DNA from: Desulfobacteraceae bacterium
GTDB lineage: Bacteria > Desulfobacterota > Desulfobacteria > Desulfobacterales > Desulfosarcinaceae
Length of the DNA: 54,155 nt
NCBI GenBank assembly: GCA_024230435.1
Contig: JAAERL010000695.1
Span: 1 to 54,155, forward strand
Direction: 5' to 3'
The notes beneath the pieces are model-generated. The model was not told where the DNA came from. It saw nothing but the letters and a program-made list of their open reading frames with translations, and did no database searches. The position numbers and the translations under genes were made by a program. Of this stretch, positions 1 through 54,155 are shown piece by piece. The first letter of the stretch is position 1, and each line of letters begins with the position of its first letter.

Positions 1-105
1 ATTGTATCGGCTGGTGGCGCTTCATTATCGGTAATTAAGCGATATATCGAAAACCAGAATAGCGGCATCCATCCTGACACAGGGGCCACCCTACGCTACG
101 CTTAG
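1..105 (+). mobile_element. IS200/IS605-family transposase TnpA, C-terminal fragment (cut by window edge)
   Basis: The first reading frame is open from base 1 to a TAG at 103-105 and ends a protein whose last residues include GGASLSVIKRYIENQNSG. This matches the conserved C-terminus of small Y1 (HUH) transposases of the IS200/IS605 family, which end in a GGxxxxVIKxYIExQ helix carrying the catalytic tyrosine (here the Y of KRYIENQ). Only about 34 residues are visible, so it cannot be said whether the gene is intact upstream. No tnpB-like frame follows. The identification rests on one short motif. Confidence 0.6.
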
Positions 106-534
106 AGGATGGAGAATGCGCCGCTTATTTTTTGTTCAAAAAATAGAGGATCTGAAACGGATATAATATAAAATTATATCAGGTAAAGATATTTATTAAC
201 AAGAATTATTTTAAACAGGTATTTGCTGTCAAAACCGGCGTATGTGCATCATGCTCATCAATCCTTACAGGACCATGGGCAAAAGGCGCGATGGCAGGTA
301 ACTTTATATGACGAGATTGAAACTAAGCCTTCATTTGTTTGTCTGATTTTTCCAAGTTCGGTTTTGAAAAGTTATCGCCCCTGATTCAAAAGCTGATCAG
401 GGGCGATGTTTTTTAAGCGCGCCAATTGTTGTATGCAGTAAATTTTGCTTTACTCTTGAAACTATAAAATCATGATTGGGCCGAGGTAACTACCCCGGGG
501 TGCCGAAATTTTTTTATCGGCATTTGGCTTTGCC
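106..534. other. non-coding region downstream of tnpA
   Basis: No credible gene is seen. The stretch would hold the right end of the IS200-like element and contains the strong hairpin described at 374-414. No promoter could be assigned. Confidence 0.5.
374..414 (+). terminator. rho-independent terminator
   Basis: A perfect 12-bp stem (ATCGCCCCTGAT at 374-385 pairing with ATCAGGGGCGAT at 396-407) encloses a 10-nt loop and is followed by a T-run at 409-414. It would end plus-strand transcripts arriving from beyond the left edge; the T-run is on the plus side only. Confidence 0.8.
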
Positions 535-1449
535 TCAATCTCCGCTACTATCAGGATTAATAGGATCAGTCTCAGAATCTGATTCAAGCTTTCTTCTGGT
601 AAAAGTTTCTATGACAGAACCATTGATATCTATTGCTTTCATTTCAAGTTTTTCAGAGTCAGCGTCAATAACGCAATAGTGGTATATTGATTCGGAATAA
701 TCAGTCCACCAATTTGAACCGGCAGTATAAAGCGAGACTCCACCACCGCCTGTAACCACATACGTTGTTCCTTTTACAGATGCTGGTACATCATTTCCGT
801 AATATACTTCCGATTGACCGTATATAACTTTCGAACGCTCATAATTATGATCATGTCCGGCAAAGGACATTGTTACATTGTATTTATCGCAAATCTTTTC
901 TACAGAAGGATTTCCGTTAGCACCATGTTTGCTTGAACTATAAATGGGAAAATGATGATAGATAATGCGAAAATCGGCATTCTGGGCTTCCTCTGTTTGT
1001 AGTTGGCTTTCCAGATAAGATGCCGATGGTTTCATGCCTAAGCAAACAAAGAAAACATTTTCCGCCAAAAAGGAATAAGAAACACTGTTATTTCTAACAA
1101 TATCCGGCGAAAAGTTCAGCACCTCACTTATACTTTCGTGATTCCCCCTGGCAACCAGAATCATATTGTTATCTAAAAGTGTATTAAGGTTATTGTTTGA
1201 AGTGAAATGACTTTTCCAGACCGATGAACTGTAACCATCCCATAAATCCCCACTATGAATAATTAAATCTGGATCTTCTGCATTGATGAGGCTGCAAATA
1301 GCACTGTGATTGTCTTCTTTTGCCCTGGAATCCCCATAAGAAACAAATCTAAATTCAGCCCATGCGTTTGTTATTGTGAAACAAATTAAAATAGAAGAAA
1401 AGAAAACAATATGTAAGGTTTTTAAATTTATGCATTTCTTTTTTCTCAT
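535..1449 (-). CDS. secreted metallophosphoesterase (calcineurin-like / purple acid phosphatase-like)
   Basis: This 304-residue protein has the metal-binding motifs of the calcineurin-like phosphoesterase fold in order: YGDSRA (about residue 38), HSGDLWDG (about 66), RGNHES (about 101), HHFPIY (about 166) and GHDHNYER (about 197). These are ligands of a two-metal phosphoesterase centre; the spacing resembles purple-acid-phosphatase-like enzymes. The N-terminus (MRKKKC, then a hydrophobic run ending in AWA) is a signal peptide, so the enzyme should act outside the cytoplasm on phosphomonoesters or diesters; the substrate cannot be told. The C-terminal 20 residues are acidic and Ser/Pro-rich without a recognised domain. 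The ATG at 1449 is preceded by AAGGAGAG. The gene stands alone, with no operon partner on its strand. Confidence 0.8.
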   Translation of the reverse strand: MRKKKCINLKTLHIVFFSSILICFTITNAWAEFRFVSYGDSRAKEDNHSAICSLINAEDPDLIIHSGDLWDGYSSSVWKSHFTSNNNLNTLLDNNMILVARGNHESISEVLNFSPDIVRNNSVSYSFLAENVFFVCLGMKPSASYLESQLQTEEAQNADFRIIYHHFPIYSSSKHGANGNPSVEKICDKYNVTMSFAGHDHNYERSKVIYGQSEVYYGNDVPASVKGTTYVVTGGGGVSLYTAGSNWWTDYSESIYHYCVIDADSEKLEMKAIDINGSVIETFTRRKLESDSETDPINPDSSGD

Positions 1450-1673
1450 TGGTAATCTCTCCTTTTAGCCGGTACGATCATTAAAAAAAGGCAGGGACTT
1501 TTTAAATTTCTGCGCCGAAGGCGCCAACTTCCTTCAAAAACACAAGATCTGCACTTGACAGCATGAATTGTTCCATTTACCTAATTTTTATATGGTTACG
1601 GAAAATACAAAGTTGTTATGTTTGTCAATATCAATAAAGCGTAATATCTCAATAAGTTGGGCAGTAAACATTA

Positions 1674-1845
1674 AGACGGTTTCTGTTAAAGAATATACCA
1701 TCTTGTATGTCTTTTTTCCCGTCTTCTGCGTTATGCCAAAGCCCGAATACGTTGAGTATGCAAACTGATCATCAATCTTTGGCGCGCCTTGAATACGAAA
1801 AAAAATCTTGCTCAATCTGGTATATTCTTTTCCGCCAATCGCCTA
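1674..1845 (-). repeat. family A fold-back repeat, copy 1
   Basis: Inverted relative to the copy at 50369. The right end is intact (AATCGCCT at 1837-1844); the left end is degenerate (AGACGGTTTCTG in place of AGGCGATTTGTG). Internal paired blocks seen: ATATACCAT with ATGGTATAT-like, TTTTTTCCCGTCTT with a pyrimidine/purine partner, and a central block around TTTGGC. It carries the TGATCA-type insertion in the centre, which groups it with the copies at 51381 and 54008. Confidence 0.8.
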
Positions 1846-2134
1846 AAGAGGAACACGTAGGTACTTTTCCAAAAAAAACCGCGAACCGTATTCAGACTAT
1901 AACAAATCTGCTGCTATTTTTTTGTATTATGGCGAGCGCAGCAGCACTGAAAAATAGCACACCGGCCAATTTAAAATAAGCAACATTTGTACCATTTGCC
2001 CTTGGAATAATAATTGGTTTAATTTGAAACAGATGGATAATTATTGCATTTGATTTGAAACAAATTAGAAATAAAAAAGTTCGATTTTGGTTATTGCGGG
2101 CCGCAAAATTCACAAACTCTGCCAAAATGCCAGC

Positions 2135-2178
2135 CAGGGATTGCTGTCAGGGATTGCTGTCAGGGATTGCGGTCAGGG
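2135..2178. repeat. 13-bp tandem repeat, three units
   Basis: The unit CAGGGATTGCTGT occurs at 2135-2147 and 2148-2160 and with one change (CAGGGATTGCGGT) at 2161-2173, followed by a partial unit. It is not in an open frame that looks coding. Confidence 0.85.
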
Positions 2179-2444
2179 TGATGTAGATAAGGAAAAAAAT
2201 AAGCTGGATAAAACACTATTGAACAAAAAAACCGATCTGGAATAGATATTTAAGAGCTTATTTGGGAAATAGAAAATTTAGCGAAAAAATGCGAGCACGA
2301 GGCCAAAATGCGCCAAATTTGAGATGAATAGCCGGTCTATTTGCCGGAAATTTGCGTCATTCAGTTCAACTTGGACCGTTCTCGCGCTTTTGCAGCCGAT
2401 TTAATAATTCCCAAACAGGCTCTACGGTAGTAAAATTTCTATCT

Positions 2445-3599
2445 TCAGAGTTTGCGCTTGTCCTGCAAAATCCCATTGGAGATGACGATTCGCTGAATTT
2501 CCGAGGTGCCTTCGTAAATCGTAAAAACTCGGGCGTCACGGTAGTATCGTTCTACGGCATACTCCTTGGTGAATCCATAACCGCCGTGCATCTGAACCGC
2601 CTTGGCCGTTACCCGATTAACCATTTCGGATGCAAAAAGTTTGGCCATGGAGGCTTGCATGGTGTAATTTTCCTTGCGATCTTTCATTTCAGCAGCCGAA
2701 AAGACCAATTGACGGGAGGCTTCAATTTCGGTTGCCATATCGGCAATTATCCAGCGAAGCCCCTGGAACTTGGAGATGCTCTTGCCGAATTGCTGACGCT
2801 CTTTGGTGTATTGAATCGTTGCCTGCATAGCGGCCTGGGCCACGCCGATACTTTGGGCGCCGATACCGATGCGGCCGCCGTCCAATCCTTTCATGGCTAT
2901 GGCAAAGCCCTTGCCTTCTTCACCAAGTCTGTCAGATGCAGGTACGCGGCAATCTTCGAAAATCAAGTCCGTTGTGTCCGAGGCGCGCAGGCCCATTTTG
3001 TCCTCTAAATTCCCTGGCTTCATACCAGGATTGTCCTTGCTTACCACAAAAGCCGTTATGCCCTTGTGGCCAAGGGAATCATCGGTTTTAGCCGTCACGA
3101 TAACGGTTTGCGCGTTCTTGCCGGAGGTGATAAATCGTTTTGTTCCATTGAGGATATAGTCATCTCCGTCTCGCACGGCCTTGGTTTTCTGGCGAACCGG
3201 ATCGGAACCGGCGTCAGGCTCTGTTAGGGCAAAAGCGCCGATGTGCTTACCGCTGGCAAGCGGCACTAAATATTTTTTTTTCTGATCTTCGTTACCGAAA
3301 TAATATATGCTTTCGCAGACAATGGAGTTTTGAACGGACATTACTACTGCCGTGGAAGCACAGGCTCCGGCAATTTCAGACAAAGCCAGAACATAACTCA
3401 TCGTATCGGTCCCGCTGCCGCCGTATTCAGGTGGTATCATCATGCCCATGAGTCCCAGCTCTCCCATTTCTTGCAAAATTTGCGCAGGGAAAATTTTTTC
3501 CTGGTCCCTTTTGTGTGCTTCGGGAGCAACCACTTCACGGGCGAATTCGCTGACCATACTATGGATCATGCGTTGCTCATCGGTTAACTGAATGGTCAT
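2445..3599 (-). CDS. acyl-CoA dehydrogenase (short-chain / butyryl-CoA type)
   Basis: 384 residues, the normal length for a tetrameric acyl-CoA dehydrogenase. It catalyses FAD-dependent alpha,beta-dehydrogenation of an acyl-CoA, passing electrons to ETF. Features seen: N-terminal helical domain starting TDEQRMIHSMVSEFAR; the middle-domain FAD signature FALTEPDAGSD near residue 131; and the C-terminal motif with the catalytic Glu in IYEGTSEIQR (Glu at about 363). This Glu position is that of short- and medium-chain enzymes, as opposed to long-chain or isovaleryl enzymes. It is the last gene of the minus-strand operon with icmF, thiolase and hydroxyacyl-CoA dehydrogenase, so butyryl-CoA is the obvious candidate substrate, by inference. 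AAGGAG precedes the ATG at 3599. Confidence 0.9.
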   Translation of the reverse strand: MTIQLTDEQRMIHSMVSEFAREVVAPEAHKRDQEKIFPAQILQEMGELGLMGMMIPPEYGGSGTDTMSYVLALSEIAGACASTAVVMSVQNSIVCESIYYFGNEDQKKKYLVPLASGKHIGAFALTEPDAGSDPVRQKTKAVRDGDDYILNGTKRFITSGKNAQTVIVTAKTDDSLGHKGITAFVVSKDNPGMKPGNLEDKMGLRASDTTDLIFEDCRVPASDRLGEEGKGFAIAMKGLDGGRIGIGAQSIGVAQAAMQATIQYTKERQQFGKSISKFQGLRWIIADMATEIEASRQLVFSAAEMKDRKENYTMQASMAKLFASEMVNRVTAKAVQMHGGYGFTKEYAVERYYRDARVFTIYEGTSEIQRIVISNGILQDKRKL

Positions 3600-3677
3600 C
3601 AGCGACTCCTTCTAAATTCGTTTTATCTTCAAGCTGTTAACAAAAACAGCTCACTGTGTTTTAAGGATTAATGTGTT

Positions 3678-4229
3678 TCAGGGGTTATAGATGACAACAA
3701 CCAGCTCGGCGTCCGAATCGCCGACATTCCTGATATTATGCACGATTGCCGAATTAAAATGAAGGCAACCGTTTGTTTGTAAAGCGTTGATATGTTCCCC
3801 AATGGCAACCTCCACCTGTCCTGTCAGGACATAGATAAATTCTTCACCTTCGTGCTGATAACCAACGCCTTCATGCTCCTGACCGGCCTTGATATTTACA
3901 CGAAAAGCCTTAAGATGCTTATTTTCGGCGCCTGGCGTCAAAGTAGTGTAGGCGTAATTTTTGGTCCGTTTTGTATATGATTGAGCTCTTTGCTGTAAAG
4001 TCTCCTGAGATTCTTTTAAAAGGTCTCCCGAATCGATATGCAATGCTCGTGCAATGCGCAGCAATGTTCCCACAGGCGGCATTTCTTTGCAGCTTTCGAT
4101 CTTTTTTAGGTAATCGATACTACAGCCGGTATCATTGGCAATCTGATCAAGGGTCATCTTTTTTTGGGTTCGAATGCTCTTTACTTTTTTTCCAATCGGT
4201 TTCGATTCACTTGCTTTTTTTGGCGGCAT
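3678..4229 (-). CDS. XRE-family regulator with C-terminal cupin domain
   Basis: 183 residues. Residues about 16-72 form a helix-turn-helix of the XRE/Cro type (KSIRTQKKMTLDQIANDTG, then CSIDYLKKIESCK). Residues about 105-183 are a cupin beta-barrel (HEGVGYQHEGEEFIYVLTG, later HFNSAIVHNIRNVGDSDA), which in this family senses a small ligand. It lies inside the beta-oxidation operon, between the hydroxyacyl-CoA dehydrogenase and the last acyl-CoA dehydrogenase, and AAGGAG precedes the ATG. A second protein of the same build closes the operon at 25559-29450. It probably regulates this operon in response to an acid or acyl-CoA, an inference from context. Confidence 0.85.
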   Translation of the reverse strand: MPPKKASESKPIGKKVKSIRTQKKMTLDQIANDTGCSIDYLKKIESCKEMPPVGTLLRIARALHIDSGDLLKESQETLQQRAQSYTKRTKNYAYTTLTPGAENKHLKAFRVNIKAGQEHEGVGYQHEGEEFIYVLTGQVEVAIGEHINALQTNGCLHFNSAIVHNIRNVGDSDAELVVVIYNP

Positions 4230-4379
4230 AATGGCTCCTTTTTTTACTCGAAGGGCTTTTCAATCACTGCGTTGCCGGGGTGAAATCAAAAAATATCTTC
4301 AGCACCCCCCATCCGCGCGTGATTGTAAAGCCCTAATTTTTTTTCGCGCTTTGCTTAACCTGAAATGCCAAAAGTACTA

Positions 4380-5228
4380 TTAATATTCGTAAAACCCTCT
4401 ACCGGATTTACGTCCCAGCCAGCCAGCTTCAACGTATTTGCGCAGCAGCGGACAAGGCCGGTATTTGGAGTCTTTGAAACCGTCATACAAGGTTTCCATA
4501 ATGGCCAGACAGGTGTCCAAACCAATTAAATCGGCCAGCGCCAACGGCCCCATGGGATGGTTCATGCCCAGTTTCATAACCGTGTCGATGGCCTCGCGGC
4601 TGCCCACGTTGTGATAAAGCGCAAAAACAGCTTCATTGATCATGGGCATGAGTATGCGGTTGGCGATAAAGCCTGGAAAATCGTTGGCTTCTGCCGGTGT
4701 TTTACCGAATTTTTCAGACAAAATCCAGGTAAGCCGAAAGGTCTCATCCGATGTGGCAATGCCCCGGATTACTTCCACCAGCTTCATAATAGGCACCGGA
4801 TTCATGAAATGCATACCGATGACCTTTTCAGGCCGCTTGGTTTGGGCGGCAATTCGGCCGATGGGAATTGAAGATGTATTGGTGGACAAAATAGCATGGG
4901 GTTTGCAGATTTGATCCAAATCCCTGAATATCTTGAACTTAAGATCTTCTGTCTCTGTTGCGGCTTCGACGACAAAATCGGCAGCGGCCATATCTTTAAT
5001 ATCGGTGCTTATTTTGATACGCCCCAGGATGGCCTCTTTTTCTTGCGCGGCAAGTTTACCTTTTTCAACACTTTTGGATAAAAATTTATCAATTGCCTTG
5101 TAACCGCGTTGAACAAACTCTTCACTGATATCGTTGATAATGACATCTAATCCACTGGCGGCTGCTACCTGGGCAATGCCGTTTCCCATCTGGCCTGCGC
5201 CGATTACACCAAAGGTTTTTATTTCCAT
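4380..5228 (-). CDS. hbd: 3-hydroxybutyryl-CoA dehydrogenase (3-hydroxyacyl-CoA dehydrogenase)
   Basis: 282 residues from the start chosen here, the usual size of the single-function enzyme. It oxidises (S)-3-hydroxyacyl-CoA with NAD+. Seen: N-terminal Rossmann motif GVIGAGQMGNGIAQ (GxGxxG at residues 10-15), FVVEAATE, the catalytic-His segment GMHFMNPVPIMKLVEVI, and the C-terminal dimerisation domain (NRILMPMINEAVFALYHNVG, LGMNHPMGPLALADLIGLD). An in-frame ATG at 5237 directly abuts the AAGGAG with no spacer, so the ATG at 5228, nine bases further, is the better start. It sits in the icmF operon, separated from the thiolase gene by a family A repeat. Confidence 0.9.
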   Translation of the reverse strand: MEIKTFGVIGAGQMGNGIAQVAAASGLDVIINDISEEFVQRGYKAIDKFLSKSVEKGKLAAQEKEAILGRIKISTDIKDMAAADFVVEAATETEDLKFKIFRDLDQICKPHAILSTNTSSIPIGRIAAQTKRPEKVIGMHFMNPVPIMKLVEVIRGIATSDETFRLTWILSEKFGKTPAEANDFPGFIANRILMPMINEAVFALYHNVGSREAIDTVMKLGMNHPMGPLALADLIGLDTCLAIMETLYDGFKDSKYRPCPLLRKYVEAGWLGRKSGRGFYEY

Positions 5229-5250
5229 TTTAATCATCTCCTTTTAATTA

Positions 5251-5415
5251 AGGCGATTTGTGTTAAATAATATACCATCTTGCATGTCTTTTTTCCCGTC
5301 TCCTGTGTTATGCCAAAGGTCCGAATACATAAAGTATGCAAACTTTGGCATGCCTTGAAGACGAAAAAAATCTAAAGTATCTGTTAAGATGCTATATTTT
5401 TTGCGCCAATCGCCT
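5251..5415 (-). repeat. family A fold-back repeat, copy 2 (inside the icmF operon)
   Basis: Complete copy with termini AGGCGATT (5251-5258) and AATCGCCT (5408-5415), inverted relative to 50369. It fills nearly the whole gap between thiolase and hbd. The thiolase stop codon TAG (5414-5416, read on the minus strand) is made of one flanking T plus the first two bases of the repeat terminus. Confidence 0.9.
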
Positions 5416-6589
5416 AACGCTTAACAATCAGAGCAACCGCTTCACCGCCGCCCAGACACAAGGACGCCAGGCCGGTCTTTTTATCTGTACGGATCATTTC
5501 ATGCAAAAGAGTAACTAACACACGGCAACCGCTTGCTCCGATGGGGTGTCCCATCGCCACGCTGCCGCCGTTAACGTTTGTTTTTTCAGGGTCCAGTTTA
5601 AGTTCTTTCATTACTCCGCAGGTAGAACCGGAAAATGCTTCATTGATTTCAAACAAATCCACCTGATCCTGGGTGATGCCCTCTTTTTCCAAACACTTGG
5701 GAACCGCCCAAATGGGCGCTACCAAAACATATTTCATATCAATGCCGTATGACGCCTGCGCTCCTATGGTCGCCATAATGGAACATCCCAATGCCTCTGC
5801 TTTTTCCCGGGACATCACTACAACCGCGGCTGCGCCGTCACTGATAATCGAAGCGTTACCGGCCGTGCCAACACCGTCCTTTTTAAAGGCCGGTTTCATT
5901 TTAGCCAAAGCTTCATAGGCGGCTTCGCGTACGCACTCATCCTCATCGAAGATCACGGGATCGCCCTTGCGTTGGGGAATGGTTACCGGCACAATTTCAT
6001 CTTTAAAGCGCCCGGCGGATTTAGCTGCTAAAGCGCGTTGGTAGGACTCGGCAGCGTAGCGGTCCTGATCTTCGCGTGAGATGTCATAGCGTTCAGAACA
6101 CAACTCGTTGGACATACCCATGTGAAAATCGTTGACGATATCCCATAATCCGTCATGGACCATGTGATCTTCGAGTTTGCCCGTTCCCATGCGATATCCC
6201 CAGCGGGCCTTTTCCAGATAGTAGGGCGCTGAACTCATATTTTCCATACCGCCGGCAACCACCACTTCGGCATCTCCGAGTTGGACGGCCTGGGCCGCAA
6301 GCATAACCGATTTTATTGCCGATCCGCATACCTTGTTGATGGTAATGCACTCCACCTCCCAGGGCATACCGGCTTTAATCGCCGCTTGTTTGGCCGGATT
6401 CTGGCCATAACCACAGGGCAATACCTGGCCCATAATGACTTCACTGACTTGCTGCGGCTCGATTTTAGCACGATTGACAGCTTCTTTTATCACAATACCA
6501 CCTAAGTCGGTGGCCCCTATGGATGCTAAAGTGCCGTTAAACGATCCTAGGGCAGTTCGAACGGCGCTGACGATGACTGCTTCTCGCAT
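5414..6589 (-). CDS. acetyl-CoA C-acetyltransferase (thiolase)
   Basis: 391 residues, typical for a degradative or biosynthetic type II thiolase. It cleaves 3-ketoacyl-CoA (probably acetoacetyl-CoA) with CoA, or runs in reverse. Catalytic residues visible: Cys88 in INKVCGSAIKS, His348 in VAMGHPIGASG, and Cys378 in SLCLGGGEA. It lies directly downstream of icmF, so it would complete butyryl-CoA oxidation to two acetyl-CoA. AAGGAG precedes the ATG at 6589. The C-terminus ends in IVKR and its TAG stop overlaps the end of a family A repeat. The exact chain-length preference cannot be told, so no symbol is given. Confidence 0.92.
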   Translation of the reverse strand: MREAVIVSAVRTALGSFNGTLASIGATDLGGIVIKEAVNRAKIEPQQVSEVIMGQVLPCGYGQNPAKQAAIKAGMPWEVECITINKVCGSAIKSVMLAAQAVQLGDAEVVVAGGMENMSSAPYYLEKARWGYRMGTGKLEDHMVHDGLWDIVNDFHMGMSNELCSERYDISREDQDRYAAESYQRALAAKSAGRFKDEIVPVTIPQRKGDPVIFDEDECVREAAYEALAKMKPAFKKDGVGTAGNASIISDGAAAVVVMSREKAEALGCSIMATIGAQASYGIDMKYVLVAPIWAVPKCLEKEGITQDQVDLFEINEAFSGSTCGVMKELKLDPEKTNVNGGSVAMGHPIGASGCRVLVTLLHEMIRTDKKTGLASLCLGGGEAVALIVKR

Positions 6590-6664
6590 TTTTTTATTGC
6601 TCCTTTTAATTTATCGGCATTTTTTTTCTGCCATATTTTAAAAATATATTTCATACACGCATTA

Positions 6665-6732
6665 AGGGCTTCAGAGCAAAAGTGCCATTTAAAGCTACTT
6701 CGAACCCATGTCAACACAGGATTTGAAGCCCT
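6665..6732 (-). other. inverted repeat at the 3' end of icmF
   Basis: AGGGCTTCA (6665-6673) pairs perfectly with TGAAGCCCT (6724-6732) across about 50 nt, just after the icmF stop codon and before the thiolase leader. There is no T-run. It could be an intercistronic RNA hairpin; function is not shown. Confidence 0.4.
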
Positions 6733-6736
6733 CTGG

Positions 6737-9700
6737 TTACATATTACGCCGATACTTACCGCCTACCTCATAAAGAGCCTCAGTAATCTGGCCTAAGCTG
6801 CAATAAAGAACAGTTTCCATCAGCTCGCCAAAAATATTGCCGTTTGACAATACAACCTGCTGCAATCTTTTAAGAGATTCAGAAGTTTTTTGCGCATTAC
6901 GCTGGTGAAAGACGGCAAGACGCGATAACTGGGACTCTTTTTCTTCAGTTGTTGACCGCGCAAGATCAAGACAACCAATACTTTCGGAAAAATTTTCCCC
7001 TCCCGTGTGAGGATCACGGAAAGTATTTACTCCTACGATGGGAAACTCACCCGTATGTTTTAAACCTTCATAATAAATGCTTTCTTCCTGAATCTGGCTG
7101 CGTTGAAAGCCCGTTTCCATGGCTCCAAGCACACCGCCGCGTTCGGTAATACGATCGAACTCGTAAAGCACAGCCTCTTCGACCAGATCGGTAAGTTCAT
7201 CAACAATGAAGCTTCCTTGCAACGGGTTTTCATTTTTTGCCACGCCCCACTCCCTGTTAATAATGAGCTGGATGGCCAGCGCCCGCCGGACAGATTCTTC
7301 CGTTGGCGTGGTAATGGCTTCATCAAAGGCATTGGTGTGAAGGCTCTGGCAGTTATCATAAATAGCGCAAAGGGCCTGCAAGGTCGTACGGATGTCGTTA
7401 AACTGAATATCCTGGCTGTGCAGACTGCGCCCGGAGGTCTGGATGTGATACTTGAGCATTTGGGAGCGGGTTGAAGCCCCGTATTTCTCCCGCAAGGCAA
7501 TGGACCAGATCCGGCGGGCGACACGCCCGATTACCGTATATTCAGGGTCCATGCCGTTGGAAAAGAAAAAAGACAGGTTGGGCCCAAAGGAATCCAGAGG
7601 CATCCCCCTGGACAAGTAATATTCCAGGTAGGTGAACCCGTTGGCCAAAGTAAACGCCAACTGGGAGATTGGATTGGCGCCCGCTTCGGCAATATGATAA
7701 CCGGAAATCGAGACCGAGTAGAAGTTGCGCACATTATTTTTGATAAAATAATCCTGAATATCCCCCATCATTTTTAAAGCGAAGTCTATGGAAAAAATGC
7801 AGGTATTCTGCCCCTGGTCTTCTTTTAATATATCGGCCTGAACCGTTCCCCGGACCGAACATAATGCGTTGACTTTTATGTTTTGGTATTCGTCACTGCC
7901 GGGCTCACGGCCATTTTCCTCTTTAAATTTATCAACTTGCTGGGCAATAGCGGTATTCAGGTACATGGCCAGCATGATGGGCGCAGGCCCATTGATGGTC
8001 ATGGATACCGATGTCGTTGGAGAACATAAATCAAAACCGCCATACAGAACCTTTACATCATCCAATGAGCAAACGCTGACCCCGGAATTGCCTACTTTGC
8101 CATAAATATCCGGTCTTCGATCAGGGTCATAGCCGTATAGGGTGACCGAATCAAAAGCGGTGGACAACCGTTTGGCGTCACTGTTGGCCGATAATAGCTT
8201 AAACCGCCGGTTCGTGCGGGCCGGATCGCCCTCGCCTGCAAACATGCGCGTGGGATCTTCGTCCACCCGTTTGAGGGGAAATACGCCTGCCGTATAGGGA
8301 AAAAAACCCGGAAGATTTTCCCGCCGCAACCAGCGGTAAAGCTCACCAGGATCTTGGAATTTAGGCAAAGCGATTTTGGGTATTTTTTTACGCGACAACG
8401 ACTCGCTGAAAAGCGGAACCCGTATTTGTTTACCACGGACCTGGTAAACCAATTCATCCTGCTGATAAGCCTTGGCGGTTTCATACCATTTTTCAAGAAG
8501 CTCAACGGTTTCGGCATCCATTTGCTGACTGGCTTTTTCCACTTCTTTGGCCAGCACGTTGACCAGCGAGGCGGCATCCGCCTGCTCCGAACAGCTTCCT
8601 AAGGTTTTGGCGGTTTCTTCCAGGTGCCAGGCTTTGCGCACAGCGTTGGCTTGTTTTTCGGTGTGTTGATGATAAAGCCGGATGGCTTCCGAAATTTCCG
8701 ACAGATAGCGCGTGCGTTCCGGTGGAATGATGATAGTTTTTGAACTGGATTGTTTCGCATCCGGCCTTGGAAGCCCGGACTCGAGTAAAATACCCGTTTT
8801 TTCTCTGATGGTTTCCAGCAGGCAATGATAGAGGGCCGTAACACCATCATCATTGAATTTGCTTGCAATAGTGCCAAAAACCGGCATTTGATCAGGTGAT
8901 TTTTCAAAGGCCTGCCGATTACGCTGAACCTGCTTGCGCACATCGCGCAGAGCATCTTCACCGCCGCGCTTTTCAAACTTGTTCACGACGATAATATCGG
9001 CAAAATCCAGCATGTCGATCTTTTCAAGCTGGGAAGCGGCCCCGAACTCGCTGGTCATAACATAAACGGAGATATCGGAAATATCGATAATGTGTGAATC
9101 GCCCTGCCCTATTCCGGCGGTTTCGGCAATGACCAGGTCAAAACCGGCGGCTTTGACCACATCGATGGTTTCGATCAAGGAATCCGGTATTTCGGTATGG
9201 GATCGCCGGGTAGCAAGAGAACGCATGTAAATGCGCGGATTTGCGATGGCGTTCATTCGAATCCGGTCTCCGAGAAGAGCCCCGCCGGTTTTACGGCGGG
9301 AAGGGTCCGCACTGATGATAGCGACCCTGTAGTGTTTAAAATCGTGTAAAAGGCGCAAAATCAATTCATCGGTCAGTGATGATTTGCCTGAACCGCCCGT
9401 TCCTGTGATGCCGATAACCGGCACGTTACGGTCTGCGATTTTCTTTTGCAATTCAGTCCGCAAATTGCCCAGATGGCCGTTTCCCCTGGCCTTGGCCTGC
9501 TCCACAGTCGTAATCAGATTGGCCACCTGCAATTTGTTCTCCGGTGTCAGGTTCGACAGGTCGATGGGGTCAACAGATACACGAGGATAGTCCATCTGCT
9601 GGACCATATGGTTGATAATTCCCTGCAATCCCATTTGAGCGCCGTCTTCGGGCGTATAAATTTTGGTAATGCCATAGTCTTCAAGCTCTTTGATTTCCGG

Positions 9701-10024
9701 TAAAATGATCACACCGCCGCCGCCGCCGAACACTTTGATATGGCAAGCGTCGGCCTCTTTGAGCAGATCCGCCATATATTTGAAGAATTCCATATGGCCG
9801 CCCTGGTAGGATGACACAGCGATACCTTGCACATCTTCTTCTATGGCGGCGGACACGATCTCCTGAACGGAGCGGTTGTGTCCCAGATGAATGACTTCAA
9901 CACCCGTGCTTTGCAAAATTCGCCGGAAAATATTGATTGAGGCGTCATGCCCGTCAAAAAGAGATGTTGCCGTTACAATACGGACATCATTGACCGGCTG
10001 ATAGATTTGAGTTTCCGAACTCAT
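6737..10024 (-). CDS. icmF: fused isobutyryl-CoA mutase IcmF (B12 domain, G-protein chaperone, mutase)
   Basis: 1095 residues, the length of IcmF fusions. It interconverts isobutyryl-CoA and n-butyryl-CoA using adenosylcobalamin. Order of domains: B12-binding domain (about 1-145; cobalt-ligand motif DGHDAS with His26, then SSYQGG and a glycine run near residue 100); MeaB-like GTPase (about 200-420; Walker [10 protein letters not shown] at 208-216, ETAGIGQGD at 301-309, base-recognition motif NKFE at 348-351, where NKxD is canonical); linker; and TIM-barrel mutase (about 555-1095). Two specificity residues can be read by alignment with methylmalonyl-CoA mutase: Phe595 in TRMFAGEG (Tyr in methylmalonyl-CoA mutase) and Gln739 in KEDQGQNT (Arg there). 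Phe plus Gln marks isobutyryl/n-butyryl substrates. It lies between an upstream acyl-CoA dehydrogenase and the thiolase, and AAGGAG precedes the ATG. Confidence 0.95.
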
Positions 10025-10053
10025 GGTATCTCCTTTGGTTTCAGAAAAAAACG

Positions 10054-10100
10054 AATCGGAAAGAGAAGGGCTCCGATCGGCCTCTCTCTCTTTCCGGATT
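10054..10100 (-). other. intercistronic hairpin between acyl-CoA dehydrogenase and icmF
   Basis: AATCGGAAAGAGA (10054-10066) pairs with TCTCTTTCCGGATT (10087-10100) with one bulged base. It fills the gap between two operon genes and has no terminal T-run, so an RNA-stability or processing element is more likely than a terminator. Confidence 0.4.
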
Positions 10101-10122
10101 TTCCTGAATAGTGCTATGCCGT

Positions 10123-11277
10123 CTACTTGATTTTCCCTAAAATAGCGCCGGCAATTGTATTTTTCTGAATCTCCTTGGTTCCTTCGTAAATCTCGGTAAT
10201 CTTGGCGTCCCGGTAGAAACGTTCGACTTCGTATTCAGTCATGTAGCCATAACCTCCCAGTAACTGGATGGCTTCATCGCATACTTCTACGGCTGTACGG
10301 GCCGCATACATCTTGGCCATGGAAGTCAGTTTAGGATCGATCCGGCCCTGGTCGTAATTCCAGGCGGCCTTGTATGTCAACAGGCGGGCAAGTTCTATTT
10401 TGGTGGCCATATCGGCAAGTTTATGCTGGGTAACCTGAAATTGCGCGATCTTCTTGCCGAATTGCTCGCGCTGTTTCACATACGCCAGGGCGCGGTCATA
10501 GGCTCCCTGGGCGGTTCCCAGAGCCTGGGCGGCAATCTGGATGCGGCTTTCATCAAAAAAATGAAGCACATGATAAAAACCTTTGTTTTCTTCTCCAATC
10601 AGATTAGAAACCGGAACGCGCACATCCTTGAAAATGACTTCCGCCGTGGCCATCATGCGAATCCCCATTTTGCTGCCTACATCTTGAGTGGAAACGCCGG
10701 GCCTGTCCGCTTCCACTAAAATCAGGCTCTGGCCTCTGTAACCGGGCTTGGCATTAGGGTCGCTCTGACATAAAACAGAATAAAAACCGGCAAGTCCGGC
10801 ATTGGTAATGAACGTTTTTCCGCCGTTGATAATCCATTCATCGCCTTCCTTCATGGCCGTAGTGTTCATGAAAGTGATATCCGAACCATGATCGGGCTCG
10901 GTGAAAGCGCCGGCCGAAAGCATGCGGGCCTCAGCCACCTGCGGCAGGTATTTTTCTTTCTGCTCATCAGTGCCGTTATGCAAAATCAACTCGGCAGCAA
11001 AGCTTGCCAGGGCAATGGAGCTTCCGATAGTTGAGTCAGCCCGGCACAGTTCCTCCACAACCAAAATACACTCCAGGCAGCCCATATCCTGGCCGGAATA
11101 CTTTTCAGGGTAATGAACACCGATCAGGCCGATCTCACCGGCTTTTTGCCAGATCTTTTTTGGGAACTCGTGTTTTTCCTCCAATTCCAGAGCCAGATCT
11201 TTATCAAACTCTCCCTTGCAGAAATCTCTTACGGCTTTTTGAATTTGTTCCTGGGTTTTGTTGAGTTCAAAGTCCAT
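10123..11277 (-). CDS. acyl-CoA dehydrogenase
   Basis: 384 residues. Seen: N-terminal helices ([16 protein letters not shown]), FAD/substrate signature [12 protein letters not shown] near residue 136, and the C-terminal catalytic Glu in [11 protein letters not shown] (Glu at about 365). It is the first enzyme gene of the icmF operon, 45 bases after tetR and about 100 before icmF. Together with the last gene of the operon it gives two dehydrogenases, perhaps one for a branched and one for a straight-chain acyl-CoA (inference). AAGGGGG precedes the ATG. Electrons would go to ETF, which is not encoded in the window. Confidence 0.9.
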
Positions 11278-11320
11278 TTAATTCCCCCTTGTTTAGATTA
11301 ATTAATGCCTATTGGCCCTG

Positions 11321-12016
11321 TTAAAACTCCTTTTTTGTTATTTTACGTTTCGAAGCGGGCGGTCTTTTCACTGCAACGTTTTGCTGACCTAAAATAAACG
11401 CAGTCTGCATATCCACATATTGATCCAAGGTATAATGCCTGGCCAGAAACCACCGGCGAAAAGTCCACATATGTCCCAGAACTGTAATGTTATGAGCGAT
11501 CAAATCCAGGCAGTTCCCGTCCATTTGGATAAGTTGTCCATCTTCCATGAGCTGCATCAACACGCTGGTAAACAATCCTGTAATACGAATTTCATTTTCA
11601 AGTACGACTTTGCGCCACTTGGAAGGCAGGGACTGGGTTTCCTGATAAATTAATAAGATATGGTCATTCATCTCATGACATACCTTAAAATATTCACGGA
11701 TGACTTCACCCAGTGGATTGGCAACGGTTTGCGCCCGTTCGAGCGCTTGTGCGACACCTTGCTCAACTTCCGCGTGTATGGCATCACAGACCAAATAGAG
11801 AATATCCTCTTTTGATTCAACGTATTCATACAACGATCCTATGGACAAGCCTGCCGCACGGGCCAACTGCCGTGTGGTTGTTTTGTGGAATCCGTTTGCA
11901 ATAAACAGTTCCACCGCCGCATCAACAATTTGACGCCGCCGGAGGGCGACCAGATCTTTGTTCTTAACCTGAGTCGGTACATCTTTTAAACAATTGATAT
12001 TTCGTGTTATATTCAT
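11321..12016 (-). CDS. TetR-family transcriptional regulator of the icmF operon
   Basis: 231 residues. Residues about 28-75 are a TetR helix-turn-helix (RRRQIVDAAVELFIANGFH, then TTTRQLARAAGLSIGSLYEY). The rest is a helical ligand/dimer domain (about 85-215) and a basic Lys/Arg-rich tail. It is the first gene of the operon, and a 12-bp dyad sits between its promoter and the coding region, the usual arrangement for autorepression. The ligand is probably an acyl-CoA from the pathway (inference). There is no good RBS before the ATG at 12016; no better start is apparent. Confidence 0.88.
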   Translation of the reverse strand: MNITRNINCLKDVPTQVKNKDLVALRRRQIVDAAVELFIANGFHKTTTRQLARAAGLSIGSLYEYVESKEDILYLVCDAIHAEVEQGVAQALERAQTVANPLGEVIREYFKVCHEMNDHILLIYQETQSLPSKWRKVVLENEIRITGLFTSVLMQLMEDGQLIQMDGNCLDLIAHNITVLGHMWTFRRWFLARHYTLDQYVDMQTAFILGQQNVAVKRPPASKRKITKKEF

Positions 12017-12062
12017 AATTGTCGACTTTTGAATTTATGGATAAACGGGCGATCATTTTTCC

Positions 12063-12108
12063 GAGCGAACGCTCAGTCACATTACCTGCCGGCCAACAGG
12101 CATGTCAA
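12063..12108 (-). promoter_or_regulatory. promoter and TetR-type operator of the icmF operon
   Basis: On the minus strand TTGACA (12108-12103) is followed after 18 bases by TAATGT (12084-12079), a plausible sigma-70 promoter. Just downstream lies the palindrome GAGCGAACGCTC (12063-12074), two 5-bp arms around AA, in the position expected for a repressor operator at the transcription start. Assignment to the adjacent TetR is inferred. Confidence 0.55.
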
Positions 12109-12579
12109 GTGTTTGTTTGATTTTTTTTAAATTGAATCTAACCCATTAAGGATATTTCAACGATTTGTATTTGACATTGTTACCTAACAATTCTATATTC
12201 GGACCAGACTGCCCGTTTTGTACGCCGAAGTTAGCTTTTAATTCATTTTTGGTGTAACACCGTCCGTGAAGGAATGATCGTAATTAGGCTGTTTTTCATT
12301 ATTTTACCCGATTGAACCGGACACTTTGTAAAATCGCCCTTGCAAAAACACAGGCGATCCCCGACATAACAGCTTATTACATTAATCACAGGCGGTTTCC
12401 GGCGGCTGTGAGTATAGGCAACACCCTCACAACCAGGGCGTATCCTTAATTTGTGCAAACTGATGCCCTCTATATCCGCCTTCATAATCCCAGACAAGTA
12501 AAATAGTAATTCAAGTAAAACTCATGTTTTCCTGTATTGTACAATGCTGTTTATGTACAGGATAAGAAAGGGGTGCTTT
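12109..12579. other. divergent intergenic region
   Basis: This stretch separates the two divergent operons. It carries an inverted repeat TCCTGTA (12530-12536) / TACAGGA (12556-12562) close to the start of the plus-strand transcript, a possible operator. An 84-codon minus-strand frame at 12243-12497 has no RBS or recognisable motif. Confidence 0.4.
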
Positions 12580-12822
12580 ATGTTTAAAGGAATGCCTAAA
12601 ATTTTCTGGATTGGCATGGCAATTTTGTATGGATGGACTTTTTTCTTTATGTTCCTGGAGATGACCATTCCCGGATTCCCTCTGAAACAATTTTTCGGTG
12701 TACCGGCATGCTATATCTATAACTGGATGGGAGCATTGTGGCTGGTGAATATCCTGGTTTCTTTTATATTTTTTAAATCAGAAGAAAACCGGGAAGCTAA
12801 ACTTGAAAATGAGAAAACTTAA
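12580..12822 (+). CDS. small membrane subunit associated with sodium/solute symporter
   Basis: 80 residues from the ATG at 12580, which is preceded by AAGGGG; an upstream in-frame ATG at 12544 lacks an RBS. Two hydrophobic segments are visible (about residues 8-28 and 43-64), separated by a short loop, with a charged C-terminus. It lies 11 bases before a sodium/solute symporter gene. The pairing of a two-helix protein with an SSS transporter is known for YhdT/PanF and DUF3311/DUF4212-type proteins; which family it belongs to cannot be fixed by eye. It probably forms part of, or stabilises, the transporter. Confidence 0.7.
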   Translation: MFKGMPKIFWIGMAILYGWTFFFMFLEMTIPGFPLKQFFGVPACYIYNWMGALWLVNILVSFIFFKSEENREAKLENEKT

Positions 12823-12833
12823 GGAGGGCGATT

Positions 12834-14432
12834 ATGGATGTAAATCCAATTGTTTTATTAGGTGCGGTTATCTATTTTGCAATTATTTTCTTAATCGGCT
12901 GGTACTCCCGTAAAGCATCCATGGATGCCTCCGATTACTATGTTGCGGGCCGGAAAATCGGCCCCTTTGTTAACGGCAGCGCTCTTGCGGCCACATATTT
13001 CAGCCCGGCGAGCTTTCTCGGTCTGCCGGCTTTCATTTTTATCTTGGGGTATCCTTTCTGGTGGGCTCTGGTAGGAATTATCGGCGGAATGCCGATTGCC
13101 ACACTACTCACGGCAGCGCCTTTGCGCAAATATGCCCCGACATCTTTTACCGACTATTATGCCGATCGCTACGACAGTAAATGGCTGCGCTTGGTGGCGG
13201 GTATTCCCACCTTAATCGGCGGCCTGGCTTACGTTGTGCTTTCCATCGTCGGCACGGCCCTGTTCCTTTTGGCCATTTTAAAACTCAATTTTGTTGCTTC
13301 TGTTATCTTGGCCACCGTCGTGGTTTTTCTTTATATTTACTACGGCGGAATGGTGGCCACCACCTTTTCCACTGCTTTCCAGGGAATTGCAATGACTATC
13401 GGTTCAGTGGTCGCCGCGGTTTACGTGATTACTCATTACGGCGGGCTGAACGGACTCACCGATGCGACCCTGTCCGTGAGCAAGGAATTTTTCAATATGC
13501 CATATGTGGCCGATAAACCCTCACATGCCCTGATGGCGAGCTGGACCGGCGTGGTAGGTTTCTTTTTTGTCTGGCATTTCGGCTTTTCCGCCATGCCGTA
13601 CACCGTTGTCCGCTTTTTCACCACCCAGGATATCAAGTCCGCCCGGCGCAGTGTTTTCTGGGCGGTTGTTATCGGCGGGCTGATGTATTGCGGCCTAATT
13701 ATTATCGGAACCGGCGCCCGTGTTTTGATCGAACAACTACACCCGTTAATGAAAACAGAGGGCATTGCCAATGCCGTAGATGTGCTAAAGCATATGAAAA
13801 CCGCTTATGGGGTTGCCGGCGCCACCGTTACCGACTACTCGATGATTGCGGCAATGGAGGCGCTTAACAGTCCGTTCCTGCTGGCCATCGTCGCCGCCGG
13901 TGGTTTGGCCATCGCTATGGCCACCGCCTCGGGATGGACCATGGTGCTCAATGTCTTACTGGGCCGGGATCTTATCGGCAAGGTATTCGGCAGCAAATGG
14001 CCCGAGAAAAAACCGGTGCAATGTACCCGTATGATGACTGTCATTATCATGTTGGTCTGCATGTTTGCGGCTTTTAACCCACCAGCCCTGGTTCTGGATA
14101 TCTCCGGCGCAGCCTTTATCGTTATCCTGTGCTCGGTTGGACCGCCTTTGATTCTGGGGATCTGGTGGACACGCGGCACAACAACCGCCGCCATCGTGAA
14201 TATCCTGGTCATGACCGTCTGCTCTACCGGCTCCTGGATGTATGCAAAGTATAAACTGGAAAGCTACCACTGGTTTTTCCTGAGTAACCCGGATAACAAA
14301 ATCAGTACGCCTCACCAGTTCTACTGGGTTTTTGTGGGCTTTGTCTTTTTTATTGTTCTGAGCCTGATAACCAAACCCAATAAACAGGAAGTAATAAAAA
14401 AATATTCCATTGATTTGCGCCCTGACCTGTAA
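12834..14432 (+). CDS. sodium:solute symporter (SSS family), probable carboxylic acid uptake
   Basis: 532 residues with about 13 hydrophobic segments, the normal build of SSS transporters. Visible family features: DASDYYVAGRKIGPFVNGSA near residue 31 (the conserved yyvaGR start), AATYFSPASFLG, and the cytoplasmic loop VRFFTTQDIKSARRS. Substrate class is not readable, but it is followed by an acyl-CoA ligase and preceded by a small subunit, as acetate and other monocarboxylate permeases often are. It should import a carboxylate with Na+. AAGGAGGG precedes the ATG. The C-terminus is short and charged. Confidence 0.88.
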   Translation: MDVNPIVLLGAVIYFAIIFLIGWYSRKASMDASDYYVAGRKIGPFVNGSALAATYFSPASFLGLPAFIFILGYPFWWALVGIIGGMPIATLLTAAPLRKYAPTSFTDYYADRYDSKWLRLVAGIPTLIGGLAYVVLSIVGTALFLLAILKLNFVASVILATVVVFLYIYYGGMVATTFSTAFQGIAMTIGSVVAAVYVITHYGGLNGLTDATLSVSKEFFNMPYVADKPSHALMASWTGVVGFFFVWHFGFSAMPYTVVRFFTTQDIKSARRSVFWAVVIGGLMYCGLIIIGTGARVLIEQLHPLMKTEGIANAVDVLKHMKTAYGVAGATVTDYSMIAAMEALNSPFLLAIVAAGGLAIAMATASGWTMVLNVLLGRDLIGKVFGSKWPEKKPVQCTRMMTVIIMLVCMFAAFNPPALVLDISGAAFIVILCSVGPPLILGIWWTRGTTTAAIVNILVMTVCSTGSWMYAKYKLESYHWFFLSNPDNKISTPHQFYWVFVGFVFFIVLSLITKPNKQEVIKKYSIDLRPDL

Positions 14433-14468
14433 CAAAGGCTTTATTTACAGGAGAATAAAGTAATATCC

Positions 14469-14484
14469 TGTCCGGCGCCGGACA
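14469..14484. other. 16-bp perfect palindrome between symporter and ligase genes
   Basis: TGTCCGGCGCCGGACA is its own reverse complement and would form a compact intercistronic hairpin or a binding site. A second GC-rich block follows at once. There is no T-run. Confidence 0.45.
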
Positions 14485-14530
14485 AGGCGCCGGGCATTTA
14501 AAAGTGAGGATTAAATAAAAGGAGATTTGA

Positions 14531-16210
14531 ATGAAACGCCCCCAATACACTGTCGGTGAAACAACCATTGGACAGCTTTTGGACATAGTCGCCGACCAAT
14601 TCAGCGAACAGCCGGCCGTTATTTACCATGAGCTGGGAATACGCCATAACTATCTGGAATTTCGGGATGTCTGTGACGACGTTGCCAAAGGTTTTATGTC
14701 CCTGGGAATTGAAAAAGGCGATAAAATCGCAGTTTGGGCCAATAATGTTCCCCAATGGCTTTATACGCAATTTGCTAGCGGTAAAATGGGCGCCGTGTTA
14801 GTAACAGTGAACACGAATTACCGGGCTTTTGAAATGGAATATTTGATGAAGCAATCAGAATCCGATACCCTTGTTCTAATCGGCGGGGTGCGCGAAGCGG
14901 ATGAATATCTGAAAATCATATACGAACTGTGCCCTGAGCTTAAAACAAGCGAACCGGGAAAATTGAATTCCAAAAACCTGCCTCTGTTGAAAAACGTAAT
15001 TTACCTTGGTGATGAACCCCAACCGGGAATGATCTCCTGGAAAGAGCTGGTCGAGCGCGGAAAATCCATATCCGATGAGCAGCTGAAACAGCGCAAGGAT
15101 TCCCTGAATCCCGAAGAAGTCATCAATATGCAATATACATCGGGGACTACCGGGTTTCCCAAAGGGGTGATGCTGACCCATACGAATATCATTGGGAATG
15201 CAAAAAGCATCGGCGAATGTATGGCGCTTTCGGCTGCGGATAACCTGTGCATTCCAGTACCGTTTTTCCATTGCTTCGGCTGTGTTCTAGGCACCTTGAC
15301 CTGTGTTGTTTGCGCAACTACCATGTCCCCGATTATTCAATTCAAACCGGATGAGGTTCTCAAAGCGATAGAAGCTGAAAAATGCACCGCCTTGCATGGT
15401 GTTCCAACCATGTTTATTGCCGAGCTGGAGGAAATGGAAAAACAAAAATACGACACCTCCAGTTTGCGCACCGGAATCATGGCCGGGGCCGCCTGCCCCA
15501 TTGAAGTCATGAAAAAGGTGGTCAACATTATGGGGGCCCGTGAAATGACCATTGCCTACGGACAAACTGAGGCATCTCCGGTAATCACCCAGACACGGCC
15601 CGAGGATTCCCTTGAATTGCGCGTAGGAACCGTAGGCCGCGCCCTGCCAAATGTCGAAGTTAAAATTGTCCTGCCTGATAGCAGTGATCCCCTGCCGTCC
15701 GGCGTACAAGGTGAATTGTGCACCCGCGGCTATCACGTGATGAAAGGCTATTACGAGATGCCGGAAGCCACGGCTGCTGCCATTGACGAAGACAACTGGC
15801 TGCATACCGGTGATTTGGCGGTAATGGATGAAAACGGCTATTGCAAAATCACCGGGCGTATCAAAGATATGATTATCCGCGGGGGAGAAAATATATATCC
15901 CCGTGAAATTGAAGAGTTCCTTTACACGCACCAGAAAATCCGCGATGTACAGGTGGTTGGCATACCCAGCATAAAATACGGCGAAGAGGTGGCGGCCTAT
16001 ATTCAGACCAAAGAGAAAGAAGAAGTCACCGAAGAGGAATTAAAAGCATTTTGCGAGGGCAAGATTGCCTATCATAAAATTCCGGCCTATTTTTTTGTCG
16101 TAGACGGATATCCCACTACGGCATCGGGAAAAATTCAAAAATACAAGCTGCGTGAAAAAGCCATAAAAGAACTTCAGCTTGAAGAAGCCGCAGCGATTAA
16201 AACAGCCTGA
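14531..16210 (+). CDS. acyl-CoA synthetase (AMP-forming, FadD-like)
   Basis: 559 residues. It activates a carboxylic acid to its CoA thioester with ATP through an acyl-adenylate. Motifs: AMP-binding P-loop MQYTSGTTGFPKGVMLTH (about 198-215), MTIAYGQTEASP (about 339), HTGDLAVMDENGYCKITGR and KDMIIRGGENIYPREIEEF (about 430-465), and the C-terminal lysine segment TTASGKIQKYKLR (about 525). The gene follows the symporter by about 100 bases with a good RBS (AAAAGGAGA), suggesting that imported acid is activated at once. Chain-length range cannot be read. Confidence 0.9.
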   Translation: MKRPQYTVGETTIGQLLDIVADQFSEQPAVIYHELGIRHNYLEFRDVCDDVAKGFMSLGIEKGDKIAVWANNVPQWLYTQFASGKMGAVLVTVNTNYRAFEMEYLMKQSESDTLVLIGGVREADEYLKIIYELCPELKTSEPGKLNSKNLPLLKNVIYLGDEPQPGMISWKELVERGKSISDEQLKQRKDSLNPEEVINMQYTSGTTGFPKGVMLTHTNIIGNAKSIGECMALSAADNLCIPVPFFHCFGCVLGTLTCVVCATTMSPIIQFKPDEVLKAIEAEKCTALHGVPTMFIAELEEMEKQKYDTSSLRTGIMAGAACPIEVMKKVVNIMGAREMTIAYGQTEASPVITQTRPEDSLELRVGTVGRALPNVEVKIVLPDSSDPLPSGVQGELCTRGYHVMKGYYEMPEATAAAIDEDNWLHTGDLAVMDENGYCKITGRIKDMIIRGGENIYPREIEEFLYTHQKIRDVQVVGIPSIKYGEEVAAYIQTKEKEEVTEEELKAFCEGKIAYHKIPAYFFVVDGYPTTASGKIQKYKLREKAIKELQLEEAAAIKTA

Positions 16211-16300
16211 TCGTGTTATTCTGGTTTTCGTTGCATTCAAGTACACCTGCAGGTCTAATCCGGGGTTTGTGCAACGATTCGATAACAAGGAGAAATAACA

Positions 16301-16537
16301 ATGGAACCGGATGTCAAACTTACGCCCAAACAAGTAAGCTGGATCGAAAACCGGCGCAAATGGTATCATTTTTATCTGTTTTTAGGCGTTGGGATTAATT
16401 TTTTGCTTTATTTCACTAAACCCGGCGGATTCGATCCCAGTGAAAACGTCTTGCAGGGCGCTTTATTCGGCTTTGGCATTCCCATGGCCTGTATGCTTAT
16501 GGGAACCTGGATACACCAAAAAGTGCTTGGTTTATGA
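16301..16537 (+). CDS. small two-helix membrane protein, unknown
   Basis: 78 residues. The N-terminus is polar (MEPDVKLTPKQVSWIENRRK), then come two hydrophobic segments (about 22-39 and 50-72). AAGGAG precedes the ATG. The TGA stop overlaps the ATG of the next gene (ATGA at 16534), so the two are translationally coupled. No family is recognised. Position suggests a role together with the following exported protein. Confidence 0.7.
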   Translation: MEPDVKLTPKQVSWIENRRKWYHFYLFLGVGINFLLYFTKPGGFDPSENVLQGALFGFGIPMACMLMGTWIHQKVLGL

Positions 16538-17460
16538 AACGGCTCTCCTCTGTAAACAAGGTCAGACTGATAGTATGCGCATTGTTAGGGGTGCTGTCCA
16601 TAACAGCGCCCCACCTTGTTTTTGCCGATATTTGCTTCATCCACGAGCATTTATCGGATGAGATGTTTTTGGGAACCAAGCAGGCGGAGCTTAAAATCAC
16701 ATATACGCCGGAAAACATGTACGTGGAAAAACAAACCCGTTTTACCGGCGATTGGATGAAGCGTTTTTTCGGCGAGGTCAAAAAAGAACGTGTCGCCACC
16801 TACTTTCTGATGGGAAAAGATCAGATCCGGGAACTTGATTGGCAAAACCGGCGTATCTACGTGTTTGAATTTGACAAAATGGCCAATATCCAGTGGATTC
16901 AAAACCGGCGCAAAAACTATGAAGCCATCAAAGAGCACCTGGATCGGCGCTATAAGGTTAAAAAGCCCGAGTTAACGCTTGAAGTTGCGCCCGATATGGA
17001 AAGGGTATCGGGATATTCCTGCCGTAAAATTACCGCCCGATTGCGCCTGGAAACAGTGGACCATAGTAAAAATGCAAGCTCCGTCACCCTTGTGGATCAG
17101 ACTTTGTGGTTATCCCGGCAGGTTGAAGGTTATGACCAGTATCATGCCTTCCACGCTCAGTTGGCAAAGCGGCTGGGAATCGAGGCTGAGCGGTTGGGAC
17201 CGCTGACTTGCTTGCTGCGCTACTGGGAGGGCTCTTTGGACCCCATCCGCTCTGTACTGCAAAGCGTGAGCGGCTACACCGTAAAAACCGATTTTCTGGC
17301 ACGGGCGCGTTATATCACCCGCAAGAAGGATGGAAAACCAAAAACCATTGAAAAAACAATAAAAAAAGAGACCATGCACCTCCGGGAAATTAAAAGCGCC
17401 CAGGTTGATCAAAGCTTGTTTGCCGATCCGGAGGGCTTTGAAGTGATACGTCCAAAATAG
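16534..17460 (+). CDS. exported protein of unknown function (DUF4412-like)
   Basis: 308 residues with an N-terminal signal peptide (hydrophobic stretch about 8-25, ending VFADIC). The mature part is beta-strand-rich and lacks recognisable catalytic motifs; repeated phrases such as MYVEKQTRFTG and IYVFEFDKMANIQW suggest a periplasmic lipid- or ligand-binding fold of the DUF4412/LolA-like kind, which is a guess. It overlaps the preceding small membrane protein gene by four bases and is followed after 60 bases by a sensor kinase. It may be an accessory to acid transport or sensing. Confidence 0.65.
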   Translation: MKRLSSVNKVRLIVCALLGVLSITAPHLVFADICFIHEHLSDEMFLGTKQAELKITYTPENMYVEKQTRFTGDWMKRFFGEVKKERVATYFLMGKDQIRELDWQNRRIYVFEFDKMANIQWIQNRRKNYEAIKEHLDRRYKVKKPELTLEVAPDMERVSGYSCRKITARLRLETVDHSKNASSVTLVDQTLWLSRQVEGYDQYHAFHAQLAKRLGIEAERLGPLTCLLRYWEGSLDPIRSVLQSVSGYTVKTDFLARARYITRKKDGKPKTIEKTIKKETMHLREIKSAQVDQSLFADPEGFEVIRPK

Positions 17461-17520
17461 TGTCCACATATGCTATAATTCTCATCAGCCGGTTAAACCG
17501 GAAGCAAGTGAGTTAATATC

Positions 17521-19740
17521 ATGTACTCCCAAAATATGAGGACCGTGCTGATGAGCCTGCCCATACGATTTAAAAAGCTAAGAATCCGTACAAAACTCCT
17601 TGTGAGCTACTCAGTAGTTTTTATGCTGATTATAAGCCTAGTCGGCATTACCATGTACTCCGTGCTGCGGCGAACCGTGGAAGCCAACATCGAAAGTGAA
17701 TTGAAAAACACCACCGAATCCCTTCTCAATATGGTTAAAACCGCAGCCTCTGTATCTATCAAGAACCATTTGAGGGCTGTTGCGGAAAAAAACCTGGAAA
17801 TGGTTAATTACTTTTACCGCCTCTACAAACACGGCGTTATCAGCGAAGCTCAAGCGCGCCGTTACGCCGCAGGACTTTTATTGAGCCAGCGCATCGGCAC
17901 CACCGGGTATATCGCCTGCGTCAGCAGCAACGCCGTGTTAAAAGTACACCCCAAGAAGGAATTGATAAATACGGATATCAACAAATACGGCTTTTCCGAA
18001 GAGATGACACGGCGCAAACAAGGCTACCTGGAATATGACTGGCAAAACCCCGATGAGCCCTATTCCAGACCCAAGGCCATGTATATGGCCTATTTTGAAC
18101 CCTGGGATTGGATTATCACCGTATCCTCTTACCGCAATGAATTTCATGCCCTGGTGAATGTGGATGATTTCCGGGAAAGTGTCCTGTCGCGCCGTTTCGG
18201 AAAGACCGGCTATTCTTTTGTGACCGACACATCAGGAACGATTATCATCCATCCCAAATTGCAAGGGGTCAATATTTTTGAAGACAAAGAGCTTCCCGAC
18301 GATCCTTTGCGCACCATGCTGAAACAAAAACATGGAAAAATCGTTTACTTCTGGCGAAACCCGGATGAATCCATTTCCCGGAAAAAGATGGTTATTTTCA
18401 ATTATATTCCCGAATATGAGTGGATCGTCGCCTCCTCAAGTTATCTGGAGGAATTCTATTCCCCGATCCGGACCATTAATAATGTTATTCTTTTCACGCT
18501 AATGGCCTCATTTTTGCTGATTCTTCCCATCACTTTTCTAATCAGCGGATCCATCACCAACCCCCTGCGCGGCTTGATTTTACGCATGAAGCAAGGTTTT
18601 CCCGGCCAGCTTCCGGAACAAGCACCGGGTGAATCCATGGATGAGATTAATCAACTTCAATTCTATTTCAACACTTTCATGGATCGCCTGGATCAATACC
18701 GCATGAACCTGCAAACCGAAATTTCCGAACGTAAACAGGCCGAAGAGGCGTTAAAAATCAGTGAAGAAAGATACCGTTCCGTAATGGAAGCGTCTCCTGA
18801 TCCTATTATCGTCTATGATATGCAGGGCAAAGTTCTTTATTTCAATCCCGCCTTCACAGATGTGTTCGGCTGGACCCTGGACGAATGCATCAATAAAAAA
18901 TTGGATTATTTCGTTCCTGAAGCGAACTGGAAAGAAACCAGGGCGGGTATTAAGATGCTTTCCGCCGGTCATCCAATTTCAAGCGTTGAAACCAGGCGCC
19001 GCACCAAAAACGGAGACCTGATCGAGGTAAGCATCCGGGGCGCCGTATACCGGGACCGTAACGGAAATTTGATTGGCAGCGTCACCAGTCACCGGGACGT
19101 TACAGAAATCAAACGGCTTGAAAAAAAACTCCTGGACATCGGCGACCGCGAAAGACAGTTGATCGGCCTGGATTTGCACGATGATCTAGGCCCTCACCTT
19201 ATCGGTATTGAAGGCCTTGCCAAAGTGCTCAAAAAAAAGCTCGACACGGCCGCTCCGGAAGAATCAAAGCTGGCCGAAAAAATTGCCGGACTGATCCGTA
19301 TCGCAACGGGAAAAACACGCCAGCTTGCACGAGGATTATGCCCTGTTTACCTTGTTGATCATGGCCTGGAATCCTCACTTCGCGAGCTTGCCCTGAATAC
19401 AGAGTCCATCTTTCGAAAACCCTGCGAATTCCATTGCAAAACACCCGTTTTGCTCAGCGACCATATCGTGTCGACCCATGTGTTCCGCATCGCCCAGGAG
19501 GCTGTAAACAACGCCGTACGGCACAGTAAAGCCAAGCAAATCCAGATCTTTCTGGCCGGAAATGGCAATAAACTGAATCTGACCGTTTGTGATGACGGAT
19601 GCGGTATTTCCGAAGATTTACTGGCTAACGGCATGGGGTTGCGCATCATGGGCTTTCGTGCCAAAATGATCAACGGTTTACTGGAAATCCGTAACCTGGA
19701 AAAAGGAGGAACTGAAGTCCATCTGACACTTAACCCCTAA
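17521..19740 (+). CDS. double-Cache, HAMP, PAS sensor histidine kinase (NarX/DegS-type)
   Basis: 739 residues. TM1 at about 27-48, then a periplasmic sensor region (about 55-318) with two Cache-like repeats, each ending in a similar phrase (FEPWDWIITVSSY and IPEYEWIVASSSY). TM2 at about 322-343, HAMP, coiled coil, PAS (about 418-530: SVMEASPDPIIVYDMQGKV), then HisKA_3 (phospho-acceptor His in LIGLDLHDDLGPHLIG) and HATPase_c (HVFRIAQEAVNNAVRHSKA, VCDDGCGIS, GMGLRIMG). Cache domains commonly bind small carboxylic acids, and the gene follows a carboxylate transporter and ligase. The cognate regulator is the next gene. The start at 17521 has a weak RBS. Confidence 0.9.
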   Translation: MYSQNMRTVLMSLPIRFKKLRIRTKLLVSYSVVFMLIISLVGITMYSVLRRTVEANIESELKNTTESLLNMVKTAASVSIKNHLRAVAEKNLEMVNYFYRLYKHGVISEAQARRYAAGLLLSQRIGTTGYIACVSSNAVLKVHPKKELINTDINKYGFSEEMTRRKQGYLEYDWQNPDEPYSRPKAMYMAYFEPWDWIITVSSYRNEFHALVNVDDFRESVLSRRFGKTGYSFVTDTSGTIIIHPKLQGVNIFEDKELPDDPLRTMLKQKHGKIVYFWRNPDESISRKKMVIFNYIPEYEWIVASSSYLEEFYSPIRTINNVILFTLMASFLLILPITFLISGSITNPLRGLILRMKQGFPGQLPEQAPGESMDEINQLQFYFNTFMDRLDQYRMNLQTEISERKQAEEALKISEERYRSVMEASPDPIIVYDMQGKVLYFNPAFTDVFGWTLDECINKKLDYFVPEANWKETRAGIKMLSAGHPISSVETRRRTKNGDLIEVSIRGAVYRDRNGNLIGSVTSHRDVTEIKRLEKKLLDIGDRERQLIGLDLHDDLGPHLIGIEGLAKVLKKKLDTAAPEESKLAEKIAGLIRIATGKTRQLARGLCPVYLVDHGLESSLRELALNTESIFRKPCEFHCKTPVLLSDHIVSTHVFRIAQEAVNNAVRHSKAKQIQIFLAGNGNKLNLTVCDDGCGISEDLLANGMGLRIMGFRAKMINGLLEIRNLEKGGTEVHLTLNP

Positions 19741-19759
19741 AGTAATTTGCAGGCATATT

Positions 19760-20434
19760 GTGACATACCCCAAAAAAATCCTCATTGTAGAGGATCACCC
19801 TATCTTTCGATGGGGCTTGAGCGAACTAATCAACCAGGAAAAAGACCTGCTTGTATGCGGTCAAGCCGAGGACAGCTCCCAGGCATGGAAAGCCATTGAT
19901 GACCTGTGCCCGGACCTTATCATCGCCGATATTACCTTACAGGACTCCGATGGTATTGAACTTGTCAAAGAAATCACCTCAAAATTTCATGACCTTCCCG
20001 TTTTAATCCTCTCAATGCATGATGAATTTCTTTACGCCGAGCACGCTTTAAAAGCCGGCGCAAGAGGTTACATCATGAAAGAAGAAGCCATGGAATTGGT
20101 GGTTACAGCCATCCGTCAGGTGCTTGATGGCAAAATCTATCTCAGTGAAAAAGTAAAAGAGCATATTCTGGAAAGCATGACGGAGCGGGCCGCAGATAAA
20201 AACAAAAGCCCAATCAACCGACTCACAGACCGCGAAATGGAGGTTTTCAGATTCATCGGAAAAGGCTTCAGCACACGGGAAATTGCAGACAGGCTGAATT
20301 TAAGCATCAAAACCATTGGTACTTACAGAGAACGCATCAAAGAAAAACTAAACATAAAACATGCCAACGAACTAGTCCGCTGTGCGGTTTATTTCGAAAA
20401 AACCGGTAAAACCGATCAATTTAAAACTCCTTAG
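19760..20434 (+). CDS. NarL/FixJ-type response regulator
   Basis: 224 residues from a GTG start at 19760. Receiver domain about 5-120 (ILIVEDHPIFRWGLSELIN; phospho-acceptor Asp in PDLIIADITLQDSDG; conserved Lys in GYIMKEEA) and LuxR-type helix-turn-helix about 150-212 (LTDREMEVFRFIGKGFSTRE, then IADRLNLSIKTIGTYRERIK). It is 19 bases after the kinase gene and surely its partner. Likely targets include the acyl-CoA ligase just downstream, whose leader has two dyads. Confidence 0.92.
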   Translation: MTYPKKILIVEDHPIFRWGLSELINQEKDLLVCGQAEDSSQAWKAIDDLCPDLIIADITLQDSDGIELVKEITSKFHDLPVLILSMHDEFLYAEHALKAGARGYIMKEEAMELVVTAIRQVLDGKIYLSEKVKEHILESMTERAADKNKSPINRLTDREMEVFRFIGKGFSTREIADRLNLSIKTIGTYRERIKEKLNIKHANELVRCAVYFEKTGKTDQFKTP

Positions 20435-20537
20435 CGTTTTGGAAGATACGCACCATCGGGTATTGCAAAATTAGGCGATTAGCGTCTTTCGCCCTCCTTA
20501 CCTCAAAGCCCTTAAATATCAGAGCATTAACCATAAC

Positions 20538-20610
20538 ATGTAGGCAATTTACCTACATACAGTCATGTTTTTAACCATAGCTTTGCAGGTGGATTCACCT
20601 ACTATAAAAT
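20538..20610 (+). promoter_or_regulatory. two dyads upstream of a TATAAA box
   Basis: ATGTAGG-7nt-CCTACAT (20538-20558) and AGGTG-GATT-CACCT (20587-20600) share a GTAGGt/aCCTAC-like core and lie about 45 bp apart, followed by TATAAA at 20603. They are in the 343-bp gap between the response-regulator gene and the second acyl-CoA ligase and could be its binding sites (inference). A partial match to a family A terminus (TTAGGCGATT) lies at 20471. Nothing else is seen in the gap. Confidence 0.4.
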
Positions 20611-20777
20611 CAGTTAGTTACCGATTGAAAAAAAACTCATTTGGTATACATTGAGGGTGTACTTTAGGGGTAAAGTCGCAAAGGTTACAGGTTCGATTGG
20701 GACATTGCTATATCACCAGGGGATACCCGGAAGTCTGGGCCGGTATCTGCATGGAGCGATACAGAAAAGGAGCTTGC

Positions 20778-22406
20778 ATGGCCGTTGCACACAATATGAA
20801 GGACTATCAGAAAGAATATACTCAATTCCAGTGGCACGTTCCAGAACACTTCAATTTTGCCGGTGATGTAATTGACAAATGGGCACAGGATCCGGGAAAA
20901 CTCGCCATGCTTTGGGTTGACGACAATGGAGCACAAATCCAAAAAAGCTTCGCCCAAATCAGTGAAGCATCCAAACGCCTGGCAAATGTTCTGACCCAAG
21001 ATGGCGTTAAGCGCGGCGATGTCGTCATGGTAATTATGCCGCGCAATATCGAATGGTGGGAAACGTTTACCGCTTGCATTCGCATGGGAGCAGTAATTGC
21101 GCCCGGCACCACTCAACTTACCTCAAAAGATATTGAATTTCGCGCTAACAAAGCACAAGTTACTTGTGTCATTACCAATGAAGACCTTGCTGCCAAATTC
21201 GACGAAGTTGAAAGCAAATGCCCCACTGTAAAAAGTAAAATCATTATTGAAACCACCCGGAAAGGATGGCTGCCCTACTCGGAAGCTGTTCAGAATGCAT
21301 CTGCTGATTTTGCCACCGCCAAGACTAAAAGTGATGAAGACTGCATTGTATATTTCACATCCGGAACAACCGGGTTCCCTAAAATGGCGCTTCACACCCA
21401 TTCTTCATATCCCATTGGCCATCAGGTTACCGGCCGGTATTGGCTCGACCTGAATGAAAACGATTTGCATTGGAATATTAGTGATACCGGCTGGGCCAAG
21501 GCTGCATGGAGCAGCTATTTCGGTCCATGGAATATGGGAGCGGCTCAATTCATTCACCACACGGACCGGTTTGATCCCAAAGTCACCCTGGATATGCTGG
21601 CTAAATATCCCATTACCACCATGTGCGGTGCTCCTACTATCTACCGCATGCTGGTGCTTCAAGACCTTAGCAGTTACACTTTCCCCAATCTGCGCCACTG
21701 CGTAGGGGCAGGTGAACCCTTGAACCCTGAAATTATCGGCGTCTGGGAAAAAGCTACCGATTGCATTATTCGCGATGGATACGGACAAACAGAAACGGTA
21801 TTGTTGTGCGGCAGCTTTCCCTGCATTAAACCGAAATTCGGGTCCATGGGTAAACCGGCGCCGGGCATCGACCTGGCCGTCATTGATGAAAACTGCAATA
21901 AACTGCCGCCGAACACTGAAGGTGATATCGCCATTAAAATTGCACCGGAAAGACCTGTGGGCCTATTTAAAGAGTATTGGAAAGAACCTACAAGGACTGC
22001 ATCCACTTACCGCGGCGACTGGTATATTACCGGCGACAGAGCCTATGTTGACGAAGACGGTTACTTCTGGTTCGTGGGCCGTTCAGATGATGTGATTTTG
22101 ACCTCGGGTTACCGTATCGGTCCGTTTGAAGTTGAAAGTGCGTTGATCGAGCATCCCGCTGTTGCTGAATCTGCTGTTATTTCAAGTCCTGATGAAACAC
22201 GCGGAGAAGTTGTCAAAGCGTTTGTTGTGCTGACTCCCAATTTTTCGCCAAGCGATGATTTAGTCACGCAATTACAAGCCCATGTCAAGAATGTAACCGC
22301 GCCCTACAAATATCCGCGAAAAATCGAATTCGTGGATACATTGCCCAAAACAGTCAGTGGGAAAATTCGCAGAATTGAACTACGCGAAAAGGAGTGGAAT
22401 AATTGA
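20778..22406 (+). CDS. acyl-CoA synthetase (AMP-forming, medium-chain ACSM-like)
   Basis: 542 residues from the ATG at 20778, which has AAGGAG at the right distance; longer frames upstream lack an RBS. Motifs: IVYFTSGTTGFPKMALHTH (P-loop, about 195), IRDGYGQTETVLLCG (about 335), YWFVGRSDDVILTSGYRIGP (about 435) and KTVSGKIRRIELRE (catalytic Lys, about 525). Overall resemblance is to medium-chain acyl-CoA synthetases (ACSM/benzoate-type), a different subfamily from the ligase at 14531. It stands alone between dyads and a strong terminator, so it is probably a single-gene transcript under its own control. Confidence 0.9.
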   Translation: MAVAHNMKDYQKEYTQFQWHVPEHFNFAGDVIDKWAQDPGKLAMLWVDDNGAQIQKSFAQISEASKRLANVLTQDGVKRGDVVMVIMPRNIEWWETFTACIRMGAVIAPGTTQLTSKDIEFRANKAQVTCVITNEDLAAKFDEVESKCPTVKSKIIIETTRKGWLPYSEAVQNASADFATAKTKSDEDCIVYFTSGTTGFPKMALHTHSSYPIGHQVTGRYWLDLNENDLHWNISDTGWAKAAWSSYFGPWNMGAAQFIHHTDRFDPKVTLDMLAKYPITTMCGAPTIYRMLVLQDLSSYTFPNLRHCVGAGEPLNPEIIGVWEKATDCIIRDGYGQTETVLLCGSFPCIKPKFGSMGKPAPGIDLAVIDENCNKLPPNTEGDIAIKIAPERPVGLFKEYWKEPTRTASTYRGDWYITGDRAYVDEDGYFWFVGRSDDVILTSGYRIGPFEVESALIEHPAVAESAVISSPDETRGEVVKAFVVLTPNFSPSDDLVTQLQAHVKNVTAPYKYPRKIEFVDTLPKTVSGKIRRIELREKEWNN

Positions 22407-22505
22407 TAAAGGGGCCAACGATCACATTAATTTAACCACACATGCGCTTTATTAAACCATAATAAGGTGCAAACCCTAGAAGTACAAAGGGTGAATCGAT
22501 ATTAA

Positions 22506-22540
22506 ACAAATGGGAGGGCAACCTCCCATTTGTTTTTTTT
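22506..22540 (+). terminator. rho-independent terminator of the acyl-CoA synthetase gene
   Basis: Perfect 12-bp stem ACAAATGGGAGG / CCTCCCATTTGT with a GCAA tetraloop, followed by a T-run (22534-22540). Located 100 bases after the stop codon. Confidence 0.9.
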
Positions 22541-22588
22541 GTCAAGCTGTGATCTAAAAAAATTAGCATCAGGTTTTTATAATAGTTT

Positions 22589-22730
22589 CCATCGGCGAAA
22601 CAGGAAAATTTGTTCAAGATCAAGGCGTGTGAAAAATTTTACCACCGACGTCTGATTCATATGCCCTGGACTTGATATTGCGAGGATAAAATTTTCGCAC
22701 GCAACGAAGGTATCTGGTAAATTCGCCATT
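22589..22730 (-). repeat. family B fold-back repeat, copy 1
   Basis: Reverse complement matches 43264-43412 over its whole length (for example TTTTATCCTCGCAATATCAAGTCC is shared apart from flanks). The element itself folds back: GCGTGTGAAAAATTTTA pairs with TAAAATTTTCGCACGC, and the outer GGCGAAA... pairs with ...TTCGCC. It lies between the terminator at 22506 and the HD-GYP gene; the rest of that 380-bp gap holds nothing else. Confidence 0.85.
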
Positions 22731-22786
22731 TATGGATGGATACTAGCAAGCCAGAGCTCACTTGAACAATTCAGACGCAGGCGCAC

Positions 22787-24463
22787 TTGAGCATCATGTT
22801 TGTCAACGACTATCAAAATTTACTCGGTATCTTTACCCAGGTGAGCAAGGCCGCGCACACCGGAGAAAACCTGCAGGGCATCCTGCAAACCATTATCACT
22901 CATATCACGGATGCTTTAAATGCAAAGGGCAGCACTATCCTCAGTCTGGACCCGTCCAGCGGCGAACTCGAATTGATAGCCTCTACAGGCTTAAGCGACG
23001 CCTACCTTAAAAAAGAGCCTATCCTAAGCCGTCATGTCTTTTCTGAAATTCACGAAAAGGAGCCTGTGTTTATCCGCAATGTTACCTGCGATAAACGCAT
23101 CCAATACCCTGAAACAGTAAAAGCCGAGGGTATTCAATCGATGCTGGGCTATCCTTTTGATATTGTCGGCGGTCATCGCATGGTCCTGCGAATCTATTTC
23201 GATAGAACCTTTAAACCTGACGATAACAGCCTGGCCTTTCTCCGTGCGCTTGTTGACCAATGCGCCATCGCTGCACGCTATACTTTGCTGCAAAGCCGGT
23301 ATTTCGAAACTTTCCGTCATGTCAGCAAGGCAATCCACACCGACATAAACACTGGTGACATCTTAAATACCATTGTGACTCACATTTCTGAAATTATGGA
23401 GGCCAAAGGCTCCATTTTCTGGATTATCGACACAGCACAGCAGCGTATTGAATCAAAAATCAACTACGGTTTTGCATATGAAAGCCTCTTATCCGTACAG
23501 CATGATACATTGCTGGAACTGTTTCCCCTTGACCAGAACGGCCCGATTTTTATTAAAGACGCCCGCTATGATCAACGCATTCCAAGTTTGGAGCTTTTGG
23601 GAAAAAAACAAGTGGTTACCATCATCGGACTGCCGCTTACTATTGCAGAACCCTATAAAGGTATTCTGGCTGTTTATTTCGGCAGGCAGCGTCCGGTCCT
23701 GCAAAGTGAAATTGATTTTATTGAAGCTTTAGGCGAACAGGGGGCCATCGCCCTTCATAAAGCATTACGCTACGATGAAAACATGCTCTCAACCCTTAGC
23801 CAAACGGTTGAAGGGTTTGCGCTGGCCATCGAGGCAAAAGACACTATCACCCATGGCCATTCCTTAAGAGTGGCCTGCTACGCCAAACGCCTCGCCCAGG
23901 CATTAAAGCTTGATGAAAAGCAAATCGAAACCGTATACCACGCAGGTTTGCTGCACGACATCGGCAAAATCGGAATGGGGGACAGACTTTTAAACCGTTT
24001 AGGTAAATTAACCGAGCGGGAAATGGATATTATGCGCAAACATCCCATAATCGGAGCTAAAATCGTAGCCCCTCTCACCTGTTTAGCAAGCTCAGTGCCC
24101 TTGATTCTCCATCACCACGAGCTTTATGACGGCAGTGGTTACCCGGATGGCCTGAAAAAAAACAGCATCCCGCTTGGAGCCCGCATCCTGACGGTTTGTG
24201 ATGCCTTTGAAACTATGCTCACAGGACGCGTGAACATGCCAAAACTTAATTTGGGCCAAGCCATCAAGCAATTACGCATTTCGGCGGGCATTATGTTCGA
24301 TCCGGAAATTGTCCGCATCTGGATTGAAATTGTAAAAAATGATCCTAAAATCTTAAATCCGCCAGAAGCTCCAGCTCATATTTTGGATAAACTTGTCGAT
24401 ACTTGCGATGACAATTTGAAAAAAAATAAATTTTTTATTCGCTCCTGGTTCCGGTTGCCGTAA
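22787..24463 (+). CDS. GAF-GAF-HD-GYP protein (probable cyclic-di-GMP phosphodiesterase)
   Basis: 558 residues from a TTG at 22787; an ATG three codons later (22796) is as likely, and neither has a strong RBS. Two related GAF modules (about 10-155 and 170-325; both start with a phrase like QVSKAAHTGENLQGILQTII / HVSKAIHTDINTGDILNTIV) precede an HD-GYP domain (about 345-500) with the metal motifs HAGLLHDIGKIG, HHHE and DGSGYPDGLK. All key HD-GYP residues are present, so hydrolysis of c-di-GMP is expected. No membrane segment, hence a cytosolic sensor. It stands as a single gene. Confidence 0.88.
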   Translation: MSIMFVNDYQNLLGIFTQVSKAAHTGENLQGILQTIITHITDALNAKGSTILSLDPSSGELELIASTGLSDAYLKKEPILSRHVFSEIHEKEPVFIRNVTCDKRIQYPETVKAEGIQSMLGYPFDIVGGHRMVLRIYFDRTFKPDDNSLAFLRALVDQCAIAARYTLLQSRYFETFRHVSKAIHTDINTGDILNTIVTHISEIMEAKGSIFWIIDTAQQRIESKINYGFAYESLLSVQHDTLLELFPLDQNGPIFIKDARYDQRIPSLELLGKKQVVTIIGLPLTIAEPYKGILAVYFGRQRPVLQSEIDFIEALGEQGAIALHKALRYDENMLSTLSQTVEGFALAIEAKDTITHGHSLRVACYAKRLAQALKLDEKQIETVYHAGLLHDIGKIGMGDRLLNRLGKLTEREMDIMRKHPIIGAKIVAPLTCLASSVPLILHHHELYDGSGYPDGLKKNSIPLGARILTVCDAFETMLTGRVNMPKLNLGQAIKQLRISAGIMFDPEIVRIWIEIVKNDPKILNPPEAPAHILDKLVDTCDDNLKKNKFFIRSWFRLP

Positions 24464-24530
24464 GGATCTTGGAAGTTTCACCACCACCTGCTGCTGCTGC
24501 TGATATATTGATGAAAAAAACAATCTTTTT

Positions 24531-24706
24531 AGGCAATTGGCGCAAAAAAAATATAGCATTTTACCAGATACCTTATTGAGCTTAGATTTTTTTAGTCTTC
24601 AAGGCATGCCAAAGTTTGCATACTTAACGTATTCGCACCTTTAGCATAACGCATAAGACGGGAAAAAAGACATGCAAGACGGTATATTATTTGACAGATA
24701 TCGCCT
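24531..24706 (+). repeat. family A fold-back repeat, copy 3
   Basis: Termini AGGCAATT (one base off) and ATCGCCT. It has the central block CATGCCAAAGTTTGCATAC followed by CGTATTCGCACCTTTAGC, the subtype also seen at 5251, 36693 and 50369. It occupies most of the gap between the HD-GYP gene and the TetR gene. Confidence 0.9.
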
Positions 24707-24775
24707 TGAAAGGCACAGATTGTAAAAAAAAATTCAAACTCAAGGCCGATCCCGTCAACAATCCCCTCCTGACTC

Positions 24776-24826
24776 TTGACAAATACTAAATTTGATGGTT
24801 ATCTATTTACCTAACGACCGGTCGGT
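24776..24826 (+). promoter_or_regulatory. promoter and TetR-type operator of the second catabolic operon
   Basis: TTGACA (24776-24781), 17 bases, then TTATCT (24799-24804) as a weak -10. It is followed by AACGACCGGTCGGT (24813-24826), a dyad with a perfect 10-bp core CGACCGGTCG, at the expected transcription start. Autorepression by the following TetR is inferred. Confidence 0.6.
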
Positions 24827-24894
24827 ATTTTTGATCTGTAACAGACTCCCGGCTCATGGACGTTTTAAAATATGAAAATAAGGATCCATCTATA

Positions 24895-25503
24895 ATGTCA
24901 TCCATGAAGCAAACCATACGCGACGTCTCTATCAATCTTTTTTACCGTAAGGGCTATTTTGCCACCAGCATCAGCGAAATTGCAGCCGGTTGCGGAATTC
25001 AAAAAGCAAGCATCTACTATCACTATCCGGGCAAGGAAGACATCTTGTTCGGAATTATGCGAAAAACCATGGACGATCTGACGTCTTGTTTAAAAAAGAA
25101 CCTTCAAGGCCTTGATGATATCGAAGGGCGTATGCGAGCTGCGGTCAAAGGCCATGTCAGGTTTCATCTGGAACATCAAAAAGAGACATTTATCGCCAGC
25201 AGCGAGCTGCGCGGTTTATCGGAAGGCAATTACAGCATTATCGTTGCGAAAAGGGATGCATACGAGCGCATTTTGCAAGATCTCATCAGCGAAGGTGCTC
25301 AAAAAGGTGTTTTTGGTAAAAACGACATCAAGATTCTCTCATACGCCATTCTTACCTTGTGCACAGCAGGCGCATCCTGGTTTAAACCCAATGGGCGTCT
25401 TAGCATTGATGAAATTGCATCCATATATGAGGAATTTATTATTAGCGGTCTTAAACCGGGGCTCGAAAAGGCTGCGTTAAGGTCGCAAATTTCAGCTGTT
25501 TAA
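24895..25503 (+). CDS. TetR-family transcriptional regulator
   Basis: 202 residues from the ATG at 24895 (AAGGA upstream); a longer start at 24856 adds 13 residues but has no RBS. N-terminal helix-turn-helix: IRDVSINLFYRKGYFATSIS then EIAAGCGIQKASIYYHYPGK. The C-terminal helical domain (about 60-190) resembles fatty-acid-degradation regulators of the KstR2/FadR-like group. It heads an operon with acyl-CoA dehydrogenase, enoyl-CoA hydratase, HMG-CoA-lyase-like and XRE-cupin genes and has an operator-like dyad at its own promoter. Confidence 0.88.
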   Translation: MSSMKQTIRDVSINLFYRKGYFATSISEIAAGCGIQKASIYYHYPGKEDILFGIMRKTMDDLTSCLKKNLQGLDDIEGRMRAAVKGHVRFHLEHQKETFIASSELRGLSEGNYSIIVAKRDAYERILQDLISEGAQKGVFGKNDIKILSYAILTLCTAGASWFKPNGRLSIDEIASIYEEFIISGLKPGLEKAALRSQISAV

Positions 25504-25521
25504 ACTTATTGTATGAAGCTG

Positions 25522-25538
25522 CTGTTACGCTGTAACAG
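25522..25538 (+). promoter_or_regulatory. inverted repeat between tetR and acyl-CoA dehydrogenase
   Basis: CTGTTAC (25522-25528) and GTAACAG (25532-25538) form a perfect 7-bp dyad with a 3-nt loop, extended by AAGC/GCTT. It lies 20 bases before the dehydrogenase start and could be an operator or an RNA hairpin. Confidence 0.4.
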
Positions 25539-25558
25539 CTTGCCGAAAGGAGGTCAGG

Positions 25559-26707
25559 GTGAATTTTGACTTAACAAAAGAACAAGAAATGATCCGCAGA
25601 GAAGTCAGGCGGTTTGCCGAAAGCGAGATTGCGCCCGTGGCTGCCGAACTCGATGAAAATGAGAAGTTTTCAGTTTCGTTGACCAAAAAAATTGGTGAAA
25701 TCGGTTTGTTTGGCATGTTTGTCCCTGAAAAATACGATGGTCAGGCTATGGACTATCTGTCATATATCATCGCCGTTGAAGAGATCGCCAGAATCGATGG
25801 CAGCCAGGCTGCCACCGTTGCGGCCGGCAACTCTTTAGGGATAGGGCCCCTTTATTACTTTGGCAGTGAAGAGCAAAAAGCAAAATACTTACCGCCACTG
25901 TGCAGAGGAGAAAAATTATGGGGCTTCGGCTTAACTGAACCCACAGCCGGTTCGGATGCCGGAGGAAGCAAAACCACTGCTGTAAAAGACGGCAACGAGT
26001 GGGTCATAAACGGTTCTAAAATTTTCATTACCAACGCATCCTGCGAGATGACCCTGGGTGTTACTGTACAGGCCATTACAGGCGCCCGCGAAAATGGCAA
26101 GCCGGAATATTCCTGTTTTATCGTAGAAGCGGGGACAAAAGGATTTAAAGCTGCAACCATGAAGGGCAAAATGATGTGGCGCTCTTCAAACACCGCTGAA
26201 CTCTATTTCGATGACGTTCGCGTTCCGGCTGAAAACATGATCGGCAAACAAGGAGACGGTTTTCACCAAATGTTGCAGACATTGGACGGCGGAAGGCTTT
26301 CCATCGGCGCCATGGGCTTGGGTGGTGCAACCGGAGCTTACGATTTGGCCCTCAAATACGCTAAATCAAGGGAGCAGTTCGGCCAGCCCATCTCAAAATT
26401 CCAGGCTGTGGCTTTTAAACTGGCCGATAGCGCAATGGAAATTGAATGCGCCCGAAACATACTCTATAAAGCCTGCTGGTTAAGAGATCAAAAACGCCCC
26501 TTTGCCAGGGAAGCCGCCATGGCCAAACTCTACTGCTCCGAACTGATGGGACGCGTTGCCGACCATGCCGTTCAAATACACGGGGGCTATGGATTAATGA
26601 AAGATTATAATGTGGAGCGATTTTATCGTGACCATAAATTATTGGAAATTGGCGAAGGGACATCCGAAGTACAACGAATCGTCATTTCACGTTATATCGG
26701 CTGTTAA
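25559..26707 (+). CDS. acyl-CoA dehydrogenase
   Basis: 382 residues from a GTG start at 25559 with AAGGAGG upstream. Signature blocks: FDLTKEQEMIRREVRRFAES at the N-terminus, WGFGLTEPTAGSDAGG (about 121-136), and the catalytic Glu in LEIGEGTSEVQR (about 366); the residue before it is Gly where Tyr is usual. Next to enoyl-CoA hydratase and an HMG-CoA-lyase-like gene, so the substrate may be a 3-methyl-branched acyl-CoA (inference from context). Not an obvious duplicate of the enzymes at 2445 or 10123. Confidence 0.9.
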   Translation: MNFDLTKEQEMIRREVRRFAESEIAPVAAELDENEKFSVSLTKKIGEIGLFGMFVPEKYDGQAMDYLSYIIAVEEIARIDGSQAATVAAGNSLGIGPLYYFGSEEQKAKYLPPLCRGEKLWGFGLTEPTAGSDAGGSKTTAVKDGNEWVINGSKIFITNASCEMTLGVTVQAITGARENGKPEYSCFIVEAGTKGFKAATMKGKMMWRSSNTAELYFDDVRVPAENMIGKQGDGFHQMLQTLDGGRLSIGAMGLGGATGAYDLALKYAKSREQFGQPISKFQAVAFKLADSAMEIECARNILYKACWLRDQKRPFAREAAMAKLYCSELMGRVADHAVQIHGGYGLMKDYNVERFYRDHKLLEIGEGTSEVQRIVISRYIGC

Positions 26708-26730
26708 CTAAAACCAGGGAGAGTATAATA

Positions 26731-27513
26731 ATGGAAGAAAAGACAATATTATGCCACATTGAAGCAGGTATTGCCACCATCACCCTCAATCGTCCCAAGG
26801 TGATGAACTCTGCAAATTTTCAGCTTTTAAATGAATTTAACGAGCTGCTGGAAAATCTTCGATATGATTCTAGCGTGCGTGTTCTTATTGTCACCGGAGC
26901 AGGCGAAAAAGCATTCTGTGCCGGTGCGGACCTCAAAGAACGCGCCACGCTAAAACCAGAACAGGTTAAATTTTTTATTTTTAGTATTCGAAGACTGTTT
27001 GAAGGTTTGGATAATTTTCCCAAACCCGTCATTGCGGCTGTCAACGGCATTGCCTTAGGCGGCGGCACCGAGTTAGCCCTGGCCGCTGATATCCGCATTG
27101 CCGCTGAAAGCGCCAGCATGGGCTTGACGGAAACACGCCTGGCCATAATCCCTGGAGCCGGGGGCACCCAACGTCTGCCCCGCCTTATTGGTAAAGGCAA
27201 AGCCAAAGAACTAATTTTCACAGGCCGCCGGGTCGATGCCCAGGAAGCGCTTCAAATCGGCTTGGTCAACAAGGTCGTCCCTTTGGATAACCTCATAGGA
27301 GCCTGCCGGGAAATGGCGGCCATGATATCTGAAACCGGACCGATTGCGCTCGAGCAGGCCAAGTACGCCATCAATCGGGGATCGGAGGTTGACCTGGCCA
27401 CCGGCTTGGCCATTGAGTCCAATGCCTATTGGATTTGTATTCCCACTCAAGACCGGCTTGAAGGATTAAAAGCATTTAAGGAAAAAAGAAAACCCGTGTA
27501 TCAAGGAAAATAA
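26731..27513 (+). CDS. enoyl-CoA hydratase/isomerase (crotonase family)
   Basis: 260 residues, the normal crotonase length. Oxyanion-hole motifs: CAGADLKERA (about 69) and ALGGGTELALAADIRIA (about 109-125). The two acid/base glutamates of true hydratases are placed in GLTETRLAIIPGAGGTQRLP (about 131-150), which retains the first Glu and a Pro-Gly-Ala block, so it is likely an active hydratase. It is 23 bases after the dehydrogenase, RBS GGGAG. It should hydrate the enoyl-CoA made by that enzyme. Confidence 0.9.
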   Translation: MEEKTILCHIEAGIATITLNRPKVMNSANFQLLNEFNELLENLRYDSSVRVLIVTGAGEKAFCAGADLKERATLKPEQVKFFIFSIRRLFEGLDNFPKPVIAAVNGIALGGGTELALAADIRIAAESASMGLTETRLAIIPGAGGTQRLPRLIGKGKAKELIFTGRRVDAQEALQIGLVNKVVPLDNLIGACREMAAMISETGPIALEQAKYAINRGSEVDLATGLAIESNAYWICIPTQDRLEGLKAFKEKRKPVYQGK

Positions 27514-27557
27514 AAAATATCACAAGAAAGTGAACTGAAATTAGGAGGTATCTGGTC

Positions 27558-28730
27558 ATGAAAGAATATGATTATTGGAAAATATTCCCGCGTATGCCCA
27601 AAAAAGTTACCATCGGCGACATTACTGTGCGTGATGGTTTTCAACACCTGGAGAAATTTGTTTCCACACGCGCAAAGATTTATTACCTGGAGCAATTGAT
27701 TTTCGCCGGTTGCCGTAACATTGAAGTTACCAACTTTGGAAATCCTTATCTTATGCCCCAATTCAGTGATGCCGAAGAGCTTTTCAAACACCTGCGAAGC
27801 GAGCGCTTCAAAAAACGCTGCGCACGCAAAGGCGTCAACTACAATGACATTGTTTTTACAGCCATAACCATCCGGGAATCTGCCGTGGATACCGCCTGCC
27901 GTATGTATGAACAAGGCATCGGCCCCGACCGTCTTTTGATGATGGTTTCCACGGAAGAAGATCACCATTTTGCAAACTCCGGCTGCACCCTTCCGGAATA
28001 CTGGAAAGAGTGCGAACGCTCCATTAAAAAATGCCATGACGCAGGAATGAAAATGTGCGGTACGGTCAGCACCATTTGGGGAAGTCCCATCGGCGGGGCC
28101 ACAAAATTGGAAGATGCTGTGGAGTTTACCAAACGCTGGCTGGAAATCGGCGCAGATGACATCGAACACGCCGACCATGACGGAAGCGCCTCGGCTGCTG
28201 ATGTTTACCGTTATTTTGCCATGATTTTGGATTCAATTCCCGATCCGTCACTGCACATCGCCCACTTTCATGAAACAAAAAGAGTCGCTTCCGCGTCCAT
28301 TCTGGCTTCTTTGCAAGCCGGGATCTGCCATTTTGAAGCCACCCTGGGCGGATTGGGCGGACAACCGGCCAACTTTTTGGACGACTGCCCCGTGCCCGGA
28401 ACCGGCGAATATTATTACGATGATCCGCGCTATGTGGGATTGATCTGCCTGGAAGATTTACTTGTTCAGGTTGATGAAATGGGTATCGAGCATGGTTATG
28501 ATGTGGACCGTATTCTGAAGTTAGGCCGCCAATTGGAAAAAACCGTTGGACATCGTCTGCGCTCGGAGGCTGCCATCAATGGGCGTACCCTGAAAGAAGG
28601 GCATCCTAAATATGCCCGCCCTGGTCTGAAAAAACGCAAGGAAAAAATGGGTGAAGGAATTAACCAGAACTTGCCCTCCGAGTGGGGACAAAAAGCGGTT
28701 TTGCCTGAGCACTTGCAACCAAAGGATTAG
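27558..28730 (+). CDS. HMG-CoA-lyase-like carbon-carbon lyase (HMGL superfamily)
   Basis: 390 residues with a TIM-barrel of the HMGL/pyruvate-carboxyltransferase family. Family marks: TVRDGFQHLEKFV (metal Asp and catalytic Arg, as RDGLQ in HMG-CoA lyase), GADDIEHADHDGSAS, HIAHFHETKR (metal-binding His pair) and LEDLLVQVDEMGIEHGYDVD near the C-terminus. In HMG-CoA lyases the loop reads GLGGCP with the active-site Cys; here it is GGLGGQPANF, so the Cys is replaced by Gln. A C-terminal extension of about 60 charged residues is also present. It follows enoyl-CoA hydratase in the operon and probably cleaves a 3-hydroxyacyl-CoA or a relative; the reaction is unproven. AGGAGG precedes the ATG. Confidence 0.75.
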   Translation: MKEYDYWKIFPRMPKKVTIGDITVRDGFQHLEKFVSTRAKIYYLEQLIFAGCRNIEVTNFGNPYLMPQFSDAEELFKHLRSERFKKRCARKGVNYNDIVFTAITIRESAVDTACRMYEQGIGPDRLLMMVSTEEDHHFANSGCTLPEYWKECERSIKKCHDAGMKMCGTVSTIWGSPIGGATKLEDAVEFTKRWLEIGADDIEHADHDGSASAADVYRYFAMILDSIPDPSLHIAHFHETKRVASASILASLQAGICHFEATLGGLGGQPANFLDDCPVPGTGEYYYDDPRYVGLICLEDLLVQVDEMGIEHGYDVDRILKLGRQLEKTVGHRLRSEAAINGRTLKEGHPKYARPGLKKRKEKMGEGINQNLPSEWGQKAVLPEHLQPKD

Positions 28731-28752
28731 GCGATACCTGGAAAAATCGCAA

Positions 28753-28779
28753 TGGTGCGCACGTAATTGGTGCGTACCA
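28753..28779 (+). other. intercistronic hairpin
   Basis: TGGTGCGCAC (28753-28762) pairs with GTGCGTACCA (28770-28779) with one G-T pair. It lies between the lyase-like gene and the XRE-cupin gene. Confidence 0.45.
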
Positions 28780-28811
28780 CAATGCAAAGAGGGCTTATTA
28801 AGGAGACAACC

Positions 28812-29450
28812 ATGTCAACAAAAAACAAAAAATCATCCATGAGCGTTGACTTTTTTGAAGATCTTACCGGAGACATCAAAACTGGCGCTGAAGTTAAAAC
28901 CGATCAGATCGGTGACAGAATCAAACGGTTGCGTGAAGAAAAAGGTATCTCAATAGAACAACTTTCACATATGACCGGTTTTGAGTCAAAATTCCTTGAA
29001 GATATCGAAAAAAACATCTTATTCCCCCAACTGGGCGCCATGATCAAGCTCAGCAAAGCCTTGGAAAGTGCTCTTCAACGCCTGATTTCCGAAGAAAGCA
29101 AAAAAATATACACCATCACCCGCCGCAAGAATCGCAAGCAAATAAAACGCTTTGCATCCGGGAAAGGCCAAAGCGCCGCATACGCCTATATGAGCCTGGC
29201 CCCGCAAGTCCAAGGCCGGCACATGGAACCGCTGGTTGTCCAACTTGAAAAATTACAGGATGTCGAACCTTCGGTTCATGTGGGCGAAGAGTTTATTTTT
29301 GTCATGGATGGAGCCGTATCCTTAGACATTGGTGAAGAGAACTTTATTCTGGAACCCGGCGACAGCGCTTACTATTTGTCCACCACGCCGCATTTGCTAT
29401 CAGCCAAAGAAGAAAAAGCTACCATTCTGGCTGTTATTTATTGCGAATAA
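28812..29450 (+). CDS. XRE-family regulator with C-terminal cupin domain
   Basis: 212 residues from the ATG at 28812 with AAGGAGA upstream (a longer frame from 28767 lacks an RBS). After a polar N-terminal 35 residues comes a helix-turn-helix (about 38-90: DRIKRLREEKGISIEQLSHM, SKFLEDIEKNI) and then a cupin (about 125-210: VHVGEEFIFVMDGAVSLDIG, LEPGDSAYYLSTTPHLLSA). Same build as the protein at 3678, longer at the N-terminus. Both close or sit within beta-oxidation operons. Likely a ligand-sensing regulator of this operon. Confidence 0.85.
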   Translation: MSTKNKKSSMSVDFFEDLTGDIKTGAEVKTDQIGDRIKRLREEKGISIEQLSHMTGFESKFLEDIEKNILFPQLGAMIKLSKALESALQRLISEESKKIYTITRRKNRKQIKRFASGKGQSAAYAYMSLAPQVQGRHMEPLVVQLEKLQDVEPSVHVGEEFIFVMDGAVSLDIGEENFILEPGDSAYYLSTTPHLLSAKEEKATILAVIYCE

Positions 29451-29533
29451 GCAAAAAGACATAAAGGCATAGCATATTGAAGTTATCGGCCGTGCTTTCA
29501 ACCGGAAGGGGCTTCTTGGGCCGCGGCTTTTTA

Positions 29534-29726
29534 TACATACTTGAATACTTGAAATTGCCGCGTATTTGCAGGGCAGCCTAACTGGCCTCATCAGCGGCGC
29601 TGACCACTTGTTTCGTGTTAGCGCCGCGAAAATCCCCGGCACACTTGTTTCCATCAAATAGGGATCGCATGATTCATACCCGGCCGGGCGGCCGGCGTTA
29701 TGCAACAGATTGTGGCCGGTGACCAC
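29534..29726 (-). pseudogene. remnant of a thioredoxin-reductase-like FAD oxidoreductase
   Basis: On the minus strand one frame reads TGHNLLHNAGRPAG, DPYLMETSVPGIFAA, and a second frame continues ANTKQVVSAADEAS, stop, AALQIRGNFKY. Together these match the C-terminal end of thioredoxin-reductase-like flavoproteins (VPGIFAAGD..TKQVVSAA.EG..AAL), but a frameshift within the FAAGD motif and an in-frame stop break it, and nothing of the N-terminal part is seen. A decayed gene fragment in the gap after the XRE-cupin gene. Confidence 0.55.
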
Positions 29727-29748
29727 AAATCCCCACCGATAAAATCAA

Positions 29749-29783
29749 AAAAGGTAAAGGCCTCAAAAATGCCTTCACCTTTT
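29749..29783 (-). terminator. terminator of the small repeat-protein gene
   Basis: AAAAGGTAAAGGC (29749-29761) pairs with GCCTTCACCTTTT (29771-29783) with one mismatch; on the minus strand it is followed by a T-run. It lies about 125 bases after the stop of the gene at 29909. Confidence 0.6.
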
Positions 29784-29908
29784 AAAATTGAACTGAATCT
29801 AAAGCATCATTAATCGTTTTCCCGGCAAACATTCCACCATAAGGACTCATTGATCTCCGCAGTTTTTTAGGGCCGGATAAAACAATCGCCTTAGCTCCTT
29901 AGTTTGGT

Positions 29909-30220
29909 TTATATAACATTGCCAAGCAAAAAACGCTCAAAAGATTTTGCAAGACCCTCTGGCGCATTTTCCATACAATTAGAGCTAAATAAGTCATCTT
30001 CATAGATATTTGCAGCGTGATTCATGCCCTGATAACTTAATTTGCTCTTTGAATGATCATCTATTTCCATGATTAGATGTTTATTGATATGCTCATCCAA
30101 ATCAATCGAATCTTCATCGACATGTTTAACCGTCAAATGTTCATCGGCATGTTTAACCGTCAAATGTTCATCGGCATGTTTAACCGTCAAATGTTCATCT
30201 ATGTGTTGCCTTAGATCCAT
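29909..30220 (-). CDS. small His/Asp-rich protein with 9-residue tandem repeats
   Basis: 103 residues; AAGGGG lies at a good distance before the ATG at 30220, and a terminator follows, so it is probably real. The N-terminal third consists of the 9-residue unit DEHLTVKHA repeated three times with a partial unit on each side, encoded by 27-bp repeats (30119-30199). The middle is acidic (DEDSIDLDEHINKHLIMEID); the C-terminal part has no repeats. No signal peptide or membrane segment. The regular His and acidic residues could bind metal or form an amphipathic helix, which is a guess. No family is recognised. Confidence 0.55.
   Translation of the reverse strand: MDLRQHIDEHLTVKHADEHLTVKHADEHLTVKHVDEDSIDLDEHINKHLIMEIDDHSKSKLSYQGMNHAANIYEDDLFSSNCMENAPEGLAKSFERFLLGNVI
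30119..30199. repeat. 27-bp in-frame tandem repeat, three units
   Basis: Units at 30119-30145, 30146-30172 and 30173-30199 differ only at one base near the start of the first; each encodes nine residues of the protein at 29909. Near identity suggests recent expansion or correction. Confidence 0.9.
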
Positions 30221-30233
30221 AAAATCAATCCCC

Positions 30234-30271
30234 TTATTGATAGCTCATTGGCTTATTGATAGCTCATTGGC
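30234..30271. repeat. 19-bp direct tandem repeat in the leader of the repeat-protein gene
   Basis: TTATTGATAGCTCATTGGC occurs twice without spacer (30234-30252 and 30253-30271), just upstream of the RBS of the gene at 29909. Confidence 0.9.
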
Positions 30272-30530
30272 GGTTATGGAACTCGACGAGCCGGATTATT
30301 TTTGATTCTTAAATAGGAATAAGGTTATTCATAATAAGAAATACCTTTTTCGTAAAGCAGTTTTTTCCCTTAAGCAATTTTTTTGCAACTTTTCTGATAC
30401 CCGGATAATTAAAATTTTGGTCTTGCACGCTAGAAAAACTCCATGATGATCTCATCGGCAATGATGAATTGTTTTTCATCATGATACATATTTAAAAGCT
30501 TAAATAATATCGAACGCTCGCTTTATTTTA

Positions 30531-30559
30531 TTGACACTGAATGGCGCAATCTGTATTTT
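30531..30559 (+). promoter_or_regulatory. sigma-70-type promoter of the third catabolic group
   Basis: TTGACA (30531-30536), exactly 17 bases, TATTTT (30554-30559), about 105 bases before the histidine-phosphatase start. Immediately upstream, CGAACGCTCG (30511-30520) repeats nine bases of the dyad found at the icmF-operon promoter, but here as little more than a half-site. The remainder of the gap 30272-30665 holds nothing else. Confidence 0.55.
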
Positions 30560-30665
30560 CAAATCAACCAAAATTTTTTTCTGATAAAAAATAATAACTC
30601 CCCCTGATCGAACTTATAGGTGACATCGTGTCTTTGTGTACCCATTTTTTCAGAAAGGGATCACC

Positions 30666-31376
30666 TTGAGCGTTTTATATTTGATTCGCCATGGACAGGC
30701 TTGTTTCGGGACAGACACCTATGATCAACTCTCAGACATTGGGCGGCATCAGTCCCGTGTTCTGGCGGCTGATTTAATGCGGGCCGGAATTAGATTCGAT
30801 GCCTGTTGGTCCGGTACCCTAAAACGGCAACTGCAAACCGTTGACCAGGTGCGATCCACTTTCCGGGAAAAAGGTTTGGACCTGCCCGATTCGACCGGAA
30901 TATCAGGTTTCAATGAATATGATGCACAAAAAATTTTCAGAGCAGTGATACCTCTCATCCTCGATGAAGACAGTGAGTTCATTCACCATGTCAACACCAT
31001 GCACACTGACCACCGGACTTTTCAAAGGGTCTTTGAACGTGCGGCGACCCGCTGGGCATCCGGCCGGGACAGCCTGGACGAAGCGCTGACCTGGTCAACT
31101 TTTGCCATGCGTGTGACCAACAGTATAAGAAAAATTATCAATCACAGCGGCAGAGGCCGCCATGTGGCCGTTTTTACTTCAGCAGGCCCCATCGCTGTGG
31201 CTATGGGCAATGTTTTAGGACTCAGTGCGGACAAAACCGTGACTGTTTCCTGGCAAATAGTCAACTCGTCCGTTACCCGGTTTAAATTCAGCCGGGGACG
31301 AATCAGCCTTGCGACCTTCAACGAATATGGCCACTTGGAACGCAATGGTGAAAAGTCTTTGGTTACCTATCGTTAG
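30666..31376 (+). CDS. histidine phosphatase (phosphoglycerate-mutase-like)
   Basis: 236 residues from a TTG start at 30666, chosen because AAGGGA lies 6 bases upstream and because it puts the catalytic motif at the usual place: LYLIRHGQACFGTD (phospho-His in RHG, about residue 9). The second half has GRGRHVAVFTSAGPIAVAMG, the usual HxxV-like second active-site block with SAG where SHG is common. It acts on phosphate esters in the cytosol. It is the first gene of the group with an ACAD10/11-type dehydrogenase and an APH-type kinase, where a phosphatase would be expected to act on or recycle a phosphorylated acyl-CoA intermediate (inference). Confidence 0.8.
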   Translation: MSVLYLIRHGQACFGTDTYDQLSDIGRHQSRVLAADLMRAGIRFDACWSGTLKRQLQTVDQVRSTFREKGLDLPDSTGISGFNEYDAQKIFRAVIPLILDEDSEFIHHVNTMHTDHRTFQRVFERAATRWASGRDSLDEALTWSTFAMRVTNSIRKIINHSGRGRHVAVFTSAGPIAVAMGNVLGLSADKTVTVSWQIVNSSVTRFKFSRGRISLATFNEYGHLERNGEKSLVTYR

Positions 31377-31509
31377 CCCTGACGCAGCACAAACGTAATC
31401 AGCGTTACCCGTTTCGTTAGGATCAACTTTTATCAGTCATGGAAGTAATTAAATCACAGGCTCTTGCTCCGGATTTGAAACTTACGGCATTTAAAAAGGG
31501 TAAAAAAAA

Positions 31510-32739
31510 ATGGATTTTAACGTCTCTGATAAAATGCAGGTAATCTTAAAAAAGATCAACGAATTTGTAGACAAAGAACTCATTGGCCTGGAGCCGCAAT
31601 TTCTGAATAATGAATTTGTTAATCTACTGCCTGAGCTGGAACAAAAGCGCAAGAAGGTCAAAAAAATGGAGCTATGGGCGCCCAACCTTCCCAGAGAGCT
31701 AGGCGGTATGGGCCTGGACCTTGTCGAGCATGGGCTGGTTTCACAAGCACTGGGGCGCACTCCCATCGGTCATTATGTATTCAACTGCCAGGCCCCAGAT
31801 GCCGGGAATATCGAAATTCTACACAAATACGGAGCCCCTGACCAACACGAGCGCTATTTAAAACCTTTAGCTGATGGAAAGATCCGAAGCTGCTTTTCCA
31901 TGACAGAGGTGGACATGCCCGGCTCAAACCCGGTGATGTTGGCCACGACTGCCCAAAAGGACGGTAACGATTACGTGATAAACGGCCGCAAGTGGTACAC
32001 TTCCTCGGCCGATGGCGCAGCGTTTGCCATCGTTATGGCCGTCACCAATCCTGAAGCGCCGCCTTATCAGCAAGCCAGTATGATCATTGTTCCTTCTGAC
32101 ACCCCTGGTTTTAACCTGGTACGCAACATTGCCGTAATGGGCCATCGAGGGTCCGATTACGCATCACACGGTGAAATTGTCTACCAGGATTGCCGGGTTC
32201 CATGCAAGAACCTGCTGGGCCCCGAAGGCCAGGGCTTTGTCATTGCCCAGGAACGTCTTGGACCCGGCCGTATTCATCATTGCATGCGATGGCTTGGCAT
32301 TGCCCAGCGTTGCTTTGATCTGATGTGCCAGCGGGCCAATACACGCAAGATCACCCCGGACGGCAAAACATTGGGATCAAGGCAGATCATTAGAGCCTGG
32401 ATTGCCGAAAGCGCTTCTGAAATCCATGCCGCCCGGCTAATGACCTTGCACACTGCCTGGAAAATTGAAAAAGACGGCGCCAAAGCCGCCCGCCATGAGA
32501 TATCTTTCATTAAATTCACAGTTGCCAACACCCTGAAACGGGTAGCGGACCGCGCATTGCAAGTACTTGGCGGTTTAGGCATGACCGATGATACGGTACT
32601 GGCCTATTTTTTCCGTCATGAACGGGCGGCACGCATTTATGACGGGGCCGATGAAGTTCACAAGATGTCTGTAGCCAAGCGTATCCTGCGCGTCCATGCC
32701 GAAAAAGGTCTCAATGCCGCGTTGAATCTGCCGGGATAG
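31510..32739 (+). CDS. acyl-CoA dehydrogenase of the ACAD10/11 (LvaC-like) type
   Basis: 409 residues, longer than the other dehydrogenases in the window. FAD block: SCFSMTEVDMPGSNPVML (about 127-144). The C-terminal motif reads RIYDGADEVHKMSVAKRIL with Asp378 where other families have Glu; Asp there, with the DEVH following, is the mark of ACAD10/ACAD11 and of LvaC of Pseudomonas putida. Those enzymes act on 4-phosphoacyl-CoA made by a partner kinase. The APH-type kinase is two genes downstream. The substrate is therefore probably a 4-hydroxyacyl-CoA derivative (inference from family). RBS AAGGG. Confidence 0.85.
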   Translation: MDFNVSDKMQVILKKINEFVDKELIGLEPQFLNNEFVNLLPELEQKRKKVKKMELWAPNLPRELGGMGLDLVEHGLVSQALGRTPIGHYVFNCQAPDAGNIEILHKYGAPDQHERYLKPLADGKIRSCFSMTEVDMPGSNPVMLATTAQKDGNDYVINGRKWYTSSADGAAFAIVMAVTNPEAPPYQQASMIIVPSDTPGFNLVRNIAVMGHRGSDYASHGEIVYQDCRVPCKNLLGPEGQGFVIAQERLGPGRIHHCMRWLGIAQRCFDLMCQRANTRKITPDGKTLGSRQIIRAWIAESASEIHAARLMTLHTAWKIEKDGAKAARHEISFIKFTVANTLKRVADRALQVLGGLGMTDDTVLAYFFRHERAARIYDGADEVHKMSVAKRILRVHAEKGLNAALNLPG

Positions 32740-32779
32740 CCAAAAAGGATGCCTAAAAGGCCCGCATAGAAAAGAAATC

Positions 32780-33487
32780 ATGATGGATCTTAAGGAATTT
32801 AAAAAGCAAGTAGCGGTTTCCACCACCTATATCTGCCGGGAAATATTCAAAAACCGGTCCGGTTCCATAAAAATTAAAAAAGAAAATGTGGCGGTCAGAA
32901 ACCTTGAAAGAATCTTTAAAGCAACGCTCACATTGTCTAACAAAAAAGGGTTTCACGCCATGAGTCTGAGGGATTTGTGCGCTGAAAGCGGTATGTCCAT
33001 GGGCGGGCTGTATGCCTACTTTAAAAACAAAGAGGAACTGCTGACTCTGATTCAGAACCAGGGAAGGGCCATTGTGGACAAGGTGATGACCGATCAGCTT
33101 TTTGGTATCAGCGATACGATCCGGTCTCTGGAAGTGGCGGTTCGCAGTCATCTTTACCTGTCTGAAGTGCTCCAGCCCTGGTTTTTTTTCTCATACATGG
33201 AAACACGATTTTTCAACGCAACAGAAGGCAAGCGGGCTATTGACAGCGAATTGCAAACTGAGACCATCTTTGTAAACATCCTTGAACAGGGCAAGGCCGA
33301 AGGGCTCTTTTATTTTGCCGATCCGCTTTTGACCGCCGCCGCCATCAAGGCCCTTGTGCAGGACTGGTACTTAAAGCGCTGGAAATACCGCCGCCGCAAG
33401 ATTTGCGTGGAAGACTATGCGGATTTCGTCATTTCCATTATCCGAGCCTACGGACTTGTGAAGGAAAAAAAAAATGACATTTCTTGA
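32780..33487 (+). CDS. TetR-family transcriptional regulator with N-terminal extension
   Basis: 235 residues. A basic extension of about 35 residues precedes the helix-turn-helix (VRNLERIFKATLTLSNKKGF, then MSLRDLCAESGMSMGGLYAY at about 55-90). The C-terminal domain is helical. The 3' end overlaps the following kinase gene by 14 bases, so the two are coupled. It lies between the dehydrogenase and kinase of the same pathway and probably regulates them. Start could be either of two adjacent ATGs (32780 or 32783), or further inside if the extension is not translated. Confidence 0.85.
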   Translation: MMDLKEFKKQVAVSTTYICREIFKNRSGSIKIKKENVAVRNLERIFKATLTLSNKKGFHAMSLRDLCAESGMSMGGLYAYFKNKEELLTLIQNQGRAIVDKVMTDQLFGISDTIRSLEVAVRSHLYLSEVLQPWFFFSYMETRFFNATEGKRAIDSELQTETIFVNILEQGKAEGLFYFADPLLTAAAIKALVQDWYLKRWKYRRRKICVEDYADFVISIIRAYGLVKEKKNDIS

Positions 33488-34541
33488 CCAAGCCAAAACA
33501 GTTCGTTCGGGAGAATCTCTGGATACGGTAAAAATTGGTGAGTTTTTAAAAAGAGAATTTCCGGGTCTTAATGGCCCGCTGAATGCTTACCAGTTTCATA
33601 AGGGCTATTCAAACCTGACCTACCTGATTATCGCAGGTGATACCGAACTGGTACTGCGCCGCCCGCCCTTTGGCAGAAAGGCAAAATCGGCCCATGACAT
33701 GAACAGGGAATATCGGATACTCAGTGCTATAAATCCCGTTTTTGCTTACGCCCCGGAACCGCTGGCCTTTTGTGAAGATACTTCAGTCATGGAGGCGCCG
33801 TTTTATGTTATGCAACGCTTACGCGGCGTGATTCTGCGCAAAGGGCTGCGCGAAGTTCTAACTCTTGGTGAATCCGGCACTGCCCGTTTGTGCCGGCGAT
33901 GGTTGGATGTATTATGTGAAATGCACGCCCTGGATTACCGGTCATGCGGCCTTGCGGATTTAGGCAATCCTGAGGGGTATGTATCACGGCAGGTTCATGG
34001 TTGGTCCAGGCGCTACCGCGAAGCTTGTACCGATGACGCTCCGGATTTTGAGGCCGTCATGAACTGGCTCAAAAACACCATGCCTGCAGATTCAGCCAAT
34101 CCGTGCCTCATCCACAACGACTACAAGTTTGATAACGTGGTTCTTGATCCAGCAGATATGACCCGGCTACTGGGTGTGCTGGACTGGGAGATGGCCACTG
34201 TTGGCGACCCGCTTATGGACCTGGGAGCTTGCCTGGCATATTGGGTCCAAGAAGGCGACAACGGCGAACTGCAACTGATCCGGACCTTGCCCACCACGGC
34301 GCCCGGTATGCTGACACGCAGGCAGATTGTTCAAATGTATGCGGAAAAAACCGGCACGGATACTGGGAACATTGCCTGGTATTACTGTTTTGGCCTTTTT
34401 CGCCTTGCAGTAATCGCCCAGCAAATCTATTATCGGTTTTTCCACGGCCAAACCCATGATCAACGGTACAAAGCATTGGCAATAGCTGTGCAAATTCTGG
34501 AAAAAACGGTACAACAGGTTATCGAAACCGGCGAATATTAA
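33474..34541 (+). CDS. aminoglycoside-phosphotransferase-fold kinase (LvaA / ACAD10-11 N-domain-like)
   Basis: 355 residues. Kinase marks: HKGYSNLTYLIIAGDTELVL (nucleotide loop), VLRRPPFG (Lys/Arg at the ATP site), PCLIHNDYKFDNVVLDP (catalytic loop with Asp and Asn, about 202-218) and GVLDWEMATVGDPLMDLG (metal Asp, about 225). In bacteria, stand-alone proteins of this group next to ACAD10/11-type dehydrogenases phosphorylate the 4-hydroxyl of acyl-CoA, as LvaA does in levulinate breakdown; in animals the two are fused. It overlaps the TetR gene by 14 bases. It is not an antibiotic-resistance enzyme by context. Confidence 0.85.
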   Translation: MTFLDQAKTVRSGESLDTVKIGEFLKREFPGLNGPLNAYQFHKGYSNLTYLIIAGDTELVLRRPPFGRKAKSAHDMNREYRILSAINPVFAYAPEPLAFCEDTSVMEAPFYVMQRLRGVILRKGLREVLTLGESGTARLCRRWLDVLCEMHALDYRSCGLADLGNPEGYVSRQVHGWSRRYREACTDDAPDFEAVMNWLKNTMPADSANPCLIHNDYKFDNVVLDPADMTRLLGVLDWEMATVGDPLMDLGACLAYWVQEGDNGELQLIRTLPTTAPGMLTRRQIVQMYAEKTGTDTGNIAWYYCFGLFRLAVIAQQIYYRFFHGQTHDQRYKALAIAVQILEKTVQQVIETGEY

Positions 34542-34580
34542 GGACCGTTTCAACCAATCAGAGCGGGAACTTATTATTTT

Positions 34581-36236
34581 ATGAAAAAAAAATCGGAATC
34601 ATCACCTTTACGCACCTGCGTTTGTCCGGCCGGCAAGTTTATCTACGGCCTGCATCAGCCACATTTTAAGGTGGCCAATTTACGCGAAAAGTATTTTGAC
34701 CTGATGCTCGGATCTGATGATAATGGAAATGTATACTCGAACCACGCCAATTTTCCCGCACAAGATGTGAACGAACCGGCGGCCGGTACTATATTTGAAA
34801 TTGCGAATCCCTTTGGCTTCCGTGGAGTAACCTTTATCAACAAGCCCTGGGCTGACCGGATGGCGCAAGATCCGTCCGGGATCAAACTGCCCCGTCCCGA
34901 GCCGGTTTCATTCCATCATGCGTTGAAAAGCATTTTACCCGGCTGCGGGAGCGATGACGCAAGGTTGAAAAATGCTTTTGCCCAGCTTCCCGATCCTCTA
35001 AAGCTATCCCTGGCAACAACATCGGCAGATCCCGAAGACTTGATAAAACTGGCCGAACTAAGCTGCCGGTTTAGTTTCGATGAAACCACCGGCCGTCCCA
35101 ATGGGCTGCATTATGCCGAAAACGCCAATGGATCTATGAAACAGACGATTTTTAATGAAAAATTGTTTGATTCCGTAGCCAACAATCCATATTTGCCCGA
35201 TGACTACAAAGAAGTAATGGTGTTGCGCCCCGGCGTACAGGGCAGTAGCGAAATCGTAGGCGACTGGCAGTGCGGGAAAACCCATATCTTCGAATATTTG
35301 AGGCGAAACAGCTATATTCCCTGGGGACACTACGCGGCCAACATGGCCCACAATACCGTGCGTTACGCCGTTGCGGATCTTACGGACGAAGACGTCACGG
35401 GGTTGCGCCATCTTTATTATCAGAGAACGTACGTCCGGCTGGCTCAAATCCTTGAAATCGAATTTTCACATAAAGGCGGGCCATTAGACCAGGATGAGCT
35501 GGAACAATTACGGCAAGCCATCCAAACCCGCCTGAATTCCAAAGATGACCTAACCGATTTGCCTTTTTCAGCAACACTTTGGGGCTGGAATTACGGATTT
35601 GATTACGCGGCCGGAGGTTACCGCCTGCATGCGTCCCACCAGCAAATTCATCAACAGTTTGCCCTGATTGCCAACACGGTTCCCCTGGCCGGGGCCGGGC
35701 CGGATTGTGTGTACCCGCCCTATTCGTGTGGGGATATGATACATGATTGTGTTGTCAATTTTCGGCGGAAAACAGGTAAAGGCTTTTTTGAATGCTATCA
35801 AAAAGCCATTCGCACCAATACCAGAATGGATGGCAAAAGTCAGCGGCCGGACAGCCTTGTGATTTATGAAGACAAAAACATCATGCTCTATGTGCCCAAG
35901 GCCCAGACATCTCAATGGGAGTTGCAAGTAATGACCACTGGCGATGCCGGTAATATTTTAGAGGCCGATTCGGGCGTTCGCGCGGCGCTGGATCGCGCCA
36001 TACTAACGGCCATGCTCATCCTGACGGGCATGGGAGCAAGACTGATTACCGTCATCGAATATAGCAAACGGTTTTGGGTAAAAGATAAGGATCAAAAACT
36101 TATATACGCGTTTTTGCCCAAGCTCCCCGAATCGCCGGGCGCTTTTAGTGAAGCCCAGTTGCGTTGGATCAATGGTCATTATCCGGAAGACTTTGCGCAA
36201 GCATGCCGTTTGCAGATGGATAAGCTAATAAGATAA
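34581..36236 (+). CDS. large protein of unknown function in the LvaA/LvaC-like group
   Basis: 551 residues, no signal peptide or membrane segment. I do not recognise the family. Visible features: a Cys-containing N-terminus (LRTCVCPAGKFIYGLHQPHF), a central Trp/Tyr-rich stretch (ATLWGWNYGFDYAAGGYR) followed by YRLHASHQQIHQQF, whose spaced histidines faintly recall HIT/GalT-type nucleotidyl-transferase centres, and CVYPPYSCGDMIHDC. It follows the kinase gene by 39 bases and ends the group, so it may act in the same pathway. RBS is weak (GCGGGAAC). The nearest reading, a nucleotide- or phosphoryl-transfer enzyme, is speculative. Confidence 0.6.
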   Translation: MKKKSESSPLRTCVCPAGKFIYGLHQPHFKVANLREKYFDLMLGSDDNGNVYSNHANFPAQDVNEPAAGTIFEIANPFGFRGVTFINKPWADRMAQDPSGIKLPRPEPVSFHHALKSILPGCGSDDARLKNAFAQLPDPLKLSLATTSADPEDLIKLAELSCRFSFDETTGRPNGLHYAENANGSMKQTIFNEKLFDSVANNPYLPDDYKEVMVLRPGVQGSSEIVGDWQCGKTHIFEYLRRNSYIPWGHYAANMAHNTVRYAVADLTDEDVTGLRHLYYQRTYVRLAQILEIEFSHKGGPLDQDELEQLRQAIQTRLNSKDDLTDLPFSATLWGWNYGFDYAAGGYRLHASHQQIHQQFALIANTVPLAGAGPDCVYPPYSCGDMIHDCVVNFRRKTGKGFFECYQKAIRTNTRMDGKSQRPDSLVIYEDKNIMLYVPKAQTSQWELQVMTTGDAGNILEADSGVRAALDRAILTAMLILTGMGARLITVIEYSKRFWVKDKDQKLIYAFLPKLPESPGAFSEAQLRWINGHYPEDFAQACRLQMDKLIR

Positions 36237-36310
36237 ACAGGGCTCAACTGTTCATTGCCTGTGATATAGCGGTCATGCAAAAACAGCCAAATTTACTGGT
36301 ATGTTAAAAG

Positions 36311-36616
36311 TCAATCGCTTAAAAAAAGGGATTCGGCCAGTATGTTGGCGGCCGCTCTGTGGCCGTCCACTTTATAGGCGCCATTGTGAATCCGGGCTTT
36401 TATCCGGGCAACCTTTTCTTCATCTACATCGGGCATTTTTTTTATGGTTTCGTGGGCCTTCAGCATTTCACGGGCCCGGTCAGACAAATCAACCCGGTCG
36501 GTTTGCTGGGGTGCGCTGTAAGCTGTTTTCTCAGTTTCCGAAGCCTTTTTTTTAATCCCTTGAGTCAATTTCACCGGCATTGAGCCATTCAGGTTGACTT
36601 TATCCGATATATCCAT
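36311..36616 (-). CDS. flgM: anti-sigma-28 factor FlgM
   Basis: 101 residues from the ATG at 36616 (AAGGAGG seven bases upstream; the adjacent GTG at 36619 is less well placed). The C-terminal half has the FlgM signature: DRVDLSDRAREMLKAHETI, PDVDEEKVARIKARIHNGAY, DGHRAAANILAESLF. FlgM holds FliA (sigma-28) inactive until the flagellar hook is complete. The N-terminal half is low-complexity and disordered, as usual. No other flagellar gene is in the window. Confidence 0.85.
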   Translation of the reverse strand: MDISDKVNLNGSMPVKLTQGIKKKASETEKTAYSAPQQTDRVDLSDRAREMLKAHETIKKMPDVDEEKVARIKARIHNGAYKVDGHRAAANILAESLFLSD

Positions 36617-36692
36617 CACACAACCTCCTTAGAGTCGTACAAGATACTTAGCCTGCTTAGCCTAATTAAGCAATAATCCCAGAGGGCCCTTA

Positions 36693-36867
36693 AACCGGTT
36701 TGTGTTAAATAATACACCATCTTGCATGTCTTTTTTCCCGTCTTGTGCGCTATGCCAAAGGTGCGAATACGTTAAGTATGCAAATTTTGGCATGCCTTGA
36801 AGACGAAAAAAAATCGAAGCCCGATATGGTATCTGTTAAGATGATATATTTTTTCCGCCAATCGCCT
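36693..36867 (-). repeat. family A fold-back repeat, copy 4
   Basis: Right terminus intact (ATCGCCT at 36861-36867), left terminus degenerate (AACCGGTTTGTG). It is inverted relative to 50369 and of the same subtype. It sits between flgM and the lipoprotein gene. Confidence 0.9.
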
Positions 36868-36893
36868 AATTTTGATTCTAAGGGCCAGGAAAA

Positions 36894-37394
36894 TTAGAAA
36901 TGGGTACCAACGCCCACACCAAAATGAAAACGCGGCGATTGTTTGCCCTTTGGGCTCCATTTTTGAATTTCCATCAGATCAAACACCGGATACAGGTATT
37001 GCATTTGCCCTATAGGAAGCTTTTGCCCTTCTATTAGACGGCCTGCTGCTGTAATTAAAACACCCTTGGCAAAAATAACCGGATCGAGAAATTCCTTGCT
37101 TTGCAGAATAAAACGGCCCTCGGATTGATCACTATCCCGGGGGCGCTCGTTGCTGTCAAGGGGCAAATGCAGGATCACTAACCGGGTACCTGTGTCATCG
37201 GTTTCATGACCTATTATTTTTCCGCCTAATATTGTGACTTCGCCCCGGTATTGCTCGGGATTTTGCTGTATGGGTCTAAATGGCCCATAATACGTTACCT
37301 GCGCTCTTGTTTGTTTGGAAATAGGACCTGCACATCCTGTAATGTGCAACAAAAAACTGAATAATATCAATAAAAAAATCGAACGTTTTCTCAT
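36894..37394 (-). CDS. Slp-family outer-membrane lipoprotein
   Basis: 166 residues from the ATG at 37394, which places a signal peptide MRKRSIFLLILFSF and lipobox LHITGC at the N-terminus; the longer frame upstream would bury it. The mature part starts after the Cys with YYGPFRPIQQNPEQYRGEV and the GG-rich turn TILGGKIIG, typical of Slp (starvation-inducible lipoprotein) proteins. It should be anchored in the outer membrane. Its paralogue is the next gene on the same strand, 22 bases upstream, so they form a pair. Confidence 0.8.
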   Translation of the reverse strand: MRKRSIFLLILFSFLLHITGCAGPISKQTRAQVTYYGPFRPIQQNPEQYRGEVTILGGKIIGHETDDTGTRLVILHLPLDSNERPRDSDQSEGRFILQSKEFLDPVIFAKGVLITAAGRLIEGQKLPIGQMQYLYPVFDLMEIQKWSPKGKQSPRFHFGVGVGTHF

Positions 37395-37416
37395 GGGTAT
37401 CCTGTGTTTTAGGCCG

Positions 37417-37935
37417 CTAACGGCAATAATAAGAATGGTGGACCCACCACGGATGAGGGCGCCAAAACGGGTCGCAGCATTGTTGGTAAACAACCGGTTT
37501 TTCAACAGGCCACAAACGCAAATCCATCACCTCAACGATGATATACGGATAATGCACCTTTCTGAGTTCTGTTGTCGAACTTCCAAGCAATTTTCCCTTT
37601 ACAGTAAATTTGCGTCCCTTGGTATATACTTCAGGGTCCGCAAATCCCGGATAAATCACGACAAGGCGCCCTTGAGACAGGTCTTTCTTTTTCGGTTTAT
37701 TTCCTGTTCCCAGTGGCGCCTGCAAGGCTATCAATTCGGTTTGGTTTTTTTTATTTTCCACTGAAAGCACATATCCGCCCAAAACGACGGACCGTCCCTG
37801 ATAAATGTTTGCCTGGGCGACAATTTGTTTAAACGGCATCTTTAGAAAATTATCTGAATCGGACTTAGGCATGGTTGAACAGGCTGTCAACAAAGCGAAA
37901 AAAATTAAAATGCCTGTACATTTGAATTGGTTCAT
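37417..37935 (-). CDS. Slp-family outer-membrane lipoprotein (paralogue)
   Basis: 172 residues. Signal peptide and lipobox LLTAC at residues about 15-19, then the Slp pattern FKQIVAQANIYQGRSVVLGG YVLS. The C-terminal part ends in a Trp/His/Cys-rich tail (QQCCDPFWRPHPWWVHHSYY) that the paralogue lacks. It is probably cotranscribed with the neighbour at 36894 and lies after the histidine kinase gene. The ATG at 37935 has a weak RBS. Confidence 0.8.
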   Translation of the reverse strand: MNQFKCTGILIFFALLTACSTMPKSDSDNFLKMPFKQIVAQANIYQGRSVVLGGYVLSVENKKNQTELIALQAPLGTGNKPKKKDLSQGRLVVIYPGFADPEVYTKGRKFTVKGKLLGSSTTELRKVHYPYIIVEVMDLRLWPVEKPVVYQQCCDPFWRPHPWWVHHSYYCR

Positions 37936-37993
37936 CTTGGCTATCTTTTTTGTCCGTTGTGTCCGTGTGAAAAGCTTGCGCTTTTTTCCGGTT

Positions 37994-39076
37994 TCAAGCG
38001 TATGCTATTTTTTTCAAAGGTAAAAAAACGTTCGTAAAAATCAGCCGGTCCACCAATTCGGCTGTAGCCGTCCCATTTTGAGCTTCGGCCAACTGTTTTA
38101 CAATTGCCAATCCTATCCCTGCTCCACGGTGGTCACATTGCCGCAAATTTTTACCGCGATAAAAACTTTCAAAAACAAAGGGCATATCTTCATCGGTAAG
38201 TTTCGATGCTATGTTGCAAAATGTTACCTTAGCCTTACCTTTTTCGGCAGTAATCCGGATATCTACCTCTGTTTGTTCAGGTGCAAAAATGACGGCATTT
38301 GATAAAAGATTGCGAAAAATCCGTGCCAACGCCCGTTGTTCCGCAAAAGCAAAAATATCTCCTTTAGGCGTATCTACCCTTATAATAATATCTTTTTCCC
38401 AGAATAAAGGGATAAAGTCTTTGAGAGCATCATTGACGGCTTGCTGCAAATCCAATTCCGTGAGTTCAAGGTTACCCCTGACTGCTTCAGCACTGGCTAA
38501 CTGAAAAACATCTTCGACCAGTTCCGAAAGGCGTACGGTTTCATTTTTCAATGATGATAAGGTTTTTAAAGCTGCGGGAGCAATATTGCCATTGAGAATT
38601 TCCAAACATCCGTGAATACCGTTCAGCGGGATTCGCATTTCATGGATGGCATCCAACATCAAATTCTTGTGCATACTCTCAAAATTGTTCAATCCCTGGG
38701 TCATTTGATTAAAGGATCGCGCCAGATCGCCGACCTCGTCATTGGTTAATTCCGGTACCCTGCCCGTAAAATTGCCCTCGGCGATTTCCCCGCTAATCCG
38801 GATCATGCACTTTATCGGCGTCAAAACCAATTTCATTATAAAATAACTCAAAGCGACAGTTACAGCCAACGCCCCGAAAAAAGCACATAATAAATAGCCG
38901 TGCAGTTTTTTCTCGTACATCTCAAGAGCTACATCCGCAGAGATACTATATTTTCCAACAACAGTCTTAACGTATCCACTAACCAGGGTATCAATGGAAA
39001 ACCATATAAAAACGATTATAAAGGCGGCCGTCACTAAGGTTACGGATAGCAATTTAATAATCAGAAAACGATTCAC
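37994..39076 (-). CDS. HAMP-type sensor histidine kinase
   Basis: 360 residues from a GTG start with AGGTAAGG just upstream. Two membrane segments (about 8-29 and 62-82) enclose a short periplasmic loop of only about 30 residues, so sensing is probably through the membrane or a partner. HAMP about 85-135, phospho-acceptor box LDAIHEMRIPLNGIHG (His; IPL where TPL is usual), HATPase_c about 240-355 (RIFRNLLSNAVIFAPEQ, FVFESFYRG, GAGIGLAIVKQLAE). No response regulator is adjacent, so it appears orphaned here. It may control the lipoprotein pair next to it (inference). Confidence 0.85.
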   Translation of the reverse strand: MNRFLIIKLLSVTLVTAAFIIVFIWFSIDTLVSGYVKTVVGKYSISADVALEMYEKKLHGYLLCAFFGALAVTVALSYFIMKLVLTPIKCMIRISGEIAEGNFTGRVPELTNDEVGDLARSFNQMTQGLNNFESMHKNLMLDAIHEMRIPLNGIHGCLEILNGNIAPAALKTLSSLKNETVRLSELVEDVFQLASAEAVRGNLELTELDLQQAVNDALKDFIPLFWEKDIIIRVDTPKGDIFAFAEQRALARIFRNLLSNAVIFAPEQTEVDIRITAEKGKAKVTFCNIASKLTDEDMPFVFESFYRGKNLRQCDHRGAGIGLAIVKQLAEAQNGTATAELVDRLIFTNVFLPLKKIAYA

Positions 39077-39241
39077 CCTTACCTCTCTGATTAAGACATT
39101 AATAACATAGGGCTAAAACTATGCATATCAGCTTGCGGCAAAGTAGGCAATTAAATCAAAGAGCATAAGGGTCTTGAAAGATGCTAACAAAAATCGTTTT
39201 AACAGAACCATCTTCGCAGGACATCATCAGGGGTGCGAAAG

Positions 39242-39370
39242 TGTGGATACTTTGTTTGTATTTTTGGGGACCCAAATGTATCAAATAGTCAGATCGCCAA
39301 AGAATTGGAAATAGATCGCAGCGATGTTCAACAGATGACGACGCAAATGCTCCAAAAAGTAGTAAAATAA
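39242..39370 (+). mobile_element. fragment of an IS1595/ISXO2-type transposase
   Basis: A plus-strand frame ending in TAA at 39368-39370 encodes PNVSNSQIAKELEIDRSDVQ followed by QMTTQMLQKVVK. This resembles the helix-turn-helix segment near the N-terminus of IS1595 transposases (NVSN.QIA.EL...VQ.MT..LR.G). It is not preceded by the zinc-ribbon part in frame nor followed by a DDE domain, so only a remnant is left. The rest of the region 39077-39562 holds a G-run (39402-39417) and a terminator. Confidence 0.45.
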
Positions 39371-39472
39371 AATCCTAAAACACAGCATGAGCTTTTTTTT
39401 GGGGGGAGGGGGGGGATTGTACCCTGAAACTTCCAAAATATGGCAAAGCAAAAAAAGAAAAATGAATACAAT

Positions 39473-39502
39473 AGAGACTCCGGAATTTATGCCGGAGTCT
39501 CT
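39473..39502 (-). terminator. terminator hairpin of the phasin gene
   Basis: Perfect 11-bp stem AGAGACTCCGG / CCGGAGTCTCT with an 8-nt loop, 60 bases after the phasin stop codon on the minus strand; the following bases are T-rich but not a pure T-run. Confidence 0.6.
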
Positions 39503-39562
39503 ACAATGTTTCATTTTTATTGAAACATTCGGATTTCAAAAACTTCAGATGAGATTGTTTTC

Positions 39563-40129
39563 TTATCCGGATGAAGCTGATCCGGATGATTTAGATCCAG
39601 CTGCTTCCGCTCTAAGTGTTTTGCTTCCCCAGGTTTTAACTGCACTGTCTAAACCGCTACATAATTGAAGCGTATTGATAAAATTATCCTTCATTTTTGA
39701 ATTCATATCCGAAATTACGTGCAATATCAGGATGACAACATCCTCTGCATTTCTTGCTTTGGCCATCCCGCTAATTATAGTGGAATCAGAATCCCATATA
39801 ATATTAATCCAGTCTTGCTGAGTTTTAAATAACCGGGTAGCGGCATCATTGCTAAGGCCGTTAAATTCTTTAAAAGAAGCGGCTGAAGCTTGAAAATTCA
39901 TCATTTTTGTAACCGTTTTCATTACATTGTTAAATACAGTTTCATTGGTTTTATTGACTTCTTGTGATGAATTAACAACTGTTTGCCACATTTTGGCGGC
40001 ATTGCTAAAGTCCCAGTATTTTCCTACTGTGTTTCCAAGCTCTGTTACATTTTTCAAATATGCCTGATTAAACTGATCCGTGTTTTTTTTAACTGCTTTT
40101 TCCCACTGGTCTATAAGCTTATCATTCAT
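39563..40129 (-). CDS. phasin-like PHA-granule protein
   Basis: 188 residues, mainly amphipathic helix (for example NTDQFNQAYLKNVTELGNTV; KTNETVFNNVMKTVTKMMNF) with a Ser/Gly/Ala-rich tail (AAGSKSSGSASSG), as phasins have. No signal peptide. Phasins coat polyhydroxyalkanoate granules in the cytoplasm. The neighbour upstream is a PHB-depolymerase-family protein, which supports the call. AGAGGA lies before the ATG at 40129. Sequence identity of phasins is low, so the call depends partly on context. Confidence 0.65.
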   Translation of the reverse strand: MNDKLIDQWEKAVKKNTDQFNQAYLKNVTELGNTVGKYWDFSNAAKMWQTVVNSSQEVNKTNETVFNNVMKTVTKMMNFQASAASFKEFNGLSNDAATRLFKTQQDWINIIWDSDSTIISGMAKARNAEDVVILILHVISDMNSKMKDNFINTLQLCSGLDSAVKTWGSKTLRAEAAGSKSSGSASSG

Positions 40130-40196
40130 AACATCCTCTTTAAATTATGGGGTTATTGGATTGAGATGGCTGATACTGCTCTAAATTCATTGCTCA

Positions 40197-41261
40197 TTAT
40201 TTGGTCCCCAAGCGCTGGAGCATGTTCATAACAGCCGCCATCTGAACGCCACTCTTTTTGTGAAAATCAGGATTTTGCGGATCTTTTGCGGAATAACCCC
40301 ACCAGTCCCAGCACCCATCCGGATTGGGAGGATTTAAATTGGAAATTTTTACTTGTGGATACAGAACAACAATATCATTAGAATCCGCCAATTCATTGTA
40401 TCCGAGAGTTTTAAAGTATTTATCGCCGATTACGGTTACCCCCTGGAGGCAGCCGTGAAAGACAAGATGCGTTTTGCAGCTTTTTTTGGTGCACGAATCA
40501 GGCACATACAGGTATCCGTACTCATTCATTGATGACCGGTTGAAATCATCCTTTGATTTGAAAAATTCCGTCTGATCGAATTGTACGAACTCGCCGCTTA
40601 ATTTTTTTACCGGAGGATTCAAATCTTTGTAAATATGCCCCAAAATGTCATAAGACTGGATAAAATCACAGTCATTAATATATGGCGAACCGGTTTTAGG
40701 ACATTCACTATAGTCACTATTGTCGGTGATCATTGCATGACCGGCAAAGATATTTTTCTCGAACTTTATATTATCTTTCTTCAGGCCTGCTAATTCATAA
40801 AATTTTTCAGTCTGGTCGACAACCAATGAGTATACGGTTTTATCATTTGCACCAGTAAATACGTAAAGTTTATCATCCTTTAAATTACTTAACTTATCAA
40901 TCCATCCTTTTTTTTGAAATTGTTTTGCCTTTTTATAAAGAATAGAGCTATCCGGGCCCATTTTCCCGATGGGCTTCATGCATGTTGAAAGAGCGTTTTC
41001 CATAAATGAATTGTCCTCGTAATTGCCAGAACAAAAATAAGGTCCTCCCGCAACTACTCCGGCGCCAACCATCATGTTTGAATAAGCAACATGAAATTGA
41101 ACGGTCATAAAAGCTCCGGATGAAAGCCCTGATACGGATGTCTTTGAAAGGTCAACGCCATATCCTGGCAGCTTATTTGGTTTGGCGGATGCTCCTGAGC
41201 ATAGTGCAATGGAAAAAAACGCTATAACCGTAATCACAAAAATTTTTTTAGATATATCCAT
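40197..41261 (-). CDS. secreted PHB depolymerase-family esterase
   Basis: 354 residues with a signal peptide (hydrophobic run about 7-23, ending SGASA). Alpha/beta-hydrolase marks: nucleophile Ser in SVSGLSSGAFMTVQFHVAYS (about 47), probable Asp in LYVFTGANDKTVY (about 137) and His in FAGHAMITD (about 176); the C-terminal part has CKTHLVFHGCLQGV and PDGCWDWWGYS, conserved in extracellular PHB depolymerases of the Penicillium PhaZ type. It would hydrolyse poly(3-hydroxybutyrate) or oligomers outside the cytoplasm. AAGGAGG precedes the ATG. It is followed by phasin, but no PHA synthase is present. Confidence 0.8.
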   Translation of the reverse strand: MDISKKIFVITVIAFFSIALCSGASAKPNKLPGYGVDLSKTSVSGLSSGAFMTVQFHVAYSNMMVGAGVVAGGPYFCSGNYEDNSFMENALSTCMKPIGKMGPDSSILYKKAKQFQKKGWIDKLSNLKDDKLYVFTGANDKTVYSLVVDQTEKFYELAGLKKDNIKFEKNIFAGHAMITDNSDYSECPKTGSPYINDCDFIQSYDILGHIYKDLNPPVKKLSGEFVQFDQTEFFKSKDDFNRSSMNEYGYLYVPDSCTKKSCKTHLVFHGCLQGVTVIGDKYFKTLGYNELADSNDIVVLYPQVKISNLNPPNPDGCWDWWGYSAKDPQNPDFHKKSGVQMAAVMNMLQRLGTK

Positions 41262-41741
41262 ATTGCCTCCTTTGGTAAGTTTAATTTAATCATTTATCCA
41301 TATTTCCAGAAATATAAATTAAAATTAAACAGATAAACTTAAGAGCAATAGATTTTCGGATCAATGAAAGAAAGAGAAGAATTCAACCCCTCTTTTATTC
41401 AATTCATTTGTAGTGGGAAAAGAATTTCAATAGTGATGTTGGTGATTTTCAATGTGATGCGATAGAATTGAATAACAAATACACAAACAAATCAGAATTT
41501 GTCAAGCAAAAGAATGAGAACATAAATAATATTTATTTGTTATGCAATCGATGAGCATAAAAGCCGCTTTTACCTTAAAAAGCATTGCCTATCCGGGAAT
41601 CAGCCAATGTGCGAAACACAGAAGCCGACTCAACCTTGAAACGTGGCAGCCGGTAGAAAAGATGGTAGAAAATGGCGGTTTTAACCTGCCATTTATCCGC
41701 ATATTTATTAACATTGCCATTTGGCCTTTTGTGTTAAAATT
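41262..41741. other. intergenic region, nothing assignable
   Basis: AT-rich leader of the depolymerase gene on one side; an 82-codon plus-strand frame at 41542 has no RBS and no family resemblance. Confidence 0.4.
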
Positions 41742-41933
41742 ATGTTCAGGCAGCATGAAAACAGAAAAAAAACAAAGAGGTTTACCATAAAAGATTCGGA
41801 TAAAATACAAGATTACGTTGAAACCGGTAAAGACAAAGAGCCCGGGCACGCAGATACCAGCGGCAAAAATTTTGAATGTGAAAACAAGGATGAAAATTTA
41901 GGGCGTGACCCGGGTATTGATGTGCCCGGATAA
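41742..41933 (+). CDS. small hydrophilic hypothetical protein
   Basis: 63 residues from the ATG at 41742, very rich in Lys, Asp and Glu, without hydrophobic segment or known motif (KDSDKIQDYVETGKDKEPGH). A clean terminator follows 46 bases after the stop codon, which argues for a plus-strand transcript here, but there is no clear RBS. It may be a stress-type disordered protein or a chance frame. Confidence 0.35.
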   Translation: MFRQHENRKKTKRFTIKDSDKIQDYVETGKDKEPGHADTSGKNFECENKDENLGRDPGIDVPG

Positions 41934-41979
41934 TCCCTGGAGTTAAATCGCCAGAGTAACCTCTCAGACCTGAATATAC

Positions 41980-42009
41980 GGGCGGATGAAAATTATCCGC
42001 CCTTTTTTT
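41980..42009 (+). terminator. rho-independent terminator
   Basis: GGGCGGAT (41980-41987) pairs with ATCCGCCC (41995-42002), 7-nt loop, then TTTTTTT (42003-42009). It could serve both the small plus-strand gene and, less well, the thiD transcript arriving from the other side. Confidence 0.8.
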
Positions 42010-42010
42010 A

Positions 42011-42036
42011 AGGCGATTGGCGCAAAACAATAGCCT
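42011..42036 (+). repeat. family A terminus fragment
   Basis: AGGCGATTGGCGCAAAACAA matches the left end of family A (compare 24531 and 50369), but the rest is absent. A solo end left after deletion is the simplest reading. Confidence 0.6.
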
Positions 42037-42053
42037 TATTTCCAAAACAGGCT

Positions 42054-42878
42054 CTAAGAGCAGACCCGCCCTCTGTAAATATAGTAGTGGTTTGTGGGAC
42101 CCTGTCCTTTACCGATATTCAGGGAGTTGGAGATAGCGCCGCTAATATATTGCTTTGCCTGCTTAACTGCCTGTGGAAAAGAAAAGTCCTTTGCAAGAAA
42201 AGCGGTAATGGCGGATGAAAAGGTACATCCGGTGCCATGGGTATTCAATGTTGAAATTCGCGGATAATTCAGCTCTTCGAAAGTTTCTCCATCATATACA
42301 ACATCAATGGCCTGGCTTCCGCCGAGATGGCCGCCTTTGACAACTACGTTGGCGACTCCCATATCGTGGATTCGCCTGGCGGCGTCTTTCATATCTTCCA
42401 CAGTAATAATTTTTTGTTCCTGTAGTACTTCCACTTCGTAGATATTCGGAGTAACCACACTGGCCAACGGGAACAATAAGTCAACCAAGGCTTGACGGGC
42501 TTCCGGTTTCAAAAGACGATACCCGCTTTTGGAAACCATCACCGGATCGAGCACGACGTTCGCTGGTTCGGCTTTTTTCAGGGCTTCGCAAATGGCCTCG
42601 GCTATAGTCTTGCTCGACACCATACCGATTTTCACAGCATGAATGACGCTGTCTTCAAACAGGCAGGCAATCTGGTCATGCACAATTTGAGCATCGATCT
42701 CCTGAACAGCATAGACCTTTTGAGTATTTTGAACGGTCACAGCGGTAACCGCGCTCATTGCATAAACTCCCAGGGCCTGAAACGTTTTTATATCCGCTTG
42801 AATGCCAGCCCCGCCGGAACTGTCCGAACCTGCGATAGTCAAGGCGATGGGCGGCGTATGTTTTAAATTATTCATCAT
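42054..42878 (-). CDS. thiD: hydroxymethylpyrimidine/phosphomethylpyrimidine kinase
   Basis: 274 residues from the ATG at 42878 (a weak GGTGA upstream); a start at 42899 is also possible. It phosphorylates HMP and HMP-phosphate for thiamine synthesis. Marks: ALTIAGSDSSGGAGIQADIK (about 9-28), VVLDPVMVSKSG, VTPNIYEVE, and the anion hole NTHGTGCTFSSAITAFLA (about 218). The start overlaps the end of the DUF2007-like gene by about 10 bases. thiE is in the same gene cluster upstream. No TPP riboswitch was recognised in front of either. Confidence 0.93.
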   Translation of the reverse strand: MMNNLKHTPPIALTIAGSDSSGGAGIQADIKTFQALGVYAMSAVTAVTVQNTQKVYAVQEIDAQIVHDQIACLFEDSVIHAVKIGMVSSKTIAEAICEALKKAEPANVVLDPVMVSKSGYRLLKPEARQALVDLLFPLASVVTPNIYEVEVLQEQKIITVEDMKDAARRIHDMGVANVVVKGGHLGGSQAIDVVYDGETFEELNYPRISTLNTHGTGCTFSSAITAFLAKDFSFPQAVKQAKQYISGAISNSLNIGKGQGPTNHYYIYRGRVCS

Positions 42879-43242
42879 TTTCACCGTTGTTTTTTTCATT
42901 ATTTTCTTCTGTTCTAGCACTGGTTTCCGTGTAGGAAAAATTCAGGTCGCTGATAAGCTCCCTTACATTTTCCGCATCTTGCTTGGCCACCATTAGTTTG
43001 GCGGCATCTCCCATGGGCCTGAGAACCAGGTGCTCACCCTGGAAATAGTAGGTTATATTTTCCGCGTCCAGGATGCTTTTTATGATGGCAATATCCGCGG
43101 GATTATATGTGCGCATGATTTCTTCATAGTCAACGAATTGCGTGTCCGGATCCTCGGGCAAAGAAGCAACCAGGGATTCACCGCAATCCGAACAGGTTGA
43201 AAAGCCATCACGGTATTCGGTTTTGCATTGGGGACAAAACAT
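42868..43242 (-). CDS. zinc-ribbon protein with DUF2007-like domain
   Basis: 124 residues from the ATG at 43242, chosen because AAGGAGG (43248-43254) is 5 bases upstream; the longer frame from 43266 has none. The N-terminus is a zinc ribbon: MFCPQCKTEYRDGFSTCSDC (two CxxC). Residues about 40-105 match the DUF2007 fold (putative signal-transducing protein: IAIIKSILDAENITYYFQGE). The C-terminus is Glu/Asn-rich and disordered. Role unknown. Cotranscribed with thiD, whose start it overlaps. Confidence 0.75.
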   Translation of the reverse strand: MFCPQCKTEYRDGFSTCSDCGESLVASLPEDPDTQFVDYEEIMRTYNPADIAIIKSILDAENITYYFQGEHLVLRPMGDAAKLMVAKQDAENVRELISDLNFSYTETSARTEENNEKNNGENDE

Positions 43243-43263
43243 TGGGGCCTCCTTATTTACTGC

Positions 43264-43412
43264 CATCGGCGAAATGGCGAATTTGACCGGTATCTTCGTT
43301 TCGTGCGAAAAATTTTATCCTCGCAATATCAAGTCCTGGGCATATTAATCAGATGCCTGTGGTAAAATTTTTCTCACGCCCCGGTCTATAACAAATTTTA
43401 CTGTTTCGCCGG
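43264..43412 (+). repeat. family B fold-back repeat, copy 2
   Basis: Same sequence as 22589-22730 in the opposite orientation, with scattered changes. It lies between thiE and the DUF2007-like gene, 18 bases from the thiE stop codon. Confidence 0.85.
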
Positions 43413-43430
43413 CAGGCACTATTTTTAAAG

Positions 43431-44075
43431 TTATTTTCCGTAACAAACATCGGCCAATTCCCGCGCCGCCTTTGCCGGATCATCAGAGCGTGTAATCGCG
43501 CTGATAACAGCAACACCCGCAGCTCCCCAGGCAAAACAATCTGCGGCATTCGAGGCGCAAATTCCGCCAATGGCCACGACCGGTAAAGATGCCTGCCCGG
43601 CAACTTCTTTTAATCCTTCCAATGACCGGACGGGTTTTGCATCTGATTTGGTCAGGGTTTTGAAAACGGGACCCGATCCGAGATAATTACAGCCATAAGT
43701 ATCGGATTGATTCAGCTCTTGCGGCGTGGATACTGACAAGCCGATGATAGCCTGCGGTCCAAGGATCTGGCGAGCCAGACCGGGTGAATCGTCTTGTTGG
43801 CCCAAGTGTACCCCGTCAGCACCTGTGGCCTTTGCCAGAAGAACATTATCATTGATCATAAACGGGACATTATATGATTGGCAAAGGTTGCGAATTTGAA
43901 TCACTTCCTGGTAAAAAGGCAACCCAAAGCGTTTGTTGCGGTACTGCACCATCGTGGCCCCGGCTTCTAATACAATTCGAACCTGTTTTACCGGTGTAAG
44001 ATTTGCGGCGTCTTCATCCGTAATAAAATAAAAACGTAAAACGTTGTCTATTCGGGTCATTGCCCCACTGCTCAT
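43431..44075 (-). CDS. thiE: thiamine-phosphate synthase
   Basis: 214 residues from the ATG at 44075, which overlaps the TGA of the HD-domain gene (ATGA). It joins HMP-diphosphate and thiazole phosphate. Marks: LRFYFITD (about 13), GATMVQYRNKR (substrate-binding QYRNK), FMINDNVLLAKATGADGVHL (conserved DNV and GVHLGQ), IIGLSV, YLGSGPVFKTLTK and VAIGGICASNA. All conserved. No riboswitch seen. The longer frame to 44111 would run deeply into the preceding gene and is less likely. Confidence 0.92.
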   Translation of the reverse strand: MSSGAMTRIDNVLRFYFITDEDAANLTPVKQVRIVLEAGATMVQYRNKRFGLPFYQEVIQIRNLCQSYNVPFMINDNVLLAKATGADGVHLGQQDDSPGLARQILGPQAIIGLSVSTPQELNQSDTYGCNYLGSGPVFKTLTKSDAKPVRSLEGLKEVAGQASLPVVAIGGICASNAADCFAWGAAGVAVISAITRSDDPAKAARELADVCYGK

Positions 44076-44614
44076 ATGTTGAATCTTTCGTGCCAACTTA
44101 AAAACCGGCAAACCTTGTCCCGGCCAAACGGGATCAATTCAGCAACAATGGTTTTTATGGACAATTGCTTGGTACCGGAGGATTTTGAATAAAATTTATC
44201 AGCATAACAAATGATTTGCTCTTCTATCGAAACCGGTTGCATATCCCTTAAGGGCAGGGCAAGTTTTTGTTCTCGTATATCCAAAGCTGTCAGTCCGGCC
44301 CCGATATGGCGTTCACATACTTTGGCATGACGCTTGAGCCCAAAACCTTCCAGAATTTCACTGCCGATAATCCCATGGCAAATGTAAGGCAAAGAGCCCC
44401 GGCAATGAATCCCGGGCGCTGTTGTTTTATAGATGCCTAAATCATGCAGCATGGCCGCCTCTGCGATAAACTGTGTATCCGGTCTTAATTCCGGAACGCT
44501 TCCGGCCACGGCTAAAGCCTTGTCCCTTACCAGGCGGCTGTGACTGAGCAAAGCGCTGGCAAGGGCAGTTTTGGGTTTGTAATACAAATGAATGATTTTC
44601 AGGGGATCAACCAT
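44072..44614 (-). CDS. HD-domain hydrolase
   Basis: 180 residues. HD metal motif: SHSRLVRDKALAVAG (first His), EAAMLHDLGIYKT (His-Asp), later HGIIGSEIL and CERHIGAGL (further His). This is a compact HD phosphohydrolase of the YfbR/uncharacterised HDIG type; substrate unknown, probably a nucleotide. It overlaps the thiE start by 4 bases and follows prfB by 35, so it seems part of one transcript. No clear RBS before the ATG at 44614. Confidence 0.82.
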   Translation of the reverse strand: MVDPLKIIHLYYKPKTALASALLSHSRLVRDKALAVAGSVPELRPDTQFIAEAAMLHDLGIYKTTAPGIHCRGSLPYICHGIIGSEILEGFGLKRHAKVCERHIGAGLTALDIREQKLALPLRDMQPVSIEEQIICYADKFYSKSSGTKQLSIKTIVAELIPFGRDKVCRFLSWHERFNI

Positions 44615-44649
44615 ATGAAATTCAGTTTTACACTCACCGGCTGTGCGGG

Positions 44650-45751
44650 CTATTTTTTCCCGGCCAGCAAAACTCCCTCTATGAACGAATCCAGGCAGCC
44701 GTCAAGCACACTGTTGACATTGCCCACTTCCAGATTGGTCCTATGGTCCTTTACCATTTGGTAAGGATGCAGCACATAAGACCGAATTTGATTTCCCCAG
44801 GCGATATTTTCCTTATTATCATGCAATTGCTGCAATTCTTCATCTTGTTTATCTTTTTCGCGCTGATAAAGCCTGGATCTGAGAACTTTCATCGCCAGGT
44901 CCTTGTTGCGGTGCTGGGATTTCTCCTGCTGACACTGTACGGCGATACCCGTGGGAATATGGGTGATGCGAACCGCGCTGGAGGTCTTGTTTACGTGCTG
45001 TCCACCTGCTCCGCTGGCCCGGTAAGTGTCGATACGCAGATCTTTTTCATCAATATCAACAACAATTTCTTTTTCAATTTCAGGGTATACAAAAATTGAT
45101 GCAAATGAGGTCTGCCGTTTTCCGCTGGCGTTAAATGGTGAAATACGAACTAATCGATGAACTCCGATTTCCGTTTTTAGATAACCGAAAGCATACGGCC
45201 CCTTTACATTAAACGTAGCCCCTTTAATCCCGGCTTCGTCTCCAGGCTGCAATTCAATAATTTCCGTTTTATAGGAACGCTGTTCGGCCCAACGCAAATA
45301 CATCCTGAACATCATTTCAGCCCAGTCCTGGGCATCGGTTCCCCCCGCGCCAGCATTGATGGAAACAATGGCGCTGTTCGAGTCCGTTTCTCCATCCAGC
45401 GTCATGTCAATGGAAAACGTATGAGTCCGTTTTTCCAGGATACCCGCCTGGTCCTGCGCCTCTTGAAGCGCCTGTTCGTCCTGCTCCTCAATAGCCATGC
45501 TAAGCAATAGCTCTGTTTCTTCGACATCGGAAAACAGCTCGTTATAGGCATCGATCCGACCAGTAAGAACGGTTCTTTTTTTCAAAATGGCGGCTGCGGT
45601 TTCCGGATCATCCCAAAAACCGTCTTTAGCTATTTGAATTTCAATTTCCTGCAACCGTTTTTTTTGGCTGGAAAGGTCAAAGACAGTCTCTGAGTTGAGT
45701 AAGTTGGACTTTCAGTTGTTTTAACGTTTGTTTGGTATCTACAAAGGTCAT
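44650..45751 (-). CDS. prfB: peptide chain release factor 2, with programmed +1 frameshift
   Basis: The short first frame starts at ATG 45751 (GGAGG 45757-45761) and encodes 24 residues (MTFVDTKQTLKQLKVQ and on), ending in CTT TGA C with TGA at 45679-45677. A +1 shift on CTT continues as DLSSQKKRLQEIEIQIAKDG into the long frame down to 44650. This is the classic prfB autoregulation: low RF2 lets the ribosome pause at UGA and shift. The protein has the RF2 marks SPF (RISPFNASGKRQTS) and GGQ (GAGGQHVNKTSSAV). The usual Shine-Dalgarno-like stimulator before the shift site is poor here (AGAGACTGT). Total length about 366 residues. Confidence 0.93.
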
Positions 45752-46029
45752 GTTTGCCTCCAATATATTCAATACATTATAAAACTGCTTGTGGGCAATT
45801 CAATTTTCAGGCTCGTCAAAGCCGCAAGTTATCCGTAATTTCAACGGCTTCCGATTTTTTTTCAAAACGCGCCACTGGACGCGATCTCATTGCCTGTAAA
45901 CATTTTCGTAACATACGAAAACCGATTCAAAGACAAGAAGGATAAAGCGATTTACATCTTCCATTGCTCTTATTATTGACAAACTTCTAATTAATGATCA
46001 ACTGGAATTACGTTTTTTAAAAATAGGCT

Positions 46030-47616
46030 CTAAGCAGCACATCGACGTGTTTTGGCAACTGTGATCATTGCGAACAACACGATTGATCCGAATGAAAGCA
46101 CAATAATTGGCCAATCCCCCCATTGGGTATAACGCGTTGTGATCTCCAACAAGGGCAATTGCGCAGTATCAGTTGCATCAACAAAAATATCCGTATTGGA
46201 AATCACCCTTCCGCATGGATCGATAAACCCGCTAATACCCGTGTTGGCCGCTCTGGCCAGTGGACGGCGATTTTCAATAGCCCTGAATATCGTCATGGAA
46301 AAATGTTGATATGCCGCACTGGTTTGCCCGAACCAGGCATCATTTGTAATATTGACAAGCAGGTGTGCGCCGTTTTTTACCATGGCGCGGGCCAGGTTGG
46401 GAAAAATCGTCTCATAGCAAACCAGTGTACCTATTTTATGCTGCATCAAGTTTAACGTGTCGCCGCGTTGGCCTGTACTAAATTCGCCTTCTAACGATAT
46501 CAATTTATTGACAAATGGGAGCAGCCATTTCAACGGTACATACTCTCCAAAAGGCACGAGTTTCACTTTATCATACCGGCCTAAAGATTTTCCCTGCGGT
46601 GAAACTAAAAAAGCGCTGTTGTAATAAGTATACTCTGAATCCTTATGTTCAAAAGAAGGGGTTCCTATCAGATAGGCAATTTTGGTCTTTTTTACGTTTT
46701 CCAGAACCATCTGGGTGAACATGAGGTCATCAAACAAAAAAAATGGTGTCGCCGCTTCAGGCCAAATCAACAGGTCCGGCTTCAGGGCGGCAGCGTCAAG
46801 GGAAAGCTTCCGGTACTTTTCAACCGTGAACTTTTGAAAACTCGAATCCCATTTTTCCCCTTGATCTATGTTGCCTTGAATCACAGACACCTTCCATGTT
46901 TTGGAGTCCCTTCCTGCAGCATCTATAGCAGCGTCCAGCGTATTTATCCGCAACATCGAGTACCCGCAGGCGAACACAAACACAGCAAGCCACACTATAC
47001 CTGATATTGCCGCAACGCGTCCTTGCAGCCGGTGTGTTTTCCACGGAACCTTGAGCCAGTGTAAAATACAAAGAAACAACGCTGTGTTTACTCCGGCGAT
47101 CAGCGCAGAAACCCCATAAACACCAAAAATATCAGCAAATTGAATCAACCATGTGTATTTATACTGACTATATCCCAAAAGCTCCCAGGGAAATCCGGTG
47201 AACAACCAGGTCCGGAGCAGCTCAAGGCCAACCCAGGCGGCCGGAGCAAACCACATCAAATGTATTGGATCATCGCATCCCCAGGCCACTGCAGCCCCGA
47301 AAATCGCCCAGTACAAAGCCATGCACGTGGCAAATAGCACCAGAATGCCAACGCAAAGATAAAAAGGCAGGTAACCATAAACATGCATGGTATGCACTGT
47401 CCATGAAAGCAAGACCAGATGGTGTATCAGGCCGCTGATAAATCCAGTCCAAAAACCGCCCTTTGCGCCGGATTGACGTAGAGCCAATAACAGGGGCGCC
47501 AGGGAGATCCAAGCCAGCCAGCCAAAACCGGTCTTGGGAAAAGCAAGTGCGAGCGCAAGTCCGCTGGCACTGGCTAGTATTATATTTTTCCTTTTTCGAA
47601 AAAAAGTTTGCCACAT
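46030..47616 (-). CDS. lnt: apolipoprotein N-acyltransferase
   Basis: 528 residues. N-terminal membrane part with about six hydrophobic segments (1-205) and a periplasmic nitrilase-fold domain (about 225-490), then a last hydrophobic segment. Catalytic triad visible: Glu in LIWPEAATPFF (about 291), Lys in GRYDKVKLVPFGEYVP (about 355) and Cys in IGTLVCYETIFPNLAR (about 408). It adds the third acyl chain to lipoproteins in the inner membrane. The gene stands upstream of prfB on the same strand with a 280-bp gap in which nothing is seen. Confidence 0.93.
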   Translation of the reverse strand: MWQTFFRKRKNIILASASGLALALAFPKTGFGWLAWISLAPLLLALRQSGAKGGFWTGFISGLIHHLVLLSWTVHTMHVYGYLPFYLCVGILVLFATCMALYWAIFGAAVAWGCDDPIHLMWFAPAAWVGLELLRTWLFTGFPWELLGYSQYKYTWLIQFADIFGVYGVSALIAGVNTALFLCILHWLKVPWKTHRLQGRVAAISGIVWLAVFVFACGYSMLRINTLDAAIDAAGRDSKTWKVSVIQGNIDQGEKWDSSFQKFTVEKYRKLSLDAAALKPDLLIWPEAATPFFLFDDLMFTQMVLENVKKTKIAYLIGTPSFEHKDSEYTYYNSAFLVSPQGKSLGRYDKVKLVPFGEYVPLKWLLPFVNKLISLEGEFSTGQRGDTLNLMQHKIGTLVCYETIFPNLARAMVKNGAHLLVNITNDAWFGQTSAAYQHFSMTIFRAIENRRPLARAANTGISGFIDPCGRVISNTDIFVDATDTAQLPLLEITTRYTQWGDWPIIVLSFGSIVLFAMITVAKTRRCAA

Positions 47617-47821
47617 TATTATTGCCTTTAAAATTAAACAAGCTGCCTATAACATTTTAATTCATATAAGGAAAATAAAATTAACGGCTATGCTTGAATA
47701 CTTCCTGTTCGGCATTAACATTTGGCAATAGTGTAAAAAGATTGCTCTTGCAAAGTGAACATAGGCACTGATACTCAAAATAATCAATATGTTAAAGTTC
47801 CCATGCAAGGCGCTTAGATGT

Positions 47822-47850
47822 CCGGCAATTTATTACCGGGAGCAGTCACA
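47822..47850 (+). repeat. short repeat family C, copy 1
   Basis: CCGGCAATTTATTACCGG (near-palindromic) followed by AGCAGTCACAA. The same arrangement with two changes recurs at 50553. It lies in the gap between lnt and the zinc-ribbon gene. Confidence 0.6.
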
Positions 47851-47870
47851 AAAATAACCGGTAACCAAAA

Positions 47871-47906
47871 GACGGTATGCTAATAAAAAGGTATACCGCC
47901 TTTTTT
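47871..47906 (+). terminator. terminator-like hairpin in the leader of the zinc-ribbon gene
   Basis: GACGGTATGC (47871-47880) pairs with GTATACCGCC (47891-47900), 10 bp with two wobble pairs, followed by TTTTTT. It ends 22 bases before the ATG at 47928, with no plus-strand gene upstream in range, so it may act as an attenuator in the leader. Confidence 0.5.
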
Positions 47907-47927
47907 CAAATCCATGGAGCTTCAATA

Positions 47928-48134
47928 ATGAGCTGTCCAATATGCAAATCAAAGCAATTTTATGTCAAAGACTCGGTTGACGAATTTGAAACATATGAGT
48001 TTACGTCAAAAGGCGGCCAAATTATCTTTGACGGCACGGTTTCAAATACACCCGAACTAACCGGTGAAAACGAAATTTTCTGTCAGCGTTGTTCCTGGCA
48101 CGGCCCGTACAAAAATATCCAAAATACCCGATAA
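47928..48134 (+). CDS. small zinc-ribbon protein
   Basis: 68 residues from the ATG at 47928, with GGAG 9 bases upstream. Two CxxC pairs, CPICK at the N-terminus and CQRCSWHG near the C-terminus, would bind one zinc. Between them lies a strand-rich stretch. No family name is recognised. It is a single gene with a hairpin-bearing leader. Confidence 0.65.
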   Translation: MSCPICKSKQFYVKDSVDEFETYEFTSKGGQIIFDGTVSNTPELTGENEIFCQRCSWHGPYKNIQNTR

Positions 48135-48648
48135 CATTTTGTTTTAAAACAAAATTGAACACACAGCACAGCACATGCGAACACTTATTTTTATAAAGTT
48201 ATGGCGCCGCAAGTTAATATTTGTTACAATTTAAATAATAAATTTTTATAAATTACGACAAGAGCAACCAACTAATCGCGTGTAAAAAAGACTTCTTGGT
48301 TATGCGTGCATCTTTTCTGTCGGTGGTCTTCGAATGATTTAAAAAAAGACTTTTAAAACTGTGAGACACCGGGGGGGAATAACGGTAATTCAGAAGTCTT
48401 TTTATCTTTCTCACCACGTTCAAAATATAACATCCCAATCCGTAATGTTTTATCATGGGATTTTCCGGGCTTTTTTATAAGAGGCTTGGAAGCCTGCCGG
48501 TTTTATATTTTTTTAAAGACTTTTTAGACCTTTTCCAAATCCTGTCTTATTATTTGGATATTTGGTTTCAAAGTCTGTTCATCGAACTGACACTCCAGAT
48601 CGGACAATTCAAAAAAACCGGTTAAAAAACCACTCGCGGAGGTGGCAT
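48135..48648. other. non-coding region with long inverted repeat
   Basis: AAAAAAGACTTCT (48285-48297) pairs with AGAAGTCTTTTT (48392-48403) across 94 bases. The inner part repeats AAAAAAAGACTTTT (48341) and has a G-run (48370). No frame looks coding. It might specify a structured RNA or be the remains of a small mobile element. Confidence 0.4.
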
Positions 48649-49752
48649 ATGAAAAAAAGTATTCTACTGTTAGTTTTTAGCGCAGTGCTGATGGGTTATG
48701 ATCACAGCATCGGTATGGAAAAAAACACTGATGATAAAAAATCCCATCCTCAAACCCAATCCGCTGTTTTTGCAGGCGGTTGTTTCTGGTGCGTAGAATC
48801 GGATTATGAAAAAGTACCCGGTGTGGTGGATGTGATATCCGGCTATACGGGCGGCGATTTGAAAAGCGCCACATATAAAGAGGTTTCCAAAGGCGGTACG
48901 AATCACTTCGAGGCCGTTAAAGTGGTTTACGACCCTTTACGGGTCACCTATAAACATCTTCTGGAAATTTTCTGGCGGCATGTGGACCCTACGGATGATG
49001 GCGGCCAGTTTGTTGATCGGGGCCCGCAATATCGCAGCGCAATTTTCGCAGCCAATGAAACACAACATCGATTGGCGCAAGCCTCCAAGCAAGCACTGGC
49101 GGCTTCAGGCCGGTTTACGCAACCGATTGTTACGCCGGTTTTGTCCCTTGGACAATTTTATCCCGCGGAAGATTATCACCAAGACTATTACCGTAAAAAT
49201 CCGATCCGCTATAAATGGTATCGTGCAGGATCGGGGCGCGACAGTTTTCTGAAAAAGACCTGGAAGGAAACTGGCGGTAAAAATAAAACCGCCGGTTCAG
49301 AGGTTAAAGAAAAAAAATACATTAAGCCCGATGAAGCCACGTTGAAAAAACATTTAACTCCAATGCAATACAAGGTGGTACGGGAAAATGGGACCGAGCC
49401 GGCCTTTGATAATCAGTATTGGAATAATTATGAGCAAGGTATCTATGTTGACATTGTATCCGGTGAACCATTGTTCAGCTCAACCCATAAATATGACTCA
49501 GGAACCGGCTGGCCCAGTTTTACTCAGCCACTGGAGACTGAACACATCGTTGAAAAAACAGACCTGGGTTTTTTCATGACCCGTACGGAGGTGCGCAGCA
49601 AATTCGGGGACAGCCATCTGGGCCATGTATTTAACGATGGTCCAGCGCCAAAGCGATTGCGCTACTGCATTAACTCTGCAGCACTCAGGTTCATTCCCAG
49701 CTCAGAGCTGAAAAAACAAGGCTATGGCCAATACCTGATAATGTTTCAATAG
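48649..49752 (+). CDS. msrAB: exported methionine sulfoxide reductase MsrA-MsrB fusion
   Basis: 367 residues from the ATG at 48649, with GGAGGTG upstream. Residues 1-20 are a signal peptide or anchor ([16 protein letters not shown]). MsrA domain (about 38-200): catalytic Cys in [31 protein letters not shown]. MsrB domain (about 225-360): [21 protein letters not shown] and catalytic Cys in [13 protein letters not shown]. The zinc-binding CxxC pairs of some MsrB are absent. It repairs both methionine sulfoxide stereoisomers in envelope proteins. No thioredoxin-like domain is fused, so an external reductant is needed. Confidence 0.92.
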
Positions 49753-49881
49753 CTTTGTAAACTTTTTATTAAAGTCCGCCGTCCATTAATTACAGAGCAA
49801 TTAACCAGGCCCATTGAAAAACGGTTTATCCAAACCGGATAAGCCGTTATGCCAAAAGGCCAAATTTATATGGACGCGGTT

Positions 49882-50370
49882 ATGAAAAAATTACAAAGCT
49901 TATCAACTATTTTGCTGGTTTTTGTATTCAGCGCTACGATCAGTTTTGCCGATGTAAACAGACAGATTTTATTTTTCAATGACACCTACGAGGATATCGT
50001 TGTTGAACTGGCGGTTGAAGACCATTTGGGTTGGATTAATTACGAATTGTTTGTTTTGGAAGGCGGTTGCAGTTATGCCGATTTTTGGGCCTGGGGTCCC
50101 AATTCCGCGTTTTCCGCTACCGCGCATGGTGAGTTTACCGGCCACTTTTACGGTTACATCGAAGCAGGTGTATCCGATCCTTACAATCACATCGTTTTTG
50201 ATTTTACCGGGTCTGCTTATTTTACTACAGCCTCCGGTGGGCACTGCGATGCCTATCTTTTTGATCCCATTGTTCAAAACAACGATTCCACCCCTGGCGG
50301 CGTTATCGTGTCCGTGGAAGGCAGTTCCGGGAATGCAGAATGTTTCATTGGTTCTTTAGCCTGGTTTTAG
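49882..50370 (+). CDS. exported protein of unknown function
   Basis: 162 residues from the ATG at 49882, which gives a clean signal peptide (KKLQSLSTILLVFVFSATISFA). The mature part is acidic, Gly/aromatic-rich and probably all-beta, with three or four Cys (GGCSYADF, GGHCDAYLF, GNAECFIG) that could form disulfides. No family is recognised. The stop codon TAG uses the first two bases of the family A repeat that follows. An upstream ATG at 49849 would add 11 residues before the signal peptide and is less likely. Confidence 0.65.
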   Translation: MKKLQSLSTILLVFVFSATISFADVNRQILFFNDTYEDIVVELAVEDHLGWINYELFVLEGGCSYADFWAWGPNSAFSATAHGEFTGHFYGYIEAGVSDPYNHIVFDFTGSAYFTTASGGHCDAYLFDPIVQNNDSTPGGVIVSVEGSSGNAECFIGSLAWF

Positions 50371-50530
50371 GCGATTGGCGGAAAAGAATATACCATATTG
50401 GGCTTCGATTTTTTTTCGTCTTCAAGGTGCGCCAAAGTTTGCATACTAAACGTATTCGCACCTTTGGCATAACACACAAGACGCAAAAAAAAGACATGCA
50501 AGATGGTATATTATTTAACACAAATCGCCT
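50369..50530 (+). repeat. family A fold-back repeat, copy 5 (reference copy)
   Basis: Complete copy with termini AGGCGATT and AATCGCCT. Paired blocks from outside in: the termini; AATATACCAT with ATGGTATATT; TTTTTTTTCGTCTT with AAGACGCAAAAAAAA; GCCAAAG with CTTTGGC; and GCATAC with GTATTCGC around the centre. It begins on the AG of the stop codon of the gene at 49882. Confidence 0.92.
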
Positions 50531-50552
50531 TAAGATTATCCAGCGAGAATTC

Positions 50553-50582
50553 CCGGTAATTTATTGCCGGCAGCAGTCACAA
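50553..50582 (+). repeat. short repeat family C, copy 2
   Basis: CCGGTAATTTATTGCCGG followed by CAGCAGTCACAA, matching the copy at 47822. Confidence 0.6.
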
Positions 50583-50651
50583 TATAAATGGTAGTCACTA
50601 TATAAATAATCGGGAACCTGGATTAACTCATCCAATAAACAAATGACTTTA

Positions 50652-50682
50652 CCGGCCGGGAATAGTTGCTTGTCCCGGCCGG
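50652..50682 (-). terminator. GC-rich hairpin downstream of hsp20
   Basis: Perfect 10-bp stem CCGGCCGGGA / TCCCGGCCGG with an 11-nt loop, 40 bases after the hsp20 stop codon. The T-run is poor, so termination strength is uncertain. Confidence 0.5.
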
Positions 50683-50720
50683 CATGATGGACCCCCGATA
50701 CGATCCTGCGAGCAAGCGAG

Positions 50721-51158
50721 TTAGTGAATGGCTATCTGTTTGGGTTTGGGCTCTTGTGGCTTGGGAATCTGAACTTTCAGCACGCCGTCTTTGTATTCAG
50801 CATTAATTGTTTCAGGATTCGTTTCCTGAGGCAGTATAAAAATCCGTTGAAATTTTCCATATATCCGTTCTTTATAGTGGTATTTTTCTTTCTTTTCCTC
50901 ATTTTCTGATTGACGCTCACCCTTCAATATCAATTTGCGCTCTTTTACATCTATGGTAATTTCGTCCTTTTTCATCCCGGGCAGCTCTGCTTTGATTACA
51001 TATGTATCTTCGTTTTCATAAATATCCACCGCCGGATTCCATTCAGCCGTCTTGCTGGCATATTCGGTATCTGGTGCAAAAAAGTTATTAAAAATACTGT
51101 CAAAATCATTTCCTATTTTAAAAACATCCCTCATTGGGCTCCATCGCATAAGTTGCAT
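50721..51158 (-). CDS. small heat-shock protein (Hsp20 / alpha-crystallin family)
   Basis: 145 residues. The alpha-crystallin domain spans about 40-135 (PAVDIYENEDTYVIKAELPG; the hallmark GVLKVQIPK near residue 127) and a short C-terminal extension has an IxI-like anchor (KQIAIH). N-terminus (MQLMRWSPMRDV) is typical of bacterial Hsp20. It is an ATP-independent chaperone in the cytoplasm. An RBS (TTGAGGAGG) precedes the ATG at 51158. No heat-shock operator (CIRCE-type) was recognised upstream. Confidence 0.92.
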   Translation of the reverse strand: MQLMRWSPMRDVFKIGNDFDSIFNNFFAPDTEYASKTAEWNPAVDIYENEDTYVIKAELPGMKKDEITIDVKERKLILKGERQSENEEKKEKYHYKERIYGKFQRIFILPQETNPETINAEYKDGVLKVQIPKPQEPKPKQIAIH

Positions 51159-51315
51159 GACAATACCTCCTCAAAATGGTTATGGTTTTGATCGGACGTT
51201 TATTTTCCTTCGTCTTTGAAATAATAATAAACACCATATTTGCCATGTCAATTTTTTTCATTACTTTTTTGAATTTTTCGTCCAAGTAATTTGCGATGAG
51301 TGGTATTTTCATAAA

Positions 51316-51350
51316 AAAAGCCGATCGATTATAAGAATCGGCCGGCTTTT
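51316..51350 (-). terminator. bidirectional-looking terminator between nfnB and hsp20
   Basis: AAAGCC (51317-51322) pairs with GGCTTT (51343-51348), with a further imperfect GATCGATT/AATCGGCC segment inside; A- and T-runs flank it, so it can act on both strands. It would end the nfnA-nfnB transcript after family A copy 6. Confidence 0.6.
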
Positions 51351-51380
51351 ACAGATTGATTTAAAATTTCAGGTTAATTA

Positions 51381-51553
51381 AGGCGATTGGCGGAAAAGAA
51401 TATACCAGATTGAGCTTCGATTTTTTTTCGTATTCAAGGCGCGCCAAAGTTTTGCTGATCAGTTTGCATACTTTACGTATTCGGGCTTTGGCATAACGCA
51501 CAAGACGGGAAAAAAGACATGATAGATGATATATTATTCAACACAAATCGCCT
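51381..51553 (+). repeat. family A fold-back repeat, copy 6
   Basis: Complete copy, same orientation as 50369. The centre has the extra TGATCAGTTTGCATAC block and CGGGCTTTGGC, as in copies 1 and 7. It ends 5 bases from the nfnB stop codon. Confidence 0.92.
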
Positions 51554-51558
51554 AAGCA

Positions 51559-52962
51559 TTACCATCCCCAGGTCAGGTATTTATGAATGGAATTGGCGGC
51601 CACCCGCCCGGCCCCCATGGCCAGAATAACGGTAGCTGCGCCTGTAACAATGTCACCGCCAGCCCAGACACCTTTTTTGGAGGTTTTTCCTGTTTCGAGA
51701 TCGGCTTCGATATAGCCCCACTTATTTAACGCAAGATCCGGTGTACTTTTGGTCAGTAGCGGGTTGGCTCCCGATCCTACGGCTACGATGACCAGATCGG
51801 TTTCCATCTCGAACTCGGAGCCCTTGATGGCAACCGGGCGCCTCCGCCCGGAATCATCGGGTTCGCCCAACTCCATCTTGATACATTCCATTGCTGTCAA
51901 GCGGCCGCTTTCATCCCCGATATATCGTACAGGATTGGTAAGCAGAAACATCTCGATGCCTTCTTCTTCGGCATGGTGAATTTCAGCCTTCCGGGCCGGC
52001 ATTTCATCTCGTGATCGGCGGTAAACGATACGCACCTGTTCCGCGCCAAGACGCATGGCCGTGCGTGCAGCGTCCATGGCGACATTACCGGCGCCAAGCA
52101 CACAGACCTTTTTGCCCATGGGAATGGGTGTGTCCACTTCAGGAAACTTGTAAGCTTTCATCAGGTTTGCGCGGGTTAAATATTCATTTGCGGAAAGAAT
52201 GCCGATGAGATTTTCTCCGGGTATATTCATAAAACTCGGCAAACCAGCGCCAACGCCAAGGTAGATGGCACCGTATCCTTGCTCGAACAATTCATCGAGA
52301 CTGACAGTACGGCCAGCCACCATATTGCATTCAACCTTGACACCCAGCCGCTCTAAAAAATTAACTTCCTGAGCAACAATCTCTTTAGGCAGACGAAACT
52401 CCGGAATACCATAAACCAGCACTCCGCCGGGTTTATGAAAGGCTTCCATGATGGTGACATCGTGGCCCTTGATAATCAGATCACCCGCAACGGTCAACCC
52501 CGAAGGCCCCGAACCTACCACGGCCACCTTCTTGCCGGTGCGAGCTTGTGTAGGAGGCAATGCGCCGGTTCCGTTTTCGCGCTCATAATCCGCACAGAAA
52601 CGTTCCAGGTTGCCAATGGCGACGGCTTCTCCCCTTTTGGCAAGAATACATTTTCCTTCACATTGAATTTCCTGGGGGCAAACCCTCCCGCAAACCGCAG
52701 GCAAAGCATTAGTGGACCAGATATGACGAATGGCGGCGGTTAAATCCCCCTCGGTAAGCAAGTTGATAAAACCGGGAATATCCACCTCAACCGGGCAGCC
52801 GTCAACGCATGCGGGTTTTTTACATTGAAGGCAGCGGGCCGCCTCTTGCTGGGCCATTTTGACAGTATAACCCGTTGGTACTTCTTCAAAATTTCTTTTT
52901 CGTATTTCCGGGGCCTGCTCGGGCATTGGTACTCGAGCGGCCTTTTTTTTCTTATTCGGCAT
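51559..52962 (-). CDS. nfnB: NfnB-type large subunit (glutamate-synthase small-subunit-like flavoprotein)
   Basis: 467 residues. N-terminal region with two [4Fe-4S] sites (CLQCKKPACVDGCPVEVDIP at about 41-60; CGRVCPQEIQCEGKC at about 91-105), then two nucleotide-binding domains (VVGSGPSGLTVAGDLI at about 148; CVLGAGNVAMDAARTAMRLG at about 286) and the end motif WAGGDIVTGAATVILAMGAG. The build fits NfnB, the FAD subunit of electron-bifurcating NADH-dependent ferredoxin:NADP+ oxidoreductase. Next to a small flavoprotein subunit, the pair fits NfnAB; a stand-alone GltA-like or sulfide-dehydrogenase role is the alternative. AGGAGG precedes the ATG. Confidence 0.82.
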   Translation of the reverse strand: MPNKKKKAARVPMPEQAPEIRKRNFEEVPTGYTVKMAQQEAARCLQCKKPACVDGCPVEVDIPGFINLLTEGDLTAAIRHIWSTNALPAVCGRVCPQEIQCEGKCILAKRGEAVAIGNLERFCADYERENGTGALPPTQARTGKKVAVVGSGPSGLTVAGDLIIKGHDVTIMEAFHKPGGVLVYGIPEFRLPKEIVAQEVNFLERLGVKVECNMVAGRTVSLDELFEQGYGAIYLGVGAGLPSFMNIPGENLIGILSANEYLTRANLMKAYKFPEVDTPIPMGKKVCVLGAGNVAMDAARTAMRLGAEQVRIVYRRSRDEMPARKAEIHHAEEEGIEMFLLTNPVRYIGDESGRLTAMECIKMELGEPDDSGRRRPVAIKGSEFEMETDLVIVAVGSGANPLLTKSTPDLALNKWGYIEADLETGKTSKKGVWAGGDIVTGAATVILAMGAGRVAANSIHKYLTWGW

Positions 52963-53027
52963 AACTTCCTCCTAAACAGCTTGTTCCGGCATCAGACTCG
53001 ATGTAAATCATCTCTTTATTCAACAAC

Positions 53028-53858
53028 CTAATCAGTAAGACGGCAGTAATCCTCATAGCAGTTTTTTTCCTCGTCACAATAGGCTTTCAACCGTAGCGTA
53101 AGTTCATCGAAATTAACCTGAAGACCGTCAAACTCAGGGCCGTCAACGCAGGCAAATTTTGTTTCATTGCCAACGGTAACCCTGCAGCCGCCGCACATGC
53201 CGGTACCATCAATCATGATTGGATTGAGACTGACAAGCGTGGGGATATTGAATTGCTTTGTAATATTACAGACCGCTTTCATCATGGGAACCGGGCCAAT
53301 AGCCACCACCTGTTTAATGCTTTGTTTTTCCAAAACCTCTTTCACTATATCCGTAACAAAACCATGATGGCCGTATGAGCCGTCATCCGTGCAAATCCGC
53401 AGATCATGTGAAGCGGACTTCATTTTATCTTCCAAAATTAAAAGGCCCTTGTTTCGGGACCCGATAACACAAATTACGTGATTGCCGGCCTCTTTCATCG
53501 CTCTGGTTATGGGATGCAACACAGCAACGCCGGTTCCTCCGCCCACACACAATACCTTACCGGTTTTTTCAATATGGGTGGGTTTGCCCAAAGGCCCGAT
53601 GACATCCTGATATCCCTGCCCCACTTTTAGATCCTTGAAAAGAGCGGTTGATTTGCCAACCACCATGTATATAATGGTAATTGTTCCTTTTTCAGGGTTT
53701 GTATCCGCCATGGTCAGGGGAATACGTTCGCCATCCTCATTAGCCTTGAGTATAACAAATTGCCCAGGCTTGGCTTTAGCAGCGATCAACGGCGCTTGAA
53801 TTTCGTTTAAAATCACTGTGCCTTCGGCCATCTCTTCACGTTTGACAATGTTGAACAT
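53028..53858 (-). CDS. nfnA: NfnA-type small subunit (ferredoxin-NADP reductase-like, 2Fe-2S)
   Basis: 276 residues from the ATG at 53858, with GGAGG 7 bases upstream; the longer frame from 53915 lacks an RBS. FAD domain about 1-100 (KPGQFVILKANEDGERIPLT), NAD-binding domain about 100-215 (VLCVGGGTGVAVLHPITRAM), and a C-terminal [2Fe-2S] site DGTGMCGGCRVTVG with the third Cys in KFACVDGPEF. This is the DHOD-electron-transfer/NfnA build. It is 65 bases upstream of nfnB. Together they would couple NADH and reduced ferredoxin to NADP+ reduction. Confidence 0.85.
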   Translation of the reverse strand: MFNIVKREEMAEGTVILNEIQAPLIAAKAKPGQFVILKANEDGERIPLTMADTNPEKGTITIIYMVVGKSTALFKDLKVGQGYQDVIGPLGKPTHIEKTGKVLCVGGGTGVAVLHPITRAMKEAGNHVICVIGSRNKGLLILEDKMKSASHDLRICTDDGSYGHHGFVTDIVKEVLEKQSIKQVVAIGPVPMMKAVCNITKQFNIPTLVSLNPIMIDGTGMCGGCRVTVGNETKFACVDGPEFDGLQVNFDELTLRLKAYCDEEKNCYEDYCRLTD

Positions 53859-54007
53859 TTTGGTCCTCCAAAATTTTATTGGTGCAAAGTGCCGCATTTT
53901 TGCAAACCACACCATTTTATATATACATATAAAATTTGTTCAAAAAAACCATACCGGCATTGAATTTTCAAGAACAAATTGTATAGTTTCCATTTCGGCA
54001 AAATGTT

Positions 54008-54155
54008 AGGCGACTGGCGGAAAAGAATATACCAGATTGAGCTTCGATTTTTTTTCGTATTCAAGGCGCGCCAAAGATTGATGATCAGTTTGCATACTTT
54101 ACGTATTCGGGCTTTGGCATAACGCACAAGACGGGAAAAAAGACATACAAGATGG
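54008..54155 (+). repeat. family A fold-back repeat, copy 7 (cut by window edge)
   Basis: Same orientation and subtype as copy 6 and very similar to it; the last 25 or so bases lie beyond the window. It sits upstream of nfnA; the remaining bases between 53859 and 54007 hold the nfnA leader only. Confidence 0.9.

Follow-up and report, generated by a model that had tools for sequence, protein, structure and literature searches.

The window, by which we mean the whole stretch of 54,155 nucleotides of Desulfobacteraceae DNA that was analyzed, contains on its forward strand five closely spaced genes in the order TetR-ACAD-ECH-lyase-XRE/cupin, separated by intergenic gaps of 55, 23, 44 and 36 bp (Table 1). 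The lyase gene has an ATG start, is preceded by AGGAGG and encodes a protein of 390 amino acids. Pfam assigned a single domain to this protein, PF00682 (HMGL-like, 72 bits), and found no C-terminal LeuA-type synthase domain. The best NCBIfam model was that for HMG-CoA lyase (NF004283) with 137 bits, which is below its cut-off of 246, and the top PDB matches by sequence were HMG-CoA lyases as well (6nds, 1ydo, 2cw6). A preliminary description of this DNA had reported the motifs VRDGFQ, HFHET and GGLGGQPANF and a Gln in place of the active-site Cys. All three motifs were confirmed, and this Gln indeed aligns with Cys266 of the human enzyme HMGCL.

Table 1. Genes of the lyase cluster and active-site features of the lyase, with positions in the window
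Feature	Position	Strand	Basis or remark
TetR-family regulator (TetR_N, TetR_C_24)	24856..25503	+	Pfam; first in cluster
Acyl-CoA dehydrogenase (ACAD), SCAD/butyryl-type, IGEGTS	25559..26707	+	Pfam/NCBIfam, motif reading
Enoyl-CoA hydratase (ECH)	26731..27513	+	NCBIfam NF005802 (PRK07657), 366 bits vs cut-off 363
Cysteine-free HMG-CoA-lyase-type enzyme (GGQP family)	27558..28730	+	Pfam, PDB search, alignment, tree, fold
Arg25-Asp26	27630..27635	+	Arg41 and metal ligand Asp42 of HMGCL (alignment)
His207	28176..28178	+	at Thr205 of HMGCL; invariant in main family
His236-Phe-His238	28263..28271	+	metal ligands His233/His235 of HMGCL
Gln269	28362..28364	+	at catalytic Cys266 position of HMGCL
17-residue active-site-loop insertion Ala271-Tyr287	28368..28418	+	alignment; low model confidence
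Leu295	28440..28442	+	at metal ligand Asn275 position of HMGCL
XRE/cupin regulator	28767..29450	+	Pfam: Cupin_2 above cut-off, HTH_19 slightly below

The dehydrogenase would convert isovaleryl-CoA to 3-methylcrotonyl-CoA; the Glu of its IGEGTS motif is at what we take to be the canonical base position. The hydratase was compared with known structures, of which 3kqf scored highest (294 bits), followed by 5jbw/5jbx (242 bits; titled 3-hydroxybutyryl-CoA dehydratase and presumably Myxococcus LiuC), the human methylglutaconyl-CoA hydratase AUH as fourth-best structure (235), 5zai (227), the short-chain enoyl-CoA hydratase 5z7r (225) and the enoyl-CoA hydratase 1dub/1mj3 (181). These scores lean towards the proposed function of a 3-methylglutaconyl-CoA hydratase, if not decisively.

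The preliminary description had also stated that the operon provides dehydrogenase and hydratase, and no 3-hydroxyacyl-CoA dehydrogenase, thiolase or biotin carboxylase. This is correct for the immediate cluster, from which both a carboxyltransferase and an acetoacetate-CoA ligase (AACS) are also absent. It does not extend to the genome, which has a carboxyltransferase, biotin carboxylase and biotin carrier set on another contig (C317), or to the rest of the window, where a 3-hydroxyacyl-CoA-dehydrogenase-like ORF (4380-5237, -) and a thiolase-like ORF (5414-6589, -), both assigned from N-terminal sequence alone, lie beside an IcmF gene in a separate module ∼21 kb from the lyase gene. This second branched-acid module (2445-12016, -) comprises an ACAD, an XRE/cupin homologue, the two ORFs just mentioned, the fused isobutyryl-CoA mutase IcmF (1903 bits), another ACAD and a TetR-like ORF. 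At three loci of relatives (L083, L085, L112) an ACAD and an XRE/cupin gene like those of this module are found on the strand opposite to the adjoining ECH-lyase pair.

Just past the lyase cluster, the ORF at 29909-30220 (-) contains a 27-bp tandem repeat (30109-30199, 3.4 copies) with a repetitive DEHLTVKHA frame. An exact 53-bp inverted repeat is present near both contig ends (1755-1807 and ∼54046-54098), and is perhaps the repeat that broke the assembly. Consensus scanning of positions 24400-30700 gave 6 sites resembling terminators, against an expectation of 7.5, and 16 resembling promoters, against 10.3 (sd 3.2); these sites were not used.

The lyase has the fold of HMG-CoA lyases and belongs to a separate clade

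The AlphaFold2 model of the lyase had a mean pLDDT of 79.8 and a pTM of 0.83, with values below 50 for the active-site loop (residues 268-292). The eight structures nearest to it in fold were HMG-CoA lyases, with Z of 31.8-33.6 and an identity of 22-26% over the fold, and the shared TIM-barrel gave Z ∼33 for the human (2cw6/3mp5), Bacillus subtilis (1ydo) and Acinetobacter baumannii (6nds) enzymes. The next folds were an aldolase (1nvm, Z 25.6) and a homocitrate synthase (6ktq, Z 25.5). A maximum-likelihood tree with 74 rows placed all 44 GGQP rows, one of which reads GGWP, in one clade with support 99/99 apart from the Cys-type rows; the placement of some long-branch rows is unsure. Homocitrate, 2-isopropylmalate and citramalate synthases have the TIM-barrel superfamily fold and the HxH metal site in common with the lyase, but they are more distant in fold (Z ∼25), they carry a C-terminal domain where the lyase has PF00682 alone, and their single row in the tree, the citramalate-synthase-like L002, is a long outgroup branch separate from the lyase. 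A synthase identity was therefore set aside, and the earlier assignment to the HMGL-type lyases stands.

A member of the main family (∼49% identity or more) was detected in 70 of the 297 sampled genomes of the phylum, two of which (G041, G011) hold merely a lyase fragment. A second genome scan gave at least 547 confirmed relatives. The best 80 of these, which were used here, are mostly metagenome-assembled genomes (MAGs) titled Desulfobacterales, Desulfobacteraceae or Deltaproteobacteria, and also include the cultured Desulfosarcina widdelii, D. alkanivorans and Desulfocicer vacuolatum as well as a few MAGs titled Geobacter, Geobacteraceae or Desulfuromonadaceae. The 20 plasmid-borne relatives listed, out of 364, were only 26-31% identical, and the two inspected were of the Cys type.

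Key catalytic residues are replaced in all aligned members of the main family

The lyase and human HMGCL have Arg41, Asp42, Gln45, Glu72, Asn138, Asp204, His233 and His235 in common (HMGCL numbering). According to the available text of a review, the critical residues of HMG-CoA lyase are Arg41, Glu72, Tyr167 and Cys266, while the metal is bound by Asp42, Asn275, His233 and His235 (PMC6941031). Cys266 and Asn275 were invariant in all 13 canonical rows of our alignment. In the lyase they are replaced by Gln269 and Leu295, respectively, where the latter equivalence depends on aligning across the 17-residue insertion in the active-site loop. Further replacements are Thr205 to His207, Leu202 to His204, Ser201 to Glu203, Tyr167 to Thr169, Arg165 to Cys167 and Glu37 to Asp21. 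Positions 167 and 72 carry little weight in this comparison because they vary among the same 13 canonical relatives (Tyr167 is Tyr in five and Glu72 is replaced by Gln in four).

The GGQP motif was invariant in 17 of 17 diverse relatives (alignment A1, 46-80% identical) and in 40 of 40 rows of a second alignment (A2). Judged from these alignments, the Gln is not a chance substitution. The position of Asn275 is occupied by Leu in 13/13 main-family rows and by Asn in the 4/4 rows of two sister GGQP subfamilies (L177/L181 and L176/L178), which have the Gln and retain Asn275, Thr205 and Glu37. The tree thus suggests an order of events in which Cys was exchanged for Gln first, and the Asn, the Thr and neighbouring residues would have followed in the main family. 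Within the same clade, one protein (L074, on contig C2 of G058) has a Trp at the Cys266 position (GGWPANF). As to what may have taken over from the lost residues, His207 is a speculative candidate for a replacement metal ligand or acid/base. A Cys in the loop motif FLDDC was considered as substitute thiol; it is found in the window's subgroup and not in the whole family, and is therefore no general substitute for Cys266.

Since two defining residues are replaced and the NF004283 score lies below the cut-off, the lyase is an HMGL-fold enzyme that is closest to HMG-CoA lyases and yet is not a canonical member.

Relatives are encoded next to probable genes for isovalerate degradation

Neighbouring genes were mapped by tblastn in 120 main-family loci, i.e. 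39 loci, the best-matched 80 and the window itself. Four of these were fetched twice, which leaves 116 distinct loci, and both sets are samples. Genes were counted as neighbours when they shared the strand of the lyase gene and lay no more than 9 kb from it, a procedure by which genes cut at contig ends are missed; 12 of the 120 loci had no mapped upstream gene. An ECH-type gene was found at 103/116 distinct loci and an ACAD gene at 77/116, so that the conserved neighbourhood with hydratase and dehydrogenase was borne out. Any type of carboxyltransferase was encoded at 51/116 loci, the MCC-beta-like protein CTb at 41/116, the XRE/cupin regulator at 46/116, AACS at 22/116 and a canonical-type lyase at 15/116, while a TetR homologue was present in 17 of the 120 loci. 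The mapped gene directly upstream (<400 bp) was ECH in 57/120 loci and CTb in 37/120. CTb has MCC-beta as best PDB match, and the AACS from one such cluster scores well above the TIGR01217 cut-off.

The fullest order, TetR-ACAD-ECH-CTb-lyase-XRE/cupin-AACS, was observed at L040 and L041/L128; in D. vacuolatum (L140) a ligase gene is located between ACAD and ECH and a TetR gene was not in reach. At L143, genes for MCC-alpha, MCC-beta, a dehydrogenase with the motif IGAGTS and AACS are followed by that for the GGQP lyase, which is the only lyase found in this 11-kb stretch. Sister-subfamily loci (L185, L186) also have ACAD, AACS, ECH, lyase and XRE/cupin genes. All 66 window-type ACADs inspected have IGEGTS, and all eight ACAD2-type proteins have IGAGT, which we take to mark isovaleryl-CoA dehydrogenases.

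Three loci have a different layout, with another HMGL-like protein, containing TLRE(F/Y)GQN and GGTGGC, encoded next to the lyase gene on the other strand (L052:8803-9756, L053:8532-9539, L054:235-1179), and with an ECH-like protein of 401-512 amino acids (weak Pfam score) paired with a GcdA-type subunit upstream of the lyase.

The physiological role of an orthologue is, very probably, already in print. The available part of a study on Desulfococcus multivorans DSM 2059 locates a gene cluster for isovalerate at 3.20 Mbp of the 4,455,399-bp chromosome and reports, from a proteome analysis with 17 substrates profiled, that only 3-methylbutanoate-adapted cells formed AcsA6, EchA2, Mcc and HmgL (PMC5109826). 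At 3,210,174-3,211,340 of genome G161 we found an orthologue that is 77% identical to the window lyase and reads GGQPANF. Its gene lies in a TetR-ACAD-ECH-CTb-lyase-XRE/cupin-AACS cluster with one extra ORF before AACS. This orthologue is very probably the HmgL of that study (PMC5109826, available part), with which it was matched by location only; a missing cysteine is not commented on there. The cluster has the TetR-ACAD-ECH...lyase-XRE/cupin order in common with the window, but includes the carboxyltransferase and AACS genes that are missing from the window cluster.

A proposed role in the carboxylating route

The best reading of the gene neighbourhoods, the genome content and the published proteome of a relative is a role in isovalerate degradation. 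We consider it probable that the GGQP lyase performs the C-C cleavage when isovalerate or leucine is degraded anaerobically via carboxylation, where it would split HMG-CoA without the canonical cysteine. In this scheme, isovaleryl-CoA would be dehydrogenated by the ACAD and the product carboxylated by a carboxyltransferase encoded elsewhere in the window's genome. The carboxylated product would then be hydrated by the ECH to 3-hydroxy-3-methylglutaryl-CoA, which the GGQP lyase may cleave to acetoacetate and acetyl-CoA, and the acetoacetate would be activated by an acetoacetate-CoA ligase. Candidate genes for the missing steps are present on other contigs of this genome. A cluster on C317 (L159) encodes a carboxyltransferase, a biotin carboxylase, a biotin carrier, an AtuA family protein, an acyl-CoA ligase and a dehydrogenase, and its carboxyltransferase, an MCC-like beta subunit, shares 53% identity with MCC-beta from the Geobacter-type liu cluster L144. 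A glutaconyl-CoA-decarboxylase-type subunit is encoded on C1209 and AACS on C1055; the carboxylases are candidates for the carboxylation step.

The retro-Claisen chemistry could use Arg25, Asp26, Glu56, Asp206 and the His236/His238 metal site. In place of Cys266, water, His207 or another residue of the loop might act, and either His207 or Asn272 might substitute for the lost Asn275 ligand. HMG-CoA lyase activity is nevertheless not to be assumed for an active site in which the catalytic Cys, the metal-binding Asn and further residues have been exchanged. Other facts that weigh against this proposal are the absence of carboxyltransferase and AACS genes from the window cluster, the IGEGTS rather than IGAGT motif of its dehydrogenase, and the canonical lyase that most carrier genomes also encode.

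GGQP lyases coexist with canonical HMG-CoA lyases

A lyase above the canonical cut-off was present in 55/70 carrier genomes vs 30/227 others (Fisher odds ratio 24), and GGQP and canonical lyases are therefore companions more than substitutes. Canonical lyases were defined here by the NF004283 score; at least one match above the cut-off, in the non-carrier G021 (L181), in fact belongs to a sister GGQP subfamily, which is likely to be true of further matches. A residue check on 40 lyases from carrier genomes identified 37 with the Cys, while L218, L221 and L223 were unmatched by the patterns used.

At L132, L137 and L144, which are complete liu-type clusters including MCC-alpha and MCC-beta genes, the canonical lyase gene is located 50-59 bp before the GGQP lyase gene, and at L146 this distance is 1.1 kb. 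The loci L048-L051 have ACAD, canonical lyase, ECH and GGQP lyase genes; in G008 (L049:8020-8856, -) a fumarase-type gene (PF05681) comes after such a canonical-plus-GGQP lyase cluster. We also inspected 20 canonical-lyase loci from 19 carrier genomes, chosen among those where the GGQP gene had not been observed to have a canonical lyase as neighbour. At 19 of these 20, ACAD, ECH, carboxyltransferase and AACS genes were all absent nearby, a number that, due to the way these loci were picked, says nothing about the 15 loci with a canonical lyase near, and that includes two short stretches (L252, L258) and two loci with ligase-type neighbours (L246, L244). The exception was G123, with ACAD, GcdA, AACS and ECH genes beside the canonical lyase gene on the other strand. 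In the window's genome, the canonical lyase is encoded on C404, apart from pathway genes.

Two companion lyases might divide the substrates between them, such that the GGQP enzyme acts on HMG-CoA of the other stereochemistry, or on a longer 3-alkyl homologue, beside a canonical (S)-HMG-CoA lyase. The frequent presence of both types in one genome, and within 9 kb on one strand at the 15 loci mentioned, would fit this idea, as would the AtuA/carboxylase cluster of the window's genome, and the available text of one report describes an (R)-HMG-CoA route with an unrelated lyase in another organism (PMC6689899). We regard it as doubtful: no residue-level evidence on stereochemistry was found, and in the inspected set the canonical enzyme was encoded apart from the pathway genes at 19 of 20 loci.

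It is distinctly doubtful, too, that the GGQP protein performs another reaction of the same pathway, either as an acetyl-CoA-dependent condensing enzyme or as a regulatory or partner subunit of the canonical lyase. The loss of both Cys266 and Asn275 is in line with this, and the PAN at +3 of the Gln resembles, in our own reading, the GERCGN loop of the citramalate-synthase-like L002. However, 15/70 carriers had no lyase above the canonical cut-off (some of these genomes are incomplete, and G073 and G176 have one slightly below it), Pfam found no synthase C-terminal domain, and tree and fold group the protein with HMG-CoA lyases.

Genome content argues for carboxylation

The proposed carboxylating route also has to be weighed against the hypothesis of the preliminary description, in which carboxylation is bypassed and the lyase splits a tertiary 3-hydroxyacyl-CoA that lacks a second carboxylate, such as 3-hydroxyisovaleryl-CoA, which would give acetone and acetyl-CoA. 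The assumption of a 3-methyl-branched acid as pathway substrate holds for the pathway of an orthologue, as far as the available part of PMC5109826 goes. A carboxylation-free lyase would moreover agree with the window cluster, which has ACAD and ECH without a carboxyltransferase, with the changes at Arg165, Tyr167 and Asn275, and with the presence of a second lyase beside the canonical one.

The comparison across genomes points the other way. Carboxyltransferase and AACS genes were found at 51 and 22 of the 116 loci, respectively, and the available text on D. multivorans reports that Mcc was formed on isovalerate together with HmgL (PMC5109826). All 33 mapped active-site positions were identical between 29 lyases with and 44 lyases without a carboxyltransferase as neighbour (27 and 42 distinct sequences; the sample of 73 sequences, 69 distinct, was restricted to ≥74% identity to the query, ≥360 amino acids and 3 kb upstream). 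CTb was found in 34 genomes (33 at ≥53% identity and one fragment), of which 32 also have the lyase, and a carboxyltransferase of either the MCC-beta-like (E 1e-75) or the GcdA type was present in 67/70 carriers, the exceptions being G003, G011 and G093. Four genomes that are 97-99% complete (G210, G254, G105, G070) have the lyase while an MCC-beta-like protein was not found in them at E 1e-75, which favours the bypass; all four, however, have a GcdA-type carboxyltransferase. GcdA as such is weak evidence and was rejected as a specific partner, since it is enriched with the lyase (42/70 carriers) but also common without it (44/227 non-carriers). Acetone carboxylase gamma was detected in only 6/70 carrier genomes and not found in the window's genome. 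Given these neighbourhoods, the genome content, the rarity of acetone carboxylase and the identical active sites, we judge the carboxylation-free reading to be unlikely.

Discussion

The cluster in the window resembles the leucine degradation clusters of the liu or yng type, which, like the relatives studied here, combine dehydrogenase, carboxylase, hydratase and lyase genes. It differs from them by the lack of a carboxylase, the SCAD-type dehydrogenase and a lyase of the GGQP clade. The lyase itself is like HMG-CoA lyases in its barrel, in the residues listed above and in its leucine/isovalerate-type cluster, and unlike them in the replacement of Cys266, Asn275, Thr205, Tyr167 and Arg165 and in the 17-residue loop insertion. 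In the open-licence papers searched, we recognised no description of a cysteine-free HMG-CoA lyase or of a rebuilt active site of this kind.

Beyond the proposed role in the carboxylating route, we entertain, as a tentative idea, that the GGQP clade represents an acyl-CoA lyase with a mechanism of its own. Such an enzyme would cleave tertiary 3-hydroxyacyl-CoA without a thiol acid and by means of a remodelled metal site, in which His207 stands in for Asn275, and it could act on a substrate or stereoisomer not accepted by canonical HMG-CoA lyase. In the four genomes where an MCC-beta-like protein was not found (G210, G254, G105, G070) this substrate may even be uncarboxylated 3-hydroxyisovaleryl-CoA.

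For this organism, a carboxylation-free route remains unlikely unless an assay shows otherwise. For annotation, the results imply that names given on the basis of fold conceal two enzyme types within one genome. Two residues that the available text of the review lists as critical or metal-binding (PMC6941031) are lost in a family found in 70 of the 297 phylum genomes, and yet in many cases the lyase encoded alongside dehydrogenase, hydratase, carboxyltransferase and acetoacetate-CoA ligase is the GGQP enzyme. The family therefore makes a direct test of the purpose of the cysteine possible.
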